A DNA stretch of 44,024 nucleotides from NCBI GenBank assembly GCA_001873285.1, contig MNYV01000104.1:1-44024 (forward strand), in the 5' to 3' direction. The DNA comes from Nitrospirae bacterium CG2_30_53_67 (lineage in GTDB: Bacteria > CG2-30-53-67). Below, piece by piece: positions 1 through 44,024 of this stretch; position 1 is the first letter of the stretch, and every line of letters starts with the position of its first letter. The notes under the pieces were generated by a model. That model worked only from the letters and a program-made list of their open reading frames with translations, searched no databases and was not told the origin of the DNA. The translations under genes and the position numbers were made by a program.

Positions 1-872
1 AGAACATCGAAGTTCTCAAGGGACGCTTCAAGACCCTTATGACAGAACAAGCGTCTGCCTATCTCAAACTTTGCCAAGGATCTATTGACGACAAAGCCGT
101 CGAGCGAGCCATTGACGCTTTTGACGATAAGGATAAACGGGAAGCCTTCTTCAAATTCTTCAAGGAACTCGAAGTGCTTTATGAGATCATTTCGCCGGAT
201 GTTTTTCTCCGCGACTATCTGGACAACTACCGAAATCTTTCGATTCTCCACCAGATTGTTCGAAATGCTTTCGGCAAATATATTGTCCCTTGTGCGGATA
301 TTGCAAAAAAGACGGAGTCGCTGGTTCGTGAGAGCGTGACGGCCTATGGGCTTACAAACACGATGCCGCTGGTGAAGATCGATGAAAAAACGCTGGATGT
401 CTTGAAAAGCTCGAAATCGTCCACCTCCTCCAAGATCATCAATCTCGGAAAAGGCTTGATCCAGACGGTCATCGACCAGGGGGAGGAGCAACCCTTTTTA
501 GTTCCGATCGGGGAGCGCGCAGAGGCCATTCTGGAAGCCTACGACGACCGACAGATCGAAACCCAGGCTGCTCTCAGGCAGCTTGAATCGTTGCTGAACG
601 AATATTTGCAATCGCGAAGGGAATCTGAGAAGAGCGGTCTTGACATGAACACCTTCACGATTTTGTGGATATTAAAACAGGTGGGTGCAAAGCAACCTGA
701 GCAAGCGGCTCCCCTGATCGACGATGCCTTGAAGCGATTCCCATACCATGCCTATAATGCCGCAGACCGGCGTCGCCTGAAGGCAGAACTTTATAAGATT
801 CTCCTGCCGGCGGTCGGTAAGGAGCGGATGGTGGATTTGGCTGATCGAATCCTCAAACTTCCGAGGAAATGA
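1..872 (+). CDS. hsdR: Type I restriction endonuclease subunit R (HsdR), C-terminal part
   Basis: The reading frame is open from base 3 at the window edge to a TGA at 870-872, so this is the 3' end of a longer gene; the ATG at 39 is internal. The visible part is an all-helical segment with runs such as VLYEIISPDVFLRDYL and YRNLSILHQIVRNAF, which I recognise as the C-terminal helical region of HsdR, the subunit that translocates and cuts DNA in type I restriction-modification complexes. The nuclease and helicase domains and the hsdM and hsdS genes would lie upstream, outside the window. The stop overlaps the start of the next gene by four bases (ATGA), so the two are probably translationally coupled. 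The identification rests on the C-terminal helices alone; the context of a coupled small metallopeptidase supports it. Confidence 0.8.
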   Translation, partial: NIEVLKGRFKTLMTEQASAYLKLCQGSIDDKAVERAIDAFDDKDKREAFFKFFKELEVLYEIISPDVFLRDYLDNYRNLSILHQIVRNAFGKYIVPCADIAKKTESLVRESVTAYGLTNTMPLVKIDEKTLDVLKSSKSSTSSKIINLGKGLIQTVIDQGEEQPFLVPIGERAEAILEAYDDRQIETQAALRQLESLLNEYLQSRRESEKSGLDMNTFTILWILKQVGAKQPEQAAPLIDDALKRFPYHAYNAADRRRLKAELYKILLPAVGKERMVDLADRILKLPRK

Positions 873-1201
873 AGATGTCCAGAAAGACGAGTTTCAACAA
901 GGCTACGGCTTTGAAAGAGAATGTGGGGAAGTGGGCAACTCGAATCGGTGTGCATCCGAATCGTGTTCAAATCCAGCGTATGACAAAAAAGTGGGCTTCC
1001 TGCTCGACGGGTGGGCGGATCTGCTTCAGCACAGATCTATTGAAGGAAGATAGAGCTTTCCAGGAGGTTGTTATCGTCCATGAACTTCTTCATCTCCGTG
1101 TACCTAACCATGGAAAACTATTTAAGAGTATGATGAATGCGTATCTGCCCCACTGGGAAACAGCAGTAAATGGGCGTGTGGCTCGCATGTGCGGCTATTG
1201 A
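869..1201 (+). CDS. YgjP/SprT-like zinc metallopeptidase (M48-type, DUF45)
   Basis: A 110-residue protein with a zinc-protease signature, HELLHLRVPNHGK at residues 71-83: H71 and H75 would bind zinc, E72 would be the general base and H81 would be the third ligand (HExxH then a third His six residues on). WASCSTGGRICFS upstream is typical of the YgjP/DUF45 family. Such proteins are usually about 230 residues when free-standing; this is the shorter form often found behind type I restriction genes. Its ATG overlaps the hsdR stop (ATGA), placing it in the same operon. The substrate is unknown; processing or turnover of the restriction complex is only an inference from position. No signal peptide, so cytoplasmic. 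Confidence 0.8.
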   Translation: MKMSRKTSFNKATALKENVGKWATRIGVHPNRVQIQRMTKKWASCSTGGRICFSTDLLKEDRAFQEVVIVHELLHLRVPNHGKLFKSMMNAYLPHWETAVNGRVARMCGY

Positions 1202-1265
1202 ATCCTTTTATTGATTCGATAGAGTTTCGGGAATGAAGACAGCAAGCACAAAATCGGGCCGCACT

Positions 1266-2459
1266 TTATAACGCCCTGCAGACCAGGCCCTTGAGGTAGC
1301 TTCCTTCCGGGAAACTGAGCAGCGTGGGGTGGTCGGGAGCCTGGGTGAGCCTTTGGATAATCTGGGCCTCCCGCCCTGCGTCCAATGCCGCTCCGGCCAC
1401 AATCTTCTGGAACAGATCCGGCGCCAAGAGTCCTGAGCAGGAGAAGGTGAAGAGCACGCCGTTTGGTCTTAGCAGTTTGAATGCCAGCAGGTTGATGTCC
1501 TTGTATCCGCGGCCTGCGCGCTCGATCTGGCTTAGGGACTCGGCAAACTTCGGCGGGTCCAGGACGATGAGATCGAACTCACGGCGTGAATCGCGGTATT
1601 GCCGCAGGACCTGGAACACGTCCCCGGCTACATTCTCAACTTGAGCAGCATTCAGACCATTCAGCTCGACGTTTCTCATGGCCAATGTCAGGGCATCGGA
1701 GGAGGACTCGACATTGGTCACCCGGGCCGCGCCGCCCTTGAGTGCGCATACACCGAACCCTCCGGTATAGGCGAATCCGTTCAGGACCTCCCTGCCCCTG
1801 GCATATTCGGCTGCCAAGGCGCGGTTGTCACGCTGGTCAAGGTAAAAGCCTGTTTTATGGCCGTGCAGGATATCCACCAGGAAGCGGCACTCCCCCTCCT
1901 GAATCTCGATCAGGTCGGGCGGCGCATCCCCTGCGAGGACCCCTGTGGATCGAGGCAGACCTTCCTTCTCCCGGACATCGAGATCCGAACGCTCGTAGAT
2001 GCCTGCACAGGGGATCAGATCCTTGATCTGGGCAACGATCTCCTGCTTCCAGTATTCTGAGCCTGCGGCCATGAACTGGCAGACCAGGAAATTGCCGTAG
2101 CGGTCCACAATCAGCCCGGGCAGGCCGTCGGATTCCGAGTGGACCAGCCGGACCGCAGTCAGGTCTTTGGATTCTGTCAGGGTACGCCGGTAGGCGATGG
2201 CCCGCTTCAGCCGTTCACGGAAAAAAGCAGGCGTTATCTCTTCATCCGGATTAAACGTCCAGACGCGGACCGTGATCTGGGATCGGGGGGAATAGGCGCC
2301 CCGGGCAAGCCTGGTGCGTTCCTGAGCCAGGATTTCCACGGTTTCTCCGGATTTGGGCGAGCCTTCAACCGCTGCAATGGCGCCGGAGAAGATCCACGGA
2401 TGGCGGCGGCGCAGGGCTTTTTCACGCCCGGATTTAAGAATGACCGAAGCCATGCCCAT
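1266..2459 (-). CDS. rlmI: RlmI-like 23S rRNA (cytosine-C5) methyltransferase
   Basis: A 397-residue class I SAM-dependent methyltransferase, the usual length for the RlmI/YccW family, which methylates C1962 of 23S rRNA. Residues 4-75 form the N-terminal PUA RNA-binding domain (RRRHPWIFSGAI is typical). Later motifs are HKTGFYLDQR (201-210), NGFAYTGGFG (227-236, SAM binding), DPPKF (301-305) and FTFSCSG (337-343), whose cysteine is the expected catalytic residue. It is convergent with the metallopeptidase gene; the gap of 64 bases holds no clear terminator. The start follows a poor ribosome-binding site; a second ATG lies two codons in. A sigma-70-like promoter lies about 40 bases upstream, so it can be transcribed apart from the flavoprotein gene behind it. 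Exact target base is inferred from the family. Confidence 0.88.
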   Translation of the reverse strand: MGMASVILKSGREKALRRRHPWIFSGAIAAVEGSPKSGETVEILAQERTRLARGAYSPRSQITVRVWTFNPDEEITPAFFRERLKRAIAYRRTLTESKDLTAVRLVHSESDGLPGLIVDRYGNFLVCQFMAAGSEYWKQEIVAQIKDLIPCAGIYERSDLDVREKEGLPRSTGVLAGDAPPDLIEIQEGECRFLVDILHGHKTGFYLDQRDNRALAAEYARGREVLNGFAYTGGFGVCALKGGAARVTNVESSSDALTLAMRNVELNGLNAAQVENVAGDVFQVLRQYRDSRREFDLIVLDPPKFAESLSQIERAGRGYKDINLLAFKLLRPNGVLFTFSCSGLLAPDLFQKIVAGAALDAGREAQIIQRLTQAPDHPTLLSFPEGSYLKGLVCRAL

Positions 2460-2507
2460 TCAGACACCCATTGAAAGATCCGATAGAAAAACCGTGACCT
2501 CCGGGAT

Positions 2508-2535
2508 ACTATAATAAGGGATGATTTGAAATCAA
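2508..2535 (-). promoter_or_regulatory. Candidate sigma-70 promoter for the rlmI-like gene
   Basis: Read on the minus strand, TTGATT (2530-2535), a 16-base spacer and TATAGT (2508-2513) lie between the flavoprotein stop and the methyltransferase start. The -10 box matches the consensus at five of six positions. Predicted transcription start is near 2501. Confidence 0.5.
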
Positions 2536-2538
2536 GGG

Positions 2539-3714
2539 TTAAACGAATTGCCCTGCACAGTAGCCTGAGGACCAGGCCCACTGCAGGTTGAAACCCCCGA
2601 GGTCACCTGTGACATCGGTCACCTCTCCTATAAAATAGAGGCCTTTGACTTTTTTGGACTCCATGGTCTTAGAGGAGAGATCATGGGTATCGACGCCGCC
2701 CAGGGTGACTTCTGCGGTTTCATACCCTTCTGTGCCTTTGGGTTTGACCTCCCATCGATGCAGGATATTGGACAGATGCTTGAGTTCCTTGTCCGGAATC
2801 TGATTTATGGGCCGGTTTTTAATCCAGAGATCACAGATCCGCTGGGCAAGTCGGGCAGGGAGGCGTTCCGACAGGATTGTTTTGATAGTGGTCTTGGGCC
2901 TGAGGATCTTTTGTTCTCCGAGATGCTCATAGAGATCGAGGCCCGGAAGAAGGTCGATGACCAGGGTATCGCCTGATTTCCAGTAAGAGGATAGTTGCAG
3001 GATGGCCGGACCGCTCAACCCATGGTGTGTGAAGAGGAGGCTTTCCCGGGCCTCCCTTTTGTTGCATGTCACCATCACATCCATGGACAGGCCTGCGAAC
3101 CCTTTGAAGCGGTCCGCATCCTCACGGCTGAATATCAGCGGCGCCAGGCCGGGCCTCGGTTCTACCATATTTAACCCAAACTGTCTGGCGATCCTGTGCC
3201 CCAGGTCCGAGGCGCCCAGTCCGGGATAGGATAACCCTCCGGCGGCCACGACCAGGGATTCGCACTCGAAGTCTCCGAGGCTGGATCGGACCTGGAAGAA
3301 ACGGCCTTTTTTGATCCTTCGAATGCGGCATCCCAATCGGATGGTGACGCCGGCATCTTTGCATTCTTTCAGTAACATGGTCACAATCTCTCTTGCCGAT
3401 TTATCGCAGAAGAGCTGCCCGGATGTTTTTTCATGGTAGTGTATGCCGTGTCGTTGGACCAGTGCCATGAAGTCGTGCTGGGTATACCGCGCCAAGGCGG
3501 ACTTGCAGAAATGTTCGTTACCGGATAGATAGTGTTCCGCAGAGATGTTCAGGTTGGTAAAATTACAATGCCCGCCGCCGGAAATAAGGATTTTCTTCGC
3601 GGCCCTGTCTGCGTGGTCCAGACACAGGACATTTCGCCCCCGTTTGCCTGCTTCCATGGCGCACATGAGCCCTGCAGCGCCTGCGCCGATAATGATGACG
3701 TCAACATCTGTCAT
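2539..3714 (-). CDS. YhiN/HI0933-family FAD-dependent flavoprotein
   Basis: A Rossmann-type flavoprotein of 391 residues from the chosen start. Residues 6-15 (VIIIGAGAAG) are the FAD-binding GxGxxG; ISGGGHCNFTN (44-54) is the diagnostic motif of the HI0933/YhiN family. The C-terminal LYFIGEVTDVTGDLGGFNLQWAWSSG is the second FAD contact of the family. The family is widespread but its substrate is not established. An upstream in-frame ATG at 3783 would add 23 poorly conserved residues. It has a better Shine-Dalgarno (AGGTGA), but that sequence lies inside a palindromic repeat, so I prefer 3714, where the FAD-binding strand begins as in relatives. It lies 79 bases upstream of the rlmI-like gene on the same strand. 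Confidence 0.85.
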   Translation of the reverse strand: MTDVDVIIIGAGAAGLMCAMEAGKRGRNVLCLDHADRAAKKILISGGGHCNFTNLNISAEHYLSGNEHFCKSALARYTQHDFMALVQRHGIHYHEKTSGQLFCDKSAREIVTMLLKECKDAGVTIRLGCRIRRIKKGRFFQVRSSLGDFECESLVVAAGGLSYPGLGASDLGHRIARQFGLNMVEPRPGLAPLIFSREDADRFKGFAGLSMDVMVTCNKREARESLLFTHHGLSGPAILQLSSYWKSGDTLVIDLLPGLDLYEHLGEQKILRPKTTIKTILSERLPARLAQRICDLWIKNRPINQIPDKELKHLSNILHRWEVKPKGTEGYETAEVTLGGVDTHDLSSKTMESKKVKGLYFIGEVTDVTGDLGGFNLQWAWSSGYCAGQFV

Positions 3715-3788
3715 AGGATGACAGCAACTTATTAAGGTTCTCATCATAGAAACGACATCATATCGAATTCCACAAGCGTCCATGTTTC

Positions 3789-3847
3789 ACCTGTCTGCCA
3801 TAGCCTGTCTGCCGCGCTCGCGGCGCAGGCAGGCACAGGCAGGTAGG
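3789..3847. repeat. Palindromic CCTGTCTGCC repeat (REP-like)
   Basis: The segment combines CCTGTCTGCC and GGCAGGCACAGG-type arms around a GCCGCG-CT-CGCGGC core (3811-3824), so it can fold into a hairpin. Related 24-bp copies occur at 17228-17251 and 39459-39482. It overlaps the alternative upstream start region of the flavoprotein gene. Confidence 0.7.
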
Positions 3848-4025
3848 TGACGCCGCCGCTCTTCTTGTTGTGACGACGCAGATCCATGTCGCCATTATGC
3901 CAAGGTGTGCTCTCCGGTGCAAGGGGGTTTTCTGAACTAACTGGATTTAAAAAGCGGATCGTGTCTGCGACAAATTTATGGGTAAATATTTCTCTAAGAG
4001 CGTCATTCCCCGATCCCCCGATCAG

Positions 4026-4114
4026 GCCTGTCCTCCGATCCCCCGATCAAGCTTGCCCTCCGACTTGATCGGAGGGTCGGAAGGCAAGCTTGATCGGGGG
4101 ATCGGAGGACAGGC
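4026..4114. repeat. 32-bp perfect inverted repeat with nested hairpin, T-run on the plus strand
   Basis: Bases 4026-4057 are the exact reverse complement of 4083-4114 (32 of 32). Inside, 4056-4063 pairs with 4069-4076 around a five-base loop. The arms are built from GATCCCCCGATC-type units, one more of which precedes the left arm at about 4010-4024. On the plus strand the structure is followed by ATTTTT, so it resembles an intrinsic terminator, but no plus-strand gene reads into it; it may instead insulate the mobB promoter. With the repeat at 3789-3847 it fills most of the 420-base gap 3784-4203; the rest of that gap shows only the promoter at 4148-4176. Confidence 0.85.
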
Positions 4115-4147
4115 ATTTTTGCCGCACACCCAGAGGATCTCTTGCCC

Positions 4148-4176
4148 TTGACATTGCCCGCCGATCCACCTAAGAT
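4148..4176 (+). promoter_or_regulatory. Sigma-70-type promoter of the mobB-gpgS operon
   Basis: A perfect TTGACA (4148-4153), a 17-base spacer and TAAGAT (4171-4176). The predicted start is near 4183. The mobB ribosome-binding site AAAAGGAG follows at 4191-4198, six to seven bases before the ATG. Confidence 0.65.
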
Positions 4177-4203
4177 ACCTTCCGCCCATCAAAAGGAGCT
4201 TCT

Positions 4204-4698
4204 ATGATCCCCGCTGTTTCCATCGTGGCCCGGAGCGGCACGGGCAAAACCACTTTCCTGGAAAAACTCATCCCGGTCCTCACGGGCCGCGGCTACCGCG
4301 TGGGTGTGGTCAAACATGCCCACCACCGCATCGATATTGATCAGTCCGGCAAGGATTCATTCCGCCTGCGGAAGGCCGGAGCGGACGTGGTGATCATCAA
4401 TGCCCCCAACCAGATGGCCCTGATCCGGCGACAAAGGCACGAACTCCCCCTCCGTGAGGTTCTCGATTATTTTCGTGACGTGGATTTGATATTGATTGAG
4501 GGGTATAAAGGAGAAGACCTTCCGAGAATCGAGATCTTCCGGACCGGGGCAGGGCGCCCCGAACCCTTCTTTATCAAGGGGATGTCTCCCTTTGCCCTGG
4601 TCACGGACGGATCGTTTCCCAAAACACCGTTCTCAGTCTTTACCATGGACAATGTCCAAGGGGTTGCCGACCTGATTGAAAAGGAATTTTTAATGTAA
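4204..4698 (+). CDS. mobB: Molybdopterin-guanine dinucleotide biosynthesis protein B
   Basis: A 164-residue P-loop GTPase-like protein, the normal MobB length. ARSGTGKTT (residues 9-17) is the nucleotide-binding loop; VGVVKHAHH and the later LILIEGYKGEDLPRIEIFR are family motifs. MobB assists MobA in attaching GMP to molybdopterin to make the bis-MGD cofactor of molybdenum and tungsten oxidoreductases; it acts in the cytoplasm. A strong AAAAGGAG ribosome-binding site precedes the ATG. No mobA or moeA lies nearby; the gene instead heads a transcript that continues into osmolyte genes with a 71-base gap, so co-transcription may be incidental. The function is well supported by sequence. Confidence 0.92.
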   Translation: MIPAVSIVARSGTGKTTFLEKLIPVLTGRGYRVGVVKHAHHRIDIDQSGKDSFRLRKAGADVVIINAPNQMALIRRQRHELPLREVLDYFRDVDLILIEGYKGEDLPRIEIFRTGAGRPEPFFIKGMSPFALVTDGSFPKTPFSVFTMDNVQGVADLIEKEFLM

Positions 4699-4769
4699 GT
4701 TCCTTGACAGAAGATCGTTTTTCTGTTTTCATACTTAACCATGAGAGACAAAACCGAGGGACATCTTCT

Positions 4770-5978
4770 ATGAGCGATTTTTATCAGACCGGAGCGGTTG
4801 CGACCTTCCACCGCCTCGGCAAAAGCGACTTGGTGAGCCTGGAGTCAAAGCTGCTGGAAGCTTCGACAACCAGAGGGGTGACCCTGGTTCTTCCTTCTCT
4901 TTTTTCCGAAATTAAAGGAGAGGCGCTCAAAGAAATTTTAAGTGAGCTCTCGAAAGTCGAATATATCAGGGAAATCGTGGTTACGCTCGGTCCTGCAACT
5001 CAAGATGAGTTCCGAGAAGCCCGAAATTTTTTTTCCGTACTCCCCCAGTCCACCCGGGTGATCTGGAACAACGGCCCGAACATCCAGGCCCTGTACGAGA
5101 CCATGCAGGGGTACGGCCTATTTCCCGGAGAGGACGGCAAAGGGAGAAGCGCATGGATGGCCTATGGGTATATCATCGCGGAGGGAGGAAGCAAGATCAT
5201 CGCCCTTCACGATTGCGACATCCTGACCTATTCCAGGGAACTCCTGGGACGGCTCATATTCCCGGTCCTCTCCCCCCATCTCGACTTCGAATTCTGCAAG
5301 GGATTCTACAGCCGTGTGTCCCATAAAATGAACGGCCGCGTCACGCGCCTATTTGTCACGCCTCTGATCCGTGCCCTGATCAAGACGGTCGGGAGGCTGG
5401 ACATCCTTCATTATTACGACAGTTTCCGTTATCCTCTCGCTGGAGAGTTCTCTATGCTGACGGATCTGGCCCGTATCAACCGGATCCCCGCCGACTGGGG
5501 TCTGGAGGTCGGGGTATTGGCCGAGATCTACCGTAACTGTTCAGTCAAGCGGATCTGTCAGGTCGAACTCTGCGAGAATTATGACCACAAACATCAGGGG
5601 CTTTCACCGGCCGACCCTGAAAAGGGCCTCAACAAGATGGCCATCGATATTGCGAAGAATATCTTCAGGACCCTCTCGGGCGAGGGAATTATTTTTACAC
5701 CGGGCTTCTTCAACACCCTGTGCGCGACCTATCTCCGTATCGCCCAGGATACCATTGCCCGATATCACGGAGACGCCATCATCAATGGGCTGGAGTACGA
5801 CCGGCACGAGGAGGGGACTGCCGTAGAGGTCTTTACTGAAGCCATCCGGAGGGCCGGCGAGATCATCACTCAGGACCCCCTGGGGCCGCCGCAGATCCCG
5901 GCCTGGAACAGGGTCTTTGCTGCTATTCCGGATTTTGCGGAACGAATTCTTGAAGCGGTAAGAACGGACAATCCATAA
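4770..5978 (+). CDS. gpgS: Glucosyl-3-phosphoglycerate synthase (GT81 family)
   Basis: A 402-residue glycosyltransferase recognised from motifs conserved in GpgS: SDFYQTGAVATFHRL at the N terminus, LPSLFSE (41-47), the metal-binding DxD in LHDCDI (D148, D150), and FRYPLAGEFSM (about 219-229), which lines the 3-phosphoglycerate site in the family. The expected reaction is NDP-glucose plus 3-phosphoglycerate to glucosyl-3-phosphoglycerate, in the cytoplasm. I start at ATG 4770 because the family begins there and a GAGG lies about ten bases upstream; an in-frame ATG at 4704 lacks support. It sits ahead of a GT2 enzyme and a HAD sugar phosphatase, which fits a compatible-solute pathway. Sugar donor specificity (glucose against mannose) cannot be read from the sequence. 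Confidence 0.85.
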   Translation: MSDFYQTGAVATFHRLGKSDLVSLESKLLEASTTRGVTLVLPSLFSEIKGEALKEILSELSKVEYIREIVVTLGPATQDEFREARNFFSVLPQSTRVIWNNGPNIQALYETMQGYGLFPGEDGKGRSAWMAYGYIIAEGGSKIIALHDCDILTYSRELLGRLIFPVLSPHLDFEFCKGFYSRVSHKMNGRVTRLFVTPLIRALIKTVGRLDILHYYDSFRYPLAGEFSMLTDLARINRIPADWGLEVGVLAEIYRNCSVKRICQVELCENYDHKHQGLSPADPEKGLNKMAIDIAKNIFRTLSGEGIIFTPGFFNTLCATYLRIAQDTIARYHGDAIINGLEYDRHEEGTAVEVFTEAIRRAGEIITQDPLGPPQIPAWNRVFAAIPDFAERILEAVRTDNP

Positions 5979-6083
5979 GACCGGATCAAACAATCCGCCG
6001 GTTTTATACATAGAGTAATAAATAAATTCGCATATAGGGCGATAGAACAAAGCAGACCGAGGCGCGACGAAGTCGAGGAGTGA

Positions 6084-6102
6084 GGCGTACTGATCGTACG
6101 CC
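6084..6102. repeat. Hairpin in an intergenic repeat between gpgS and the GT2 gene
   Basis: GGCGTAC (6084-6090) and GTACGCC (6096-6102) pair around a five-base loop. The surrounding 5979-6197 gap contains purine-rich CGACGA/GAGGA runs on both sides of the hairpin. The style resembles dispersed repeats of deltaproteobacterial genomes, but no second copy is seen in this window. No gene is apparent in the gap, and no promoter is obvious. Confidence 0.6.
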
Positions 6103-6197
6103 GCAACGACGAGACGAGGAAGCAACAAAGGTATGCAAAGTTCTGTTGCTCTGTATAACCGGCGTTCTGAAACCAAAGGTATAAACGGTATCAAGAA

Positions 6198-7475
6198 ATG
6201 AAGTTTGACACATCACTTCGGCCCTACACGGTCAAGCGGATCGAAGAGATCGACCGGGTTGACATTCTTGTGGGCATTCCCTGCTACAACAACGAAGCTA
6301 CCATCCAGCATGTAATCCGGATGGTCTCCCACGGCATACGGGACCATTACAGGGACAAAAGAGCCCTGATCATGATAGCCGACGGCGGGTCCACGGACGA
6401 TACCCGGGAGATGGCCAGGGAGTTCGAGATCCAGCCTTGGCAGGAAAAGATCGTCAGTGTATACCGGGGTCCTGCCGGGAAAGGGACGGCCCTGCGGTCC
6501 ATCTTCGAGGCCGCGGACCGGCTCGATGCCGCGTCCTGTATGGTGGTGGATTCGGACCTTAGAAGCATCACTGTGGAATGGGTAAAATCCCTCCTGGATC
6601 CGGTGCTGAACCACGGCTATGACTTCGTCACTCCCATTTATACACGCTACAAATATGACGGGACCATCACCAACAACATCACCTACAACCTGACCCGAGC
6701 CCTGTACGGAAAGCGGATCCGCCAGCCCATCGGCGGGGACTTTGCCTTTTCACCGTCTTGTTTCCGTTACCTGCTGGCCCAGGACGTATGGGATACGGAC
6801 GTGGCCCGGTTCGGGATCGATATCTGGATCACCACCAGCGCCGTCATCAATCCGTTCAAAATCTGCCAGGCACACCTCGGCGTAAAGATCCATGACGCCA
6901 AAGACCCTGCCTCACACCTTGCGGTCATGTTTCTCCAGGTCATCGGGACCCTCTTTTCCCTCATGGAGAAGAATGAACACTACTGGAAGCCAATCAAGGG
7001 TTCCACACCCACAGAGATCTTCGGCGCCCCCGGGAACGTCAAGCCCGAACCCATCCACGTGGACAAGGAACTTCTGGTCAGCCGTTTCAAGTCCGGATAC
7101 CGCAACTTCGGCGTGCTTTACGAAAAGATCTTCACACCCGAATGTTTCCAGATGATCCGCAAGGCTGCCCGTCTTTCACCCAACCGATTCATGTTTGGAA
7201 CCGACACCTGGGTCCGGACCCTTTATGAACTGGCTTCCACCTATCACAAGTGGGGCCACAACCGGCGCCGTCTCCTGGAACTGGCCATCCCTCTTTACTT
7301 CGGCCGCGTAGCCTCTTTTATCAACCGCACCTGGGAAATGGACTCTGAAGAAGCCGAACAGGTGGTCGAGGAGCAGGCCCTGCGGTTCGAGGAGTACAAG
7401 GGCTACCTGATCCAGCGATGGGAGGAACCCTTTGAAGAGGACGAGGCAGTCAACCACACGCTCCAAAAAATATAA
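6198..7475 (+). CDS. GT2-type glycosyltransferase, likely mannosylglucosyl-3-phosphoglycerate synthase (MggA-like)
   Basis: A 425-residue GT-A fold enzyme. Motifs: VGIPCYNNE (25-33) and ADGGSTDDT (61-69) for the nucleotide-sugar, GPAGKGTALR (91-100), and the metal-binding DSD in VVDSDLRS (116-123). GGDFAFSP (about 180) and an extended helical C terminus follow. No transmembrane segment is apparent, so it is probably cytoplasmic. Placed between gpgS and a mannosylglycerate-type phosphatase, it best fits the enzyme that adds a second sugar to glucosyl-3-phosphoglycerate in the mannosylglucosylglycerate route described in Petrotoga. This is inference from family and order; it could instead be another retaining glycosyltransferase of the same osmolyte set. 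The last 44 bases overlap the phosphatase gene. Confidence 0.7.
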   Translation: MKFDTSLRPYTVKRIEEIDRVDILVGIPCYNNEATIQHVIRMVSHGIRDHYRDKRALIMIADGGSTDDTREMAREFEIQPWQEKIVSVYRGPAGKGTALRSIFEAADRLDAASCMVVDSDLRSITVEWVKSLLDPVLNHGYDFVTPIYTRYKYDGTITNNITYNLTRALYGKRIRQPIGGDFAFSPSCFRYLLAQDVWDTDVARFGIDIWITTSAVINPFKICQAHLGVKIHDAKDPASHLAVMFLQVIGTLFSLMEKNEHYWKPIKGSTPTEIFGAPGNVKPEPIHVDKELLVSRFKSGYRNFGVLYEKIFTPECFQMIRKAARLSPNRFMFGTDTWVRTLYELASTYHKWGHNRRRLLELAIPLYFGRVASFINRTWEMDSEEAEQVVEEQALRFEEYKGYLIQRWEEPFEEDEAVNHTLQKI

Positions 7476-8301
7476 ACCGGCCGGCCCCGGCCCTCGGATC
7501 GTGATCTTCACAGACCTGGACGGGACCCTCCTTTCCGCCGAAACCTATGAACCCGGCCCATCCCTGGAAGCGCTCCGGCAGTGCAGGAAACTTCAGATCC
7601 CCGTGATCTTTGTCTCCAGCAAGACCCGGGCTGAAATGGAACGGCTCCGCAAGGAATTAGACAACTCCGACCCCTTTGTCTCTGAAAACGGAGGGGGCGT
7701 TTTTCTACCCAGGGAGACATGGGAAAAACCGCAGGGATTTGTGGAGGGTGGGAACTACTGGAGTCTTTGGATCGGCGTTCCGCACGCGGCCATCTTGAAG
7801 GCCCTCGATGCCGCAGTTAAAAGGTGTTCCGCCCGGATCGAGCGATTCTCGTCCATGAGCATAGACCGGATCATGGAACGGACCGGCCTCTCTCCCGATG
7901 AGGCCCGTCTCGCCCGGATGCGGGAATTTGATGAGCCTTTCCTGATTCCCGATCAAAGCGACAAGATCATCACCGGCCTCGAACAGGAAATCCGGAAAGC
8001 CGGATTCAATTTAACCCGAGGCGGACGCTTTTATCACGTCATGGGAGGGTGCGACAAGGGGAAGGCCGTGCGCCGGATCATGGATCTCTACAGGGGCCTG
8101 AATCCCGACGTCTGCTTTGCTGCGGTCGGAGACGCGGAGAACGACCTTCCCATGCTGCTGGAAGCGGATCTTCCGTTTCTGGTCAGGAAACCCGACGGAG
8201 AATATGACAAGGCCGCGGTCTTGAACCGCGTGATTATAACGCAGGGGATCGGGCCGCAAGGCTTTTATGAGGCTGTGAGAAACATCATAACTAATTCTTA
8301 A
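7432..8301 (+). CDS. HAD-family sugar-phosphoglycerate phosphatase (MpgP/MggB-like)
   Basis: A 289-residue HAD hydrolase with a Cof-type cap. FTDLDGTLL carries the nucleophile D28 and D30; FVSSKTR (60-66) holds motif II; K209 in GGCDKGKA is motif III; GDAEND (233-238) is the metal-binding motif IV. SENGGGVF (84-91) is typical of mannosyl-3-phosphoglycerate phosphatases. It would remove the phosphate from the glycosylated 3-phosphoglycerate made by the two upstream enzymes and release the neutral-chain osmolyte. The start overlaps the GT2 gene by 44 bases in another frame, implying coupling; a basic 20-residue leader precedes the first strand, so a later start is possible, although no better start codon is evident. 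Confidence 0.85.
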   Translation: MKRTRQSTTRSKKYKPAGPGPRIVIFTDLDGTLLSAETYEPGPSLEALRQCRKLQIPVIFVSSKTRAEMERLRKELDNSDPFVSENGGGVFLPRETWEKPQGFVEGGNYWSLWIGVPHAAILKALDAAVKRCSARIERFSSMSIDRIMERTGLSPDEARLARMREFDEPFLIPDQSDKIITGLEQEIRKAGFNLTRGGRFYHVMGGCDKGKAVRRIMDLYRGLNPDVCFAAVGDAENDLPMLLEADLPFLVRKPDGEYDKAAVLNRVIITQGIGPQGFYEAVRNIITNS

Positions 8302-8357
8302 GGATTTGCGGCGGCATGCATCTTGCGAACGCCGTGCAGTAGATCAAAAAATCAGAA

Positions 8358-8392
8358 GGGGAAAAGCCCGGGACTTCCCCGGACTTTTCCCC
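8358..8392. terminator. Strong hairpin downstream of the osmolyte operon, possibly bidirectional terminator
   Basis: GGGGAAAAG (8358-8366) pairs with CTTTTCCCC (8384-8392), and an inner CCGGG/CCCGG extends the stem around a five-base loop. It lies 56 bases after the phosphatase stop. There is no T-run on the plus side; read on the minus strand the hairpin is followed by a TTTTTT tract, so it could also stop leftward transcripts from the EPS operon. Confidence 0.55.
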
Positions 8393-8660
8393 CCTCCCAA
8401 AAAGGCCTTCTCCCAGGGCTTCTCAGGGTTAGATCCTTCTCTAATTTCTGTTTAGAATTCGCTTTTATTCAAATTTCCCAATAAAAAATTCATTATTCAG
8501 GAATTCATCACCCATTAACATATTATCTTCTAATATCTTTCTTTTTCACTTGCGTAAAACACGGACAGATGATAATATGTCAAATAATAATGGTGATCAA
8601 GATTATAAAATTGTCAAATTATTTTGTTCTGTTTTTATGACGTTTTGAGGCTTGGATATC
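8393..8660. other. AT-rich intergenic region with a 10-bp inverted repeat
   Basis: No gene is visible. ACATATTATC at 8518-8527 and its exact complement GATAATATGT at 8571-8580 are separated by 43 bases, like paired operator half-sites. The stretch is far more AT-rich than the neighbouring operons and should contain the promoter of the small secreted-protein gene, but I see no convincing -35/-10 pair and no sigma-54 site. Confidence 0.4.
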
Positions 8661-9005
8661 ATGAAGTTAAAAATCCTGACCTGTCTTATGATCCTATGCC
8701 TGTTCCTCTTCCCCTCATCCGGAAAGGGAACCGCTGATCTGGATGGAAGAACCGGTATTTTAAATGCTCGACATAGGCCTGAGGTCTCCCTTCAGGAAAC
8801 CGGTTTACAGCCTTTTAAAAATGATACCCATGTTTCCGATAGATCCAAGGAGTACATTCCTGGATCCGTCCATGAGATGTCAGAGTCCTTGAGACAGAAG
8901 GATGCCCAGCCCGGCCGGATCTATGAACCGGTCCTCCTCTTCTTTCTGGGGTTCGGTCTGATTATCATAGCCGGGTTCGGGCGCAGGAAGCCGCCCTCCG
9001 GGTAG
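8661..9005 (+). CDS. Small secreted protein with a PEP-CTERM-like C-terminal sorting tail
   Basis: A 114-residue protein with a signal peptide (basic MKLK then a hydrophobic stretch to about residue 18) and a tripartite C terminus: YEPVL, a hydrophobic helix (LLFFLGFGLIIIAGF), then basic RRK and a short PPSG tail. This matches the architecture of PEP-CTERM proteins, with YEP replacing PEP. The middle is polar, low in complexity and matches nothing I recognise. The ATG at 8661 follows GAGG; a TTG three codons earlier is a weaker choice. It faces the EPS operon, ending 32 bases from the autokinase stop. It may be an exosortase substrate linked to that locus; this is inference, and a simple C-terminal anchor is the alternative. 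Confidence 0.6.
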   Translation: MKLKILTCLMILCLFLFPSSGKGTADLDGRTGILNARHRPEVSLQETGLQPFKNDTHVSDRSKEYIPGSVHEMSESLRQKDAQPGRIYEPVLLFFLGFGLIIIAGFGRRKPPSG

Positions 9006-9037
9006 ATTTTCAAAGCTCCCCTGGAAAATCCTTCCGG

Positions 9038-9844
9038 CTATTTCCCCTCTTTGTCGTAATCTCTGTAGTAGTAATAAGAATCCTGAAGGGACTCTGGTGC
9101 GGAAATCATGTTCAGGCAGATCCCAAGAAGCTTCTCCCTTTCTATCTGGGAGATGGCGCGCAGGACATACTCCCTGGGAGTGACCCCGTCCTGGACGACC
9201 ATCAGGACCCCCTCTACCAGAGGAATAAGGATAGACGCATCGGTAAAAACATTGATGGGAGAGGTATCCAGAATGATAAAACGATCCTCGTACCGGGATT
9301 TGATCTCACGGATCAACTGGGACATCCTCTCCGAGCTCAGGAGTTCCGAGGGATTCTCCGGCGGTTGACCGGATGGGAGGAGGATCAACTTGGGAATCTC
9401 CGTCTTCACAAGAAGCTCAGGGATCTCCGCCTCACCCCGTAGAAAATCCACAAGGCCCTTCTTGGCTTCAATGCCCAGATAGGTATGAACGCCAGGTTTG
9501 CGAAAGTCGGTATCCATCATCAAGACCGTCTCATTCATCCCCTGAGCCACAGAGACGGCCAGATTGAGCGCCGTCGTGGTCTTCCCCTCCCCTCGGGTGG
9601 CGCTGGTCACCATCAGGGTGTTCTCCATTCTGCTTCTCATCTTTTTCATGACCTGCGTTCGCAGCCGTTTAAACTGTTCCGCGGCCAGCGATTTTGAATC
9701 GAGAATGGTCACCAGGTATGCGCTCAGCTTGGAAAAATCCAGGGACTTGTCGTTCCATTCCTTCTGCAGTTTGAATAGATCCGGGCTGCTCCTGGATTCC
9801 CGCTCGCGGATGGCCTTTTCCAGCCCTTTTTCGATACTTCTCAT
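9038..9844 (-). CDS. EPS-associated tyrosine autokinase (CpsD/BY-kinase, exosortase-locus type)
   Basis: A 268-residue cytoplasmic P-loop kinase of the BY-kinase family. SATRGEGKTT (81-90) is Walker A, VLMMDTDFR (107-115) Walker A' and FIILDTSP (189-196) Walker B. The C terminus carries a tyrosine cluster (Y257-Y260, Y263) expected to be autophosphorylated. Such kinases work with a separate membrane chain-length protein, which is encoded five genes upstream in the same operon (15472-17001), and their phosphorylation cycle controls polymer length and export. The AAAGGGGA ribosome-binding site lies six bases before the ATG. It is the last gene of the operon, 12 bases after the GspE-like gene. 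The N-terminal 60 residues are helical and not conserved in all relatives. Confidence 0.85.
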   Translation of the reverse strand: MRSIEKGLEKAIRERESRSSPDLFKLQKEWNDKSLDFSKLSAYLVTILDSKSLAAEQFKRLRTQVMKKMRSRMENTLMVTSATRGEGKTTTALNLAVSVAQGMNETVLMMDTDFRKPGVHTYLGIEAKKGLVDFLRGEAEIPELLVKTEIPKLILLPSGQPPENPSELLSSERMSQLIREIKSRYEDRFIILDTSPINVFTDASILIPLVEGVLMVVQDGVTPREYVLRAISQIEREKLLGICLNMISAPESLQDSYYYYRDYDKEGK

Positions 9845-9856
9845 GGACTTCCCCTT

Positions 9857-11605
9857 TTAACTTTTACGGACGTTTTCCAGGTCCGAAATATTCAGGACCT
9901 CTTCATACGTGGTCACACCGCGGATCACTTTCCGAAGGGCATCCTGATAGAGCGATACCGTCCCTTTTCTTAAGATGGCATCCCGGATCTCTTTCCGTGA
10001 AGCCTTTTCCAGAATCAACTGCCTGACCTCTTCATTCAGAACGGAGAGTTCAAATATCCCGGAATGACCGTGGTACCCGGTGAATCCGCAGTCCTTGCAG
10101 CCGGTCCCCCGATGAAAGGTGATCTCCCCGGTATTCACAAGAGGCTGGATATCCTCCAGGATCTTCTTGGGAGGGATGAAGTCTCCGGAACAGTTTGGAC
10201 AAATCCTTTGAACAAGCCTCTGGCTTAGAATGGCGGTGATGGCCTGAGAGATCAAAAAAGGCGGAATCCCCATGTCCATCAGATGAAGAACGGCGCCGGC
10301 GGCATCATTGTAATTAAGCCTCCCGAATACCAGGGTCCTCGACAGAGAGGCCTGAAGCACGTATTCGATAGGTTTGGCATCATTCATATCTCCGAGCATC
10401 ACGACATCCGGGTCCTGCGCCAGGAGGGAACGCACACCGTCGGTCAATGTGAGACCGGCCTTCTCATTGGGCTGGCCTTGAAAAATTCCTTCGATCAGAT
10501 TCTTGATCGGATTTTCAAAGGTATAGATGCTCCTCTCCTTCGTATTCAAATCATTCAGGACCGCATACAGGGTCGATGTCTTCCCGCTGTTGTTCGGCCC
10601 CACCAGCAGGATAAAGCCTCGTTTTAGGCTGATCAGACTCTTGAACTCCTGTAAAACCTCGCTCTCCATGCCGAGGGAGTCCAGATTGACGGCCTCCTGG
10701 TATTGCTTGTGAAGACTCAGGACCGCGCTCTCCCCATACCGGGTGGGGAAGGTGGAGACCTTGACATCCACGAAACGGCCCTTGGAACGGACCTGGAAAT
10801 AGCTCTCCTGCGGAATATGATGTTTGGTGATATCCAGCGAACTGAGGATTTTCAGCCGGTTGATGATATTGACATGGTATTTCTTCGGAGGCGTAATCAA
10901 AGGAACCAAAATCCCGTCCGTCCTTAAGCGGATCTGCAGGCTCTCCATGAAGGGCTCGATATGCACATGAGAAGCCTGCTTGTCCAATGCGGTCAGAAGC
11001 ATGAGATTCACCAGCCGGACAATGGGGGTATCCTCCGAAGACGTGATCAGATCCTCTATGTCGGCGCTCTCTTCATCCTCACGCTTTAAAATTTCTATAT
11101 CCACTTCCTCCTCGGCTGCCAGTTCGGCCTCCCAATCCAGATCCTTTGCTTCCTCTTCCTCTTTCCGATAGTAAGTATCCAGGGCCCTCTGGATGGATAT
11201 CTCCGCTGTAACCACGGGCGCGATTTTCAACCCGGTGATGAAGGACATCTCATTGGCCACAACAATGTCATGCGGGTTGGCCATGGCCACCGTAAGGAGC
11301 TTGTCTTTGCGCTGGACGGCGATCACCTTGTGTTCTCTGCAATATTTTTCCGGGATCAGACGGACGATATTCAGATCCAGCCTGTACTGTTCCAGACTGA
11401 TGAAGGCGACATTATGCTGTCTGGCCAGAAGATAGTCCAGGTCCTCAGGGGTGAGAAAACCCATCTTGATCAGCACGGAACCCAGCCTCTCCTTGGTCCG
11501 CTTCTGCTCATCGAGGGCGAGACTCAACTGCTGGTCATCAACCACTTCGAGCTCTTTTAAAAGCTCCCCGATCTTCTGTCTTGAGGTTTCATCAACCAAA
11601 TCCAT
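9857..11605 (-). CDS. Divergent GspE/PilB-like ATPase with eroded catalytic motifs
   Basis: A 582-residue protein with the domain order of type II secretion/type IV pilus ATPases: MshEN-type N-terminal domain (1-140), an acidic linker (148-190), then the ATPase core, with a four-cysteine zinc knuckle (C469, C472, C503, C506). Walker A is intact as GPNNSGKT (336-343). Other motifs depart from the family: the Asp box EDPVE reads ENPIK (364-368), LRQDPD reads LAQDPD (395-400), the Walker B block GEIRD reads GDMND (405-409), and the His box (TLHTN) reads RLNYN (429-433). Nucleotide binding seems likely, normal hydrolysis doubtful. The setting inside an EPS operon rather than with pilus or secretion genes suggests a regulatory or scaffolding role. 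Its start is tightly coupled to the upstream gene. Confidence 0.8.
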   Translation of the reverse strand: MDLVDETSRQKIGELLKELEVVDDQQLSLALDEQKRTKERLGSVLIKMGFLTPEDLDYLLARQHNVAFISLEQYRLDLNIVRLIPEKYCREHKVIAVQRKDKLLTVAMANPHDIVVANEMSFITGLKIAPVVTAEISIQRALDTYYRKEEEEAKDLDWEAELAAEEEVDIEILKREDEESADIEDLITSSEDTPIVRLVNLMLLTALDKQASHVHIEPFMESLQIRLRTDGILVPLITPPKKYHVNIINRLKILSSLDITKHHIPQESYFQVRSKGRFVDVKVSTFPTRYGESAVLSLHKQYQEAVNLDSLGMESEVLQEFKSLISLKRGFILLVGPNNSGKTSTLYAVLNDLNTKERSIYTFENPIKNLIEGIFQGQPNEKAGLTLTDGVRSLLAQDPDVVMLGDMNDAKPIEYVLQASLSRTLVFGRLNYNDAAGAVLHLMDMGIPPFLISQAITAILSQRLVQRICPNCSGDFIPPKKILEDIQPLVNTGEITFHRGTGCKDCGFTGYHGHSGIFELSVLNEEVRQLILEKASRKEIRDAILRKGTVSLYQDALRKVIRGVTTYEEVLNISDLENVRKS

Positions 11606-11647
11606 TCCCCTGTTGCCAAAGAAACCCGCGCCTCACGGCGTGGAGTC

Positions 11648-13279
11648 TCAGTTTTTTTCTATGTCCATTTTCAGCGACATGACGATCAGGTTGGCCAGTG
11701 AGACCATCACCTGCATGTCGGGATCTCTCTCTTGGACTTGGGCGGTATCGGCATACCATAACGCCACAATCCTCCCCATGATCTCCACGGGATAAAGGAA
11801 ATGCCACGCGGGCCTTTTTTCGAGAAACCGGTTCAAAAACTTATTGTACTCGCGCTCTTCAGGCGGCGGGCCGGCAAATATCCCTTTCCCCTCTGTATAG
11901 AGACCTTTCAGCAAGGGGATCTGATCAAACTCCACGGAGACACGTTTGACCTTATCTGCAAAATCGGCGCGTAAGGATGACCTCCCGGCATACCCTTCCA
12001 GATATTTTTTCTTCCAGATAAAAAGGGCCGTATGGTCGTATCGTCCGGCCATAAAATCCAGAACTTCTTCAATGGCTCGGTCGACATTCCCCTCTTTCAC
12101 GAGCATGCTGCTGACTTCATAAAGAATTTTTTGAATCTGGGCATCTTCAATGACCTGCCCCCCGAGACGCATGATCTCTGTTTCTCTATGGTAGAGACCC
12201 TCGATCAGATCGTCCTCGACAAATTCGGCTCTCTCGATGAAATATTCCTGATAATATTGATGAATACTGATGTCGAGACAATAGACCAGTTCCGCAAGAA
12301 ACGACTGGAAGATCTGTTCAAAGTTTTGAGATGAAATTACGGAAAGGTCCGGCTTGACCAGACAGAAAATCCCGCCTGAAAAAAGAATCTTTCTTCGCAG
12401 GTTGGAAATCGGATACGAGGTGCAGACCAGGATGGGAACTTCGGGATGCTTTTTATGGAGACTCTCCATGAATGACAGGCCCTCCAGTTTCATGGAGGCC
12501 TGTTCATGGGGGAACCCGATATCCGTGACCACAATCGGGCTGTATCCCTTCTCAAGCAGCCGATCGATCTCAAACCGCGCCTTTTCGAGGCTGCTCGTCC
12601 CCTTCACCTGAAAATTTCTTTTGGCCAGATCGTCCTTGATCATCATCCTCCATTTTGCATCCCCCTCCACCAGCACGATCATCATCTTCGGTTCAAAGAC
12701 CTTGGCCCTTGAAAGGGTATGCTGAATCTCCTGATATAACCGGTGGTTGATCCTTGGATTCGGATGCGACTCAATCCTGTCCAGCGGGGTCTTGGCCGGC
12801 AACGATTTCAGTTCTTTAACCCGCTTTTTCTTCTCTTTCAGGATGGTGTTCGGCCGGATCAGCACCAGAGGCGGCCGTTTGGGGGGTATCCTTTCAAAAG
12901 TGAACCGCCCTTTTTCCCACATCATCAGATGAACGACCGCTTCCTCGATCTGCTGCTCTACCACTTGTCTCACCCGTTCCGGGGGGAGCAGATTTTTCTC
13001 AAAAAGGATTTCTCCCAGAGAACCATCATTTCCATTCTCCTGGTCGCGAAGAGCCTGCCAGAGATCCGAGGGATGAATAGCGCCTTCCTGAATCAGCCTC
13101 TGCCCGAGCCGTTCCCCGGCATAGGGATAGTCTGCAGAATAGATCAGACCGTTCTCGAATAAAACCTCTCCGATCCCCTGTTCGCTTTTCAGAAAAAGGG
13201 CCCCCGTCTGCTCTTCGGCCTCGGCCTGCTCCATGAGCGCATCCAAGGGGATATCCTGAATAAAACCTGCGATTTCCAT
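11648..13279 (-). CDS. DUF4388 (PATAN) - receiver - GAF-like regulatory protein
   Basis: A 543-residue soluble protein in three parts. Residues 1-135 are a DUF4388/PATAN domain (GALFLKSEQGIGEVLFENG; LGEILFEKNLLPPERV). Residues 197-312 are a response-regulator receiver domain with acidic E205/D207, phosphoacceptor D253 in VVTDIGFP, T287 and the K309-P pair, so it should accept a phosphoryl group. Residues 385-535 look like a GAF-type sensor domain. There is no DNA-binding output domain, so signalling probably goes through protein contacts. The GAGG ribosome-binding site lies four bases before the ATG. It lies between the ExeA-like ATPase and the GspE-like ATPase genes. The histidine kinase just upstream (17367-19391) is a natural candidate partner, by inference only. 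Confidence 0.75.
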   Translation of the reverse strand: MEIAGFIQDIPLDALMEQAEAEEQTGALFLKSEQGIGEVLFENGLIYSADYPYAGERLGQRLIQEGAIHPSDLWQALRDQENGNDGSLGEILFEKNLLPPERVRQVVEQQIEEAVVHLMMWEKGRFTFERIPPKRPPLVLIRPNTILKEKKKRVKELKSLPAKTPLDRIESHPNPRINHRLYQEIQHTLSRAKVFEPKMMIVLVEGDAKWRMMIKDDLAKRNFQVKGTSSLEKARFEIDRLLEKGYSPIVVTDIGFPHEQASMKLEGLSFMESLHKKHPEVPILVCTSYPISNLRRKILFSGGIFCLVKPDLSVISSQNFEQIFQSFLAELVYCLDISIHQYYQEYFIERAEFVEDDLIEGLYHRETEIMRLGGQVIEDAQIQKILYEVSSMLVKEGNVDRAIEEVLDFMAGRYDHTALFIWKKKYLEGYAGRSSLRADFADKVKRVSVEFDQIPLLKGLYTEGKGIFAGPPPEEREYNKFLNRFLEKRPAWHFLYPVEIMGRIVALWYADTAQVQERDPDMQVMVSLANLIVMSLKMDIEKN

Positions 13280-13382
13280 ACTGCCTCATGTCATCCGGCC
13301 GTTCCCCGTCAGCCGCTCATCCCTCATCCCTTGGAAACAGCCGGTTCCCGATGGGCCATGCCTGGAGAATTTCAAATTTCTT

Positions 13383-15443
13383 CTAAGATCCCTGCAAGAT
13401 CTTCCGTATGATCCTGTTGAATCGTCTCCCAAGAGCCTTGTTTTCTCGATGAGAGTCTTCTGATTCCTGACCCGATGATGCTCTCACCATCGCGTGGAAA
13501 AAAACGGGGCCTCGGTCCCCTCGAGTCAAGGGCGCGTCCTTCCCTCCAATTCTCAAGATCATGTTCCTCAGTTCGTCAAGCTTTTTTTCGAGAAGCCGTT
13601 CTTTTCCCAGCCATGCCCCTGTGCCCGAGTCTTCTGCCGCGGCCTGAACCTCGAACGCCCTGAAACTTTTCTTGGATGCTTCAATATTTTTAAGGAGCTT
13701 CTCTTCCTTTTTTTTGAGTTGGACGTAGTTCTTGTCGATCCGTTCCATTCCGGTCGGGAGATCAGCCTCTTCCGCTCGAATGGTCTCCATGATTTGCTTC
13801 TGAAAATCAAGGGAGTCCATATCCGATTTCAAACTGTCAATCTGAGAAATCAGATCCAAAAAGAGTTCCTCCTTCAAATCAAAAGAGGCCTGATCTCCTG
13901 GTCCTGAAATTCGAACGGCGCCGGCCGCCGGCCGAGGGGTCCCCTTCTCCAGAAGAAGGATCTTCTCCGTGAGTTCTTCCTCTTTTCTTCGCACGGATTG
14001 CTGCTGCTTTTCCAGTTCTTTCAGACGATCTTCTATGGATTTGTCCTGACCGATGGCCTCCAGCAGAACCTTTTTGTTCTCCAACTCCTGAATGATCCCT
14101 TTCAGGTCCTCCATCTTTCCATCCAGCTCTTCTTCCCTCTCTTTCAGCCTCGCCTGGACCTCCCCCGGTTCTTCTATTCTCTTCTTAAAGATCTCCTTAT
14201 CTTCAACACCCCCGCCGGCTGCTTCCGGTCTTCCGGAAGCGGGGTCCTCCTGTTCGCCGGATGGCGCGGGACGCAGCTCGGCCTGCTGTATTTTCTCCAG
14301 AACCTCGTTCCTCTTCTCCTCAATGCTCTCTTTCAGGGTATTGATTTCATCCAGCCGTTTGGAAACTTCGGATAATTTCTGGTGGATTTCGCTCTCCTTC
14401 CTGAAGAGCATCTGTTCACGATCCTGCAGGTTGAAGAGATTTCCCTTGGCCTGCATCTCCTCTTCCATATTCAGGAGCCGCTCGTAAATCAACTGATTTT
14501 CTTCCCCCTTCTGGATATAAACCTTCTGCATCTGATCGTACAGGGTCTGAAACTTCTTATTCAGCTCAATGACGTGCAGATCCAGAGGATCCGTCTCCGT
14601 GCTTTTACGGGGCAGGACCTGAGCGGCCGAGGGGCTGCCGATCTCCTGCAACTCTTGAATCACGCCGTCCATGATCTCACCGTCAACGATCTTTTTTTCT
14701 TCCACGTATCCGAGCCGGAGACCCGCATCGGATATCACATTGATCAACCGGGGGATCCCTTTTGAGTAGGCATAAATTTTCTTCAACGCCTCAGGCGTAA
14801 ATATCTCGGATGGGCGTCCGATAGCGACCGATAGACGATGGTTCACATACAGGGATGTCTCTTCTTCGCTCAGGGGCGTCATATGGAATTGCACCGTCAC
14901 CCTCTGCCTTAATTGTTCCAGATCCGGCAGATTCAGCTTGTACTTGAGCTGCGGTTGTCCCACCATCACGATCTGAACCAGTTTTTCCGTGCTGGTCTCC
15001 AGATTCGAGATCATTCGAAGCTCTTCCATGGCATCAATGCTCAGGTTCTGAGCCTCGTCTATGACCAGCAGGACCTCTCTCCGCTCCGAGTAGGCCTTGA
15101 GAAGAAGCTGCGTCAGCATGGAGATCATTTTGGGCTTGGTCTCGTCACGGGTTTCGATTCCGAACTCGTTGAGGATATGCTCGATCAATTCCTTGGCATT
15201 GAAATTCGTATTGATGATCCTGGCCACCAGACTGGTTCGAGGAAGGCCGTTCAAGAGGACGCGAAGAAGTAAAGTCTTCCCGGACCCCAGCTCGCCGGTG
15301 ATGACCACAAAACCATTCCGGTCTTCCAGTCCGTACTGCAGGTGCGAAATGGCTGCGCGGTGCACTTCACTCATGTAGAGAAAACGAGGATCGGGAACCA
15401 GCTTAAACGGTTTTTCCTTGAGACCATAAAATTTCGTATACAT
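13383..15443 (-). CDS. ExeA-like AAA+ ATPase of exosortase EPS loci, with long coiled-coil extension
   Basis: A 686-residue protein. Residues 1-270 are an ExeA/GspA-type AAA+ domain: the opening YGLKEKPFKLVPDPRFLY is typical, Walker A is TGELGSGKT (49-57), Walker B LLVIDEAQ (125-132), sensor MVGQP near 160, and the arginine-bearing IPRLINVISD near 230. Related ATPases accompany exosortase/PEP-CTERM EPS clusters. From about residue 285 to 620 the protein is highly charged and heptad-rich (EEKRNEVLEKIQ, LEELEKQQQ-type runs), predicting a long coiled coil that ordinary family members of about 270-350 residues lack. The C-terminal 60 residues are basic. It follows the chain-length gene by 28 bases. 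The ATPase function is clear; its partner is unknown. Confidence 0.82.
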   Translation of the reverse strand: MYTKFYGLKEKPFKLVPDPRFLYMSEVHRAAISHLQYGLEDRNGFVVITGELGSGKTLLLRVLLNGLPRTSLVARIINTNFNAKELIEHILNEFGIETRDETKPKMISMLTQLLLKAYSERREVLLVIDEAQNLSIDAMEELRMISNLETSTEKLVQIVMVGQPQLKYKLNLPDLEQLRQRVTVQFHMTPLSEEETSLYVNHRLSVAIGRPSEIFTPEALKKIYAYSKGIPRLINVISDAGLRLGYVEEKKIVDGEIMDGVIQELQEIGSPSAAQVLPRKSTETDPLDLHVIELNKKFQTLYDQMQKVYIQKGEENQLIYERLLNMEEEMQAKGNLFNLQDREQMLFRKESEIHQKLSEVSKRLDEINTLKESIEEKRNEVLEKIQQAELRPAPSGEQEDPASGRPEAAGGGVEDKEIFKKRIEEPGEVQARLKEREEELDGKMEDLKGIIQELENKKVLLEAIGQDKSIEDRLKELEKQQQSVRRKEEELTEKILLLEKGTPRPAAGAVRISGPGDQASFDLKEELFLDLISQIDSLKSDMDSLDFQKQIMETIRAEEADLPTGMERIDKNYVQLKKKEEKLLKNIEASKKSFRAFEVQAAAEDSGTGAWLGKERLLEKKLDELRNMILRIGGKDAPLTRGDRGPVFFHAMVRASSGQESEDSHRENKALGRRFNRIIRKILQGS

Positions 15444-15471
15444 AATCGAGTTGACTCACTCCTACTGCTCT

Positions 15472-17001
15472 TCACCTCAGAAAAACAGCAACGACCGCCG
15501 CCCCGATCAATAAGATAAAAAAAAGAACGGACCCGAAGATCCATCGCTTACGATTCATTTTTCTGATCTCTATCTCCCTTTCAGCCGTGATCACCGGAAT
15601 CGCAGACAGCACCGGAACCTTGTAGATCTCTTCGGCCTCTCGCACGCCTCTTGTGGACGTGTCAAAATAGTCTTTTAAAAAAATCAAACCGATCCCTGCG
15701 GCACAACCTGAAGCAAGACCCGCGGCAAGAAAGTGAAGATAATTCGGTTTGATCGGCTTGAGAGGAACAATGGCCGGATCGATCACCTGAAAGCGCGTTC
15801 CCCCGCTGCTGAACTCAAGATACTTCGATATCCTCGCCTCTTCATACCGTCTCAGCAGCATGTCATAAATATTCTCGTTGACATTGTAGTCCCGCTGCAA
15901 GGCCGCCAGTTGCTGCTCCTGGCTGGGGATACTGACGACTTTCTGCCCGTACTCTGCGATCTTTTTTTCCAAAGCCCCTTTCTTGGCTTCAAGCGTGCCG
16001 ATCGTAATACTGATGTTGTTGTAGTCTTCCTTTAATTTCTGGTGCAGGGGATTGAGGGTCGTTAAATCCCCGGACTTCGGCGGCGCTGGATCAGAACCTT
16101 TGCTCTGTTTGGCATCGGCTTCCTTCCTGAGATGATCGAGTTCCGTCTTGATCCGGACGACGTCCGGGTGTTTCTCCGTGTAATTGGCCAGAAACTGGCT
16201 CAACTGAAATTCCAGGATCTTGATCTTGTCTCCGGTGGATGAGGCCTCCCCGGTTGACATCGAGACCACCATCGGACTTTCGCTTGACATCTGTTTCTCA
16301 ATAAAGCCTTTTCTCCCCATGGCCTCCTGAATGGCCATATTGGTCTCGGCCAGGGTATCCCTGAGCCGGTCCAATTGAACGAGATTGGTATTCTGCTGAC
16401 CAGGCATCTCCCCGATATGCTCCTGTTTAAACTTCCGGAGCGCATCCTCGCTTTCTTCCAGTTTCGCTTTGTATATATCCAATTGTTTCCGGATGAAATC
16501 CACAGACGAAAAGGCCTCCTCCCTCTTGAGAGAAAGGCTTTCATCAATGAAAAGGTTAACAATGGTATTGGTGATTTTCATGGCCCTCTCGGGATCGGAG
16601 TCCTGAAACGAGACGGTAAAAAGTTCCGCTCCCTTCTTCATGATGGAAACGCCATCCCGGATGGATTGGATCAGTTTTTCCATCTCCAGATTGCCCTCCA
16701 TCCCCTTGTCCAGATTCAGTTTCCGGATGGTCTCGATCAGATGGGGCCGGCTGAGGGCCATCTCCTGCAGGGTCTTGAGCTGCCCCTGAAGGTCTTCGTT
16801 GACCACTCTCCGGGTTTCAATAGGATTGGGCTGCGGTTTTTGAACCTTGATGACCGTGCTCGACTCATAGATCTTCGGGAAAAAAAGACTGCTCAATGAA
16901 ACGAGAGAGAACACCAAAATGAACGGGGCAAAAAAGAACCTCTTGTTTCTGAGAAAGAGCGAATAATATTCCATGAAATCCATATTATGATGCTCGATCA
17001 T
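15472..17001 (-). CDS. Polysaccharide chain-length determinant (Wzz/GumC family, exosortase-locus type)
   Basis: A 509-residue inner-membrane protein. A first membrane helix (about 21-41) is followed by a large periplasmic, coiled-coil-rich region, the proline-rich PLKPIKPNY and a second helix (about 422-442), as in polysaccharide co-polymerases. A third hydrophobic stretch (487-508) closes the protein, as in the variant linked to PEP-CTERM clusters. It carries no kinase domain, so the separate autokinase at 9038-9844 would be its partner. It is the first gene of the EPS operon; a good sigma-70 promoter lies some 330 bases upstream with a repeat element in between. The ribosome-binding site is weak, and ATGs at codon 7 or 10 are possible alternatives. 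Confidence 0.85.
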   Translation of the reverse strand: MIEHHNMDFMEYYSLFLRNKRFFFAPFILVFSLVSLSSLFFPKIYESSTVIKVQKPQPNPIETRRVVNEDLQGQLKTLQEMALSRPHLIETIRKLNLDKGMEGNLEMEKLIQSIRDGVSIMKKGAELFTVSFQDSDPERAMKITNTIVNLFIDESLSLKREEAFSSVDFIRKQLDIYKAKLEESEDALRKFKQEHIGEMPGQQNTNLVQLDRLRDTLAETNMAIQEAMGRKGFIEKQMSSESPMVVSMSTGEASSTGDKIKILEFQLSQFLANYTEKHPDVVRIKTELDHLRKEADAKQSKGSDPAPPKSGDLTTLNPLHQKLKEDYNNISITIGTLEAKKGALEKKIAEYGQKVVSIPSQEQQLAALQRDYNVNENIYDMLLRRYEEARISKYLEFSSGGTRFQVIDPAIVPLKPIKPNYLHFLAAGLASGCAAGIGLIFLKDYFDTSTRGVREAEEIYKVPVLSAIPVITAEREIEIRKMNRKRWIFGSVLFFILLIGAAVVAVFLR

Positions 17002-17078
17002 ATCCTATGCCTTATGTTTTGCAGTAGAGCTGCCGTCAGCCCGATCATCGGAACTTGAGATCCCGTGCGCTGATCCTA

Positions 17079-17285
17079 AGTGGTCCTGTTCGTAAATATG
17101 GTGACGTACCGAAAGGGTCGTAGGACGGGCTATCCGCGCGCGACTCAGCGCGTACCCCTCCGGTACACCGCAAGGAGCGGAACGCCGATGAGACCGCCCT
17201 CTTGTACTCGGTTTACCGGTAACGGCACCTGTCTGCCATGGCACAGGCAGGCTCGAATGCCACCGTATTTACGAATAGGGCCACT
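17079..17285. mobile_element. MITE-like element with about 24-bp terminal inverted repeats
   Basis: The ends are AGTGGTCCTGTTCGTAAATA (17079-17098) and the complement of AGTGGCCCTATTCGTAAATA (17266-17285), matching at 18 of 20 positions. The 207-bp interior has no coding potential and includes a copy of the CCTGTCTGCC palindrome (17228-17251). A further end-like sequence sits at 24325-24346. It lies inside the 5' leader of the EPS operon, within the 365-base gap 17002-17366, which otherwise shows only the promoter. Confidence 0.65.
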
Positions 17286-17335
17286 AAACCGGAGACAAGA
17301 TCAAACCCCCTGAAAATACTTAAAAAATCATTTTT

Positions 17336-17365
17336 ATTATATCTTGGAACCCTTTAGAAGTTCAA
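17336..17365 (-). promoter_or_regulatory. Sigma-70 promoter of the EPS operon
   Basis: On the minus strand TTGAAC (17360-17365), an 18-base spacer and a perfect TATAAT (17336-17341) lie directly after the histidine-kinase stop codon. The predicted start near 17329 gives a leader of about 330 bases that spans the MITE-like element before the chain-length gene at 17001. Confidence 0.65.
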
Positions 17366-17366
17366 G

Positions 17367-19391
17367 TTAAATCTCATGACGGTATCTTCTCTGAGCTTTC
17401 CCGCCCTTCCGGTCAGCCGGTTCCACCTCCGGATTCCGGATCGGCAGGAAAAGGTTGACCCGGGCGCCTTTCCCCTTGGCGCTTTCGATTCCGACCTCCC
17501 CCCCGTGTTCTTTGATGACCTTGTCCACAAAGGAGAGCCCCAGACCGGTCCCTCCCCTACGCGTGGTGTAAAAGGGCTCGAAAATATGAACCATCGCCTC
17601 TTTGCCGATGCCCACGCCTGTATCGGAAAAAATGATCTCTATAAACCCCTTTCTCTTTCGCGCCGTTTTTGCGGAAATCTCAAGCTCGCCTCCTTTGGGC
17701 ATAGCCTGGATGGCATTCAAAATGATGTTGAGAAAAACCTGCTTCATCTGCTTATGGCTGACCGGAATATCGGGAATGGATTTGGAAAACTCCTTCCGGA
17801 TGATGACGTTCTTTTCTTTGGCCTGATAACGGATAAACCGGAGGACCTGATTGAGCAGGATCCGGATGTCGATCGGGGTGGTGACCAGATGGGGGACATT
17901 GCTGTATGAAAGAAATTCCGTGGTCATGTCCGAGAGACGTTCGATTTCCTGTCCCACCACATTCAGTTTCTCGGCAATCTTTTCTTTCTCGGGGGTCTCT
18001 TTTTCCAGCTCTTTTTTTAAGAGCTCAAGGTAGATCACGATGGCGTTCAAGGGATTCTTGATTTCATGGGCCACGCCGGCAGCCACGGTTCCCATGACGG
18101 AGAACCTCTCCATCTGCATCAGCCTGGTGTGAGCCTTGTGGAGCTGGCGGTTGGAATCCACCAGTTGGAAAATCTTCTCCTGCAGAACGGAGTAGAGCTT
18201 GGAATTGGAGATGGCCGTTGCGGCCTGATGCGAAAAGATACTCAGCATCTGCAGGGTGTCTTTTTCTATTTTCTTTCTGGAAAAGCGGTTATCGGCGATG
18301 ATCACGCCGATGAGGGTTTCATTCTCAATTAGGGGGATGGCGACGAAACTCGTTGTATTTCCCATGGTCTTTCTCAAATCCGGATGGACCCGGTTCTTCT
18401 GCTCCCCCCGGTTCGCGACCACAACCGGCCCTTTCTCAAAGAGGGCGGCTACCGGAAATTTTTTCTTTTCCCGGGTCGGAAAGGAAAAAGACCGGGTGAG
18501 TTCATCGAACGGGGAGTTTCCTGTCTCGATCGGGATCCCCTGTTTTCGGATCTTCTCAAAGAGGCTCCTTTCGTCTTTTGCCGGCCGCTTCTTCTTCGTC
18601 ATCAGGGCCTCTTCCTGCGTAGAAGGCCCCACTCCCATTTTCCCTTCCAGATGAGTCATGTTCTCGTTTAAAAGTAGGAGCATGGCCCGGCTGAACCCGA
18701 ATCCCTGCGGCGCCGTGAGAGAGGTCAGGATGACAAAGAGCTTTTCATCCAGAGAAAGGGGGCTTTGCAGAATTTGATTCAGGTCATAAAGTGTGATCAG
18801 CTTTTCATTCTGCCTCTTGATGTGCCTGGTTGCCTCATCAATCTGCTGAAGAGTCCGGAGGTTCTCCGCCGAGGTCTCCGCAATCAGCTTCGCCATGGCC
18901 ACCAGAAGCTCCATGGTCTTGCTGACCTCTTCTTTGGAAACCGTATGAATCCCTTCTATGATTTTCTGAGGGATCGCCAGATCTAAAATGGCCTGGCGGA
19001 ACTTTTTCTGAGGAAACGGACTTCCATCATCGAGAAGCTGGCTCGTACAGCCGTTGAGCACCGCCACAATCCGGCTTTCAACCCAGACCGGGGCCGTGAC
19101 CTTGACCATCCCGGCATGGCAGGAGAAGATGGAGGACTTCCCTTCCTCCATCACGCGCTTGTGCCCCTTGTACAGGCTTTCCCTGCACCGGAAACTCCCT
19201 TCCTTGTGGTCCAGGACATACTTGCAGAATGGAGGACGGTCCGGGGGAGGGGACGTAAGAAAATTCCCTTCGGTGTCGAGAAGAAACAGGGTCTGCCCCA
19301 GGCCTAAGGATGCTTTTTTCAGGATCCTCTCGAAAGAAAGAAGATCCAAATCGTAGATGCTCCACTCTTCATTGTGCTTTTTCTTTTTCAT
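17367..19391 (-). CDS. Soluble PocR-GAF sensor histidine kinase
   Basis: A 674-residue kinase without membrane segments. Residues about 15-180 are a PocR sensory domain with four cysteines (C56, C69, C91, C115) that could bind a metal or ligand. Residues about 205-400 are a GAF domain. The dimerisation domain holds the phosphoacceptor H442 in AGVAHEIKNPLNAI, and the ATPase domain shows the N box NIILNAIQAMP, DTGVGIG, FEPFYTTRRGGTGLGLS. I use the ATG at 19391; a GTG four codons earlier is possible. No cognate DNA-binding regulator adjoins it, but the EPS operon starts immediately downstream and encodes a receiver protein (11648-13279). By analogy with the PrsK kinase of other PEP-CTERM systems it may govern matrix genes; the domain set differs from PrsK. 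Confidence 0.85.
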   Translation of the reverse strand: MKKKKHNEEWSIYDLDLLSFERILKKASLGLGQTLFLLDTEGNFLTSPPPDRPPFCKYVLDHKEGSFRCRESLYKGHKRVMEEGKSSIFSCHAGMVKVTAPVWVESRIVAVLNGCTSQLLDDGSPFPQKKFRQAILDLAIPQKIIEGIHTVSKEEVSKTMELLVAMAKLIAETSAENLRTLQQIDEATRHIKRQNEKLITLYDLNQILQSPLSLDEKLFVILTSLTAPQGFGFSRAMLLLLNENMTHLEGKMGVGPSTQEEALMTKKKRPAKDERSLFEKIRKQGIPIETGNSPFDELTRSFSFPTREKKKFPVAALFEKGPVVVANRGEQKNRVHPDLRKTMGNTTSFVAIPLIENETLIGVIIADNRFSRKKIEKDTLQMLSIFSHQAATAISNSKLYSVLQEKIFQLVDSNRQLHKAHTRLMQMERFSVMGTVAAGVAHEIKNPLNAIVIYLELLKKELEKETPEKEKIAEKLNVVGQEIERLSDMTTEFLSYSNVPHLVTTPIDIRILLNQVLRFIRYQAKEKNVIIRKEFSKSIPDIPVSHKQMKQVFLNIILNAIQAMPKGGELEISAKTARKRKGFIEIIFSDTGVGIGKEAMVHIFEPFYTTRRGGTGLGLSFVDKVIKEHGGEVGIESAKGKGARVNLFLPIRNPEVEPADRKGGKAQRRYRHEI

Positions 19392-19403
19392 CAGGGATAC
19401 CAC

Positions 19404-19576
19404 CCATTCAAACGCCTTGAACGCTTTGAACCTTTCCCCTTTATGGTTTTTCTCCCATTTAGTGAGTAAAAAGGGTTACGCTTCACGTGCACCGCTTTTC
19501 TCTATTTTTGTCGTTAGATCCCGGCATCTCCTTGAATCTATTCTTGCCGGGCCGGGACCGTCTGCGACGGATACTA
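19404..19576. other. Gene-free leader of the histidine kinase gene
   Basis: Together with the repeat that follows, this forms the 368-base gap between the TatD-radical SAM gene and the kinase. I see no gene and no clear promoter pair. A run of CCTTGAACGCTTTGAACC-type short repeats occurs near 19415-19435. Confidence 0.35.
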
Positions 19577-19735
19577 CACTGAGGTATCTTGGGGTCGAGG
19601 ATTCAAGGGGTCAAGGGGTCAAGTGAAATACTGAAACGCAAGCAAAATCTCCAGAGAAAAACACTGGAACCCTTGAACCCTATGACCCTCGGCCCCTTAT
19701 GTTTTTAGCATTTCACTTGACCCCTGAAACCCTTA
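19577..19735. repeat. Dispersed GGGGTCAAGTGAAAT palindromic element, copy 1
   Basis: About 150 bp with inverted ends (GGGGTCAAGTGAAATACT and its near-complement AGCATTTCACTTGACCCC). It is the reverse complement of 35861-36018 with six mismatches over 149 aligned bases by my count. It has no coding capacity and no transposase nearby, so it is MITE-like. Confidence 0.85.
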
Positions 19736-19771
19736 TGTTTTCACTCACTATTTTGGAGATGATCCTCTATA

Positions 19772-21145
19772 TTATCCCACTTCATCATAATAACGCACAC
19801 GGAAGCCGGCCTTCAACTCTTCAAGAGCGATTTTCCGGCATGCCGGGATATCCACATCGGGAAGAGCAACAACGGTTACGTTGACCTCCGCCCCCTTTCC
19901 GGCCTCCAGAATAAACGCTTTGACCGCCCTGTAGGCGCCCGGTCCGAAAACCGGTTTGCAGATCGCAAGATACTTTTCCTCATTTTCCGCATTCAGGCTT
20001 ACGGAATAGACGTCCACCAGACCATTGAGTTCAGGAAGGATGTTTCGTTTGTGAATCAGATTTCCCTGGCCGTTGGTGTTGATGCGCACCCGTCCGCCAT
20101 GCTCCTTGATCCAAAGAGCCACCTCCTTGACCAGGTCGAGCCTCAGGAGCGGCTCCCCATATCCGCAAAAGACGACCTCCCGGTATCTTTTCGGATCGCC
20201 GATCGCCCGGATGACCTCGGGAGCAGACGGCTCCGTAGCCATCCTAAGATTGTGCCCCTTGACAAAGTCGCTGTAGAACCGGACACAGAACCCGCAGGTG
20301 TTGGTGCACCGGTTGGTCACGTTGAGATACAGGGACTCCCGGATCTGATAGGCGATCTTTCCGGGAGTTTCCATGGAACCCAGGGACAAGATCTGCATGG
20401 CGTTGTGACTCGTAATCCGGCTGATATCCTCGAAGCTCAAACCCTTGACCTCGGCAAGGGTCTCGGCCACGAACCTGACATAGGACGGCTCATTGCGCTT
20501 TCCGCGGACCTGCTGGGGCGCGAGGTAGGGGGAATCAGTCTCAATCAGGATTCTCTCGATGGGGACGGCCCTTGCCGTCTCGCGCAGGGATGCGGCGTTT
20601 CTGAAGGTCAGAGAGCCGGAAAAGGAGATAAAGAATCCCAGGGAGATGGCCGTTCGGGCCGTCTCGATGCCTCCGGAAAAGCAGTGAATCACCCCTCTGA
20701 CTTCATCCGCTTTTTCCTCCCTCAGAATCTTGAGGATATCCTCATCCGCCTCCCTCCCGTGGACCATGATCGGGAGGCCCGCCTCCCGGGCAATCCGAAT
20801 CTGCCGGCGGAAGGCCTCCTGCTGTACTGGGACCGGTGAATGCTGGTAGTGATAATCCAGGCCGATCTCCCCGATGGCCGCCACCTTGGGATCATGGCTC
20901 AACTCCTGCAATGCCCTGGCAGATTCATCGGAAAAAGAAGAGGCCTCATGGGGATGAACGCCGATGGCAGCAGAGATGCCGTAGTCTTCGTGCCGTCTTA
21001 CGAACTCAATGACCGAAGGTCCTTCCTCCACGGCGCCCACGGTCAGGATATAACCGACTCCGGCCTCCCGGGCCCGATGGAGCACCTCTTCCCGGTCTTC
21101 GTCAAATTGCGGCATGGTCAGATGTGCATGAGAATCAATCAGCAT
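19772..21145 (-). CDS. TatD-family metal-dependent hydrolase fused to a radical SAM domain
   Basis: A 457-residue fusion. Residues 1-257 are a complete TatD nuclease/hydrolase TIM barrel with metal ligands H6, H8, E93, H129, H154 and D204. Residues 265-457 are a short radical SAM domain with the iron-sulfur motif C280-x3-C284-x2-C287 and GYGEPLL (328-334) for SAM contact. TatD enzymes are 3'-5' exonucleases or D-tyrosyl-type hydrolases; the linked radical SAM family occurs next to or fused with TatD and has no assigned reaction. The start codon overlaps the metG stop (TAATG), so it is translated from the metG message. Both halves keep their key residues, which argues that the fusion is functional. 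Confidence 0.88.
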   Translation of the reverse strand: MLIDSHAHLTMPQFDEDREEVLHRAREAGVGYILTVGAVEEGPSVIEFVRRHEDYGISAAIGVHPHEASSFSDESARALQELSHDPKVAAIGEIGLDYHYQHSPVPVQQEAFRRQIRIAREAGLPIMVHGREADEDILKILREEKADEVRGVIHCFSGGIETARTAISLGFFISFSGSLTFRNAASLRETARAVPIERILIETDSPYLAPQQVRGKRNEPSYVRFVAETLAEVKGLSFEDISRITSHNAMQILSLGSMETPGKIAYQIRESLYLNVTNRCTNTCGFCVRFYSDFVKGHNLRMATEPSAPEVIRAIGDPKRYREVVFCGYGEPLLRLDLVKEVALWIKEHGGRVRINTNGQGNLIHKRNILPELNGLVDVYSVSLNAENEEKYLAICKPVFGPGAYRAVKAFILEAGKGAEVNVTVVALPDVDIPACRKIALEELKAGFRVRYYDEVG

Positions 21146-23064
21146 TACCTGATCCTCTTCCCCGGATCCACTTCGCCGTCAAAACCTAAAAGGACCAGTC
21201 CCTTTCCCCCTTCAACCGCCAGGACCATGCCGCAGGATTCGACCCCCATGAGCCGGGTCGGTTTCAGGTTGGCCAGCACAACCACCTTTTTGCCCAAGAG
21301 AACAGAAGGGGCGTAGGATTGGGCAATTCCGGCGACCACCTGCCGGGGCTCAGCCTCTCCGATATCCACCTGAAGCCTGATCAGGCGGTCTGACTTCGGA
21401 ACCGCCTCAGCCTGACGGATCACCCCGGCGCGGAGGTCAAGGCGGGCAAAGTCCTGGATCGTGATCTCCTCTCCGGCTTTCTGTTCCGCCTCAGCCTTGT
21501 GCGAAGATTCTTTCTTTTCCACCGAGGCCCTTTCCGGTTTTTTAACCTGAGACTTCTGTTCCATCCTTGGGAAGAGCGGTTCAGAAATTCCGATCCGGCG
21601 CCCTTTTGGGGTCTTGCCCCAAACCAGAAACTCCCGCCGGCGCCACCCTTGAGCAAGGCCCAGAATGGATGCGGCCTTTTCCCCGGTCTCAGGCATAAAG
21701 GGTGAGATCAGCAGGGTGACGATCCGGAGCGTCTCCACAAGATCGTACATGACATCCTGAAGCATCCCTGCCTGAGAGGGCTCCTTGGCCAGGGTCCACG
21801 GGGCCTTCCGGTCCACGAAGCGATTGGCGGCATTGATCAGCCCCCAGATCTCCTGCAGGACCCGGCTGAACGCCAGGTCTTCCATGTAACGGTCCACATC
21901 CTGAATCACGGCCTCGGCCTTGACTTTAAGTTCGCCGCCGCCGGTCGGCGCAGGGGTGATCCCGCCGCAGTATTTGGCAAGCATGGCGGTCACGCGGCTG
22001 AAGAGGTTTCCGAGATCATTGGCCAGATCGCTGTTGAAGCGGACCACCAGGGCGCTCTCGGAAAAATCCCCATCCTGGCCGAAGGGGACCTCACGGAGAA
22101 GAAAATACCGGAAGGGATCAGATCCATACCGGTCCGTCATGACCGAAGGATCCACGACATTCCCTTTGGACTTGGACATCTTTTCCCCGTCCATGGTCCA
22201 CCATCCGTGGCTGAAAACCCTTTTCGGAAGGGGAAGGTCTGCGGCCATGAGAAAGGCGGGCCAATAGACCGCGTGAAACCTCAGGATGTCCTTGCCGATG
22301 ATATGGATATCCGCCGGCCAGAAGGACCGGAAACGTTCCGAATCCTCCGGGTACCCCAGGGCGGAAAGATAATTGGTCAAAGCATCGAACCAGACATAGA
22401 CCACATGCCGGGGATTTCCGGGGACCGGAATGCCCCAGGAAAACGTCGTCCGGCTGATGCTGAGGTCCCGGAGCCCGCCCCGGACAAACTGAACAATTTC
22501 GTTTCTGCGGCTTGCCGGCTGGATGAAATCAGGATGCTCTTCAATATGTTTCAAGAGCCTATCCCCGTAGCGGGACATCCGGAAGAAATAGCTCTCCTCC
22601 TTGAGCCGTTCCGGGGCCCTGCCGCAGTCCGGGCACTTCCCGTTCATGAGCTGCATTTCGGTCAGGAAGGTCTCGCATGGGGTACAGTACCAGTCTTCAT
22701 ATTCTCCCAGGTAGATATCCCCTTTGTCCGCGACCGTGGTCCAAAGCGTCTGCACGGCCTTCTGATGGCGGGACTCGGTGGTTCGGATGAAATCCTGATT
22801 GGAGATGTGGAGCTTCTTCCAGAGATTCTGGAACCGGCCCACCACCCGGTCGGCCAGCTCGGAAGGTGTCATCCCTTGCGCCGCGGCGGTCTTCTCCACC
22901 TTCTGGCCGTGCTCATCGGTCCCTGTAAGAAAAAAGACCCGGTCTCCCATCATCCTCCGGTACCGGGCTTCTGCATCAGCCGCCACCGTGGTATACGCAT
23001 GCCCGATATGGGGAACATCATTGACATAATAGATCGGCGTGGTAATGTAAAAACTCTTGGTCAT
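21145..23064 (-). CDS. metG: Methionine-tRNA ligase
   Basis: A 639-residue class I aminoacyl-tRNA synthetase. HIGH is at residues 19-22, KMSKS at 295-299, and the single zinc knuckle uses C127, C130, C144 and C147. Residues about 535-639 are the C-terminal EMAP-II/Trbp111-like tRNA-binding domain (FARLDLRAGVIRQAE), joined by a Lys/Glu-rich linker. The start at 23064 is preceded by GAGGAG nine bases upstream and gives the family N terminus TKSFYITTPIYYVND; an ATG seven codons earlier is less likely. It lies in the conserved tmk-holB-ricT-metG-tatD order, 38 bases after ricT. No T-box or SAM-type leader is visible in front of it. Confidence 0.97.
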   Translation of the reverse strand: MTKSFYITTPIYYVNDVPHIGHAYTTVAADAEARYRRMMGDRVFFLTGTDEHGQKVEKTAAAQGMTPSELADRVVGRFQNLWKKLHISNQDFIRTTESRHQKAVQTLWTTVADKGDIYLGEYEDWYCTPCETFLTEMQLMNGKCPDCGRAPERLKEESYFFRMSRYGDRLLKHIEEHPDFIQPASRRNEIVQFVRGGLRDLSISRTTFSWGIPVPGNPRHVVYVWFDALTNYLSALGYPEDSERFRSFWPADIHIIGKDILRFHAVYWPAFLMAADLPLPKRVFSHGWWTMDGEKMSKSKGNVVDPSVMTDRYGSDPFRYFLLREVPFGQDGDFSESALVVRFNSDLANDLGNLFSRVTAMLAKYCGGITPAPTGGGELKVKAEAVIQDVDRYMEDLAFSRVLQEIWGLINAANRFVDRKAPWTLAKEPSQAGMLQDVMYDLVETLRIVTLLISPFMPETGEKAASILGLAQGWRRREFLVWGKTPKGRRIGISEPLFPRMEQKSQVKKPERASVEKKESSHKAEAEQKAGEEITIQDFARLDLRAGVIRQAEAVPKSDRLIRLQVDIGEAEPRQVVAGIAQSYAPSVLLGKKVVVLANLKPTRLMGVESCGMVLAVEGGKGLVLLGFDGEVDPGKRIR

Positions 23065-23102
23065 GGCCGATGACTCCTCATCCATGGATCAACGGTTTTA
23101 TC

Positions 23103-24272
23103 TTATTTGTTTTCGGAGCCGTTGGGTGATGAACCTGGGGTTTTACCCCTGGAATTCCCATGGCGCCTGCGCCTGCGCCTCCGTCTTCTCTCGGTTCCCT
23201 GCGGGCCCTGGGCCACACCGGCGATCTTTTTGATCTTGCTCAAAAGCCCTTCTTTCCGGACTTCCTGTCTCTCCTGCTCTCTGGGCGGCGAGGGCGGCGC
23301 GGCGAGAGGACGCTCTTTCTGCCTGGGGGAAAAGAGAGGTTCTCTCCGCATCCCCTTTGCATCCGCCGCATCCTGCGGCAAGGCCTGATCCGATGGTTCC
23401 GGCGCAGGCTTCTCCTCAAGCGGGAGCCCCTGCCTCAGCCGGGTCAGGTCCGGCTCAAAAATTTCAATCTGCTTTCCATCCTTCACCTGAACCGTAATCG
23501 AATCCTTCTGTAAATTGTGGGAATAAACCCTGCCCGGCCCCTCTCGGATCATGATGGTCTTCCCGATCTTGGGAAGACCTTTTCTGAAACGGCAATAGCC
23601 CGCGTTTTCATAACTCAGACAGCACATCAGACGTCCGCAGGCGCCGGAGATCTTGGCCGGGTTCAGGGTCAGATTCTGCTGTTTGGCCATCTTGATGGAA
23701 ACAGGATCGAACTCCCTCACAAAGGTCTTGCAGCAGAACTCCCTGCCGCAGGTCCCCAACCCTCCGATCATCTTGGCTTCATCGCGCACCCCGATCTGGC
23801 GCATTTCAATTCGTGTACGGACTCGGGATGCAAGGTCCTTGACCAGATCCCTGAAGTCCACCCGGCCGTCCGCGGTAAAGTAGAAGATCACCTTGGACCG
23901 GTCAAAAAGGTATTCCACGTCCACCAGCTTCATCTGCATGCCTCGGGACTCAATCCTCTCGTAACAGAATTTTTTGATTTCCTGTTCCAGGACGCGGTTT
24001 TTTCGCAAGGTTTCAAGATCCTCTTGGGTCACCGACCGAAGCACCTTTTTCAACGGCTCCTTGAGATAATCCAGGCTCACCTGCTGGCGGCTTCCGGCGA
24101 CCATGCCGCAGACCAGCCCGCTTGCGGTCTCGACAATCACCAGATCCCCAACCCGGAGATCCAGATCTCCCGGATCAAAGTTATAAAGCTTGCCTCCGCT
24201 TCTGAACCTGATCCCGATAAATTTCGCCATATACTCCTGAGAAGGCCCTGCCTGCGGCTGGTTCTCTTCCAT
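23103..24272 (-). CDS. ricT: PSP1-domain protein, RicT/YaaT homologue
   Basis: A 389-residue protein whose first 280 residues form the PSP1/YaaT region. CGREFCC (175-181) and CGRLMCC (212-218) are the conserved cysteines that carry iron-sulfur clusters in the Bacillus RicAFT complex, which tunes RNase Y-dependent RNA processing. RicA and RicF partners are not visible here, so the role in this organism is open. The C-terminal 100 residues are low complexity and end in a run of nine arginines (362-370) and Gly/Ser/Asn residues, which could bind RNA or membrane phospholipid. The gene order holB-ricT-metG is the usual one across bacteria. The ribosome-binding site is weak. Confidence 0.88.
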   Translation of the reverse strand: MEENQPQAGPSQEYMAKFIGIRFRSGGKLYNFDPGDLDLRVGDLVIVETASGLVCGMVAGSRQQVSLDYLKEPLKKVLRSVTQEDLETLRKNRVLEQEIKKFCYERIESRGMQMKLVDVEYLFDRSKVIFYFTADGRVDFRDLVKDLASRVRTRIEMRQIGVRDEAKMIGGLGTCGREFCCKTFVREFDPVSIKMAKQQNLTLNPAKISGACGRLMCCLSYENAGYCRFRKGLPKIGKTIMIREGPGRVYSHNLQKDSITVQVKDGKQIEIFEPDLTRLRQGLPLEEKPAPEPSDQALPQDAADAKGMRREPLFSPRQKERPLAAPPSPPREQERQEVRKEGLLSKIKKIAGVAQGPQGTERRRRRRRRRHGNSRGKTPGSSPNGSENK

Positions 24273-24297
24273 GTCTTTATTCCTTATCAGATTTGTT

Positions 24298-24346
24298 CGA
24301 TGTTCCTTTATACTGAAGGAACATCGTATTTACGAACAGGACCACT
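24298..24346. repeat. Hairpin plus end-like copy of the 17079 MITE family
   Basis: CGATGTTCCTT (24298-24308) pairs perfectly with AAGGAACATCG (24316-24326) around seven bases. The adjoining CGTATTTACGAACAGGACCACT (24325-24346) is the complement of the MITE terminal sequence at 17079. The element abuts the holB stop codon and fills the holB-ricT gap. Confidence 0.65.
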
Positions 24347-25350
24347 CAGCCCGCGGTCTCTTTGCCCATCCCGATCAGGGCCGCTTCCAGGGCGAACCTC
24401 TGGTTGACATTCATTCGGAGCCTCCGGATGGCCTCCTCCAGAATGTCCGCATGATTCAGGAGTGCAGCTATATCCTTGTGCCGGGATTCCTCGAGCAGCT
24501 CCGTTATCTTATCCGCATGGGTCAGCATCCCTTTTTCCCCTCTCAATTTTATGGAAATAAGATCCCGGTTCCACGATGCAAGGAACTCCAAAAATTCGAT
24601 GGAATCATCGGTGTTCTTTGAAAAACTCTCGGAAACCTCAAAGATAGACCCTATGTTCCCAAGGTCCCACTTTTGAATCCTCTCCATGAAACGGTCTCTT
24701 TGAGAAAGAAGGTCCTTCTCTGCGACGTTCAATACCCTCCCCAGGCTCCCCTGCGAAACCCTTGCCATGACCTTGGCCTTGTCTTTGGACAGGCCCATCT
24801 TCCGGATCAGGATCTCCTCCACGGAATCGGTGGACAAGGGTTTGAAGCGAACCGTTCTGCATCGGGATAGAACCGTGGAGGGAAGAAGGTCCGGAAATGA
24901 GGTGATCAGGATCAGGAACGAGTCCGGAGGAGGCTCTTCCAGGGTTTTCAGGAGGGCATTGGCCGCCTGGTCCACCATCCGGTCCGCATCATCTATCATA
25001 AAGACCTTCTTCTCCCCTTCCATGGGGCGCAGGGAGATCCCGGCCTGGAGGTCACGGATCTGATCAATATAAATTTTCTCTGTAGCCCCCTTGGTCCTGG
25101 CCTCAGGAACATAGAGCCGGACATCCGGGTGTACTCCGTGACTGATCTTCCGGCAGGAAAGACATTCACCGCAGGAGTCGCCGCGGACCCGGCCGCATTC
25201 AACCGCCATGGCGAAGGCAAGGGCCGTCTGTTTCTTGCCGATGCATCCCATGCCGCTGAAGAGATAGGCATGTGAGATCCGGCCATTCGACAGCTCTCGT
25301 CCTAAAATCTCCACCGCGCCTTCCTGACCGATGATATCTGAAAACGGCAT
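24346..25350 (-). CDS. holB: DNA polymerase III delta-prime subunit
   Basis: A 334-residue clamp-loader subunit. FSDIIGQEGAVEILGREL at the N terminus, a P-loop-like FSGMGCIGKKQT (31-42), the zinc module C52, C60, C63, C66, and the SRC motif (LPSTVLSRCRTVRF) are characteristic of delta-prime. It helps open and load the sliding clamp at the replication fork. The P-loop deviates from the active Walker A, as expected for delta-prime, which is not a motor subunit. I choose the ATG at 25350 because AAGGAG lies six bases upstream; a TTG five codons earlier would remove that spacing. It lies between tmk and ricT on the same strand. Confidence 0.92.
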   Translation of the reverse strand: MPFSDIIGQEGAVEILGRELSNGRISHAYLFSGMGCIGKKQTALAFAMAVECGRVRGDSCGECLSCRKISHGVHPDVRLYVPEARTKGATEKIYIDQIRDLQAGISLRPMEGEKKVFMIDDADRMVDQAANALLKTLEEPPPDSFLILITSFPDLLPSTVLSRCRTVRFKPLSTDSVEEILIRKMGLSKDKAKVMARVSQGSLGRVLNVAEKDLLSQRDRFMERIQKWDLGNIGSIFEVSESFSKNTDDSIEFLEFLASWNRDLISIKLRGEKGMLTHADKITELLEESRHKDIAALLNHADILEEAIRRLRMNVNQRFALEAALIGMGKETAG

Positions 25351-25473
25351 CTCCTGCTCCTTCAACCCATCTATTCAAAACAGATCGGCCGCTAAGACAC
25401 GAATAAATTGAAAATTAAAGATCAAAGATAAAAAATCAAAATGGCAAATCAAAACATAAAAGATGATTCTCTC

Positions 25474-26124
25474 TTACAGAAGCGGCTCCATCAGGGAAAG
25501 GATCTGCCGGTGGGATGCCTCCGGACTCAGGCGCCCGTCAATCACCTTGAAGCGCTCCGGCTCCAGTTCGGCCAGATGCAGATAGCCCGTCCGGACACGG
25601 TTGTGAAAATCAACAGCCTCTTCTTCGAACCGCCCCTCTGAATGACCGATGCCCTGGTCCTTGTTTCTCTTCCTTGCCCTTTCAAGACCGATCTCGACAG
25701 GGATATCGATCAGGAGGGTCAGATCCGGCTTGAGCCCATCCGTCGCAATCTGATTCAGTCTTAGAATATGGGACCGATTGAGCCCCCTGCCATCCCCCTG
25801 ATAGGCAACCGTTGCATCCATAAACCGGTCGCAGACAACGAGAAGGCCTTGATTCAGGGCGGGAAGGATCCGGCGGGCAACGTGCTGGGCCCGGTCCGCA
25901 ATATACAGGAGAAGTTCCGCCATATCCGAAAGATCGGTATTTTGCGGGTCCATGAGGATCTTCCGGATCTGCTCGCCGATCCGGGTCCCTCCGGGCTCAC
26001 GGGTCCGGATGTATGCCTTTCCCCGGGAGTCCAGCTCATGACAGATCAGATTCATCTGAGTGGTCTTGCCGCACCCCTCGACCCCTTCAAACGTGATCAA
26101 CTTCCCTTTCATAGACCTTTTCAT
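25474..26124 (-). CDS. tmk: Thymidylate kinase
   Basis: A 216-residue dTMP kinase: P-loop FEGVEGCGKTT (12-22), the REPGGTRIG motif (43-50) that binds the dTMP phosphate, CDRFMDATVAYQGDGRG, and the LID region ARKRNKDQGIGHSEGRF. The enzyme makes dTDP for DNA synthesis. The frame is open for a further 71 codons upstream, but family proteins begin close to MKGKLITFEG; ATG 26124 has GAGGGACAGG upstream and ATG 26112 is the alternative. It heads the tmk-holB-ricT-metG-tatD run; the 123-base gap to holB is AT-rich with no feature I recognise. Confidence 0.95.
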   Translation of the reverse strand: MKRSMKGKLITFEGVEGCGKTTQMNLICHELDSRGKAYIRTREPGGTRIGEQIRKILMDPQNTDLSDMAELLLYIADRAQHVARRILPALNQGLLVVCDRFMDATVAYQGDGRGLNRSHILRLNQIATDGLKPDLTLLIDIPVEIGLERARKRNKDQGIGHSEGRFEEEAVDFHNRVRTGYLHLAELEPERFKVIDGRLSPEASHRQILSLMEPLL

Positions 26125-26326
26125 GTCCTGTCCCTCACGGGCAGTATAAGCAAAACACCGGGAAAATTCAAGGGAAATGGTTCGATCGAAGGGGTCTGCG
26201 ACAAGACTGATGGTTCTTTGCCTGGGAAATCCAGATAATTTTTCTTGATACTTTATCCCTGCTGAGGTAGGATTGCTCATCCTTTCGTGGGCGGACGTGT
26301 GCATAAAGCGAACGCTGGACTTAGGT

Positions 26327-26509
26327 ATGAAATACATAAACGGACAGAAGGAATTTGTTGTTCTGTCTTGGGATGATTACATGAGGATTCAAGAAATGCT
26401 TGAGGATTATGAAGATTTGAAGGAGCTCAGAAGAGCGAAGGAAGAAGCCAAGGGACAAAAGTCCATCGCCTTTGAAAAGGCGGTCAAATCTCTGAAGCTA
26501 AAGAAATAG
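26327..26509 (+). CDS. Orphan Phd/YefM-like antitoxin
   Basis: A 60-residue protein: MKYINGQKEFVVLSWDDY, then MLEDYEDLKELRRAKEEA, then a lysine-rich tail. The pattern 'NGxxEFVVLxxxDYxRIQExLEDYEDLxELRxAKEE' is typical of prevent-host-death antitoxins, which bind DNA and neutralise a RelE/ParE-type toxin. No toxin frame follows; downstream bases only give a hairpin and non-coding sequence, so the gene is an orphan or a remnant. The ribosome-binding site before this ATG is weak; an in-frame TTG at 26273 with GAGG ahead would add 18 unconserved residues. It is divergent from tmk. Confidence 0.6.
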   Translation: MKYINGQKEFVVLSWDDYMRIQEMLEDYEDLKELRRAKEEAKGQKSIAFEKAVKSLKLKK

Positions 26510-26832
26510 GCTGAGCACCGCGCTGCACCTGCCCTGTGGGTTCGTTTTGCATCCCGCAGGGGAGCGATGACGTTGTGATTGAAGAACAAGTGGAATATGG
26601 AAACTGCCCAGAGGGGGCTCATGAGAAAGAACGCGTGGAGAGAGAACAAGCGTAATTGGTATTTGAAGATGACCCTCGGAAGTTTCCTTGGACTTAAACT
26701 TTTTACTACCGACGGTCACTATCGGAACATACCCAAGATTATCGTCCACTGGTGCAACCCGTTAGAGCGCCCTCCGTGTCCCGTCTTCACTATGTTTCGA
26801 AGCACTCAAGTTCATCAAATGCAAACAAAATA
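26510..26832. other. Non-coding stretch after the antitoxin, with hairpin 26532-26561
   Basis: CCCTGTGGG (26532-26540) pairs with CCCGCAGGG (26553-26561), including one G-T pair, around a 12-base loop, 22 bases after the antitoxin stop; there is no T-run. The remainder shows only a weak TTG-started frame of 84 codons that I do not accept as a gene. Including the glmS relic and 26922-27040, the gap without an intact gene is 531 bases. Confidence 0.4.
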
Positions 26833-26921
26833 GACCCTCGTCGGCTCCCCACATCGCCGTGCTGCGCGGTACCGACGTGAACCAGCCCAGGAACATGGCC
26901 AAGAGCGTGATCGTGGAGTGA
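26833..26921 (+). pseudogene. Relic of a glmS 3' end (last 23-29 codons)
   Basis: The plus-strand frame from 26850 reads [20 protein letters not shown] plus IVE and a TGA at 26919-26921. The intact glmS at 36029-37861 ends [20 protein letters not shown] plus TVE: 20 of 23 residues agree. At DNA level 58 of 72 bases match by my count and most changes are synonymous, so the fragment comes from a diverged, once functional glmS and not from recent duplication of the local gene. Codons 26833-26849 may also belong (LVGSP against LLAY). No other part of GlmS is present. The 3' end of glmS is the target region of Tn7-type transposons. Confidence 0.8.
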
Positions 26922-27040
26922 TTATTCCGCCTCAAAGATCTCATGTTTCTGTAAAATAGAGTCGTATACTGGAAAATACTGACTACTATACCTGGTGAAT
27001 AACGTTGGAAACTCATCAGAAATCAGGATTCTCTTATCTT

Positions 27041-29032
27041 TTACTTCGTAGCACACCCTGGCCTGGTGCACATCGTGACCAGCTTACGGGCATCCAAGGC
27101 CGTAATCATGCCGTCCCCATCAAGATCTCTCGGGTCATTAGACCCATTTGCGGGCTGATTTCTTGCTGCAAGGATTATATTCAGGTCATTTCGGTCCACA
27201 TCGCCGTCTTTGTCCAGATCTCCTGGAAGCACCGTAACAGTTACGGATGCCGTGGCAATTGCTGACAAGCCGCCATTGTCTGTTACTCGCAACCCCACGG
27301 TTCCACTGAACTCCACGTGCCATGTGTGAGTTATTGTGTCTGATGTGGTACTCTCATCATAGGTTCCATCATGATCCCAATCCCATTCGTAGGAAACTAT
27401 CGCACCATCCGAATCATAGGAGCCACTGGCATTAAAGGTGATAGGTAAGCCAACGGTGCTATTGTATGGCCCGTTAGCGTCGGCAACAGGCGGCTGGCTC
27501 GCACCTTCAAAATCACGAAATAAATAGGGTTGTGTGGTATATACCGTGTTTGCAACCAACGACTTATTTCCTCTCCAGATTAACAGATTTCTCACATAAT
27601 AGGGGCCGTCAACAGCATTCATTCCTATCATCTTCCCGTCAAAAGTCATTGCAATTCTGTTATTCCCCACACTCATCAAGTTTGCTCCAGAGATAAATTC
27701 TATCTCTTTGCTGTTCTTATCTACCAACCGAGCGCTCCATTGATAAGTGCCTGCTTCAAGCATGGCGACTTCAATCGATACAACAAGAGTATCGAATTTA
27801 CCGTTGTTATCTGTATCGTAGGCTGCATCCGAATTGTTTCCGGTTAACGCTATCTGCATTTGCTCGAACTTGCTTAAGGAATAAGCCTGGGTTTGCCATT
27901 GATTCACTGTTTTATCCGCCAGATACCATTCATTATTTTCCAATAATTGAATCAGTGCTTTAGTAACGGTATAAGGCCCATCAACGCCGATTGCATAGAC
28001 ATCTTCTTTGAAAAAGTTGATCGGAATTAATTGATTGGCTCCTTGGGTCAAGTCCAGTATTGAGCTGACAGTTCTTGAAACGTTATTGCTTCCCTCCAAA
28101 GTGAGCGAGATTTTGTATTTCCCAGATGTATACACATCGATTCCCAAATTCAAAACAATGTATTCATAAAAGCCGTTTGCATTCGCATCGATTCCTTGAT
28201 CATTGAAAGAACCATTAAAATCGGCCAAAGGAGACCGCACACCGAAAGAAGAAAAGACGTCTCGACTAAACGGTGTGCCGCTCCCGGTTACTCCATTTAC
28301 TTCTGCCATAACTGCATAGTCGCCTGGGTTTGTTGGTATATAGCCTCCTGAATACATGCCATCTCCGGCCATGTGATCTGGACTGTTGCCGTCATCACTT
28401 AGAATGATCTTGTCTTCCCCACCAGATGTGAGGTTCTTCAGAGTGGCAAGGGCAGAGGCGCCAGTTATGGGACTAGAGCCATCGAAAACAGTTGCCATTA
28501 TTAGAACCGGGGCATTCACAATGTATTGAGTTTCATTAGTGAGCAGTCCAACCTTTAACCTGTTTTGAGCAATAATGTTTACCAACGCCACTTCTCCAGC
28601 AGCCGGAAGATTAATACCGTTAATTTTGACTTTCCAGCTCCCGGAAGGCGGAGTCTGGAAAGAATAGGTGTAATGATATCCCCCTAAGAAAAGGGGATTG
28701 CCCAACGAGAGTGCGGATGTCTGAAGTGTGTATGAATTATAGGCCCCGTTAAAGTTTCCAACATTGCTTGGGGTAATTGTCTGTCCATCAGGGGCAACGA
28801 GCGTAACAGAAAATAAGTCTGAAGGACTGGCGACATCAACCAACAGAGATGGGCTGACGTCAACCTCAAAGGGAATCTCGGCCGCAGGATTTCCCGGATC
28901 AAGAAAAATTGGAGTCACACGGTAAGAAGATAATGGAACTTTCTCCGCAACGGCTTTTGAATTGATCGTGATGACTGACAAAAATATTGCCAAATAAAAG
29001 ATCCTCCCCAATGCTCTCATATTGGTTAACAT
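27041..29032 (-). CDS. Secreted protein with PKD domain and C-terminal dockerin-type repeats
   Basis: A 663-residue exported protein: signal peptide in the first 29 residues, several beta-rich regions (an unrecognised domain with NSPDHMAGDGMYSGGY near 220-240 typical of 'choice-of-anchor X' regions), a PKD domain at 514-603 (SYDSDGAIVSYEWDWDHDG), and a dockerin-like tail at 604-663. The tail has two calcium-loop motifs, DLDKDGDVDRND and DLDGDGMITALD, and ends MCTRPGCATK. Dockerins bind cohesin domains; a cohesin-like protein is encoded at 32263-32853. GGAGG lies six bases before the ATG. It is the last gene of a four-gene minus-strand operon, 18 bases after its neighbour. An enzymatic activity is not evident. 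Confidence 0.8.
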   Translation of the reverse strand: MLTNMRALGRIFYLAIFLSVITINSKAVAEKVPLSSYRVTPIFLDPGNPAAEIPFEVDVSPSLLVDVASPSDLFSVTLVAPDGQTITPSNVGNFNGAYNSYTLQTSALSLGNPLFLGGYHYTYSFQTPPSGSWKVKINGINLPAAGEVALVNIIAQNRLKVGLLTNETQYIVNAPVLIMATVFDGSSPITGASALATLKNLTSGGEDKIILSDDGNSPDHMAGDGMYSGGYIPTNPGDYAVMAEVNGVTGSGTPFSRDVFSSFGVRSPLADFNGSFNDQGIDANANGFYEYIVLNLGIDVYTSGKYKISLTLEGSNNVSRTVSSILDLTQGANQLIPINFFKEDVYAIGVDGPYTVTKALIQLLENNEWYLADKTVNQWQTQAYSLSKFEQMQIALTGNNSDAAYDTDNNGKFDTLVVSIEVAMLEAGTYQWSARLVDKNSKEIEFISGANLMSVGNNRIAMTFDGKMIGMNAVDGPYYVRNLLIWRGNKSLVANTVYTTQPYLFRDFEGASQPPVADANGPYNSTVGLPITFNASGSYDSDGAIVSYEWDWDHDGTYDESTTSDTITHTWHVEFSGTVGLRVTDNGGLSAIATASVTVTVLPGDLDKDGDVDRNDLNIILAARNQPANGSNDPRDLDGDGMITALDARKLVTMCTRPGCATK

Positions 29033-29050
29033 CGCGTCCCTCCAATCCGT

Positions 29051-29764
29051 TTAATAGTTGATAGTCATTAAAGATTTGTCGTATTCATTGGAAAATATCA
29101 TCAGTCTCCGATCTTCCAGCCAGAACAACAGCTGCGGCCAGTAGCCATTCGAAAATGAAAGTCTCTTGGTCAGAAACAATCGTTCCCTTGTCTTGAGGTT
29201 AAATATCTCAAAACAATTCATTCCCATTTTGCGGGTTGAACCAGCAATCCAGCCAATCCCTCGTCCTCTCTTGTAATAACCTGAAAGACTATAAACATAC
29301 ATGTGCTGGCCAGAGGGACTGATGGAGTATTCAAGAATATGTTTCCCGAAAGGCTTTATAATCTGCTTGGTGTAGATATTCTTGAGATCTCCATTATCTT
29401 CGAGAAAATCTCCTGTCTTATGGTATGTAGCCTCAACTGCCGTTTCATGCTGAGCCTTGTTCCAATCTTCTTCGGAAGCAGCGTTGACTTTCAGGTTCTG
29501 GATATCAAGCAAAAAGGGCTTATTCTCTCGGCCTCTTTTTAAATACAGTTTGTCAGGTGAACCCTTCATGCTTCTTAGATAATAGAAAGCATCAGACATG
29601 AGCTGCTCAGTATCGATCACCCCGTTCTTATATAGATTCTCTATTGAAACCTCTCTAATTTCAGCACCCGCTGTCAACGGTGCTCTCAATATAAAAGAAG
29701 TCAACGTTACTAACAAAACAGGGCCTGAAAAAACCAGAAAATCTGTTCTTTTTCTATTGAGCAT
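29051..29764 (-). CDS. Hypothetical exported protein
   Basis: A 237-residue protein I do not recognise. The N terminus (MLNRKRTDFLVFSGPVLLVT) has a basic start and a hydrophobic segment to about residue 34, predicting export or an N-terminal anchor. The rest is mixed charged and beta-rich, with repeated aromatic/Arg motifs such as SLSGYYKRGRGIGWIAGS and LLFWLEDRRLMIF that could form propeller-like strands. Its start overlaps the lipase-like gene by 11 bases and it ends 18 bases before the dockerin gene, so it belongs to the same transcript. No cysteine motif, catalytic signature or membrane helix beyond the N terminus is seen. Confidence 0.65.
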   Translation of the reverse strand: MLNRKRTDFLVFSGPVLLVTLTSFILRAPLTAGAEIREVSIENLYKNGVIDTEQLMSDAFYYLRSMKGSPDKLYLKRGRENKPFLLDIQNLKVNAASEEDWNKAQHETAVEATYHKTGDFLEDNGDLKNIYTKQIIKPFGKHILEYSISPSGQHMYVYSLSGYYKRGRGIGWIAGSTRKMGMNCFEIFNLKTRERLFLTKRLSFSNGYWPQLLFWLEDRRLMIFSNEYDKSLMTINY

Positions 29765-31310
29765 ATTTTAAAAACCTTATAACAGAGAGCGCCACTTCAC
29801 CATCCGCAACAGAAGCGTGGTTTTTGCTGAACTGTCCGATGAAGCTGAAGTTAAAGCTTGCACTGTTTATAGTGACCATCATGTCGTTTTCCTGAAAAAT
29901 TGATGTGGGTGTTTCAACGACCTCCCATATGGGAGTGTAAAACGGCCATCCACTGTCTTGACCCGTTGGCCTAACCGTAACTGAAGAGAAATTTCCTAAT
30001 GCCTGGTACATAGCGTTCATAGGTCCGTTCGCTATGCTATCCCAGAGATTCGGATGTCCGGCTTCATCCAGCATTTCCTGATATTCATTCCTTTCAAGTG
30101 TTCCATTGTCATTAATGTCAGCATCGGCACCAACAGAGTAATATTGAATGTTGCTGGGCAAATGATTGGTTACATTGAACCCTGCAGTCCACGTTGTTGT
30201 AAGGTTGAGATTCGCATTGAATTGATTCTGCGTGTAACTTCCGCTTAACCAGCTGGCCATTTTCGTTAGTGCATTTGGGTTATTCAGTCTGAAATTGCTA
30301 GTTAGCTCTACCGCTCTAATATAATCGGCACCTACGGAGCCTCGATGGGGAGTGCTTAAAGTTATAAAATTATTAACGCTTAGCATCTTGTTTTGCTCCA
30401 ACAAGGGGTAATGAGAGTCAAGAAATTCGCGAGTATCAAGCCCCCCTTTGCTGTGGGCTACGATCTGAATATTCTGGACACCGAATCTTCTGGCAGTCGC
30501 CATTAGTTCATTCGCAAGAGTCGCACCGTTGTTGGTTACTGTGTCTGTTGGAAGGTTAATACTATTATCGTACGGAATATGATGATTCATCAGTACCTGC
30601 GTGAATCCCCGTCTGTCCCAGAAACCTCCATCAGAGTTATTTCCATGAATTAAAACAAGGGGAGGCATTGCATCAAGAGAAAGCTCCGCCCAATCTACTG
30701 CTACAGCCCAAAATTCACTAGTCCCATATTTTGGAATGTAATTCCCAATATTGTCTTGATCAATATAAATCGTGATCCGATTCTTTGCCGGCACAGGAGT
30801 GCCCGTCGGGCTTGTAACTCTAGCAGGAAATTTTACATAATCAATGGGAATCGTAAATTCGTTCTGTTTCCATGTATTGTCGTCGCCTTGCAGGTAAAAT
30901 GGAGAAATATCGTAGCCATTAAAATAGATGCGGTCTCTTTCCGGCTTCACACCGTCTGCAATGAGTTGCGTTCTTCCAGATAGGTCATAATCTACGTCCC
31001 AGACAGGCATTCGTAATTTCGCCGTCCCGGAGACAACTCCATCTATAATCAGATCTCCAGAATTAATGAGATATCCTTCTGAGTCTACCTCTCCGACGTA
31101 ACGAGTGACTTCTATATCGAATTCAATTGGTCCACCGCTGCGAAACAGGTATGTGTCCAATTTTGCCGCGGTATCAATCACAAATGTGGTGTCTGATGCT
31201 TCGGGGGGATCAAACGGAGATGACCCATTATGAGCCGCAAACACAGATGAAGGAAATAAAAGTATTATTATGAGTGATAGACAAGACAAAACATGAGATT
31301 TCTTTCTCAT
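29754..31310 (-). CDS. Secreted alpha/beta-hydrolase, lipase/PGAP1-like
   Basis: A 518-residue exported protein with a clear signal peptide (cleavage likely after VFAA, residue 26). Residues 27-210 are a beta-rich N-terminal region. The hydrolase core starts at LVLIHGNNSDGG (218-229, oxyanion HG at 222-223); the nucleophile elbow is AHSKGG with S287, and STPHRGS (319-325) is common in lipases and PGAP1-type esterases. H498 in KNHASVADGE is a plausible catalytic histidine. A calcium-binding-like DADINDNGTLERNE lies between. The AAGGAGG ribosome-binding site is well placed. It is second in the four-gene secreted operon. An ester or acyl-lipid substrate outside the cytoplasm is likely; the exact substrate is unknown. 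Confidence 0.8.
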   Translation of the reverse strand: MRKKSHVLSCLSLIIILLFPSSVFAAHNGSSPFDPPEASDTTFVIDTAAKLDTYLFRSGGPIEFDIEVTRYVGEVDSEGYLINSGDLIIDGVVSGTAKLRMPVWDVDYDLSGRTQLIADGVKPERDRIYFNGYDISPFYLQGDDNTWKQNEFTIPIDYVKFPARVTSPTGTPVPAKNRITIYIDQDNIGNYIPKYGTSEFWAVAVDWAELSLDAMPPLVLIHGNNSDGGFWDRRGFTQVLMNHHIPYDNSINLPTDTVTNNGATLANELMATARRFGVQNIQIVAHSKGGLDTREFLDSHYPLLEQNKMLSVNNFITLSTPHRGSVGADYIRAVELTSNFRLNNPNALTKMASWLSGSYTQNQFNANLNLTTTWTAGFNVTNHLPSNIQYYSVGADADINDNGTLERNEYQEMLDEAGHPNLWDSIANGPMNAMYQALGNFSSVTVRPTGQDSGWPFYTPIWEVVETPTSIFQENDMMVTINSASFNFSFIGQFSKNHASVADGEVALSVIRFLKYAQ

Positions 31311-31346
31311 TACAATCCCTCCTTTTTGTGCGGTACATTTCCCGGT

Positions 31347-31793
31347 CTATTTCAGCGTCTCGTTCAGAATTATTTCGTTTTGTCTCGTATTTCCTTGTTC
31401 GTCCACAAATTCAACATGCCATATAAAGCCAAAGGAATCCTTTTGGTTTTCTATAGGAACTGAAACAGTGAAAGAATCTAGACTTTGCTCAGTAGCATAG
31501 GGACCCATTGATTTGATTGTGACCTCTGAATCCATAATAGAAAGTTTATCAGAGGCAGATCTGATGAAGGCCCGGATGTTTGTAAGTGTTTCCCCGGTCT
31601 TGTTCTGGATAATTAATTGGATTGTGCGAGTAATTTGAGATGCACTGGTGTTTGTGGCTGTAGTTACATAGTCTGAAATAGATAGTTCCTTCATTGAAGA
31701 AAGCTCGAGTATCCGAGAAGATGCTCCAGAAGTGAGAGAGAGAAAGAAACAAAAGAAACTTAAGACAACCAATCTATTCTTGAGACTCTTCAT
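31347..31793 (-). CDS. Small exported beta-rich protein, unknown function
   Basis: A 148-residue protein with a signal peptide (MKSLKNRLVVLSFFCFFLSL; cleavage near residue 25). The mature part alternates polar and hydrophobic residues (TRTIQLIIQNKTGETLTNIR; DSFTVSVPIE) in the manner of an Ig-like or CARDB-type beta sandwich, with no cysteines after the signal. I know no family name for it. AAGGAGG about ten bases before the ATG supports the start. It is the first gene of the secreted operon and is followed after 36 bases by the lipase-like gene. It may be a chaperone, adhesin or matrix partner, but nothing in the sequence decides this. Confidence 0.7.
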   Translation of the reverse strand: MKSLKNRLVVLSFFCFFLSLTSGASSRILELSSMKELSISDYVTTATNTSASQITRTIQLIIQNKTGETLTNIRAFIRSASDKLSIMDSEVTIKSMGPYATEQSLDSFTVSVPIENQKDSFGFIWHVEFVDEQGNTRQNEIILNETLK

Positions 31794-32262
31794 AGTGATT
31801 CCCCTCCTTGTCCGGTAAACGTGCTGTAAGTCGTTAACCCTTAGTTCGTCTCTTTACAATGACCCAAGTGCTTGATACATGGATCAAACCTGGGTCCAAT
31901 AATTTTTCACCGCTCCTTCATGGTAAAACTTTAAGAAAACCGTAGCCATTATTCTTAAAACTCTCTCCTGGCAACAAGAAGCGAAATTATACGGAAGGCC
32001 CCTCGCTCCACTTGTGGTGCACTGACTGGCGGCCTAAATGATCTGTCCAGTTCTCGCTCCTATCATTTGTCCCCACGAGAAATGCAAAAGAAGTTCGTAG
32101 CGGGGTGGTTCTTAATCAAAAATTTGGAAAATTTGCCTAAGCTAATAAAGGCAGAACGCGAAACAACAGGGGCGTAAGCAAAAACTACGCCCTGCAAGCG
32201 TATACTTAAGTATTCTGTACTGATGAATAATCTCAGAGCGTGTAATCTTTACCCTCCGGAAA
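31794..32262. other. Intergenic region with two inverted repeats, no gene
   Basis: The 469-base gap between the secreted operon and the PEP-CTERM gene holds no credible frame. GACCCA (31861-31866)/TGGGTC (31891-31896) with nested TTGAT/ATCAA forms a stem just upstream of the operon and could be an operator. CAGGGGCGTA (32167-32176)/TACGCCCTG (32186-32194) forms a hairpin about 70 bases after the PEP-CTERM stop and could end that transcript. No sigma-54 site is seen here. Confidence 0.4.
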
Positions 32263-32853
32263 TTATTTCCTTTGGCGAAAATATCCCATTCCAGCCAAAC
32301 TGCTTATGGCGAGCAGTATGGCTGTAGAAGGCTCCGGAACCGGAGCGACACTGGCATTTTGGATGTTAGCACTCAGAGCGTTCCCGGCTGAATCTCCCAA
32401 GGCGTTGATGGTCAAACTAAGAGAACTCGTTCCTGTGGTGAGGGTATCAAAGGTCAAAGTAGCCAAAGTGAAGCTGTCCGCCTGAAACAGATCGAGATCC
32501 CCCGGCATATCAAGGGATAGTTCAAAGAGATTTAGAACTCCAGGAACAGAGTCATCAACACTTGTAATGCTACCGAGGCCAAAAAGATCCAATTGATCTC
32601 CCAATCCCGGATCGCCAAAGGTTGCGTTGTTGAAGTACAATATAGTTGAATCAAAGAGGATATTCAGATCAAATGTACCAAGAGACGGGGGTGTGCCATT
32701 ACCAAGACCTGAGACATATAGATCTACACTCACAGGATTTCCCACAGGCACTGTTTGAAATGATGGAGTTAAACCAACCGTAAAGGCGTGTAAATTCGAA
32801 TAAGGAAGTAATAGAAAAAACAACGCAATAACTACCATTACCAGTCTTCTCAT
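32263..32853 (-). CDS. PEP-CTERM sorting-domain protein with cohesin-like domain
   Basis: A 196-residue exported protein: signal peptide (RRLVMVVIALFFLLLPYSNL), a beta-sandwich of about 140 residues with cohesin-like features (VGNPVSVDLYVSGLG; FDLNILFDSTILYF; LATLTFDTL), and a C-terminal PEP-CTERM signal from residue 172 (VPEPSTAILLAISSLAGMGY then FRQRK). Exosortase would cleave at the PEP motif and release or anchor the protein in the extracellular matrix. GGAGG six bases before the ATG at 32853 supports this start over one seven codons upstream. A perfect sigma-54 promoter precedes it. Cohesins bind dockerins, and the operon just downstream encodes a dockerin-type protein. The cohesin call is by pattern, not by alignment. 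Confidence 0.85.
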   Translation of the reverse strand: MRRLVMVVIALFFLLLPYSNLHAFTVGLTPSFQTVPVGNPVSVDLYVSGLGNGTPPSLGTFDLNILFDSTILYFNNATFGDPGLGDQLDLFGLGSITSVDDSVPGVLNLFELSLDMPGDLDLFQADSFTLATLTFDTLTTGTSSLSLTINALGDSAGNALSANIQNASVAPVPEPSTAILLAISSLAGMGYFRQRK

Positions 32854-32971
32854 TGTCTCCCTCCATTTCAGCAATGTTTAAGCATTTATTGTTTGCTCGA
32901 AAAAAAATGTAATGAACTCAAATGGATATATTTCAAGGAGCATGACGCTTTTTTAATCTATAATTTCATCA

Positions 32972-32987
32972 AGCAATTATTATGCCA
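32972..32987 (-). promoter_or_regulatory. Sigma-54 (RpoN) promoter of the PEP-CTERM gene
   Basis: Read on the minus strand, TGGCATAATAATTGCT matches the RpoN consensus TGGCAYRNNNNTTGCW at every defined position, with GG and GC in the correct -24/-12 spacing. The predicted start near 32961 leaves a leader of about 108 bases before the ATG at 32853. Such promoters need an enhancer-binding activator, and the 78-bp repeats upstream are candidate sites. Confidence 0.8.
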
Positions 32988-33101
32988 TAGCCTTATACTA
33001 ACCAGAACATTTGTTGTAACATATTGATTCTTAGTAAGATAAATATAGCTTTTAAACATAATATATCTTAGTGGCAAGAGAACTTTGTCTTCTATAGTGT
33101 A

Positions 33102-33275
33102 AAAAATCTCGACAGTATTATTCCCATCCCCACCCCTAAGTATTAAAAATATCAGTAAATTCGAACAGTTAGCCATATAAAGATTTTCGACACAAATTAT
33201 TCCCATTCCTACCCCTAAGATTAAAAATGTAATTAGATTCAAACAGTTAGTCATGTAAAGATTTTCGACGCCATT
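33102..33275. repeat. 78-bp direct repeats upstream of the sigma-54 promoter
   Basis: Two full units and the start of a third: the CGAC blocks begin at 33110, 33188 and 33266, a period of 78. Shared blocks include ATTCCCAT, ACCCCTAAG, CAGTTAG and AAGATTTTCGAC (33180-33191 and 33258-33269). The units are imperfect and very AT-rich. They lie 115-300 bases upstream of the -24 element, the usual distance for activator sites. Together with the AT-rich 32988-33101 stretch, no gene is seen in 32854-33280. Confidence 0.75.
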
Positions 33276-33280
33276 CAAAA

Positions 33281-33555
33281 ATGCATTCCTTCAAATATGG
33301 GGCACATCCTCTTAAGACCTTGGTTCATTGCAAGAACCTATCAATCCGGAGGGATGGCCGCTTCAAATACAGGCAGAGGGTCAAAGCCTCCCGATGTAGA
33401 GTAGAGAGTTGGTTGCTGCCGCTAGGCTGGGCCTATCTGTCGCCGCTCCTTTCGTCTCGTATAAGAGATCAGAACAATATTTTAATTCTCATGGGGGGAC
33501 GCCTCCGATAGACTTAGATAGGGTACAACCATATCCGAGAAAGGAGGCGCACCCC
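33281..33555. other. Non-coding leader of the IS110 relic, possible bridge RNA region
   Basis: No accepted gene. In the IS110 group the region upstream of the transposase carries the left end and encodes the structured bridge RNA. This stretch has the right position and size and contains GC-rich, foldable segments around 33340-33460, but I cannot define the left element end. Confidence 0.3.
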
Positions 33556-33675
33556 ATGAGACTTAAAGATTATGCCAGAGACCAGAAGAAACGTAAAAAA
33601 TTCGTTCAGCAGCCGGAATTGCTGATGATCGGAGTCGATATGAGCAAAGCCAAGCACGGTGCATCAATAGCCTCG
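33556..33675 (+). pseudogene. IS110-family transposase, N-terminal fragment
   Basis: ATG 33556 has AAGGAGG nine bases upstream and begins MRLKDYARDQKKRKKF, reaching LLMIGVDMSKAKHGASIA. The GVDMSKAKH block is the start of the RuvC-like DEDD catalytic domain of IS110 transposases, with D30 as the first catalytic Asp. After about 40 codons similarity stops, and a TGA/TAA follows by 33780, so some 90% of the usual 330-400 residues is missing. The break point is followed by a palindromic stretch (33711-33745) from some other element. The gene is dead; it marks the edge of the low-GC accessory stretch. Confidence 0.75.
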
Positions 33676-33748
33676 CCGTGGTCGCCTTGGCTAGCCCTTC
33701 CTCAACCATGCGTGAGGTTTTCCCCGCATGCGGTTCGTCAGAAAAACC

Positions 33749-33777
33749 TTGCAAATATCAGGCGCTCTCCCTATAAT
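33749..33777 (+). promoter_or_regulatory. Sigma-70 promoter for DUF502-glmU
   Basis: TTGCAA (33749-33754), a 17-base spacer and a perfect TATAAT (33772-33777). The predicted start near 33784 lies 27 bases before the ATG at 33811. It sits directly after the IS110 relic, so the operon has its own promoter on the core side of the junction. Confidence 0.65.
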
Positions 33778-33810
33778 TGATCTAAAAAATCATCGTGTTC
33801 AGGGCCTGAA

Positions 33811-34443
33811 ATGAAAAATAAAATTAAAAGCCTGCTCAAAACCTATTTTATCACCGGACTTTTGGTCCTACTCCCTCTGGCCCTGACCTTCTGGATATTG
33901 AATGCCCTTCTCAGGAACATGGAGGCCCTGATCGGAGATCCGATCCAGCAATATCTCGAGATCTACATCCCGGGCATGGGGATTATGCTCCTCATTTGTC
34001 TGATCCTGCTGGTCGGGATTTTTGCCAGAAACCTGATCGGGCGCAAACTCGGACACCTGGGCGAGATGATCCTGAACAAAATCCCTCTGGTCCGGAACAT
34101 CTACACCTCCATCAAGCAGCTGATCAACACCTTATTCCTCCAGGGAAAGGACAATTTCCGCGGCGTGGTCATGGTGGAGTACCCCCGCCTCGGCACCTAT
34201 TCTTTAGGATTCATCACCGGAGAGTCCCGGGGCGAGGTCCAGCGCATCACCAACGAGATCATAGTCAATGTCTTCATCCCGACCACACCCAACCCTACCT
34301 CCGGATTTTTGCTCCTCTTCCCTGAAAAAGATATCATACACCTGCATATGACCGTGGAAGAAGGGCTGAAAATGATCATATCCGGAGGCATGATCACGCC
34401 GCCGGACCGTGAAGTCGCTTTGCCACCCGGATCAAAACGGTGA
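33811..34443 (+). CDS. DUF502-family inner-membrane protein
   Basis: A 210-residue membrane protein of the DUF502 family, at family length. Two hydrophobic helices (about 10-31 and 51-73) are followed by a soluble beta-rich domain: RNIYTSIKQLINTLF, FRGVVMVEYPRLGTYSLGFITG and FIPTTPNPTSGFLLLFPEKDI are the recognisable family motifs. Its biochemical role is not established; in plants relatives affect membrane trafficking, which does not help here. It shares a promoter with glmU, whose GTG start lies three bases after this gene's stop, so the two are likely coupled. The ribosome-binding site (AGGG, six bases upstream) is modest. Confidence 0.85.
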   Translation: MKNKIKSLLKTYFITGLLVLLPLALTFWILNALLRNMEALIGDPIQQYLEIYIPGMGIMLLICLILLVGIFARNLIGRKLGHLGEMILNKIPLVRNIYTSIKQLINTLFLQGKDNFRGVVMVEYPRLGTYSLGFITGESRGEVQRITNEIIVNVFIPTTPNPTSGFLLLFPEKDIIHLHMTVEEGLKMIISGGMITPPDREVALPPGSKR

Positions 34444-34446
34444 ATC

Positions 34447-35862
34447 GTGGAAGAGTCCCGTCAAGAAAAAAACCCCTGTTCGGTCATCATCCTGGCTGCC
34501 GGGCTGGGCACGAGGATGAAGTCGGAACGGGTGAAGGTTTTACATCCCCTCCTGGGAAGGCCCATGATTTTTTTTGCTGCGGACCTGTCCCTTAAGATCG
34601 GCGCCGAAAAAACCGTCCTGGTGGTGGGCCATCAGGCCGAAGAGGTGCAGAAGGCCTTGGCGGGGAAGCCCGTGGAGTTCGCCCTTCAGAAGGCGCAGAT
34701 GGGCACAGGCCACGCGGTCCAGCAGGCCATGCCTCATCTTCAGGAGAGCCGAGGGGCCGTCCTGGTCCTCTGCGGCGACGTCCCTATGCTGAGACCGGAA
34801 ACCCTCCATGACCTGATCAGACACCATGACGAAACCAGCGCCGCGGTGACGCTTCTCACCACCCATCTCCCTTCACCTGCCGGATACGGCCGTATCGTCC
34901 GATCCCACTCGGGGAACATCCTGAAGATCGTTGAGGAAAAGGACGCCACGGAGCAGCAAAAAGCCATCCGGGAGATCAACACGGGAATCTACTGCTTTGA
35001 CGCCGGGTTTCTCCGAACCTCCATCGCCTCTCTGACCAACCGCAACGTTCAGCACGAATACTACCTCACCGACTTGATCGAGATCGCCCAGTATGAACAC
35101 AAGCAGGTTTCGGGCCTGACATGCCCGGACCCCGACGAGGTCATGGGGATCAACTCCAGGGACCAGATGGCCGAGGCCGAGGCCATCCTGAGAAAACGGA
35201 TCAACCTCCGTCATATGAGGGACGGTGTCACCCTGCTCGATCCCTCCCGGACCTATATCGGGATGAACGTCGCCATCGGCCCTGACACCACCCTCTACCC
35301 CGGCTGCTATCTTGAAGGAAAAACCCGCATCGGATCCGGATGCGTGATCGGGCCCAATACCCGGATCGTCAACTGCGAGATCGGAAACCAGGTCGAGATC
35401 CGTGGGTTTTGCTTTTTGACCGGGTCCAGGGTGTGGGACCGGGCGGTCCTCGGTCCCTTCTCGCACCTCCGTCCCGGAACCGAGATCCATGAGGCGGCCC
35501 ACATCGGAAACTTTGTCGAGGTCAAGAACTCCGTCATCGGGGCCGGATCCAAGGTCAATCACCTCTCCTATATCGGGGACACGGAGATGGGAGAGGGAGT
35601 CAACATCGGGGCCGGGACCATCACCTGCAATTATGACGGCATCCACAAGCACAAGACCGTGATCGGGAATCAGGTTTTCGTGGGAAGCGATACCCAGTTC
35701 GTGGCCCCGGTCAGGATCGGGGACCGCTCCATGATCGGGGCCGGCTCCACCATCACCCGGGATGTGCCCGAAGACGCCCTGGGCTTAAGCCGAGTGGAAC
35801 AGAAAAACGTGGAGCAGGGGGCGAAGAAGCTCTTTGACCGCCTGCGAAACAAGAAAAAATAA
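34447..35862 (+). CDS. glmU: Bifunctional UDP-GlcNAc pyrophosphorylase / glucosamine-1-phosphate acetyltransferase
   Basis: A 471-residue enzyme of normal length. The uridyltransferase half opens with VIILAAGLGTRMKS (13-26) and KVLHPLLGRPM; GDVPML and INTGIYCFD contact UTP and sugar. The second half is a left-handed beta-helix of hexapeptide repeats with the acetyltransferase site (FSHLRPGTEIHEAAHIGNF; GAGTITCNYDG). It acetylates glucosamine-1-phosphate and then makes UDP-GlcNAc for peptidoglycan and LPS. Translation starts at a GTG three bases after the DUF502 stop. glmS follows, separated only by a dispersed repeat, so the hexosamine pathway genes are side by side. Confidence 0.97.
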   Translation: MEESRQEKNPCSVIILAAGLGTRMKSERVKVLHPLLGRPMIFFAADLSLKIGAEKTVLVVGHQAEEVQKALAGKPVEFALQKAQMGTGHAVQQAMPHLQESRGAVLVLCGDVPMLRPETLHDLIRHHDETSAAVTLLTTHLPSPAGYGRIVRSHSGNILKIVEEKDATEQQKAIREINTGIYCFDAGFLRTSIASLTNRNVQHEYYLTDLIEIAQYEHKQVSGLTCPDPDEVMGINSRDQMAEAEAILRKRINLRHMRDGVTLLDPSRTYIGMNVAIGPDTTLYPGCYLEGKTRIGSGCVIGPNTRIVNCEIGNQVEIRGFCFLTGSRVWDRAVLGPFSHLRPGTEIHEAAHIGNFVEVKNSVIGAGSKVNHLSYIGDTEMGEGVNIGAGTITCNYDGIHKHKTVIGNQVFVGSDTQFVAPVRIGDRSMIGAGSTITRDVPEDALGLSRVEQKNVEQGAKKLFDRLRNKKK

Positions 35863-36018
35863 GGATTCAAGGGGTCAAGTGAAATGCTAAAAACATAAGG
35901 GATCGAGGGTCATAGGGTTCAAGGGTCCCAGTGTTTTTCTCTGGAGATTTTGCTTATGTTTCAGTATTTCACTTGACCCCTTGACCCCTTGAATCCTCGA
36001 CCCCAAGATTCCTCAGTG
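35861..36018. repeat. Dispersed GGGGTCAAGTGAAAT palindromic element, copy 2
   Basis: It fills almost all of the glmU-glmS gap and is the reverse complement of 19577-19735. Inverted ends GGATTCAAGGGGTCAAGTGAAAT and its complement (36006-backwards) are present, one arm carrying an extra GGGTCAAG unit. Its right edge supplies GTGGAG, the probable glmS ribosome-binding site. Confidence 0.85.
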
Positions 36019-36028
36019 GAGTTTAATT

Positions 36029-37861
36029 ATGTGCGGTATCATGGGATATATCGGAGAACAGGATGTGATTACGGTGATTGTGGACGGCCTGAAACGGCTT
36101 GAATACCGGGGTTACGATTCCGCCGGCATCGCCTATCTCAAGAACGGAGAGATCCAGGTCAGGCGCTCAGAGGGGAAGCTCCGCAACCTGGAATCCCTGC
36201 TCCGGGGCGAATCCACGGACAGCGGGATCGGTATCGGCCACACACGGTGGGCCACCCACGGGAGACCCTCGGAGGAGAACGCCCATCCCCACCGCTCGGG
36301 GGATACCGTCATCGTCCACAACGGGATCATCGAAAATTATCTCCCGCTCAAGAAGGCCCTGATTGAAGAAGGGGTCGCCTTTACGTCGGAAACCGACACC
36401 GAGGTCATGGCCCATCTGATCGAGAAGAGCCTGAAAGAGCAGGGCGGGGACCTGGTCAAGGCCGTCCGGTCCGCCCTGAAGAAAGTATCGGGGGCCTTTG
36501 CGCTCGGCATCATGAACAAAAATGATCCGGACAAGATCATCGCCGTGAAGATGGCGAGCCCCCTGGTCCTCGGACTGGGAAGCGGGGAGAATTTCCTGGC
36601 CTCGGACATCCCGGCCATCCTGAACCACACCCGGAAGGTCATCTTCCTCGATGACGGCGAGATGGCGGTCCTGACGCGGGAAGGCGTGACCGTCACCACT
36701 CTGGAAGGGAAACCTGTAGACAAGGAAATCCAGCATATCACCTGGAGCGCGGTCATGGCGGAAAAGGGGGGCTACAAGCACTTCATGCAGAAGGAGATCT
36801 TCGAACAGCCCCGGGCCATCCTCGACACCTTCCGAGGGAGGATCGGGAGGGAATCGGGAGAGGTTTTTTTCGAACAGTTTGATATCAGCCCGGAAGAGGC
36901 AAAGAAGATCCGGAAGATTGTGATGATCGCCTGCGGCACCTCCTACCATGCGGCCCTGGTCGGAAAATTCATGGTCGAAGAGATGGCGAGGATCCCCGTA
37001 GAGGTGGACATCGCCTCGGAATTCCGGTATCGTGACCCCCTGGTGGATGAAAAGACCCTGCTCGTCTGCATCTCCCAGTCCGGGGAGACCGCGGACACGC
37101 TTGCGGCCCTCCGGGAGGCCAAGGCCAAGGGGGCCAGGACCCTCGGGATCTGCAATGTCCTGGGGAGTTCCATCACCCGGGAGGCGGAATGGGTCCTGTA
37201 CACCCACGCAGGCCCGGAGATCGGCGTGGCCTCGACCAAGGCGTTTACCACACAGCTTGTGGCCCTCTACCTCTTCTCCCTATATCTCGCGAGAACCCTG
37301 GACAGAATCTCTGCCGCTGATTCGGTGTCTCTCATGGAGGATCTGACCCATCTTCCCCATCAGGTGGAAAAGGTCCTGGAAGCGGAGGATACGATCCGGA
37401 ACCTGGCCGGAATCTATGCGGACCGCACGGACTTCCTCTACCTGGGCCGTGGGATCCACTACCCCATCGCCCTGGAAGGGGCCTTGAAACTCAAGGAGAT
37501 CTCCTACATCCATGCCGAAGGCTACCCCGCAGGCGAGATGAAGCACGGGCCCATCGCCCTGATCGACGAGAAGATGCCGGTGGTCTGCCTCCTCCCCAGG
37601 GACAAGGTCTTTGAAAAGGCCCTCGGGAATATCGAGGAGGTCAAGGCAAGAAGCGGGATCGTCATCGCCCTGGTCACGGGAAAGGAGCCCGAAGTCCGGC
37701 AAAAGGCCGATCATGTCATCGAGGTCCCGAACTCCAACCATTACCTCACGCCGGTCCTCATGACCGTACCCTTACAGCTCCTCGCCTATCACATCGCCGT
37801 GCTCCGCGGCACGGATGTGGACCAGCCCAGAAATTTAGCCAAATCCGTGACCGTGGAATGA
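36029..37861 (+). CDS. glmS: Glutamine-fructose-6-phosphate aminotransferase (isomerizing)
   Basis: A 610-residue enzyme, the usual GlmS length. The N-terminal glutaminase has the catalytic C2 exposed by Met removal (CGIMGYIG) and the TRWATHG and HNGIIENY motifs; the C-terminal half contains two SIS sugar-isomerase domains ([44 protein letters not shown]) and ends KSVTVE. It makes glucosamine-6-phosphate, the first step toward UDP-GlcNAc. No glmS ribozyme is seen in the 166-base gap upstream, which is taken up by a repeat. Its 3' end is a standard Tn7 attachment region, but no transposon lies downstream; a relic of another glmS end lies at 26833-26921. Confidence 0.97.
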
Positions 37862-37921
37862 TGCCGCACGTTTAAGGAGAGACTTGCCCGAGATTTCGGA
37901 AAAGCGGGCTCACCAAGAGCA

Positions 37922-38350
37922 TCAGGGATTCTGATTATTGATCCTGTTTTGCTCTCTGATGGCCCGGTTGGCCAAGGAGTCCGCCTCGGCATTCTTTTCC
38001 CTGGGAACGTGGAAAATCTCCACCTGTTCAAAACCGTGAATGAGTTGAAGGGCCTGATCGTAGAGTATTTTCAGGTGCGGTTTTTTTACCTGGTAGCGCC
38101 CGTTCATCTGGCGGACCAAAAGTTCGGAGTCCGATGCGATCCGGACCCTCAGCGCCCCCTGTTCCCGGGCTATTTCCAGCCCCTCGATCAAGGCTGTGTA
38201 TTCGGCCGTATTGTTTGTGGTCTCGCCGATATAGCGGAAGCGTTCAAAGAGCGTGGCGCCCCCCGGGTCCTTGCCGATCAGGCCGATGGCCGCCGGCCCG
38301 GGGTTCCCCTTGGCCGCCCCGTCGATATGAATCAGAATCTCTTTCGTCAA
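37922..38350 (-). CDS. RNase HI-like protein (reverse-transcriptase-like RNase H)
   Basis: A 142-residue single-domain RNase H fold of the 'ribonuclease HI family' found in many bacteria. HIDGAAKGNPGPA carries D10; E50 (NNTAEYTALIEGL), D74 (IASDSELLVRQ) and D124 (NAEADSLANRA) complete the DEDD metal site. It should cut RNA in RNA-DNA hybrids; whether it is the main RNase HI here is unknown. The gene is convergent with glmS and starts four bases after the zinc-ribbon gene's stop, so the two are co-transcribed. The start is supported by that spacing. Confidence 0.88.
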   Translation of the reverse strand: MTKEILIHIDGAAKGNPGPAAIGLIGKDPGGATLFERFRYIGETTNNTAEYTALIEGLEIAREQGALRVRIASDSELLVRQMNGRYQVKKPHLKILYDQALQLIHGFEQVEIFHVPREKNAEADSLANRAIREQNRINNQNP

Positions 38351-38354
38351 TGGG

Positions 38355-39065
38355 TTACTTCTCCGCGTAAAGGATCCGGCCGCAGAAGGAGCAAGTGATA
38401 ATGGATTTTGCCTTGCGAACGTCGTTGTAGAGCTGGGGAGGAAGGGTCACATGGCACCCCTGACAGTTCCCGTCTATGATACGGACCAGGGCGGGGGGGC
38501 CCTTATGCCTAAGAATCTTGTTATAATGATTGAGGTATTTCGGGTTGATCCCGCCTGCGATCCCCTCTCTTTTTAATTTCAGTTCCTTGTGCTCCGAATC
38601 AAAATGAATGTTCTGGTTTTCCATCTCCTGTTTTTTCCTGAGGAAGGTCTCCTCTTCCACGCGGCACTGAGACAAGACCTCATCCTTCTCCTTCTGCAGC
38701 TCATCGAGGGCGGCCATCTTGCCGAGAAGATCCTCCTCCAGTTTACTTTTCTCCTTCTGCATCGTTTCGATCTCTTTTTGAAGGGCAAAATATTCCTTCT
38801 GGGTGGTGATCAGGGGGAGTTTGTCCCTTGACTTCTGAGTTTTGTCGCCGTACTCCTGGATGGATTGTTCCAGGCGGAGCATTTCCTGCCGGAGTTCGGG
38901 GATCCTTACGAGCAAATCATCCTTCCTCTCTTCCAGTTGATTCAGGGGGGCCCTCATTTCCTGAACGGTCTTTTGAAGCTCTCCCATTTTTTCTTCCACT
39001 TCCTGCAGACGGCTGTCAACCCCCTGGAGGTGGATGAGTCCGCTGATATCTTGGTTGATGTTCAT
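38355..39065 (-). CDS. C4-type zinc-ribbon, coiled-coil protein (DUF164/CdsZ family)
   Basis: A 236-residue protein: about 170 residues of charged coiled coil (EVEEKMGELQKTVQEM; EKSKLEEDLLGKMAALDELQ) followed by a zinc ribbon with CQGCH and CSFCGRILY. Members of this family are nucleic-acid-associated; no reaction is firmly assigned. The ATG at 39065 has GGAG seven bases upstream, preferred over one eight codons earlier, which would lie inside the terminator hairpin. The gene lies right behind an intrinsic terminator that follows the tRNA gene, so its expression may depend on read-through or on a start within the hairpin region. Confidence 0.88.
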   Translation of the reverse strand: MNINQDISGLIHLQGVDSRLQEVEEKMGELQKTVQEMRAPLNQLEERKDDLLVRIPELRQEMLRLEQSIQEYGDKTQKSRDKLPLITTQKEYFALQKEIETMQKEKSKLEEDLLGKMAALDELQKEKDEVLSQCRVEEETFLRKKQEMENQNIHFDSEHKELKLKREGIAGGINPKYLNHYNKILRHKGPPALVRIIDGNCQGCHVTLPPQLYNDVRKAKSIITCSFCGRILYAEK

Positions 39066-39076
39066 GGCTTCACTCC

Positions 39077-39110
39077 AAAAAAAATGCACTTTAGATTGCT
39101 AAAGTGCATT
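39077..39110 (-). terminator. Intrinsic terminator between the tRNA and the zinc-ribbon gene
   Basis: On the minus strand a perfect 12-bp stem (39099-39110 with 39083-39094) around a four-base loop is followed by a run of six to eight T. It is a textbook Rho-independent terminator for the tRNA transcript. The T-run runs directly into the GGAG ribosome-binding site of the next gene. Confidence 0.85.
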
Positions 39111-39176
39111 GGACGTAACCCGGTAAAAACATGCTCTTGAAAAAGAAAATTAAACTCATCCTTTTATCTCTGTAAA

Positions 39177-39253
39177 TGGTGGGCCCACCAGGATTCGAAC
39201 CTGGGACCAACCGGTTATGAGCCGGTGGCTCTGACCAGCTGAGCTATAGGCCC
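39177..39253 (-). tRNA. tRNA with CAU anticodon (Ile2 or elongator Met)
   Basis: A 77-base cloverleaf on the minus strand: acceptor GGGCCTA/TGGGCCC, D arm AGCTCAG...AGAGC, anticodon stem ACCGG/CCGGT with loop CTCATAA (anticodon CAU), T arm CCAGG-TTCGAAT-CCTGG, discriminator A, and an encoded CCA. The G1-C72 pair and the anticodon stem exclude initiator tRNA. The acceptor resembles bacterial tRNA-Ile, favouring tRNA-Ile2, whose C34 would be changed to lysidine by TilS, but elongator Met cannot be excluded by eye. Confidence 0.93.
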
Positions 39254-39340
39254 CGTTGATTTTCCAATGGGATCTTCCGGCCCTATGTCATAAGCCTCTT
39301 TATTTACCGGCCGATAAGCCCTCTTCTATCGAAATGTAAT

Positions 39341-39369
39341 AATTTATAAAAAAATCATCATTATGTCAA
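39341..39369 (-). promoter_or_regulatory. Sigma-70 promoter of the tRNA gene
   Basis: On the minus strand a perfect TTGACA (39364-39369), a 17-base spacer and TAAATT (39341-39346), giving a start near 39334, about 80 bases ahead of the mature tRNA 5' end. Confidence 0.55.
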
Positions 39370-39458
39370 GAATATTTTCTAATCCGTTTCCTCGTATGCA
39401 ATCCGCCTGTCCATGTTCAAGACCCGTTCCGAACCTCACGCTTTGCCATACGCGCAGC

Positions 39459-39482
39459 CCTGCCTGTGCTGCGGCAGACAGG
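39459..39482. repeat. CCTGTCTGCC palindrome, third copy
   Basis: A 24-base imperfect palindrome; its complement reads CCTGTCTGCCGCAGCACAGG plus CAGG and matches 17228-17251 at about 21 of 24 positions. It lies upstream of the tRNA promoter, after the end of the small gene at 39517. Confidence 0.65.
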
Positions 39483-39516
39483 TGAGAATGAAGACAAACT
39501 CCCGCTTTTTCAAACC

Positions 39517-39708
39517 CTATTCTTCAGGAGGCACGAGGAGGCGCTCCTCTGCAAGAGAATGAAGAGGCCGCTCCGAAGTGGTCTTGTACTTTTTAGGCGC
39601 CCGTTTACGCTCCAGGATGACCTCGGGTGTCAGCTCCCCCTTTTTAAGGTCGGTCTTCCGAAACGTTGTTTGAAGACTGCCGCTTCCTGTTTTTTTACGC
39701 GAGGACAT
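39517..39708 (-). CDS. Small basic hypothetical protein
   Basis: A 63-residue lysine/arginine-rich protein (KKTGSGSLQTTFRKTDLKKG; ERKRAPKKYKTTSERPLH) with an acidic end. I do not recognise it. It is supported mainly by its position: the ATG overlaps the ExeA-like ATPase stop by 14 bases in another frame, and the operon has no other gene to its left. There is no clear ribosome-binding site, so translation would rely on coupling. It may be a DNA- or protein-binding accessory of the ATPase pair, or a chance frame. Confidence 0.4.
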   Translation of the reverse strand: MSSRKKTGSGSLQTTFRKTDLKKGELTPEVILERKRAPKKYKTTSERPLHSLAEERLLVPPEE

Positions 39709-40642
39709 TTTTTATAAGCTCTTTGCCGATTCTCTTCTTCTTTTCCAGGAAGGCTTCCATCAAACTGTTATGGCAGATGCGGTTGATGTCTCTGCAGACA
39801 CCGCCGGTGCTTTTATAAATTTCCATGAAGGCCTCATCTTCAAATATAGGCTCCTTGCATCCGGCGCTTAAGAGCCTGAACTTGATATACTGCGATGTTT
39901 CATCAGGCCCCATGGGCAAAAGCTGAACCTTCAGATACATCCGGTTTCTTAAGGACTCGTAGGACGGGTGGGACAATCGTCTCAAAAAAAGGTCCTCTGC
40001 AAACAGGATGCAGGTGGAGAGCTTTTTCTGGGGGGTTTCAAGATTGCTGATGGTTCTAAGGATATGCAGGGACTCCGAACTCAGGAAATGCGCCTCGTCG
40101 ATCAGGATCACGAGTTTCCGGTTCTGGCTGTATAGGTCGATAATCCGGCTGTGCAGCAGGTCGATGAGCGCCTGCGTCTGCGAAGGAAGATTGTCGTTTT
40201 CCTCGATCAGTTCTCTTAAAATCTCCTTCAGGAGGGAGGTCTTGCTCATCCCGGGAGTGACGAGGACCATCACAGTCCGGTACTCAGCAGGATTGAGATG
40301 TTTTAAGAGCATCAAACTCATCAGGGTCTTGCCGGTCCCGCTGGCGCCGTGCACCAGACCCAGGGAAATATCCTCCTGAATCGTCATACTCATTTTCTTA
40401 AACGCCGTCTCATGAACCGAACTCCCATAAAAAAACTCCGGGTTCACGGAATCGGAAAAGGGATGGGTCTCAAAACCAAAATATTCGAGTTGATTCACGG
40501 ATGAGTTCTCCCGTGCGCCCTTTTCAGATTCCTGAGCTTTCAAATGGCTTTCCGATATTAATTCAGCGAGATCTTGAGAAGGGGGCGGGTCCTCAACCGG
40601 CTGGGCTGGAACCTCGTGCAAGGCATTGGACATTTCTGACAT
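39695..40642 (-). CDS. ExeA/GspA-like AAA+ ATPase
   Basis: A 315-residue AAA+ protein. After a poorly conserved, acidic 45-residue N terminus, LEYFGFETHPFSDSVNPEFF (52-71) opens the ExeA-type domain; Walker A is HGASGTGKT (98-106), Walker B LVILIDEAH (177-185), and GGVCRDINRICHNSL (280-294) carries the sensor 2 arginine. ATG 40642 has AAGGAG eight bases upstream. Relatives assemble secretins or work beside ParA-type proteins. It follows the MerR-MinD gene by 50 bases, and the two would form a functional pair. There is no coiled-coil extension, unlike the ExeA-like protein at 13383-15443. No secretin or pilus gene adjoins, so the partner is unknown. Confidence 0.82.
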   Translation of the reverse strand: MSEMSNALHEVPAQPVEDPPPSQDLAELISESHLKAQESEKGARENSSVNQLEYFGFETHPFSDSVNPEFFYGSSVHETAFKKMSMTIQEDISLGLVHGASGTGKTLMSLMLLKHLNPAEYRTVMVLVTPGMSKTSLLKEILRELIEENDNLPSQTQALIDLLHSRIIDLYSQNRKLVILIDEAHFLSSESLHILRTISNLETPQKKLSTCILFAEDLFLRRLSHPSYESLRNRMYLKVQLLPMGPDETSQYIKFRLLSAGCKEPIFEDEAFMEIYKSTGGVCRDINRICHNSLMEAFLEKKKRIGKELIKNVLA

Positions 40643-40692
40643 GGTATCTTCTCCTTTTCTTAAGTTGACCGGTCTGGTATAAAATCGATTGA

Positions 40693-41754
40693 TCATAGAA
40701 AGGACGCCTCCAAGGGCACAAACAGTTCGAACAATTCGGTTTTCTTCCCTCCTTTCCATACCTTTTTTTTCTGAAGCAGTCTCTGTACGATCTCTTCAAT
40801 GCAGAGGACGGCAGGGGAATCCGGACAGAGATTCACCAGGGGCGACCGGGACTGGATGGCCTTCTCCACATTGGAATCTTCAAAGATATATCCTCCTCTC
40901 TCCACATTTTTTCCCAGAAAGTCGTCCGCGCAGCCGATGACCTTGTTAAAAACCTGGTCCGCCTGAGATCTGCTTCGGACCCGGTTCACGATCAGGTTCA
41001 TGTTTCCGGCTATTTGCTGCTGCACGGCAATCCGGATCAGTCCGAAGGCATCCAGGGTCGAGGCGATATTGGGCGTCGCAACCGTCAGGATTTCATCCGC
41101 AAGGCTGATGAATCGAAGGACATTCCTGGAGACTCCCGCGGAGGTATCGATCACCAGGACATCGGTCATTTTCCCGAGCCTGGTGATCTCATCAATGATG
41201 TGGTTCCGCTGCGATTCCTTAAGCTCGGCAAGCTGGAAAAGCCCGGACCCGCCCGGTATCAGTTTCATGCCGCAGGGGCCCTCCGTGAGGATTTCCTCAA
41301 TGCTTGCACGCCGATTGAGAAGGTCGAGAATGGTATATTTTGGATTGACGCCGAGAAAGAGGTGGGCATTGGCAAGGCCGAGGTCCCCGTCAAAAAGCAC
41401 GGTCCGGACCCCGTGCCTGGCGAGCATGACGGCCAGATTCACAGAAATGGAAGTCTTTCCCACCCCGCCTTTCCCGCTGGTGACGGCAATGACCCAGACC
41501 CCTTTGCCTCGCTCCAGGCAGAGACGCTGAAACTCTGATTTGATTTGGAAGATACTGAGGTCGGGACGATTGAGGAGTTGGTTGATCTTCTTTAAGATAT
41601 TGATTTGTTTCCGAGTATAAAGCGTCGGGAAAGGAGATAGCCTCGGAAAACCGAAAAAGGCGCCGAACTCCCGTTCGATGAAACGTATCCGGCTTTTCTC
41701 CAAAACCAGGAAATGACAAACATCATCAAGAGTATAAAACTCTTTCTCTTCCAT
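40693..41754 (-). CDS. MinD/FlhG-like ATPase with N-terminal MerR-like DNA-binding domain
   Basis: A 353-residue fusion. Residues 6-70 are a MerR-type winged helix (FYTLDDVCHFLVLEKSRIRF; LYTRKQINILKKINQLL). The rest is a deviant-Walker ATPase: VTSGKGGVGKT (91-101), FDGDLGLAN (121-129), VLVIDTSAG (199-207). It most resembles the FlhG/MinD group that positions cell-pole structures or counts flagella. The amphipathic membrane-targeting C-terminal helix of MinD is not evident; the end is KVWKGGKKTELFELFV. The ATG at 41754 has AGGA four bases upstream; an earlier in-frame ATG at 41889 would add 45 non-family residues. It is paired with the ExeA-like ATPase. Function, perhaps regulated assembly of a surface machine, is inference. 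Confidence 0.82.
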   Translation of the reverse strand: MEEKEFYTLDDVCHFLVLEKSRIRFIEREFGAFFGFPRLSPFPTLYTRKQINILKKINQLLNRPDLSIFQIKSEFQRLCLERGKGVWVIAVTSGKGGVGKTSISVNLAVMLARHGVRTVLFDGDLGLANAHLFLGVNPKYTILDLLNRRASIEEILTEGPCGMKLIPGGSGLFQLAELKESQRNHIIDEITRLGKMTDVLVIDTSAGVSRNVLRFISLADEILTVATPNIASTLDAFGLIRIAVQQQIAGNMNLIVNRVRSRSQADQVFNKVIGCADDFLGKNVERGGYIFEDSNVEKAIQSRSPLVNLCPDSPAVLCIEEIVQRLLQKKKVWKGGKKTELFELFVPLEASFL

Positions 41755-41907
41755 TGTATCCTGAATAGAGCCCGTGGTGCGATATGAAGTTAGAGGAACT
41801 CTTTCTTTAGGCTTGGATGATGATAGTACTAAATAAAAAAACATGATGCAAGAAAAAAATAAGCAGTCAAGAATATTTTTAGATGACATAATGCTATCGA
41901 ATCCATG

Positions 41908-41936
41908 TTGTTTTCTTTATCCGCCTTTGCTAAAAT
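41908..41936 (+). promoter_or_regulatory. Candidate priA promoter, leaderless transcript
   Basis: TTGTTT (41908-41913), a 17-base spacer and TAAAAT (41931-41936). The ATG of priA begins six bases after the -10 box, so the message could start at or beside the start codon; no Shine-Dalgarno is seen in front of the gene. Confidence 0.4.
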
Positions 41937-41942
41937 CCGGAC

Positions 41943-44024
41943 ATGACGCGGCAGACAGAGGTTACAGAGGCGGGCATTGCAGAGGTCGTGGCGCCCGGTA
42001 TTGACAGGATCTTTCATTACACGATCCCTGAAAAATTCAAGGTTCTCGCGGTTCCTGGAATCCGGGTGAGGGTCTCCCTGGGCCGCCGGACCGTGACCGG
42101 GTATCTCGTGGGAACAAAAGAAGAGAGCGATTATCCGAAGCTCAAACCCCTGAGCGATCTGCTGGATTCCGAACCTCTTTTACCTCCGCAAATGCTCAAA
42201 CTGACCCGGTGGATATCCGAATATTACCTTGCCCCCTGGGGCTCGGTGATCCGGGCCGTCCTCCCCTCGGGAATGGATGAGGTCCGGACCGTTCGGGTCT
42301 CCCTAACCCAGGAAGGGAAGGCCTGCGTCCAGGCGGATCCCCTCTTCGATAAGATCCGAACCTCCCTTTCCGGCCATACGCTGACCACCAAACAGCTTGA
42401 AACAAAGACCGGCAAACGGAATATAAAAGCCCATCTCAATCAATATTGCAAACAAGGTCTTCTTCTCCTCCGGAAGGAGATCCGCAAACCGGTTCGGAGC
42501 AAGTCCGAGACGATCTACAGGCTCGCTGTAGATCCTCTCTTCCTGGAACAGAACCTTGCCGAGATTCAGAAACGCTCTCCTTCCCAGGCACGGATTCTTC
42601 AGGCCCTGCAAGGGAGACCGGGTCCATGGAGCGCCTCGGAAATCCGGGAGCAAACCGGCGCAAAATCCGGCGTGATCCGGACCCTCGTTGAGAAAAGCCT
42701 TCTGATCCGAGAAAGCCGGGACGTCTTTCGTGATCCTTTCCCCGGAGAGAAAATCGTCATGGCCGATCCCCCGGATCTTTCCCCCGAACAGGAAGCCGCC
42801 GTGGAGCCGGTTGCGGCCTCCCTGAAACATGGGCGTTTTGAGACCTTTCTCCTCTACGGCGTGACCGGCAGCGGAAAGACCGAGATCTATCTTCGTGCCA
42901 TTGAAATTGCCCTCTCTCAACAAAAGGAGGCCATCGTCATCGTTCCGGAGATCGCCCTGACCCCGCAATTGATTCGCATATTCCACTCCCGATTCGGCAA
43001 AGAGATTGCCGTCCTGCACAGCGGGCTCTCGGACGGAGAGCGGTATGACCAGTGGAACCGGATCAGAAAAGGGGAGGTGTCCATAGCCGTGGGCGCCCGC
43101 TCAGCGATCTTTGCGCCCTTCACGCATCTCGGCCTCATCGTCGTAGATGAAGAGCACGATGCAACCTACAAGCAGGAAGAAGTGCCGAGATACCATGCCA
43201 GGGACCTTGCCGTAGTCCGGGGGAAGATGTCCGGCGCAACGGTGATTCTCGGAAGCGCAACCCCCTCTGTGGAGAGTTTCTACCATGCCCATGCAGGAAA
43301 GTACCAAATGCTCACCATGGAAAAGCGCATCGAGGATCGCCCCATGCCCGAGATCTGCCTGATCGACATGAAACAAGAAAGAGGCGCGGGACTTCTCTCC
43401 CCGAAACTGGCCGAAGCGGTCAAACAGGGGCTTGAGCGGCATGAACAGGTCCTCCTCTTCCTGAACCGGCGAGGTTATGCCCCCTTCCTTCTGTGCTCGA
43501 AATGCGGATATGTCCACCGCTGTCCCAACTGCAGCGTGAGCCTGACCTACCACATGAAAGAGCAGGAAGTCTGCTGTCATCACTGCGGATATACAACCAC
43601 GCTGACGAACATCTGCCCTGAATGCAAGGCCGAATCATTGGAGTTGAAGGGATCAGGCACGGAACGGATCGAGAAGGAGGTGCAGGATACCTTTGAGGGA
43701 TCATCGCTCCTCCGCCTGGACCGGGACACCACCAGAACCAAAGGTGCGGCGCAAAAGATCCTGGACCAGTTCCGGTCCGGCCAAGGAAACATCCTGATCG
43801 GCACCCAGATGGTGGCCAAAGGGCATCACCTCCCCGGGATCTCCACTGTCGGTGTGCTGAACGCCGACACCTCCCTTAATTTTCCTGACTTCAGGTCCGG
43901 GGAGAGGACCTTTCAGATCCTGACCCAGGTGGCGGGCAGGTCCGGAAGAGGAGCGTCCATGGGGAAAGTTTACTTGCAGAGCTATACCCCGGAGCACTAC
44001 TCTATCCAGGCGGCCAGGAACCAT
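41943..44024 (+). CDS. priA: Primosomal protein N' (replication restart helicase), 3' end outside the window
   Basis: The frame is open for 694 codons to the window edge; PriA proteins are about 730-830 residues, so the C terminus is cut. The N-terminal domain begins GIAEVVAPGIDRIFHYTIPE and binds the 3' end of nascent strands. The helicase core has Walker A GVTGSGKTE (about 305-313), the DEEH box in VVDEEHDATYKQEE (about 400), and a cysteine-rich zinc region from about 517 with CSKCGY, CPNCS, CHHCG and CPEC that binds zinc. It reloads DnaB at stalled forks. An in-frame stop (TAA) 12 bases upstream fixes the ATG at 41943 as the first possible start. It is divergent from the MerR-MinD gene. 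Confidence 0.97.
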   Translation, partial: MTRQTEVTEAGIAEVVAPGIDRIFHYTIPEKFKVLAVPGIRVRVSLGRRTVTGYLVGTKEESDYPKLKPLSDLLDSEPLLPPQMLKLTRWISEYYLAPWGSVIRAVLPSGMDEVRTVRVSLTQEGKACVQADPLFDKIRTSLSGHTLTTKQLETKTGKRNIKAHLNQYCKQGLLLLRKEIRKPVRSKSETIYRLAVDPLFLEQNLAEIQKRSPSQARILQALQGRPGPWSASEIREQTGAKSGVIRTLVEKSLLIRESRDVFRDPFPGEKIVMADPPDLSPEQEAAVEPVAASLKHGRFETFLLYGVTGSGKTEIYLRAIEIALSQQKEAIVIVPEIALTPQLIRIFHSRFGKEIAVLHSGLSDGERYDQWNRIRKGEVSIAVGARSAIFAPFTHLGLIVVDEEHDATYKQEEVPRYHARDLAVVRGKMSGATVILGSATPSVESFYHAHAGKYQMLTMEKRIEDRPMPEICLIDMKQERGAGLLSPKLAEAVKQGLERHEQVLLFLNRRGYAPFLLCSKCGYVHRCPNCSVSLTYHMKEQEVCCHHCGYTTTLTNICPECKAESLELKGSGTERIEKEVQDTFEGSSLLRLDRDTTRTKGAAQKILDQFRSGQGNILIGTQMVAKGHHLPGISTVGVLNADTSLNFPDFRSGERTFQILTQVAGRSGRGASMGKVYLQSYTPEHYSIQAARNH

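Follow-up and report, generated by a model that had tools for sequence, protein, structure and literature searches.

A conserved PilB/GspE-type pseudo-ATPase subfamily tied to XrtA-type polysaccharide loci in two phyla

The active site of the type IVa pilus extension ATPase PilB has been described for the G. metallireducens protein, in which the ASP-box residue E357 is a Mg2+ ligand, the catalytic glutamate is E395, R271 and R286 sense the nucleotide of the adjacent subunit, H420 contacts the gamma-phosphate, a T327-T411 contact spans the subunit interface and, in one interface, Arg257 touches E357 of the adjacent chain (McCallum et al., PMC5424180). M. xanthus PilB in addition regulates exopolysaccharide (EPS) independently of pili (PMC5544727; reviewed in PMC11656802), and it is the case we found in which control of exopolysaccharide by a PilB is separate from its work as a motor. 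The ATPase-dead Walker A mutant K327A of that protein gives strong EPS signalling, better than is seen without the mutation, and the Walker B mutant E391A, which binds ATP and does not hydrolyse it, does not restore EPS (PMC5544727). The MshEN type of c-di-GMP receptor is built from two tandem 24-residue motifs, RLGxx..G..L..L..Q, with a 5-residue spacer between them, and Arg9 is a c-di-GMP contact (PMC5013675).

The DNA analyzed here (the window) is a 44,024-nucleotide stretch from Nitrospirae bacterium CG2_30_53_67 (contig MNYV01000104.1), and one of its minus-strand reading frames, with an ATG start, encodes a 582-aa protein with T2SSE (PF00437, 304 bits) and MshEN (PF05157, 71 bits) domains (Table 1). 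The solved PilB structures 5TSG and 5ZFR align across its full length (best E ~1e-118), and it is ~37% identical to G. metallireducens PilB. Its best resemblance is to the PilB model TIGR02538 (454 bits, far below the equivalog cutoff of 676), and the GspE model TIGR02533 gives 444 bits, which does not reach the equivalog cutoff of 630. It shares with PilB the full-length MshEN plus T2SSE homology, the P-loop and the zinc tetracysteine (C469, C472, C503 and C506, invariant in the alignment of the family described below), but its Mg ligand, catalytic Glu, arginine fingers and HIS box are replaced and it has no pilus genes nearby. The domain architecture is also that of the type II secretion ATPase GspE/EpsE, from which it differs in lacking the catalytic residues and in lying outside any gsp operon. 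PilU and other PilT-dependent secondary ATPases are likewise accessory members of this ATPase superfamily; PilU, however, acts with PilT at pili, whereas the window protein is PilB-like, degenerate and polysaccharide-linked. The host genome (2.36 Mb, 95% complete) encodes three further full-length T2SSE proteins, all with ordinary motifs. An AlphaFold model made from a two-sequence alignment had a pLDDT of 33 and was discarded.

Table 1. Coordinates of the pseudo-ATPase gene, its sequence motifs and the neighboring genes in the window
Feature	Position	Strand	Remarks
XrtA-type tyrosine autokinase (BYK)	9038..9844	(-)	TIGR03018 221 bits (cutoff 230.65, just under); TIGR01007 147 bits (cutoff 108, over)
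PilB/GspE-family pseudo-ATPase	9857..11605	(-)	MshEN-type N-terminal region + T2SSE core, altered catalytic motifs, zinc tetracysteine
Altered HIS box RLNYN, residues 429-433	10307..10321	(-)	H420->N431
Altered LAQDPDVVMLGDMND region, residues 395-409	10379..10423	(-)	R385->A396, catalytic E395->D406, R397->N408
Altered ASP box ENPIK, residues 364-368	10502..10516	(-)	Lys368 in place of Mg-ligand Glu (PilB E357)
Walker A GPNNSGKT, residues 336-343	10577..10600	(-)	catalytic Lys342 + Thr343 retained
Tandem MshEN c-di-GMP-type motif, residues 11-63	11417..11575	(-)	motif I KIGELLKELEVVDDQQLSLALDEQ, 5-aa spacer, motif II RLGSVLIKMGFLTPEDLDYLLARQ
DUF4388 (PATAN-like) protein, internal MshE-type motif + receiver domain	11648..13279	(-)	orthologues in the same four genomes as the pseudo-ATPase
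XrtA/PEP-CTERM-system-type AAA ATPase, C-terminal extension	13383..15443	(-)	TIGR03015 302.5 bits (cutoff 324.5); Walker A/B intact
XrtA-system polysaccharide chain length determinant (PCP)	15472..17001	(-)	TIGR03007 382 bits (cutoff 279, over)
PocR-GAF histidine kinase (HK), adjoins cassette	17367..19403	(-)

The initial annotation of this gene had pointed to an intact GPNNSGKT and to ENPIK, LAQDPD, GDMND and RLNYN in place of motifs that are almost invariant in secretion and pilus ATPases. The letters are exactly as it quoted them (LAQDPD is residues 395-400 and GDMND residues 405-409), and the replaced positions were invariant in a comparison set of 40 further T2SSE proteins of full length (G. 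metallireducens PilB, three proteins of the same genome, and others from this and other phyla), all 40 of which keep D354, E357, R385, E395, R397, T411, H413, H420, R271 and R286. Alignment with PilB places K368 of the window protein at E357, D406 at E395, K282 at R271, S297 at R286, N431 at H420, N338 at T327 and S422 at T411. The position that coordinates Mg2+ is the final one of ENPIK, where Glu has become Lys, and the arginine fingers and R257 are also lost, none of which the initial annotation had noted. In the six known members of the pseudo-ATPase group (five from the window family and one, G681, from a second phylum; below) the Mg-ligand position is Lys, or Asn in one member; the arginine fingers are K/S in the five family members and D/T in G681; H413 and H420 of the HIS box are T and N in the family and T and V in G681; R257 is Tyr in all six; and the catalytic E395 is Asp in the five and Glu in G681. 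Altogether, every member has lost 22 residues, most of them close to the active site, whose positions are near-invariant among the 40 relatives. The Walker A Lys and Thr are invariant in the six, with NN or PD where GxxxxGK[ST] usually has TG. Since the neighboring AAA ATPase retains GSGKT and DEAQ and the autokinase retains its P-loop and Tyr cluster, only the pseudo-ATPase has lost its catalytic motifs. Hydrolysis is presumably absent; weak hydrolysis is possible because the E395 to Asp change is conservative and G681 keeps the Glu. That Lys, found repeatedly where the Mg ligand would be, allows Mg-independent nucleotide binding is speculation.

The gene is present in five of the six species of the family, the window genome and G001, G002, G004 and G005 (70–74% identity), and the only match from a contig scan (L009) has the same score as the orthologue in G005 and probably comes from that genome. 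The phylum is represented by eight species, and the two that belong to its other family give matches only at the ordinary PilB level. The altered motifs are identical in the five except for Asn in place of Lys368 in one and variation at 396 and 409; being common to five orthologues, the substitutions are not chance. The residues with a known role in PilB that are replaced in the window protein are changed in all five, and most are changed in the distant G681 member as well. For close pairs the pseudo-ATPase dN/dS is 0.067–0.072, among the lowest of the operon genes (0.059–0.164 for the other neighborhood genes in the same pairs), and in the two pairs compared its orthologues are 72–74% identical versus 54–69% for the other cassette proteins.

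A profile search of 391 further genomes gave one outlier, G681, at 595 bits (next best 475), and the taxonomy that its genome shares with the window genome is the domain only. The G681 protein (L157:15773-17467) shares 43–47% identity with the group and no more than 38% with ordinary relatives; its sequence includes GPPDSGKTST and TYENPIK, R257 is replaced by Tyr, the arginine fingers are missing and Thr/Val take the place of the HIS-box histidines, but the catalytic Glu is retained. Its gene adjoins a TIGR03015 ATPase, with a TIGR03006 deacetylase close by, in a locus that also encodes a Wzc-type kinase and a TIGR03013 glycosyltransferase; the glycosyltransferase, ATPase and deacetylase are over their cutoffs, and this is unmistakably an XrtA polysaccharide locus. 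A 23S rRNA-intervening-sequence protein gene (L157:17496-17894) lies between the pseudo-ATPase and deacetylase genes. The six members form one clade after all motif columns are masked (SH-aLRT 100), so convergence of G681 and the window family was rejected, and the second phylum has both the substitutions and the link to polysaccharide genes by common descent. A long stem (1.72 changes per site, support 100/100) leads to the clade, within which the branches are short, as would be expected if a change of function was followed by constraint. Because the changes recur in orthologues and in a second phylum, dN/dS is ~0.07 and the members form one clade, the proteins constitute a conserved pseudo-ATPase subfamily linked to polysaccharide loci, and neither decay nor a one-off accounts for them. 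The new subfamily suspected by the initial annotation thus exists, with five members beyond the source genome, and we found no homologue with standard motifs in the same position.

About 770 genomes were sampled in the profile searches, with the best three candidates per genome scored, and few of them carry the pseudo-ATPase. In the first 386-genome sample the best matches outside the family reached ~432–446 bits, and all of these keep the key residues in the alignment. Eleven of 80 TIGR03015 loci examined have a nearby full-length T2SSE gene, in every case with canonical motifs. A scan of viral contigs found no further subfamily sequences, and the best plasmid tblastn match was 32% identical. 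The subfamily may be commoner than seen, since three candidates per genome were scored and members that rank below ordinary PilBs could hide. A literature search, whose coverage left out most subscription journals, found no paper on such a pseudo-ATPase in polysaccharide loci.

The gene's neighbors are of EPS type, as had been proposed: a tyrosine autokinase with an intact P-loop and the C-terminal Tyr cluster SYYYYRDY, an XrtA-type ATPase and a chain-length determinant were confirmed, and no pilus or type II secretion genes were found among the annotated window genes. The TIGR03007, TIGR03015 and TIGR03018 types thus co-occur here, the first over its cutoff and the other two somewhat below theirs. 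Read along the minus strand the order is HK, PCP, XrtA-type ATPase, DUF4388/receiver protein, pseudo-ATPase and tyrosine autokinase, and the cassette order is identical in four further genomes (the G001 contig ends within the autokinase). The term "EPS operon" used in the initial annotation stands for an export/regulation cassette only; no exosortase or polymer glycosyltransferase was found in the window cassette, and the host genome's single exosortase is on another contig (C71). The question it raised, whether the protein always neighbors an exosortase-type EPS locus, has a positive answer for XrtA-type kinase/ATPase genes in six of six loci, but in the window family the exosortase itself is encoded elsewhere in the genome. 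In G003, of the same genus, no orthologue of the pseudo-ATPase or the DUF4388 protein was found, and the HK, TatD and metG genes are still adjacent to one another (L139, G003:C153), with a DUF1573 protein gene and then a MoaA-like gene beyond the HK. Because the cassette is absent as a block there while its flanking genes are present, it is gained or lost as one unit, and the HK, which is retained in this sister species, is not strictly a member. On the plus strand at 4704-8301 the window has genes for a GpgS-like synthase, a GT2 and an MPGP-family phosphatase, likely a glucosyl/mannosylglycerate (compatible solute) set, which resembles glucosylglycerate synthesis, not polymer synthesis, and which also adjoins the cassette in G002 and G005.

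The N-terminal region matches NCBIfam NF053729 at 56.7 bits (cutoff 38) and has the tandem 24-residue motifs and 5-residue spacer of MshE and its relatives (PMC5013675). Motif II of the window protein is perfect by that description and motif I has three changes (R9 to K, L10 to I and G18 to E). Motif II is fully kept across the six members, but the group differs from the described receptors in motif I, where Arg9 is Lys/Gln and Gly18 is Glu/Lys/Asn. With the contact Arg9 and Gly18 so replaced, c-di-GMP binding by the pseudo-ATPase, predicted only, may be weak or lost. Signalling by c-di-GMP is probably present in the host, whose genome has 13 GGDEF matches. The DUF4388 protein has an MshE-type motif inside or beside its PATAN-like domain (NF053729, 43 bits, cutoff 38), which places two possible c-di-GMP sensors side by side; in its G005 orthologue Glu replaces the apparent phospho-acceptor Asp of the receiver domain.

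Because nearly all of the ATP-burning parts are lost and yet the protein is strictly conserved in a polysaccharide cluster in two phyla, what was a motor probably now senses or regulates the production of slime. We lean towards the explanation that it is a PilB/GspE-type hexameric ATPase paralogue that has lost hydrolysis and is kept as a dedicated regulator of the XrtA-type exopolysaccharide cassette. A PilB-like ring would still be formed (the zinc motif and core fold are conserved), its intact P-loop would bind nucleotide without productive hydrolysis, the MshEN domain would sense c-di-GMP or a similar ligand, and the resulting conformation would be passed to the tyrosine autokinase, the chain-length protein and the XrtA-type ATPase; in this way the ring could regulate how the polymer is made or exported, a role comparable to the one that M. 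xanthus PilB has alongside its motor function. Both are PilB-type proteins, and the EPS role in M. xanthus is independent of ATP hydrolysis (PMC5544727), but there a pilus motor doubles as the signal and here a separate, degenerate paralogue sits inside a polysaccharide cassette. By motif the window protein is closer to the M. xanthus E391A state than to the Walker A mutant, which counts against this explanation. More tentatively, and with rather less than even confidence, we propose that this is an undescribed PilB/GspE pseudo-ATPase branch, in at least two phyla, that forms a nucleotide- and c-di-GMP-gated ring controlling the XrtA-locus autokinase/chain-length complex, a hydrolysis-free, dedicated form of M. 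xanthus PilB EPS signalling. A natural pseudo-ATPase fixed in polysaccharide loci would mean that evolution has separated the signalling role from the motor role; its cassette names the likely partners (autokinase, chain-length protein and XrtA-type ATPase), and a ring of the secretion type would become a candidate for the regulation of XrtA/exosortase-type polysaccharide systems.

Other explanations seem less satisfactory. A purely structural role, as a ring-shaped hexamer that hydrolyses no ATP, senses nothing and acts as a cytoplasmic scaffold beneath the chain-length protein/kinase complex, is consistent with the conserved core fold positions and zinc tetracysteine, with the lost Mg and arginine-finger residues and with the adjoining PCP, BYK and AAA ATPase genes; it is nonetheless unlikely, since a mere scaffold would not need the Walker A Lys/Thr and MshEN motif II that all six members keep, and all six have Tyr for Arg257, the PilB interface contact to E357. 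An altered but working motor, in which Asp406 (Glu in G681) is the base, another metal ligand is used and slow hydrolysis drives a rotary step in polysaccharide export, could rely on the conservative E to D change, the Glu of G681 and the intact P-loop. We think it improbable, given Lys at the Mg ligand, the loss of both arginine fingers and both HIS-box histidines, and the fact that no PilC/GspF-type membrane partner was found among the annotated window genes. The location of the gene in a polysaccharide cassette, away from pil/gsp genes, in all six genomes and the divergence of interface-lining residues make it very improbable that the protein modulates the pilus or type II secretion motors of the same cell, for instance by entering mixed rings with canonical PilB that link pili to polysaccharide, even though three canonical T2SSE proteins are encoded in the same genome and PilT/PilU are a precedent for paired ATPases (PMC11656802). 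A decaying duplicate, or pseudogene in the making, would explain why so many catalytic residues are lost, but it is scarcely credible: the protein is full-length in six of six members, the same altered letters are fixed, the clade's branches are short after its long stem, and the dN/dS value led us to reject pseudogene decay.

Elsewhere in the window, a second TIGR03015-like AAA ATPase gene (150.7 bits) overlaps a MinD/ParA-like gene at 39695-41889 (-) in an ExeA-like pair, and the gene at 32263-32874 (-) encodes a small PEP-CTERM-motif protein (PF07589, 21.8 bits) that may be a substrate of an exosortase.
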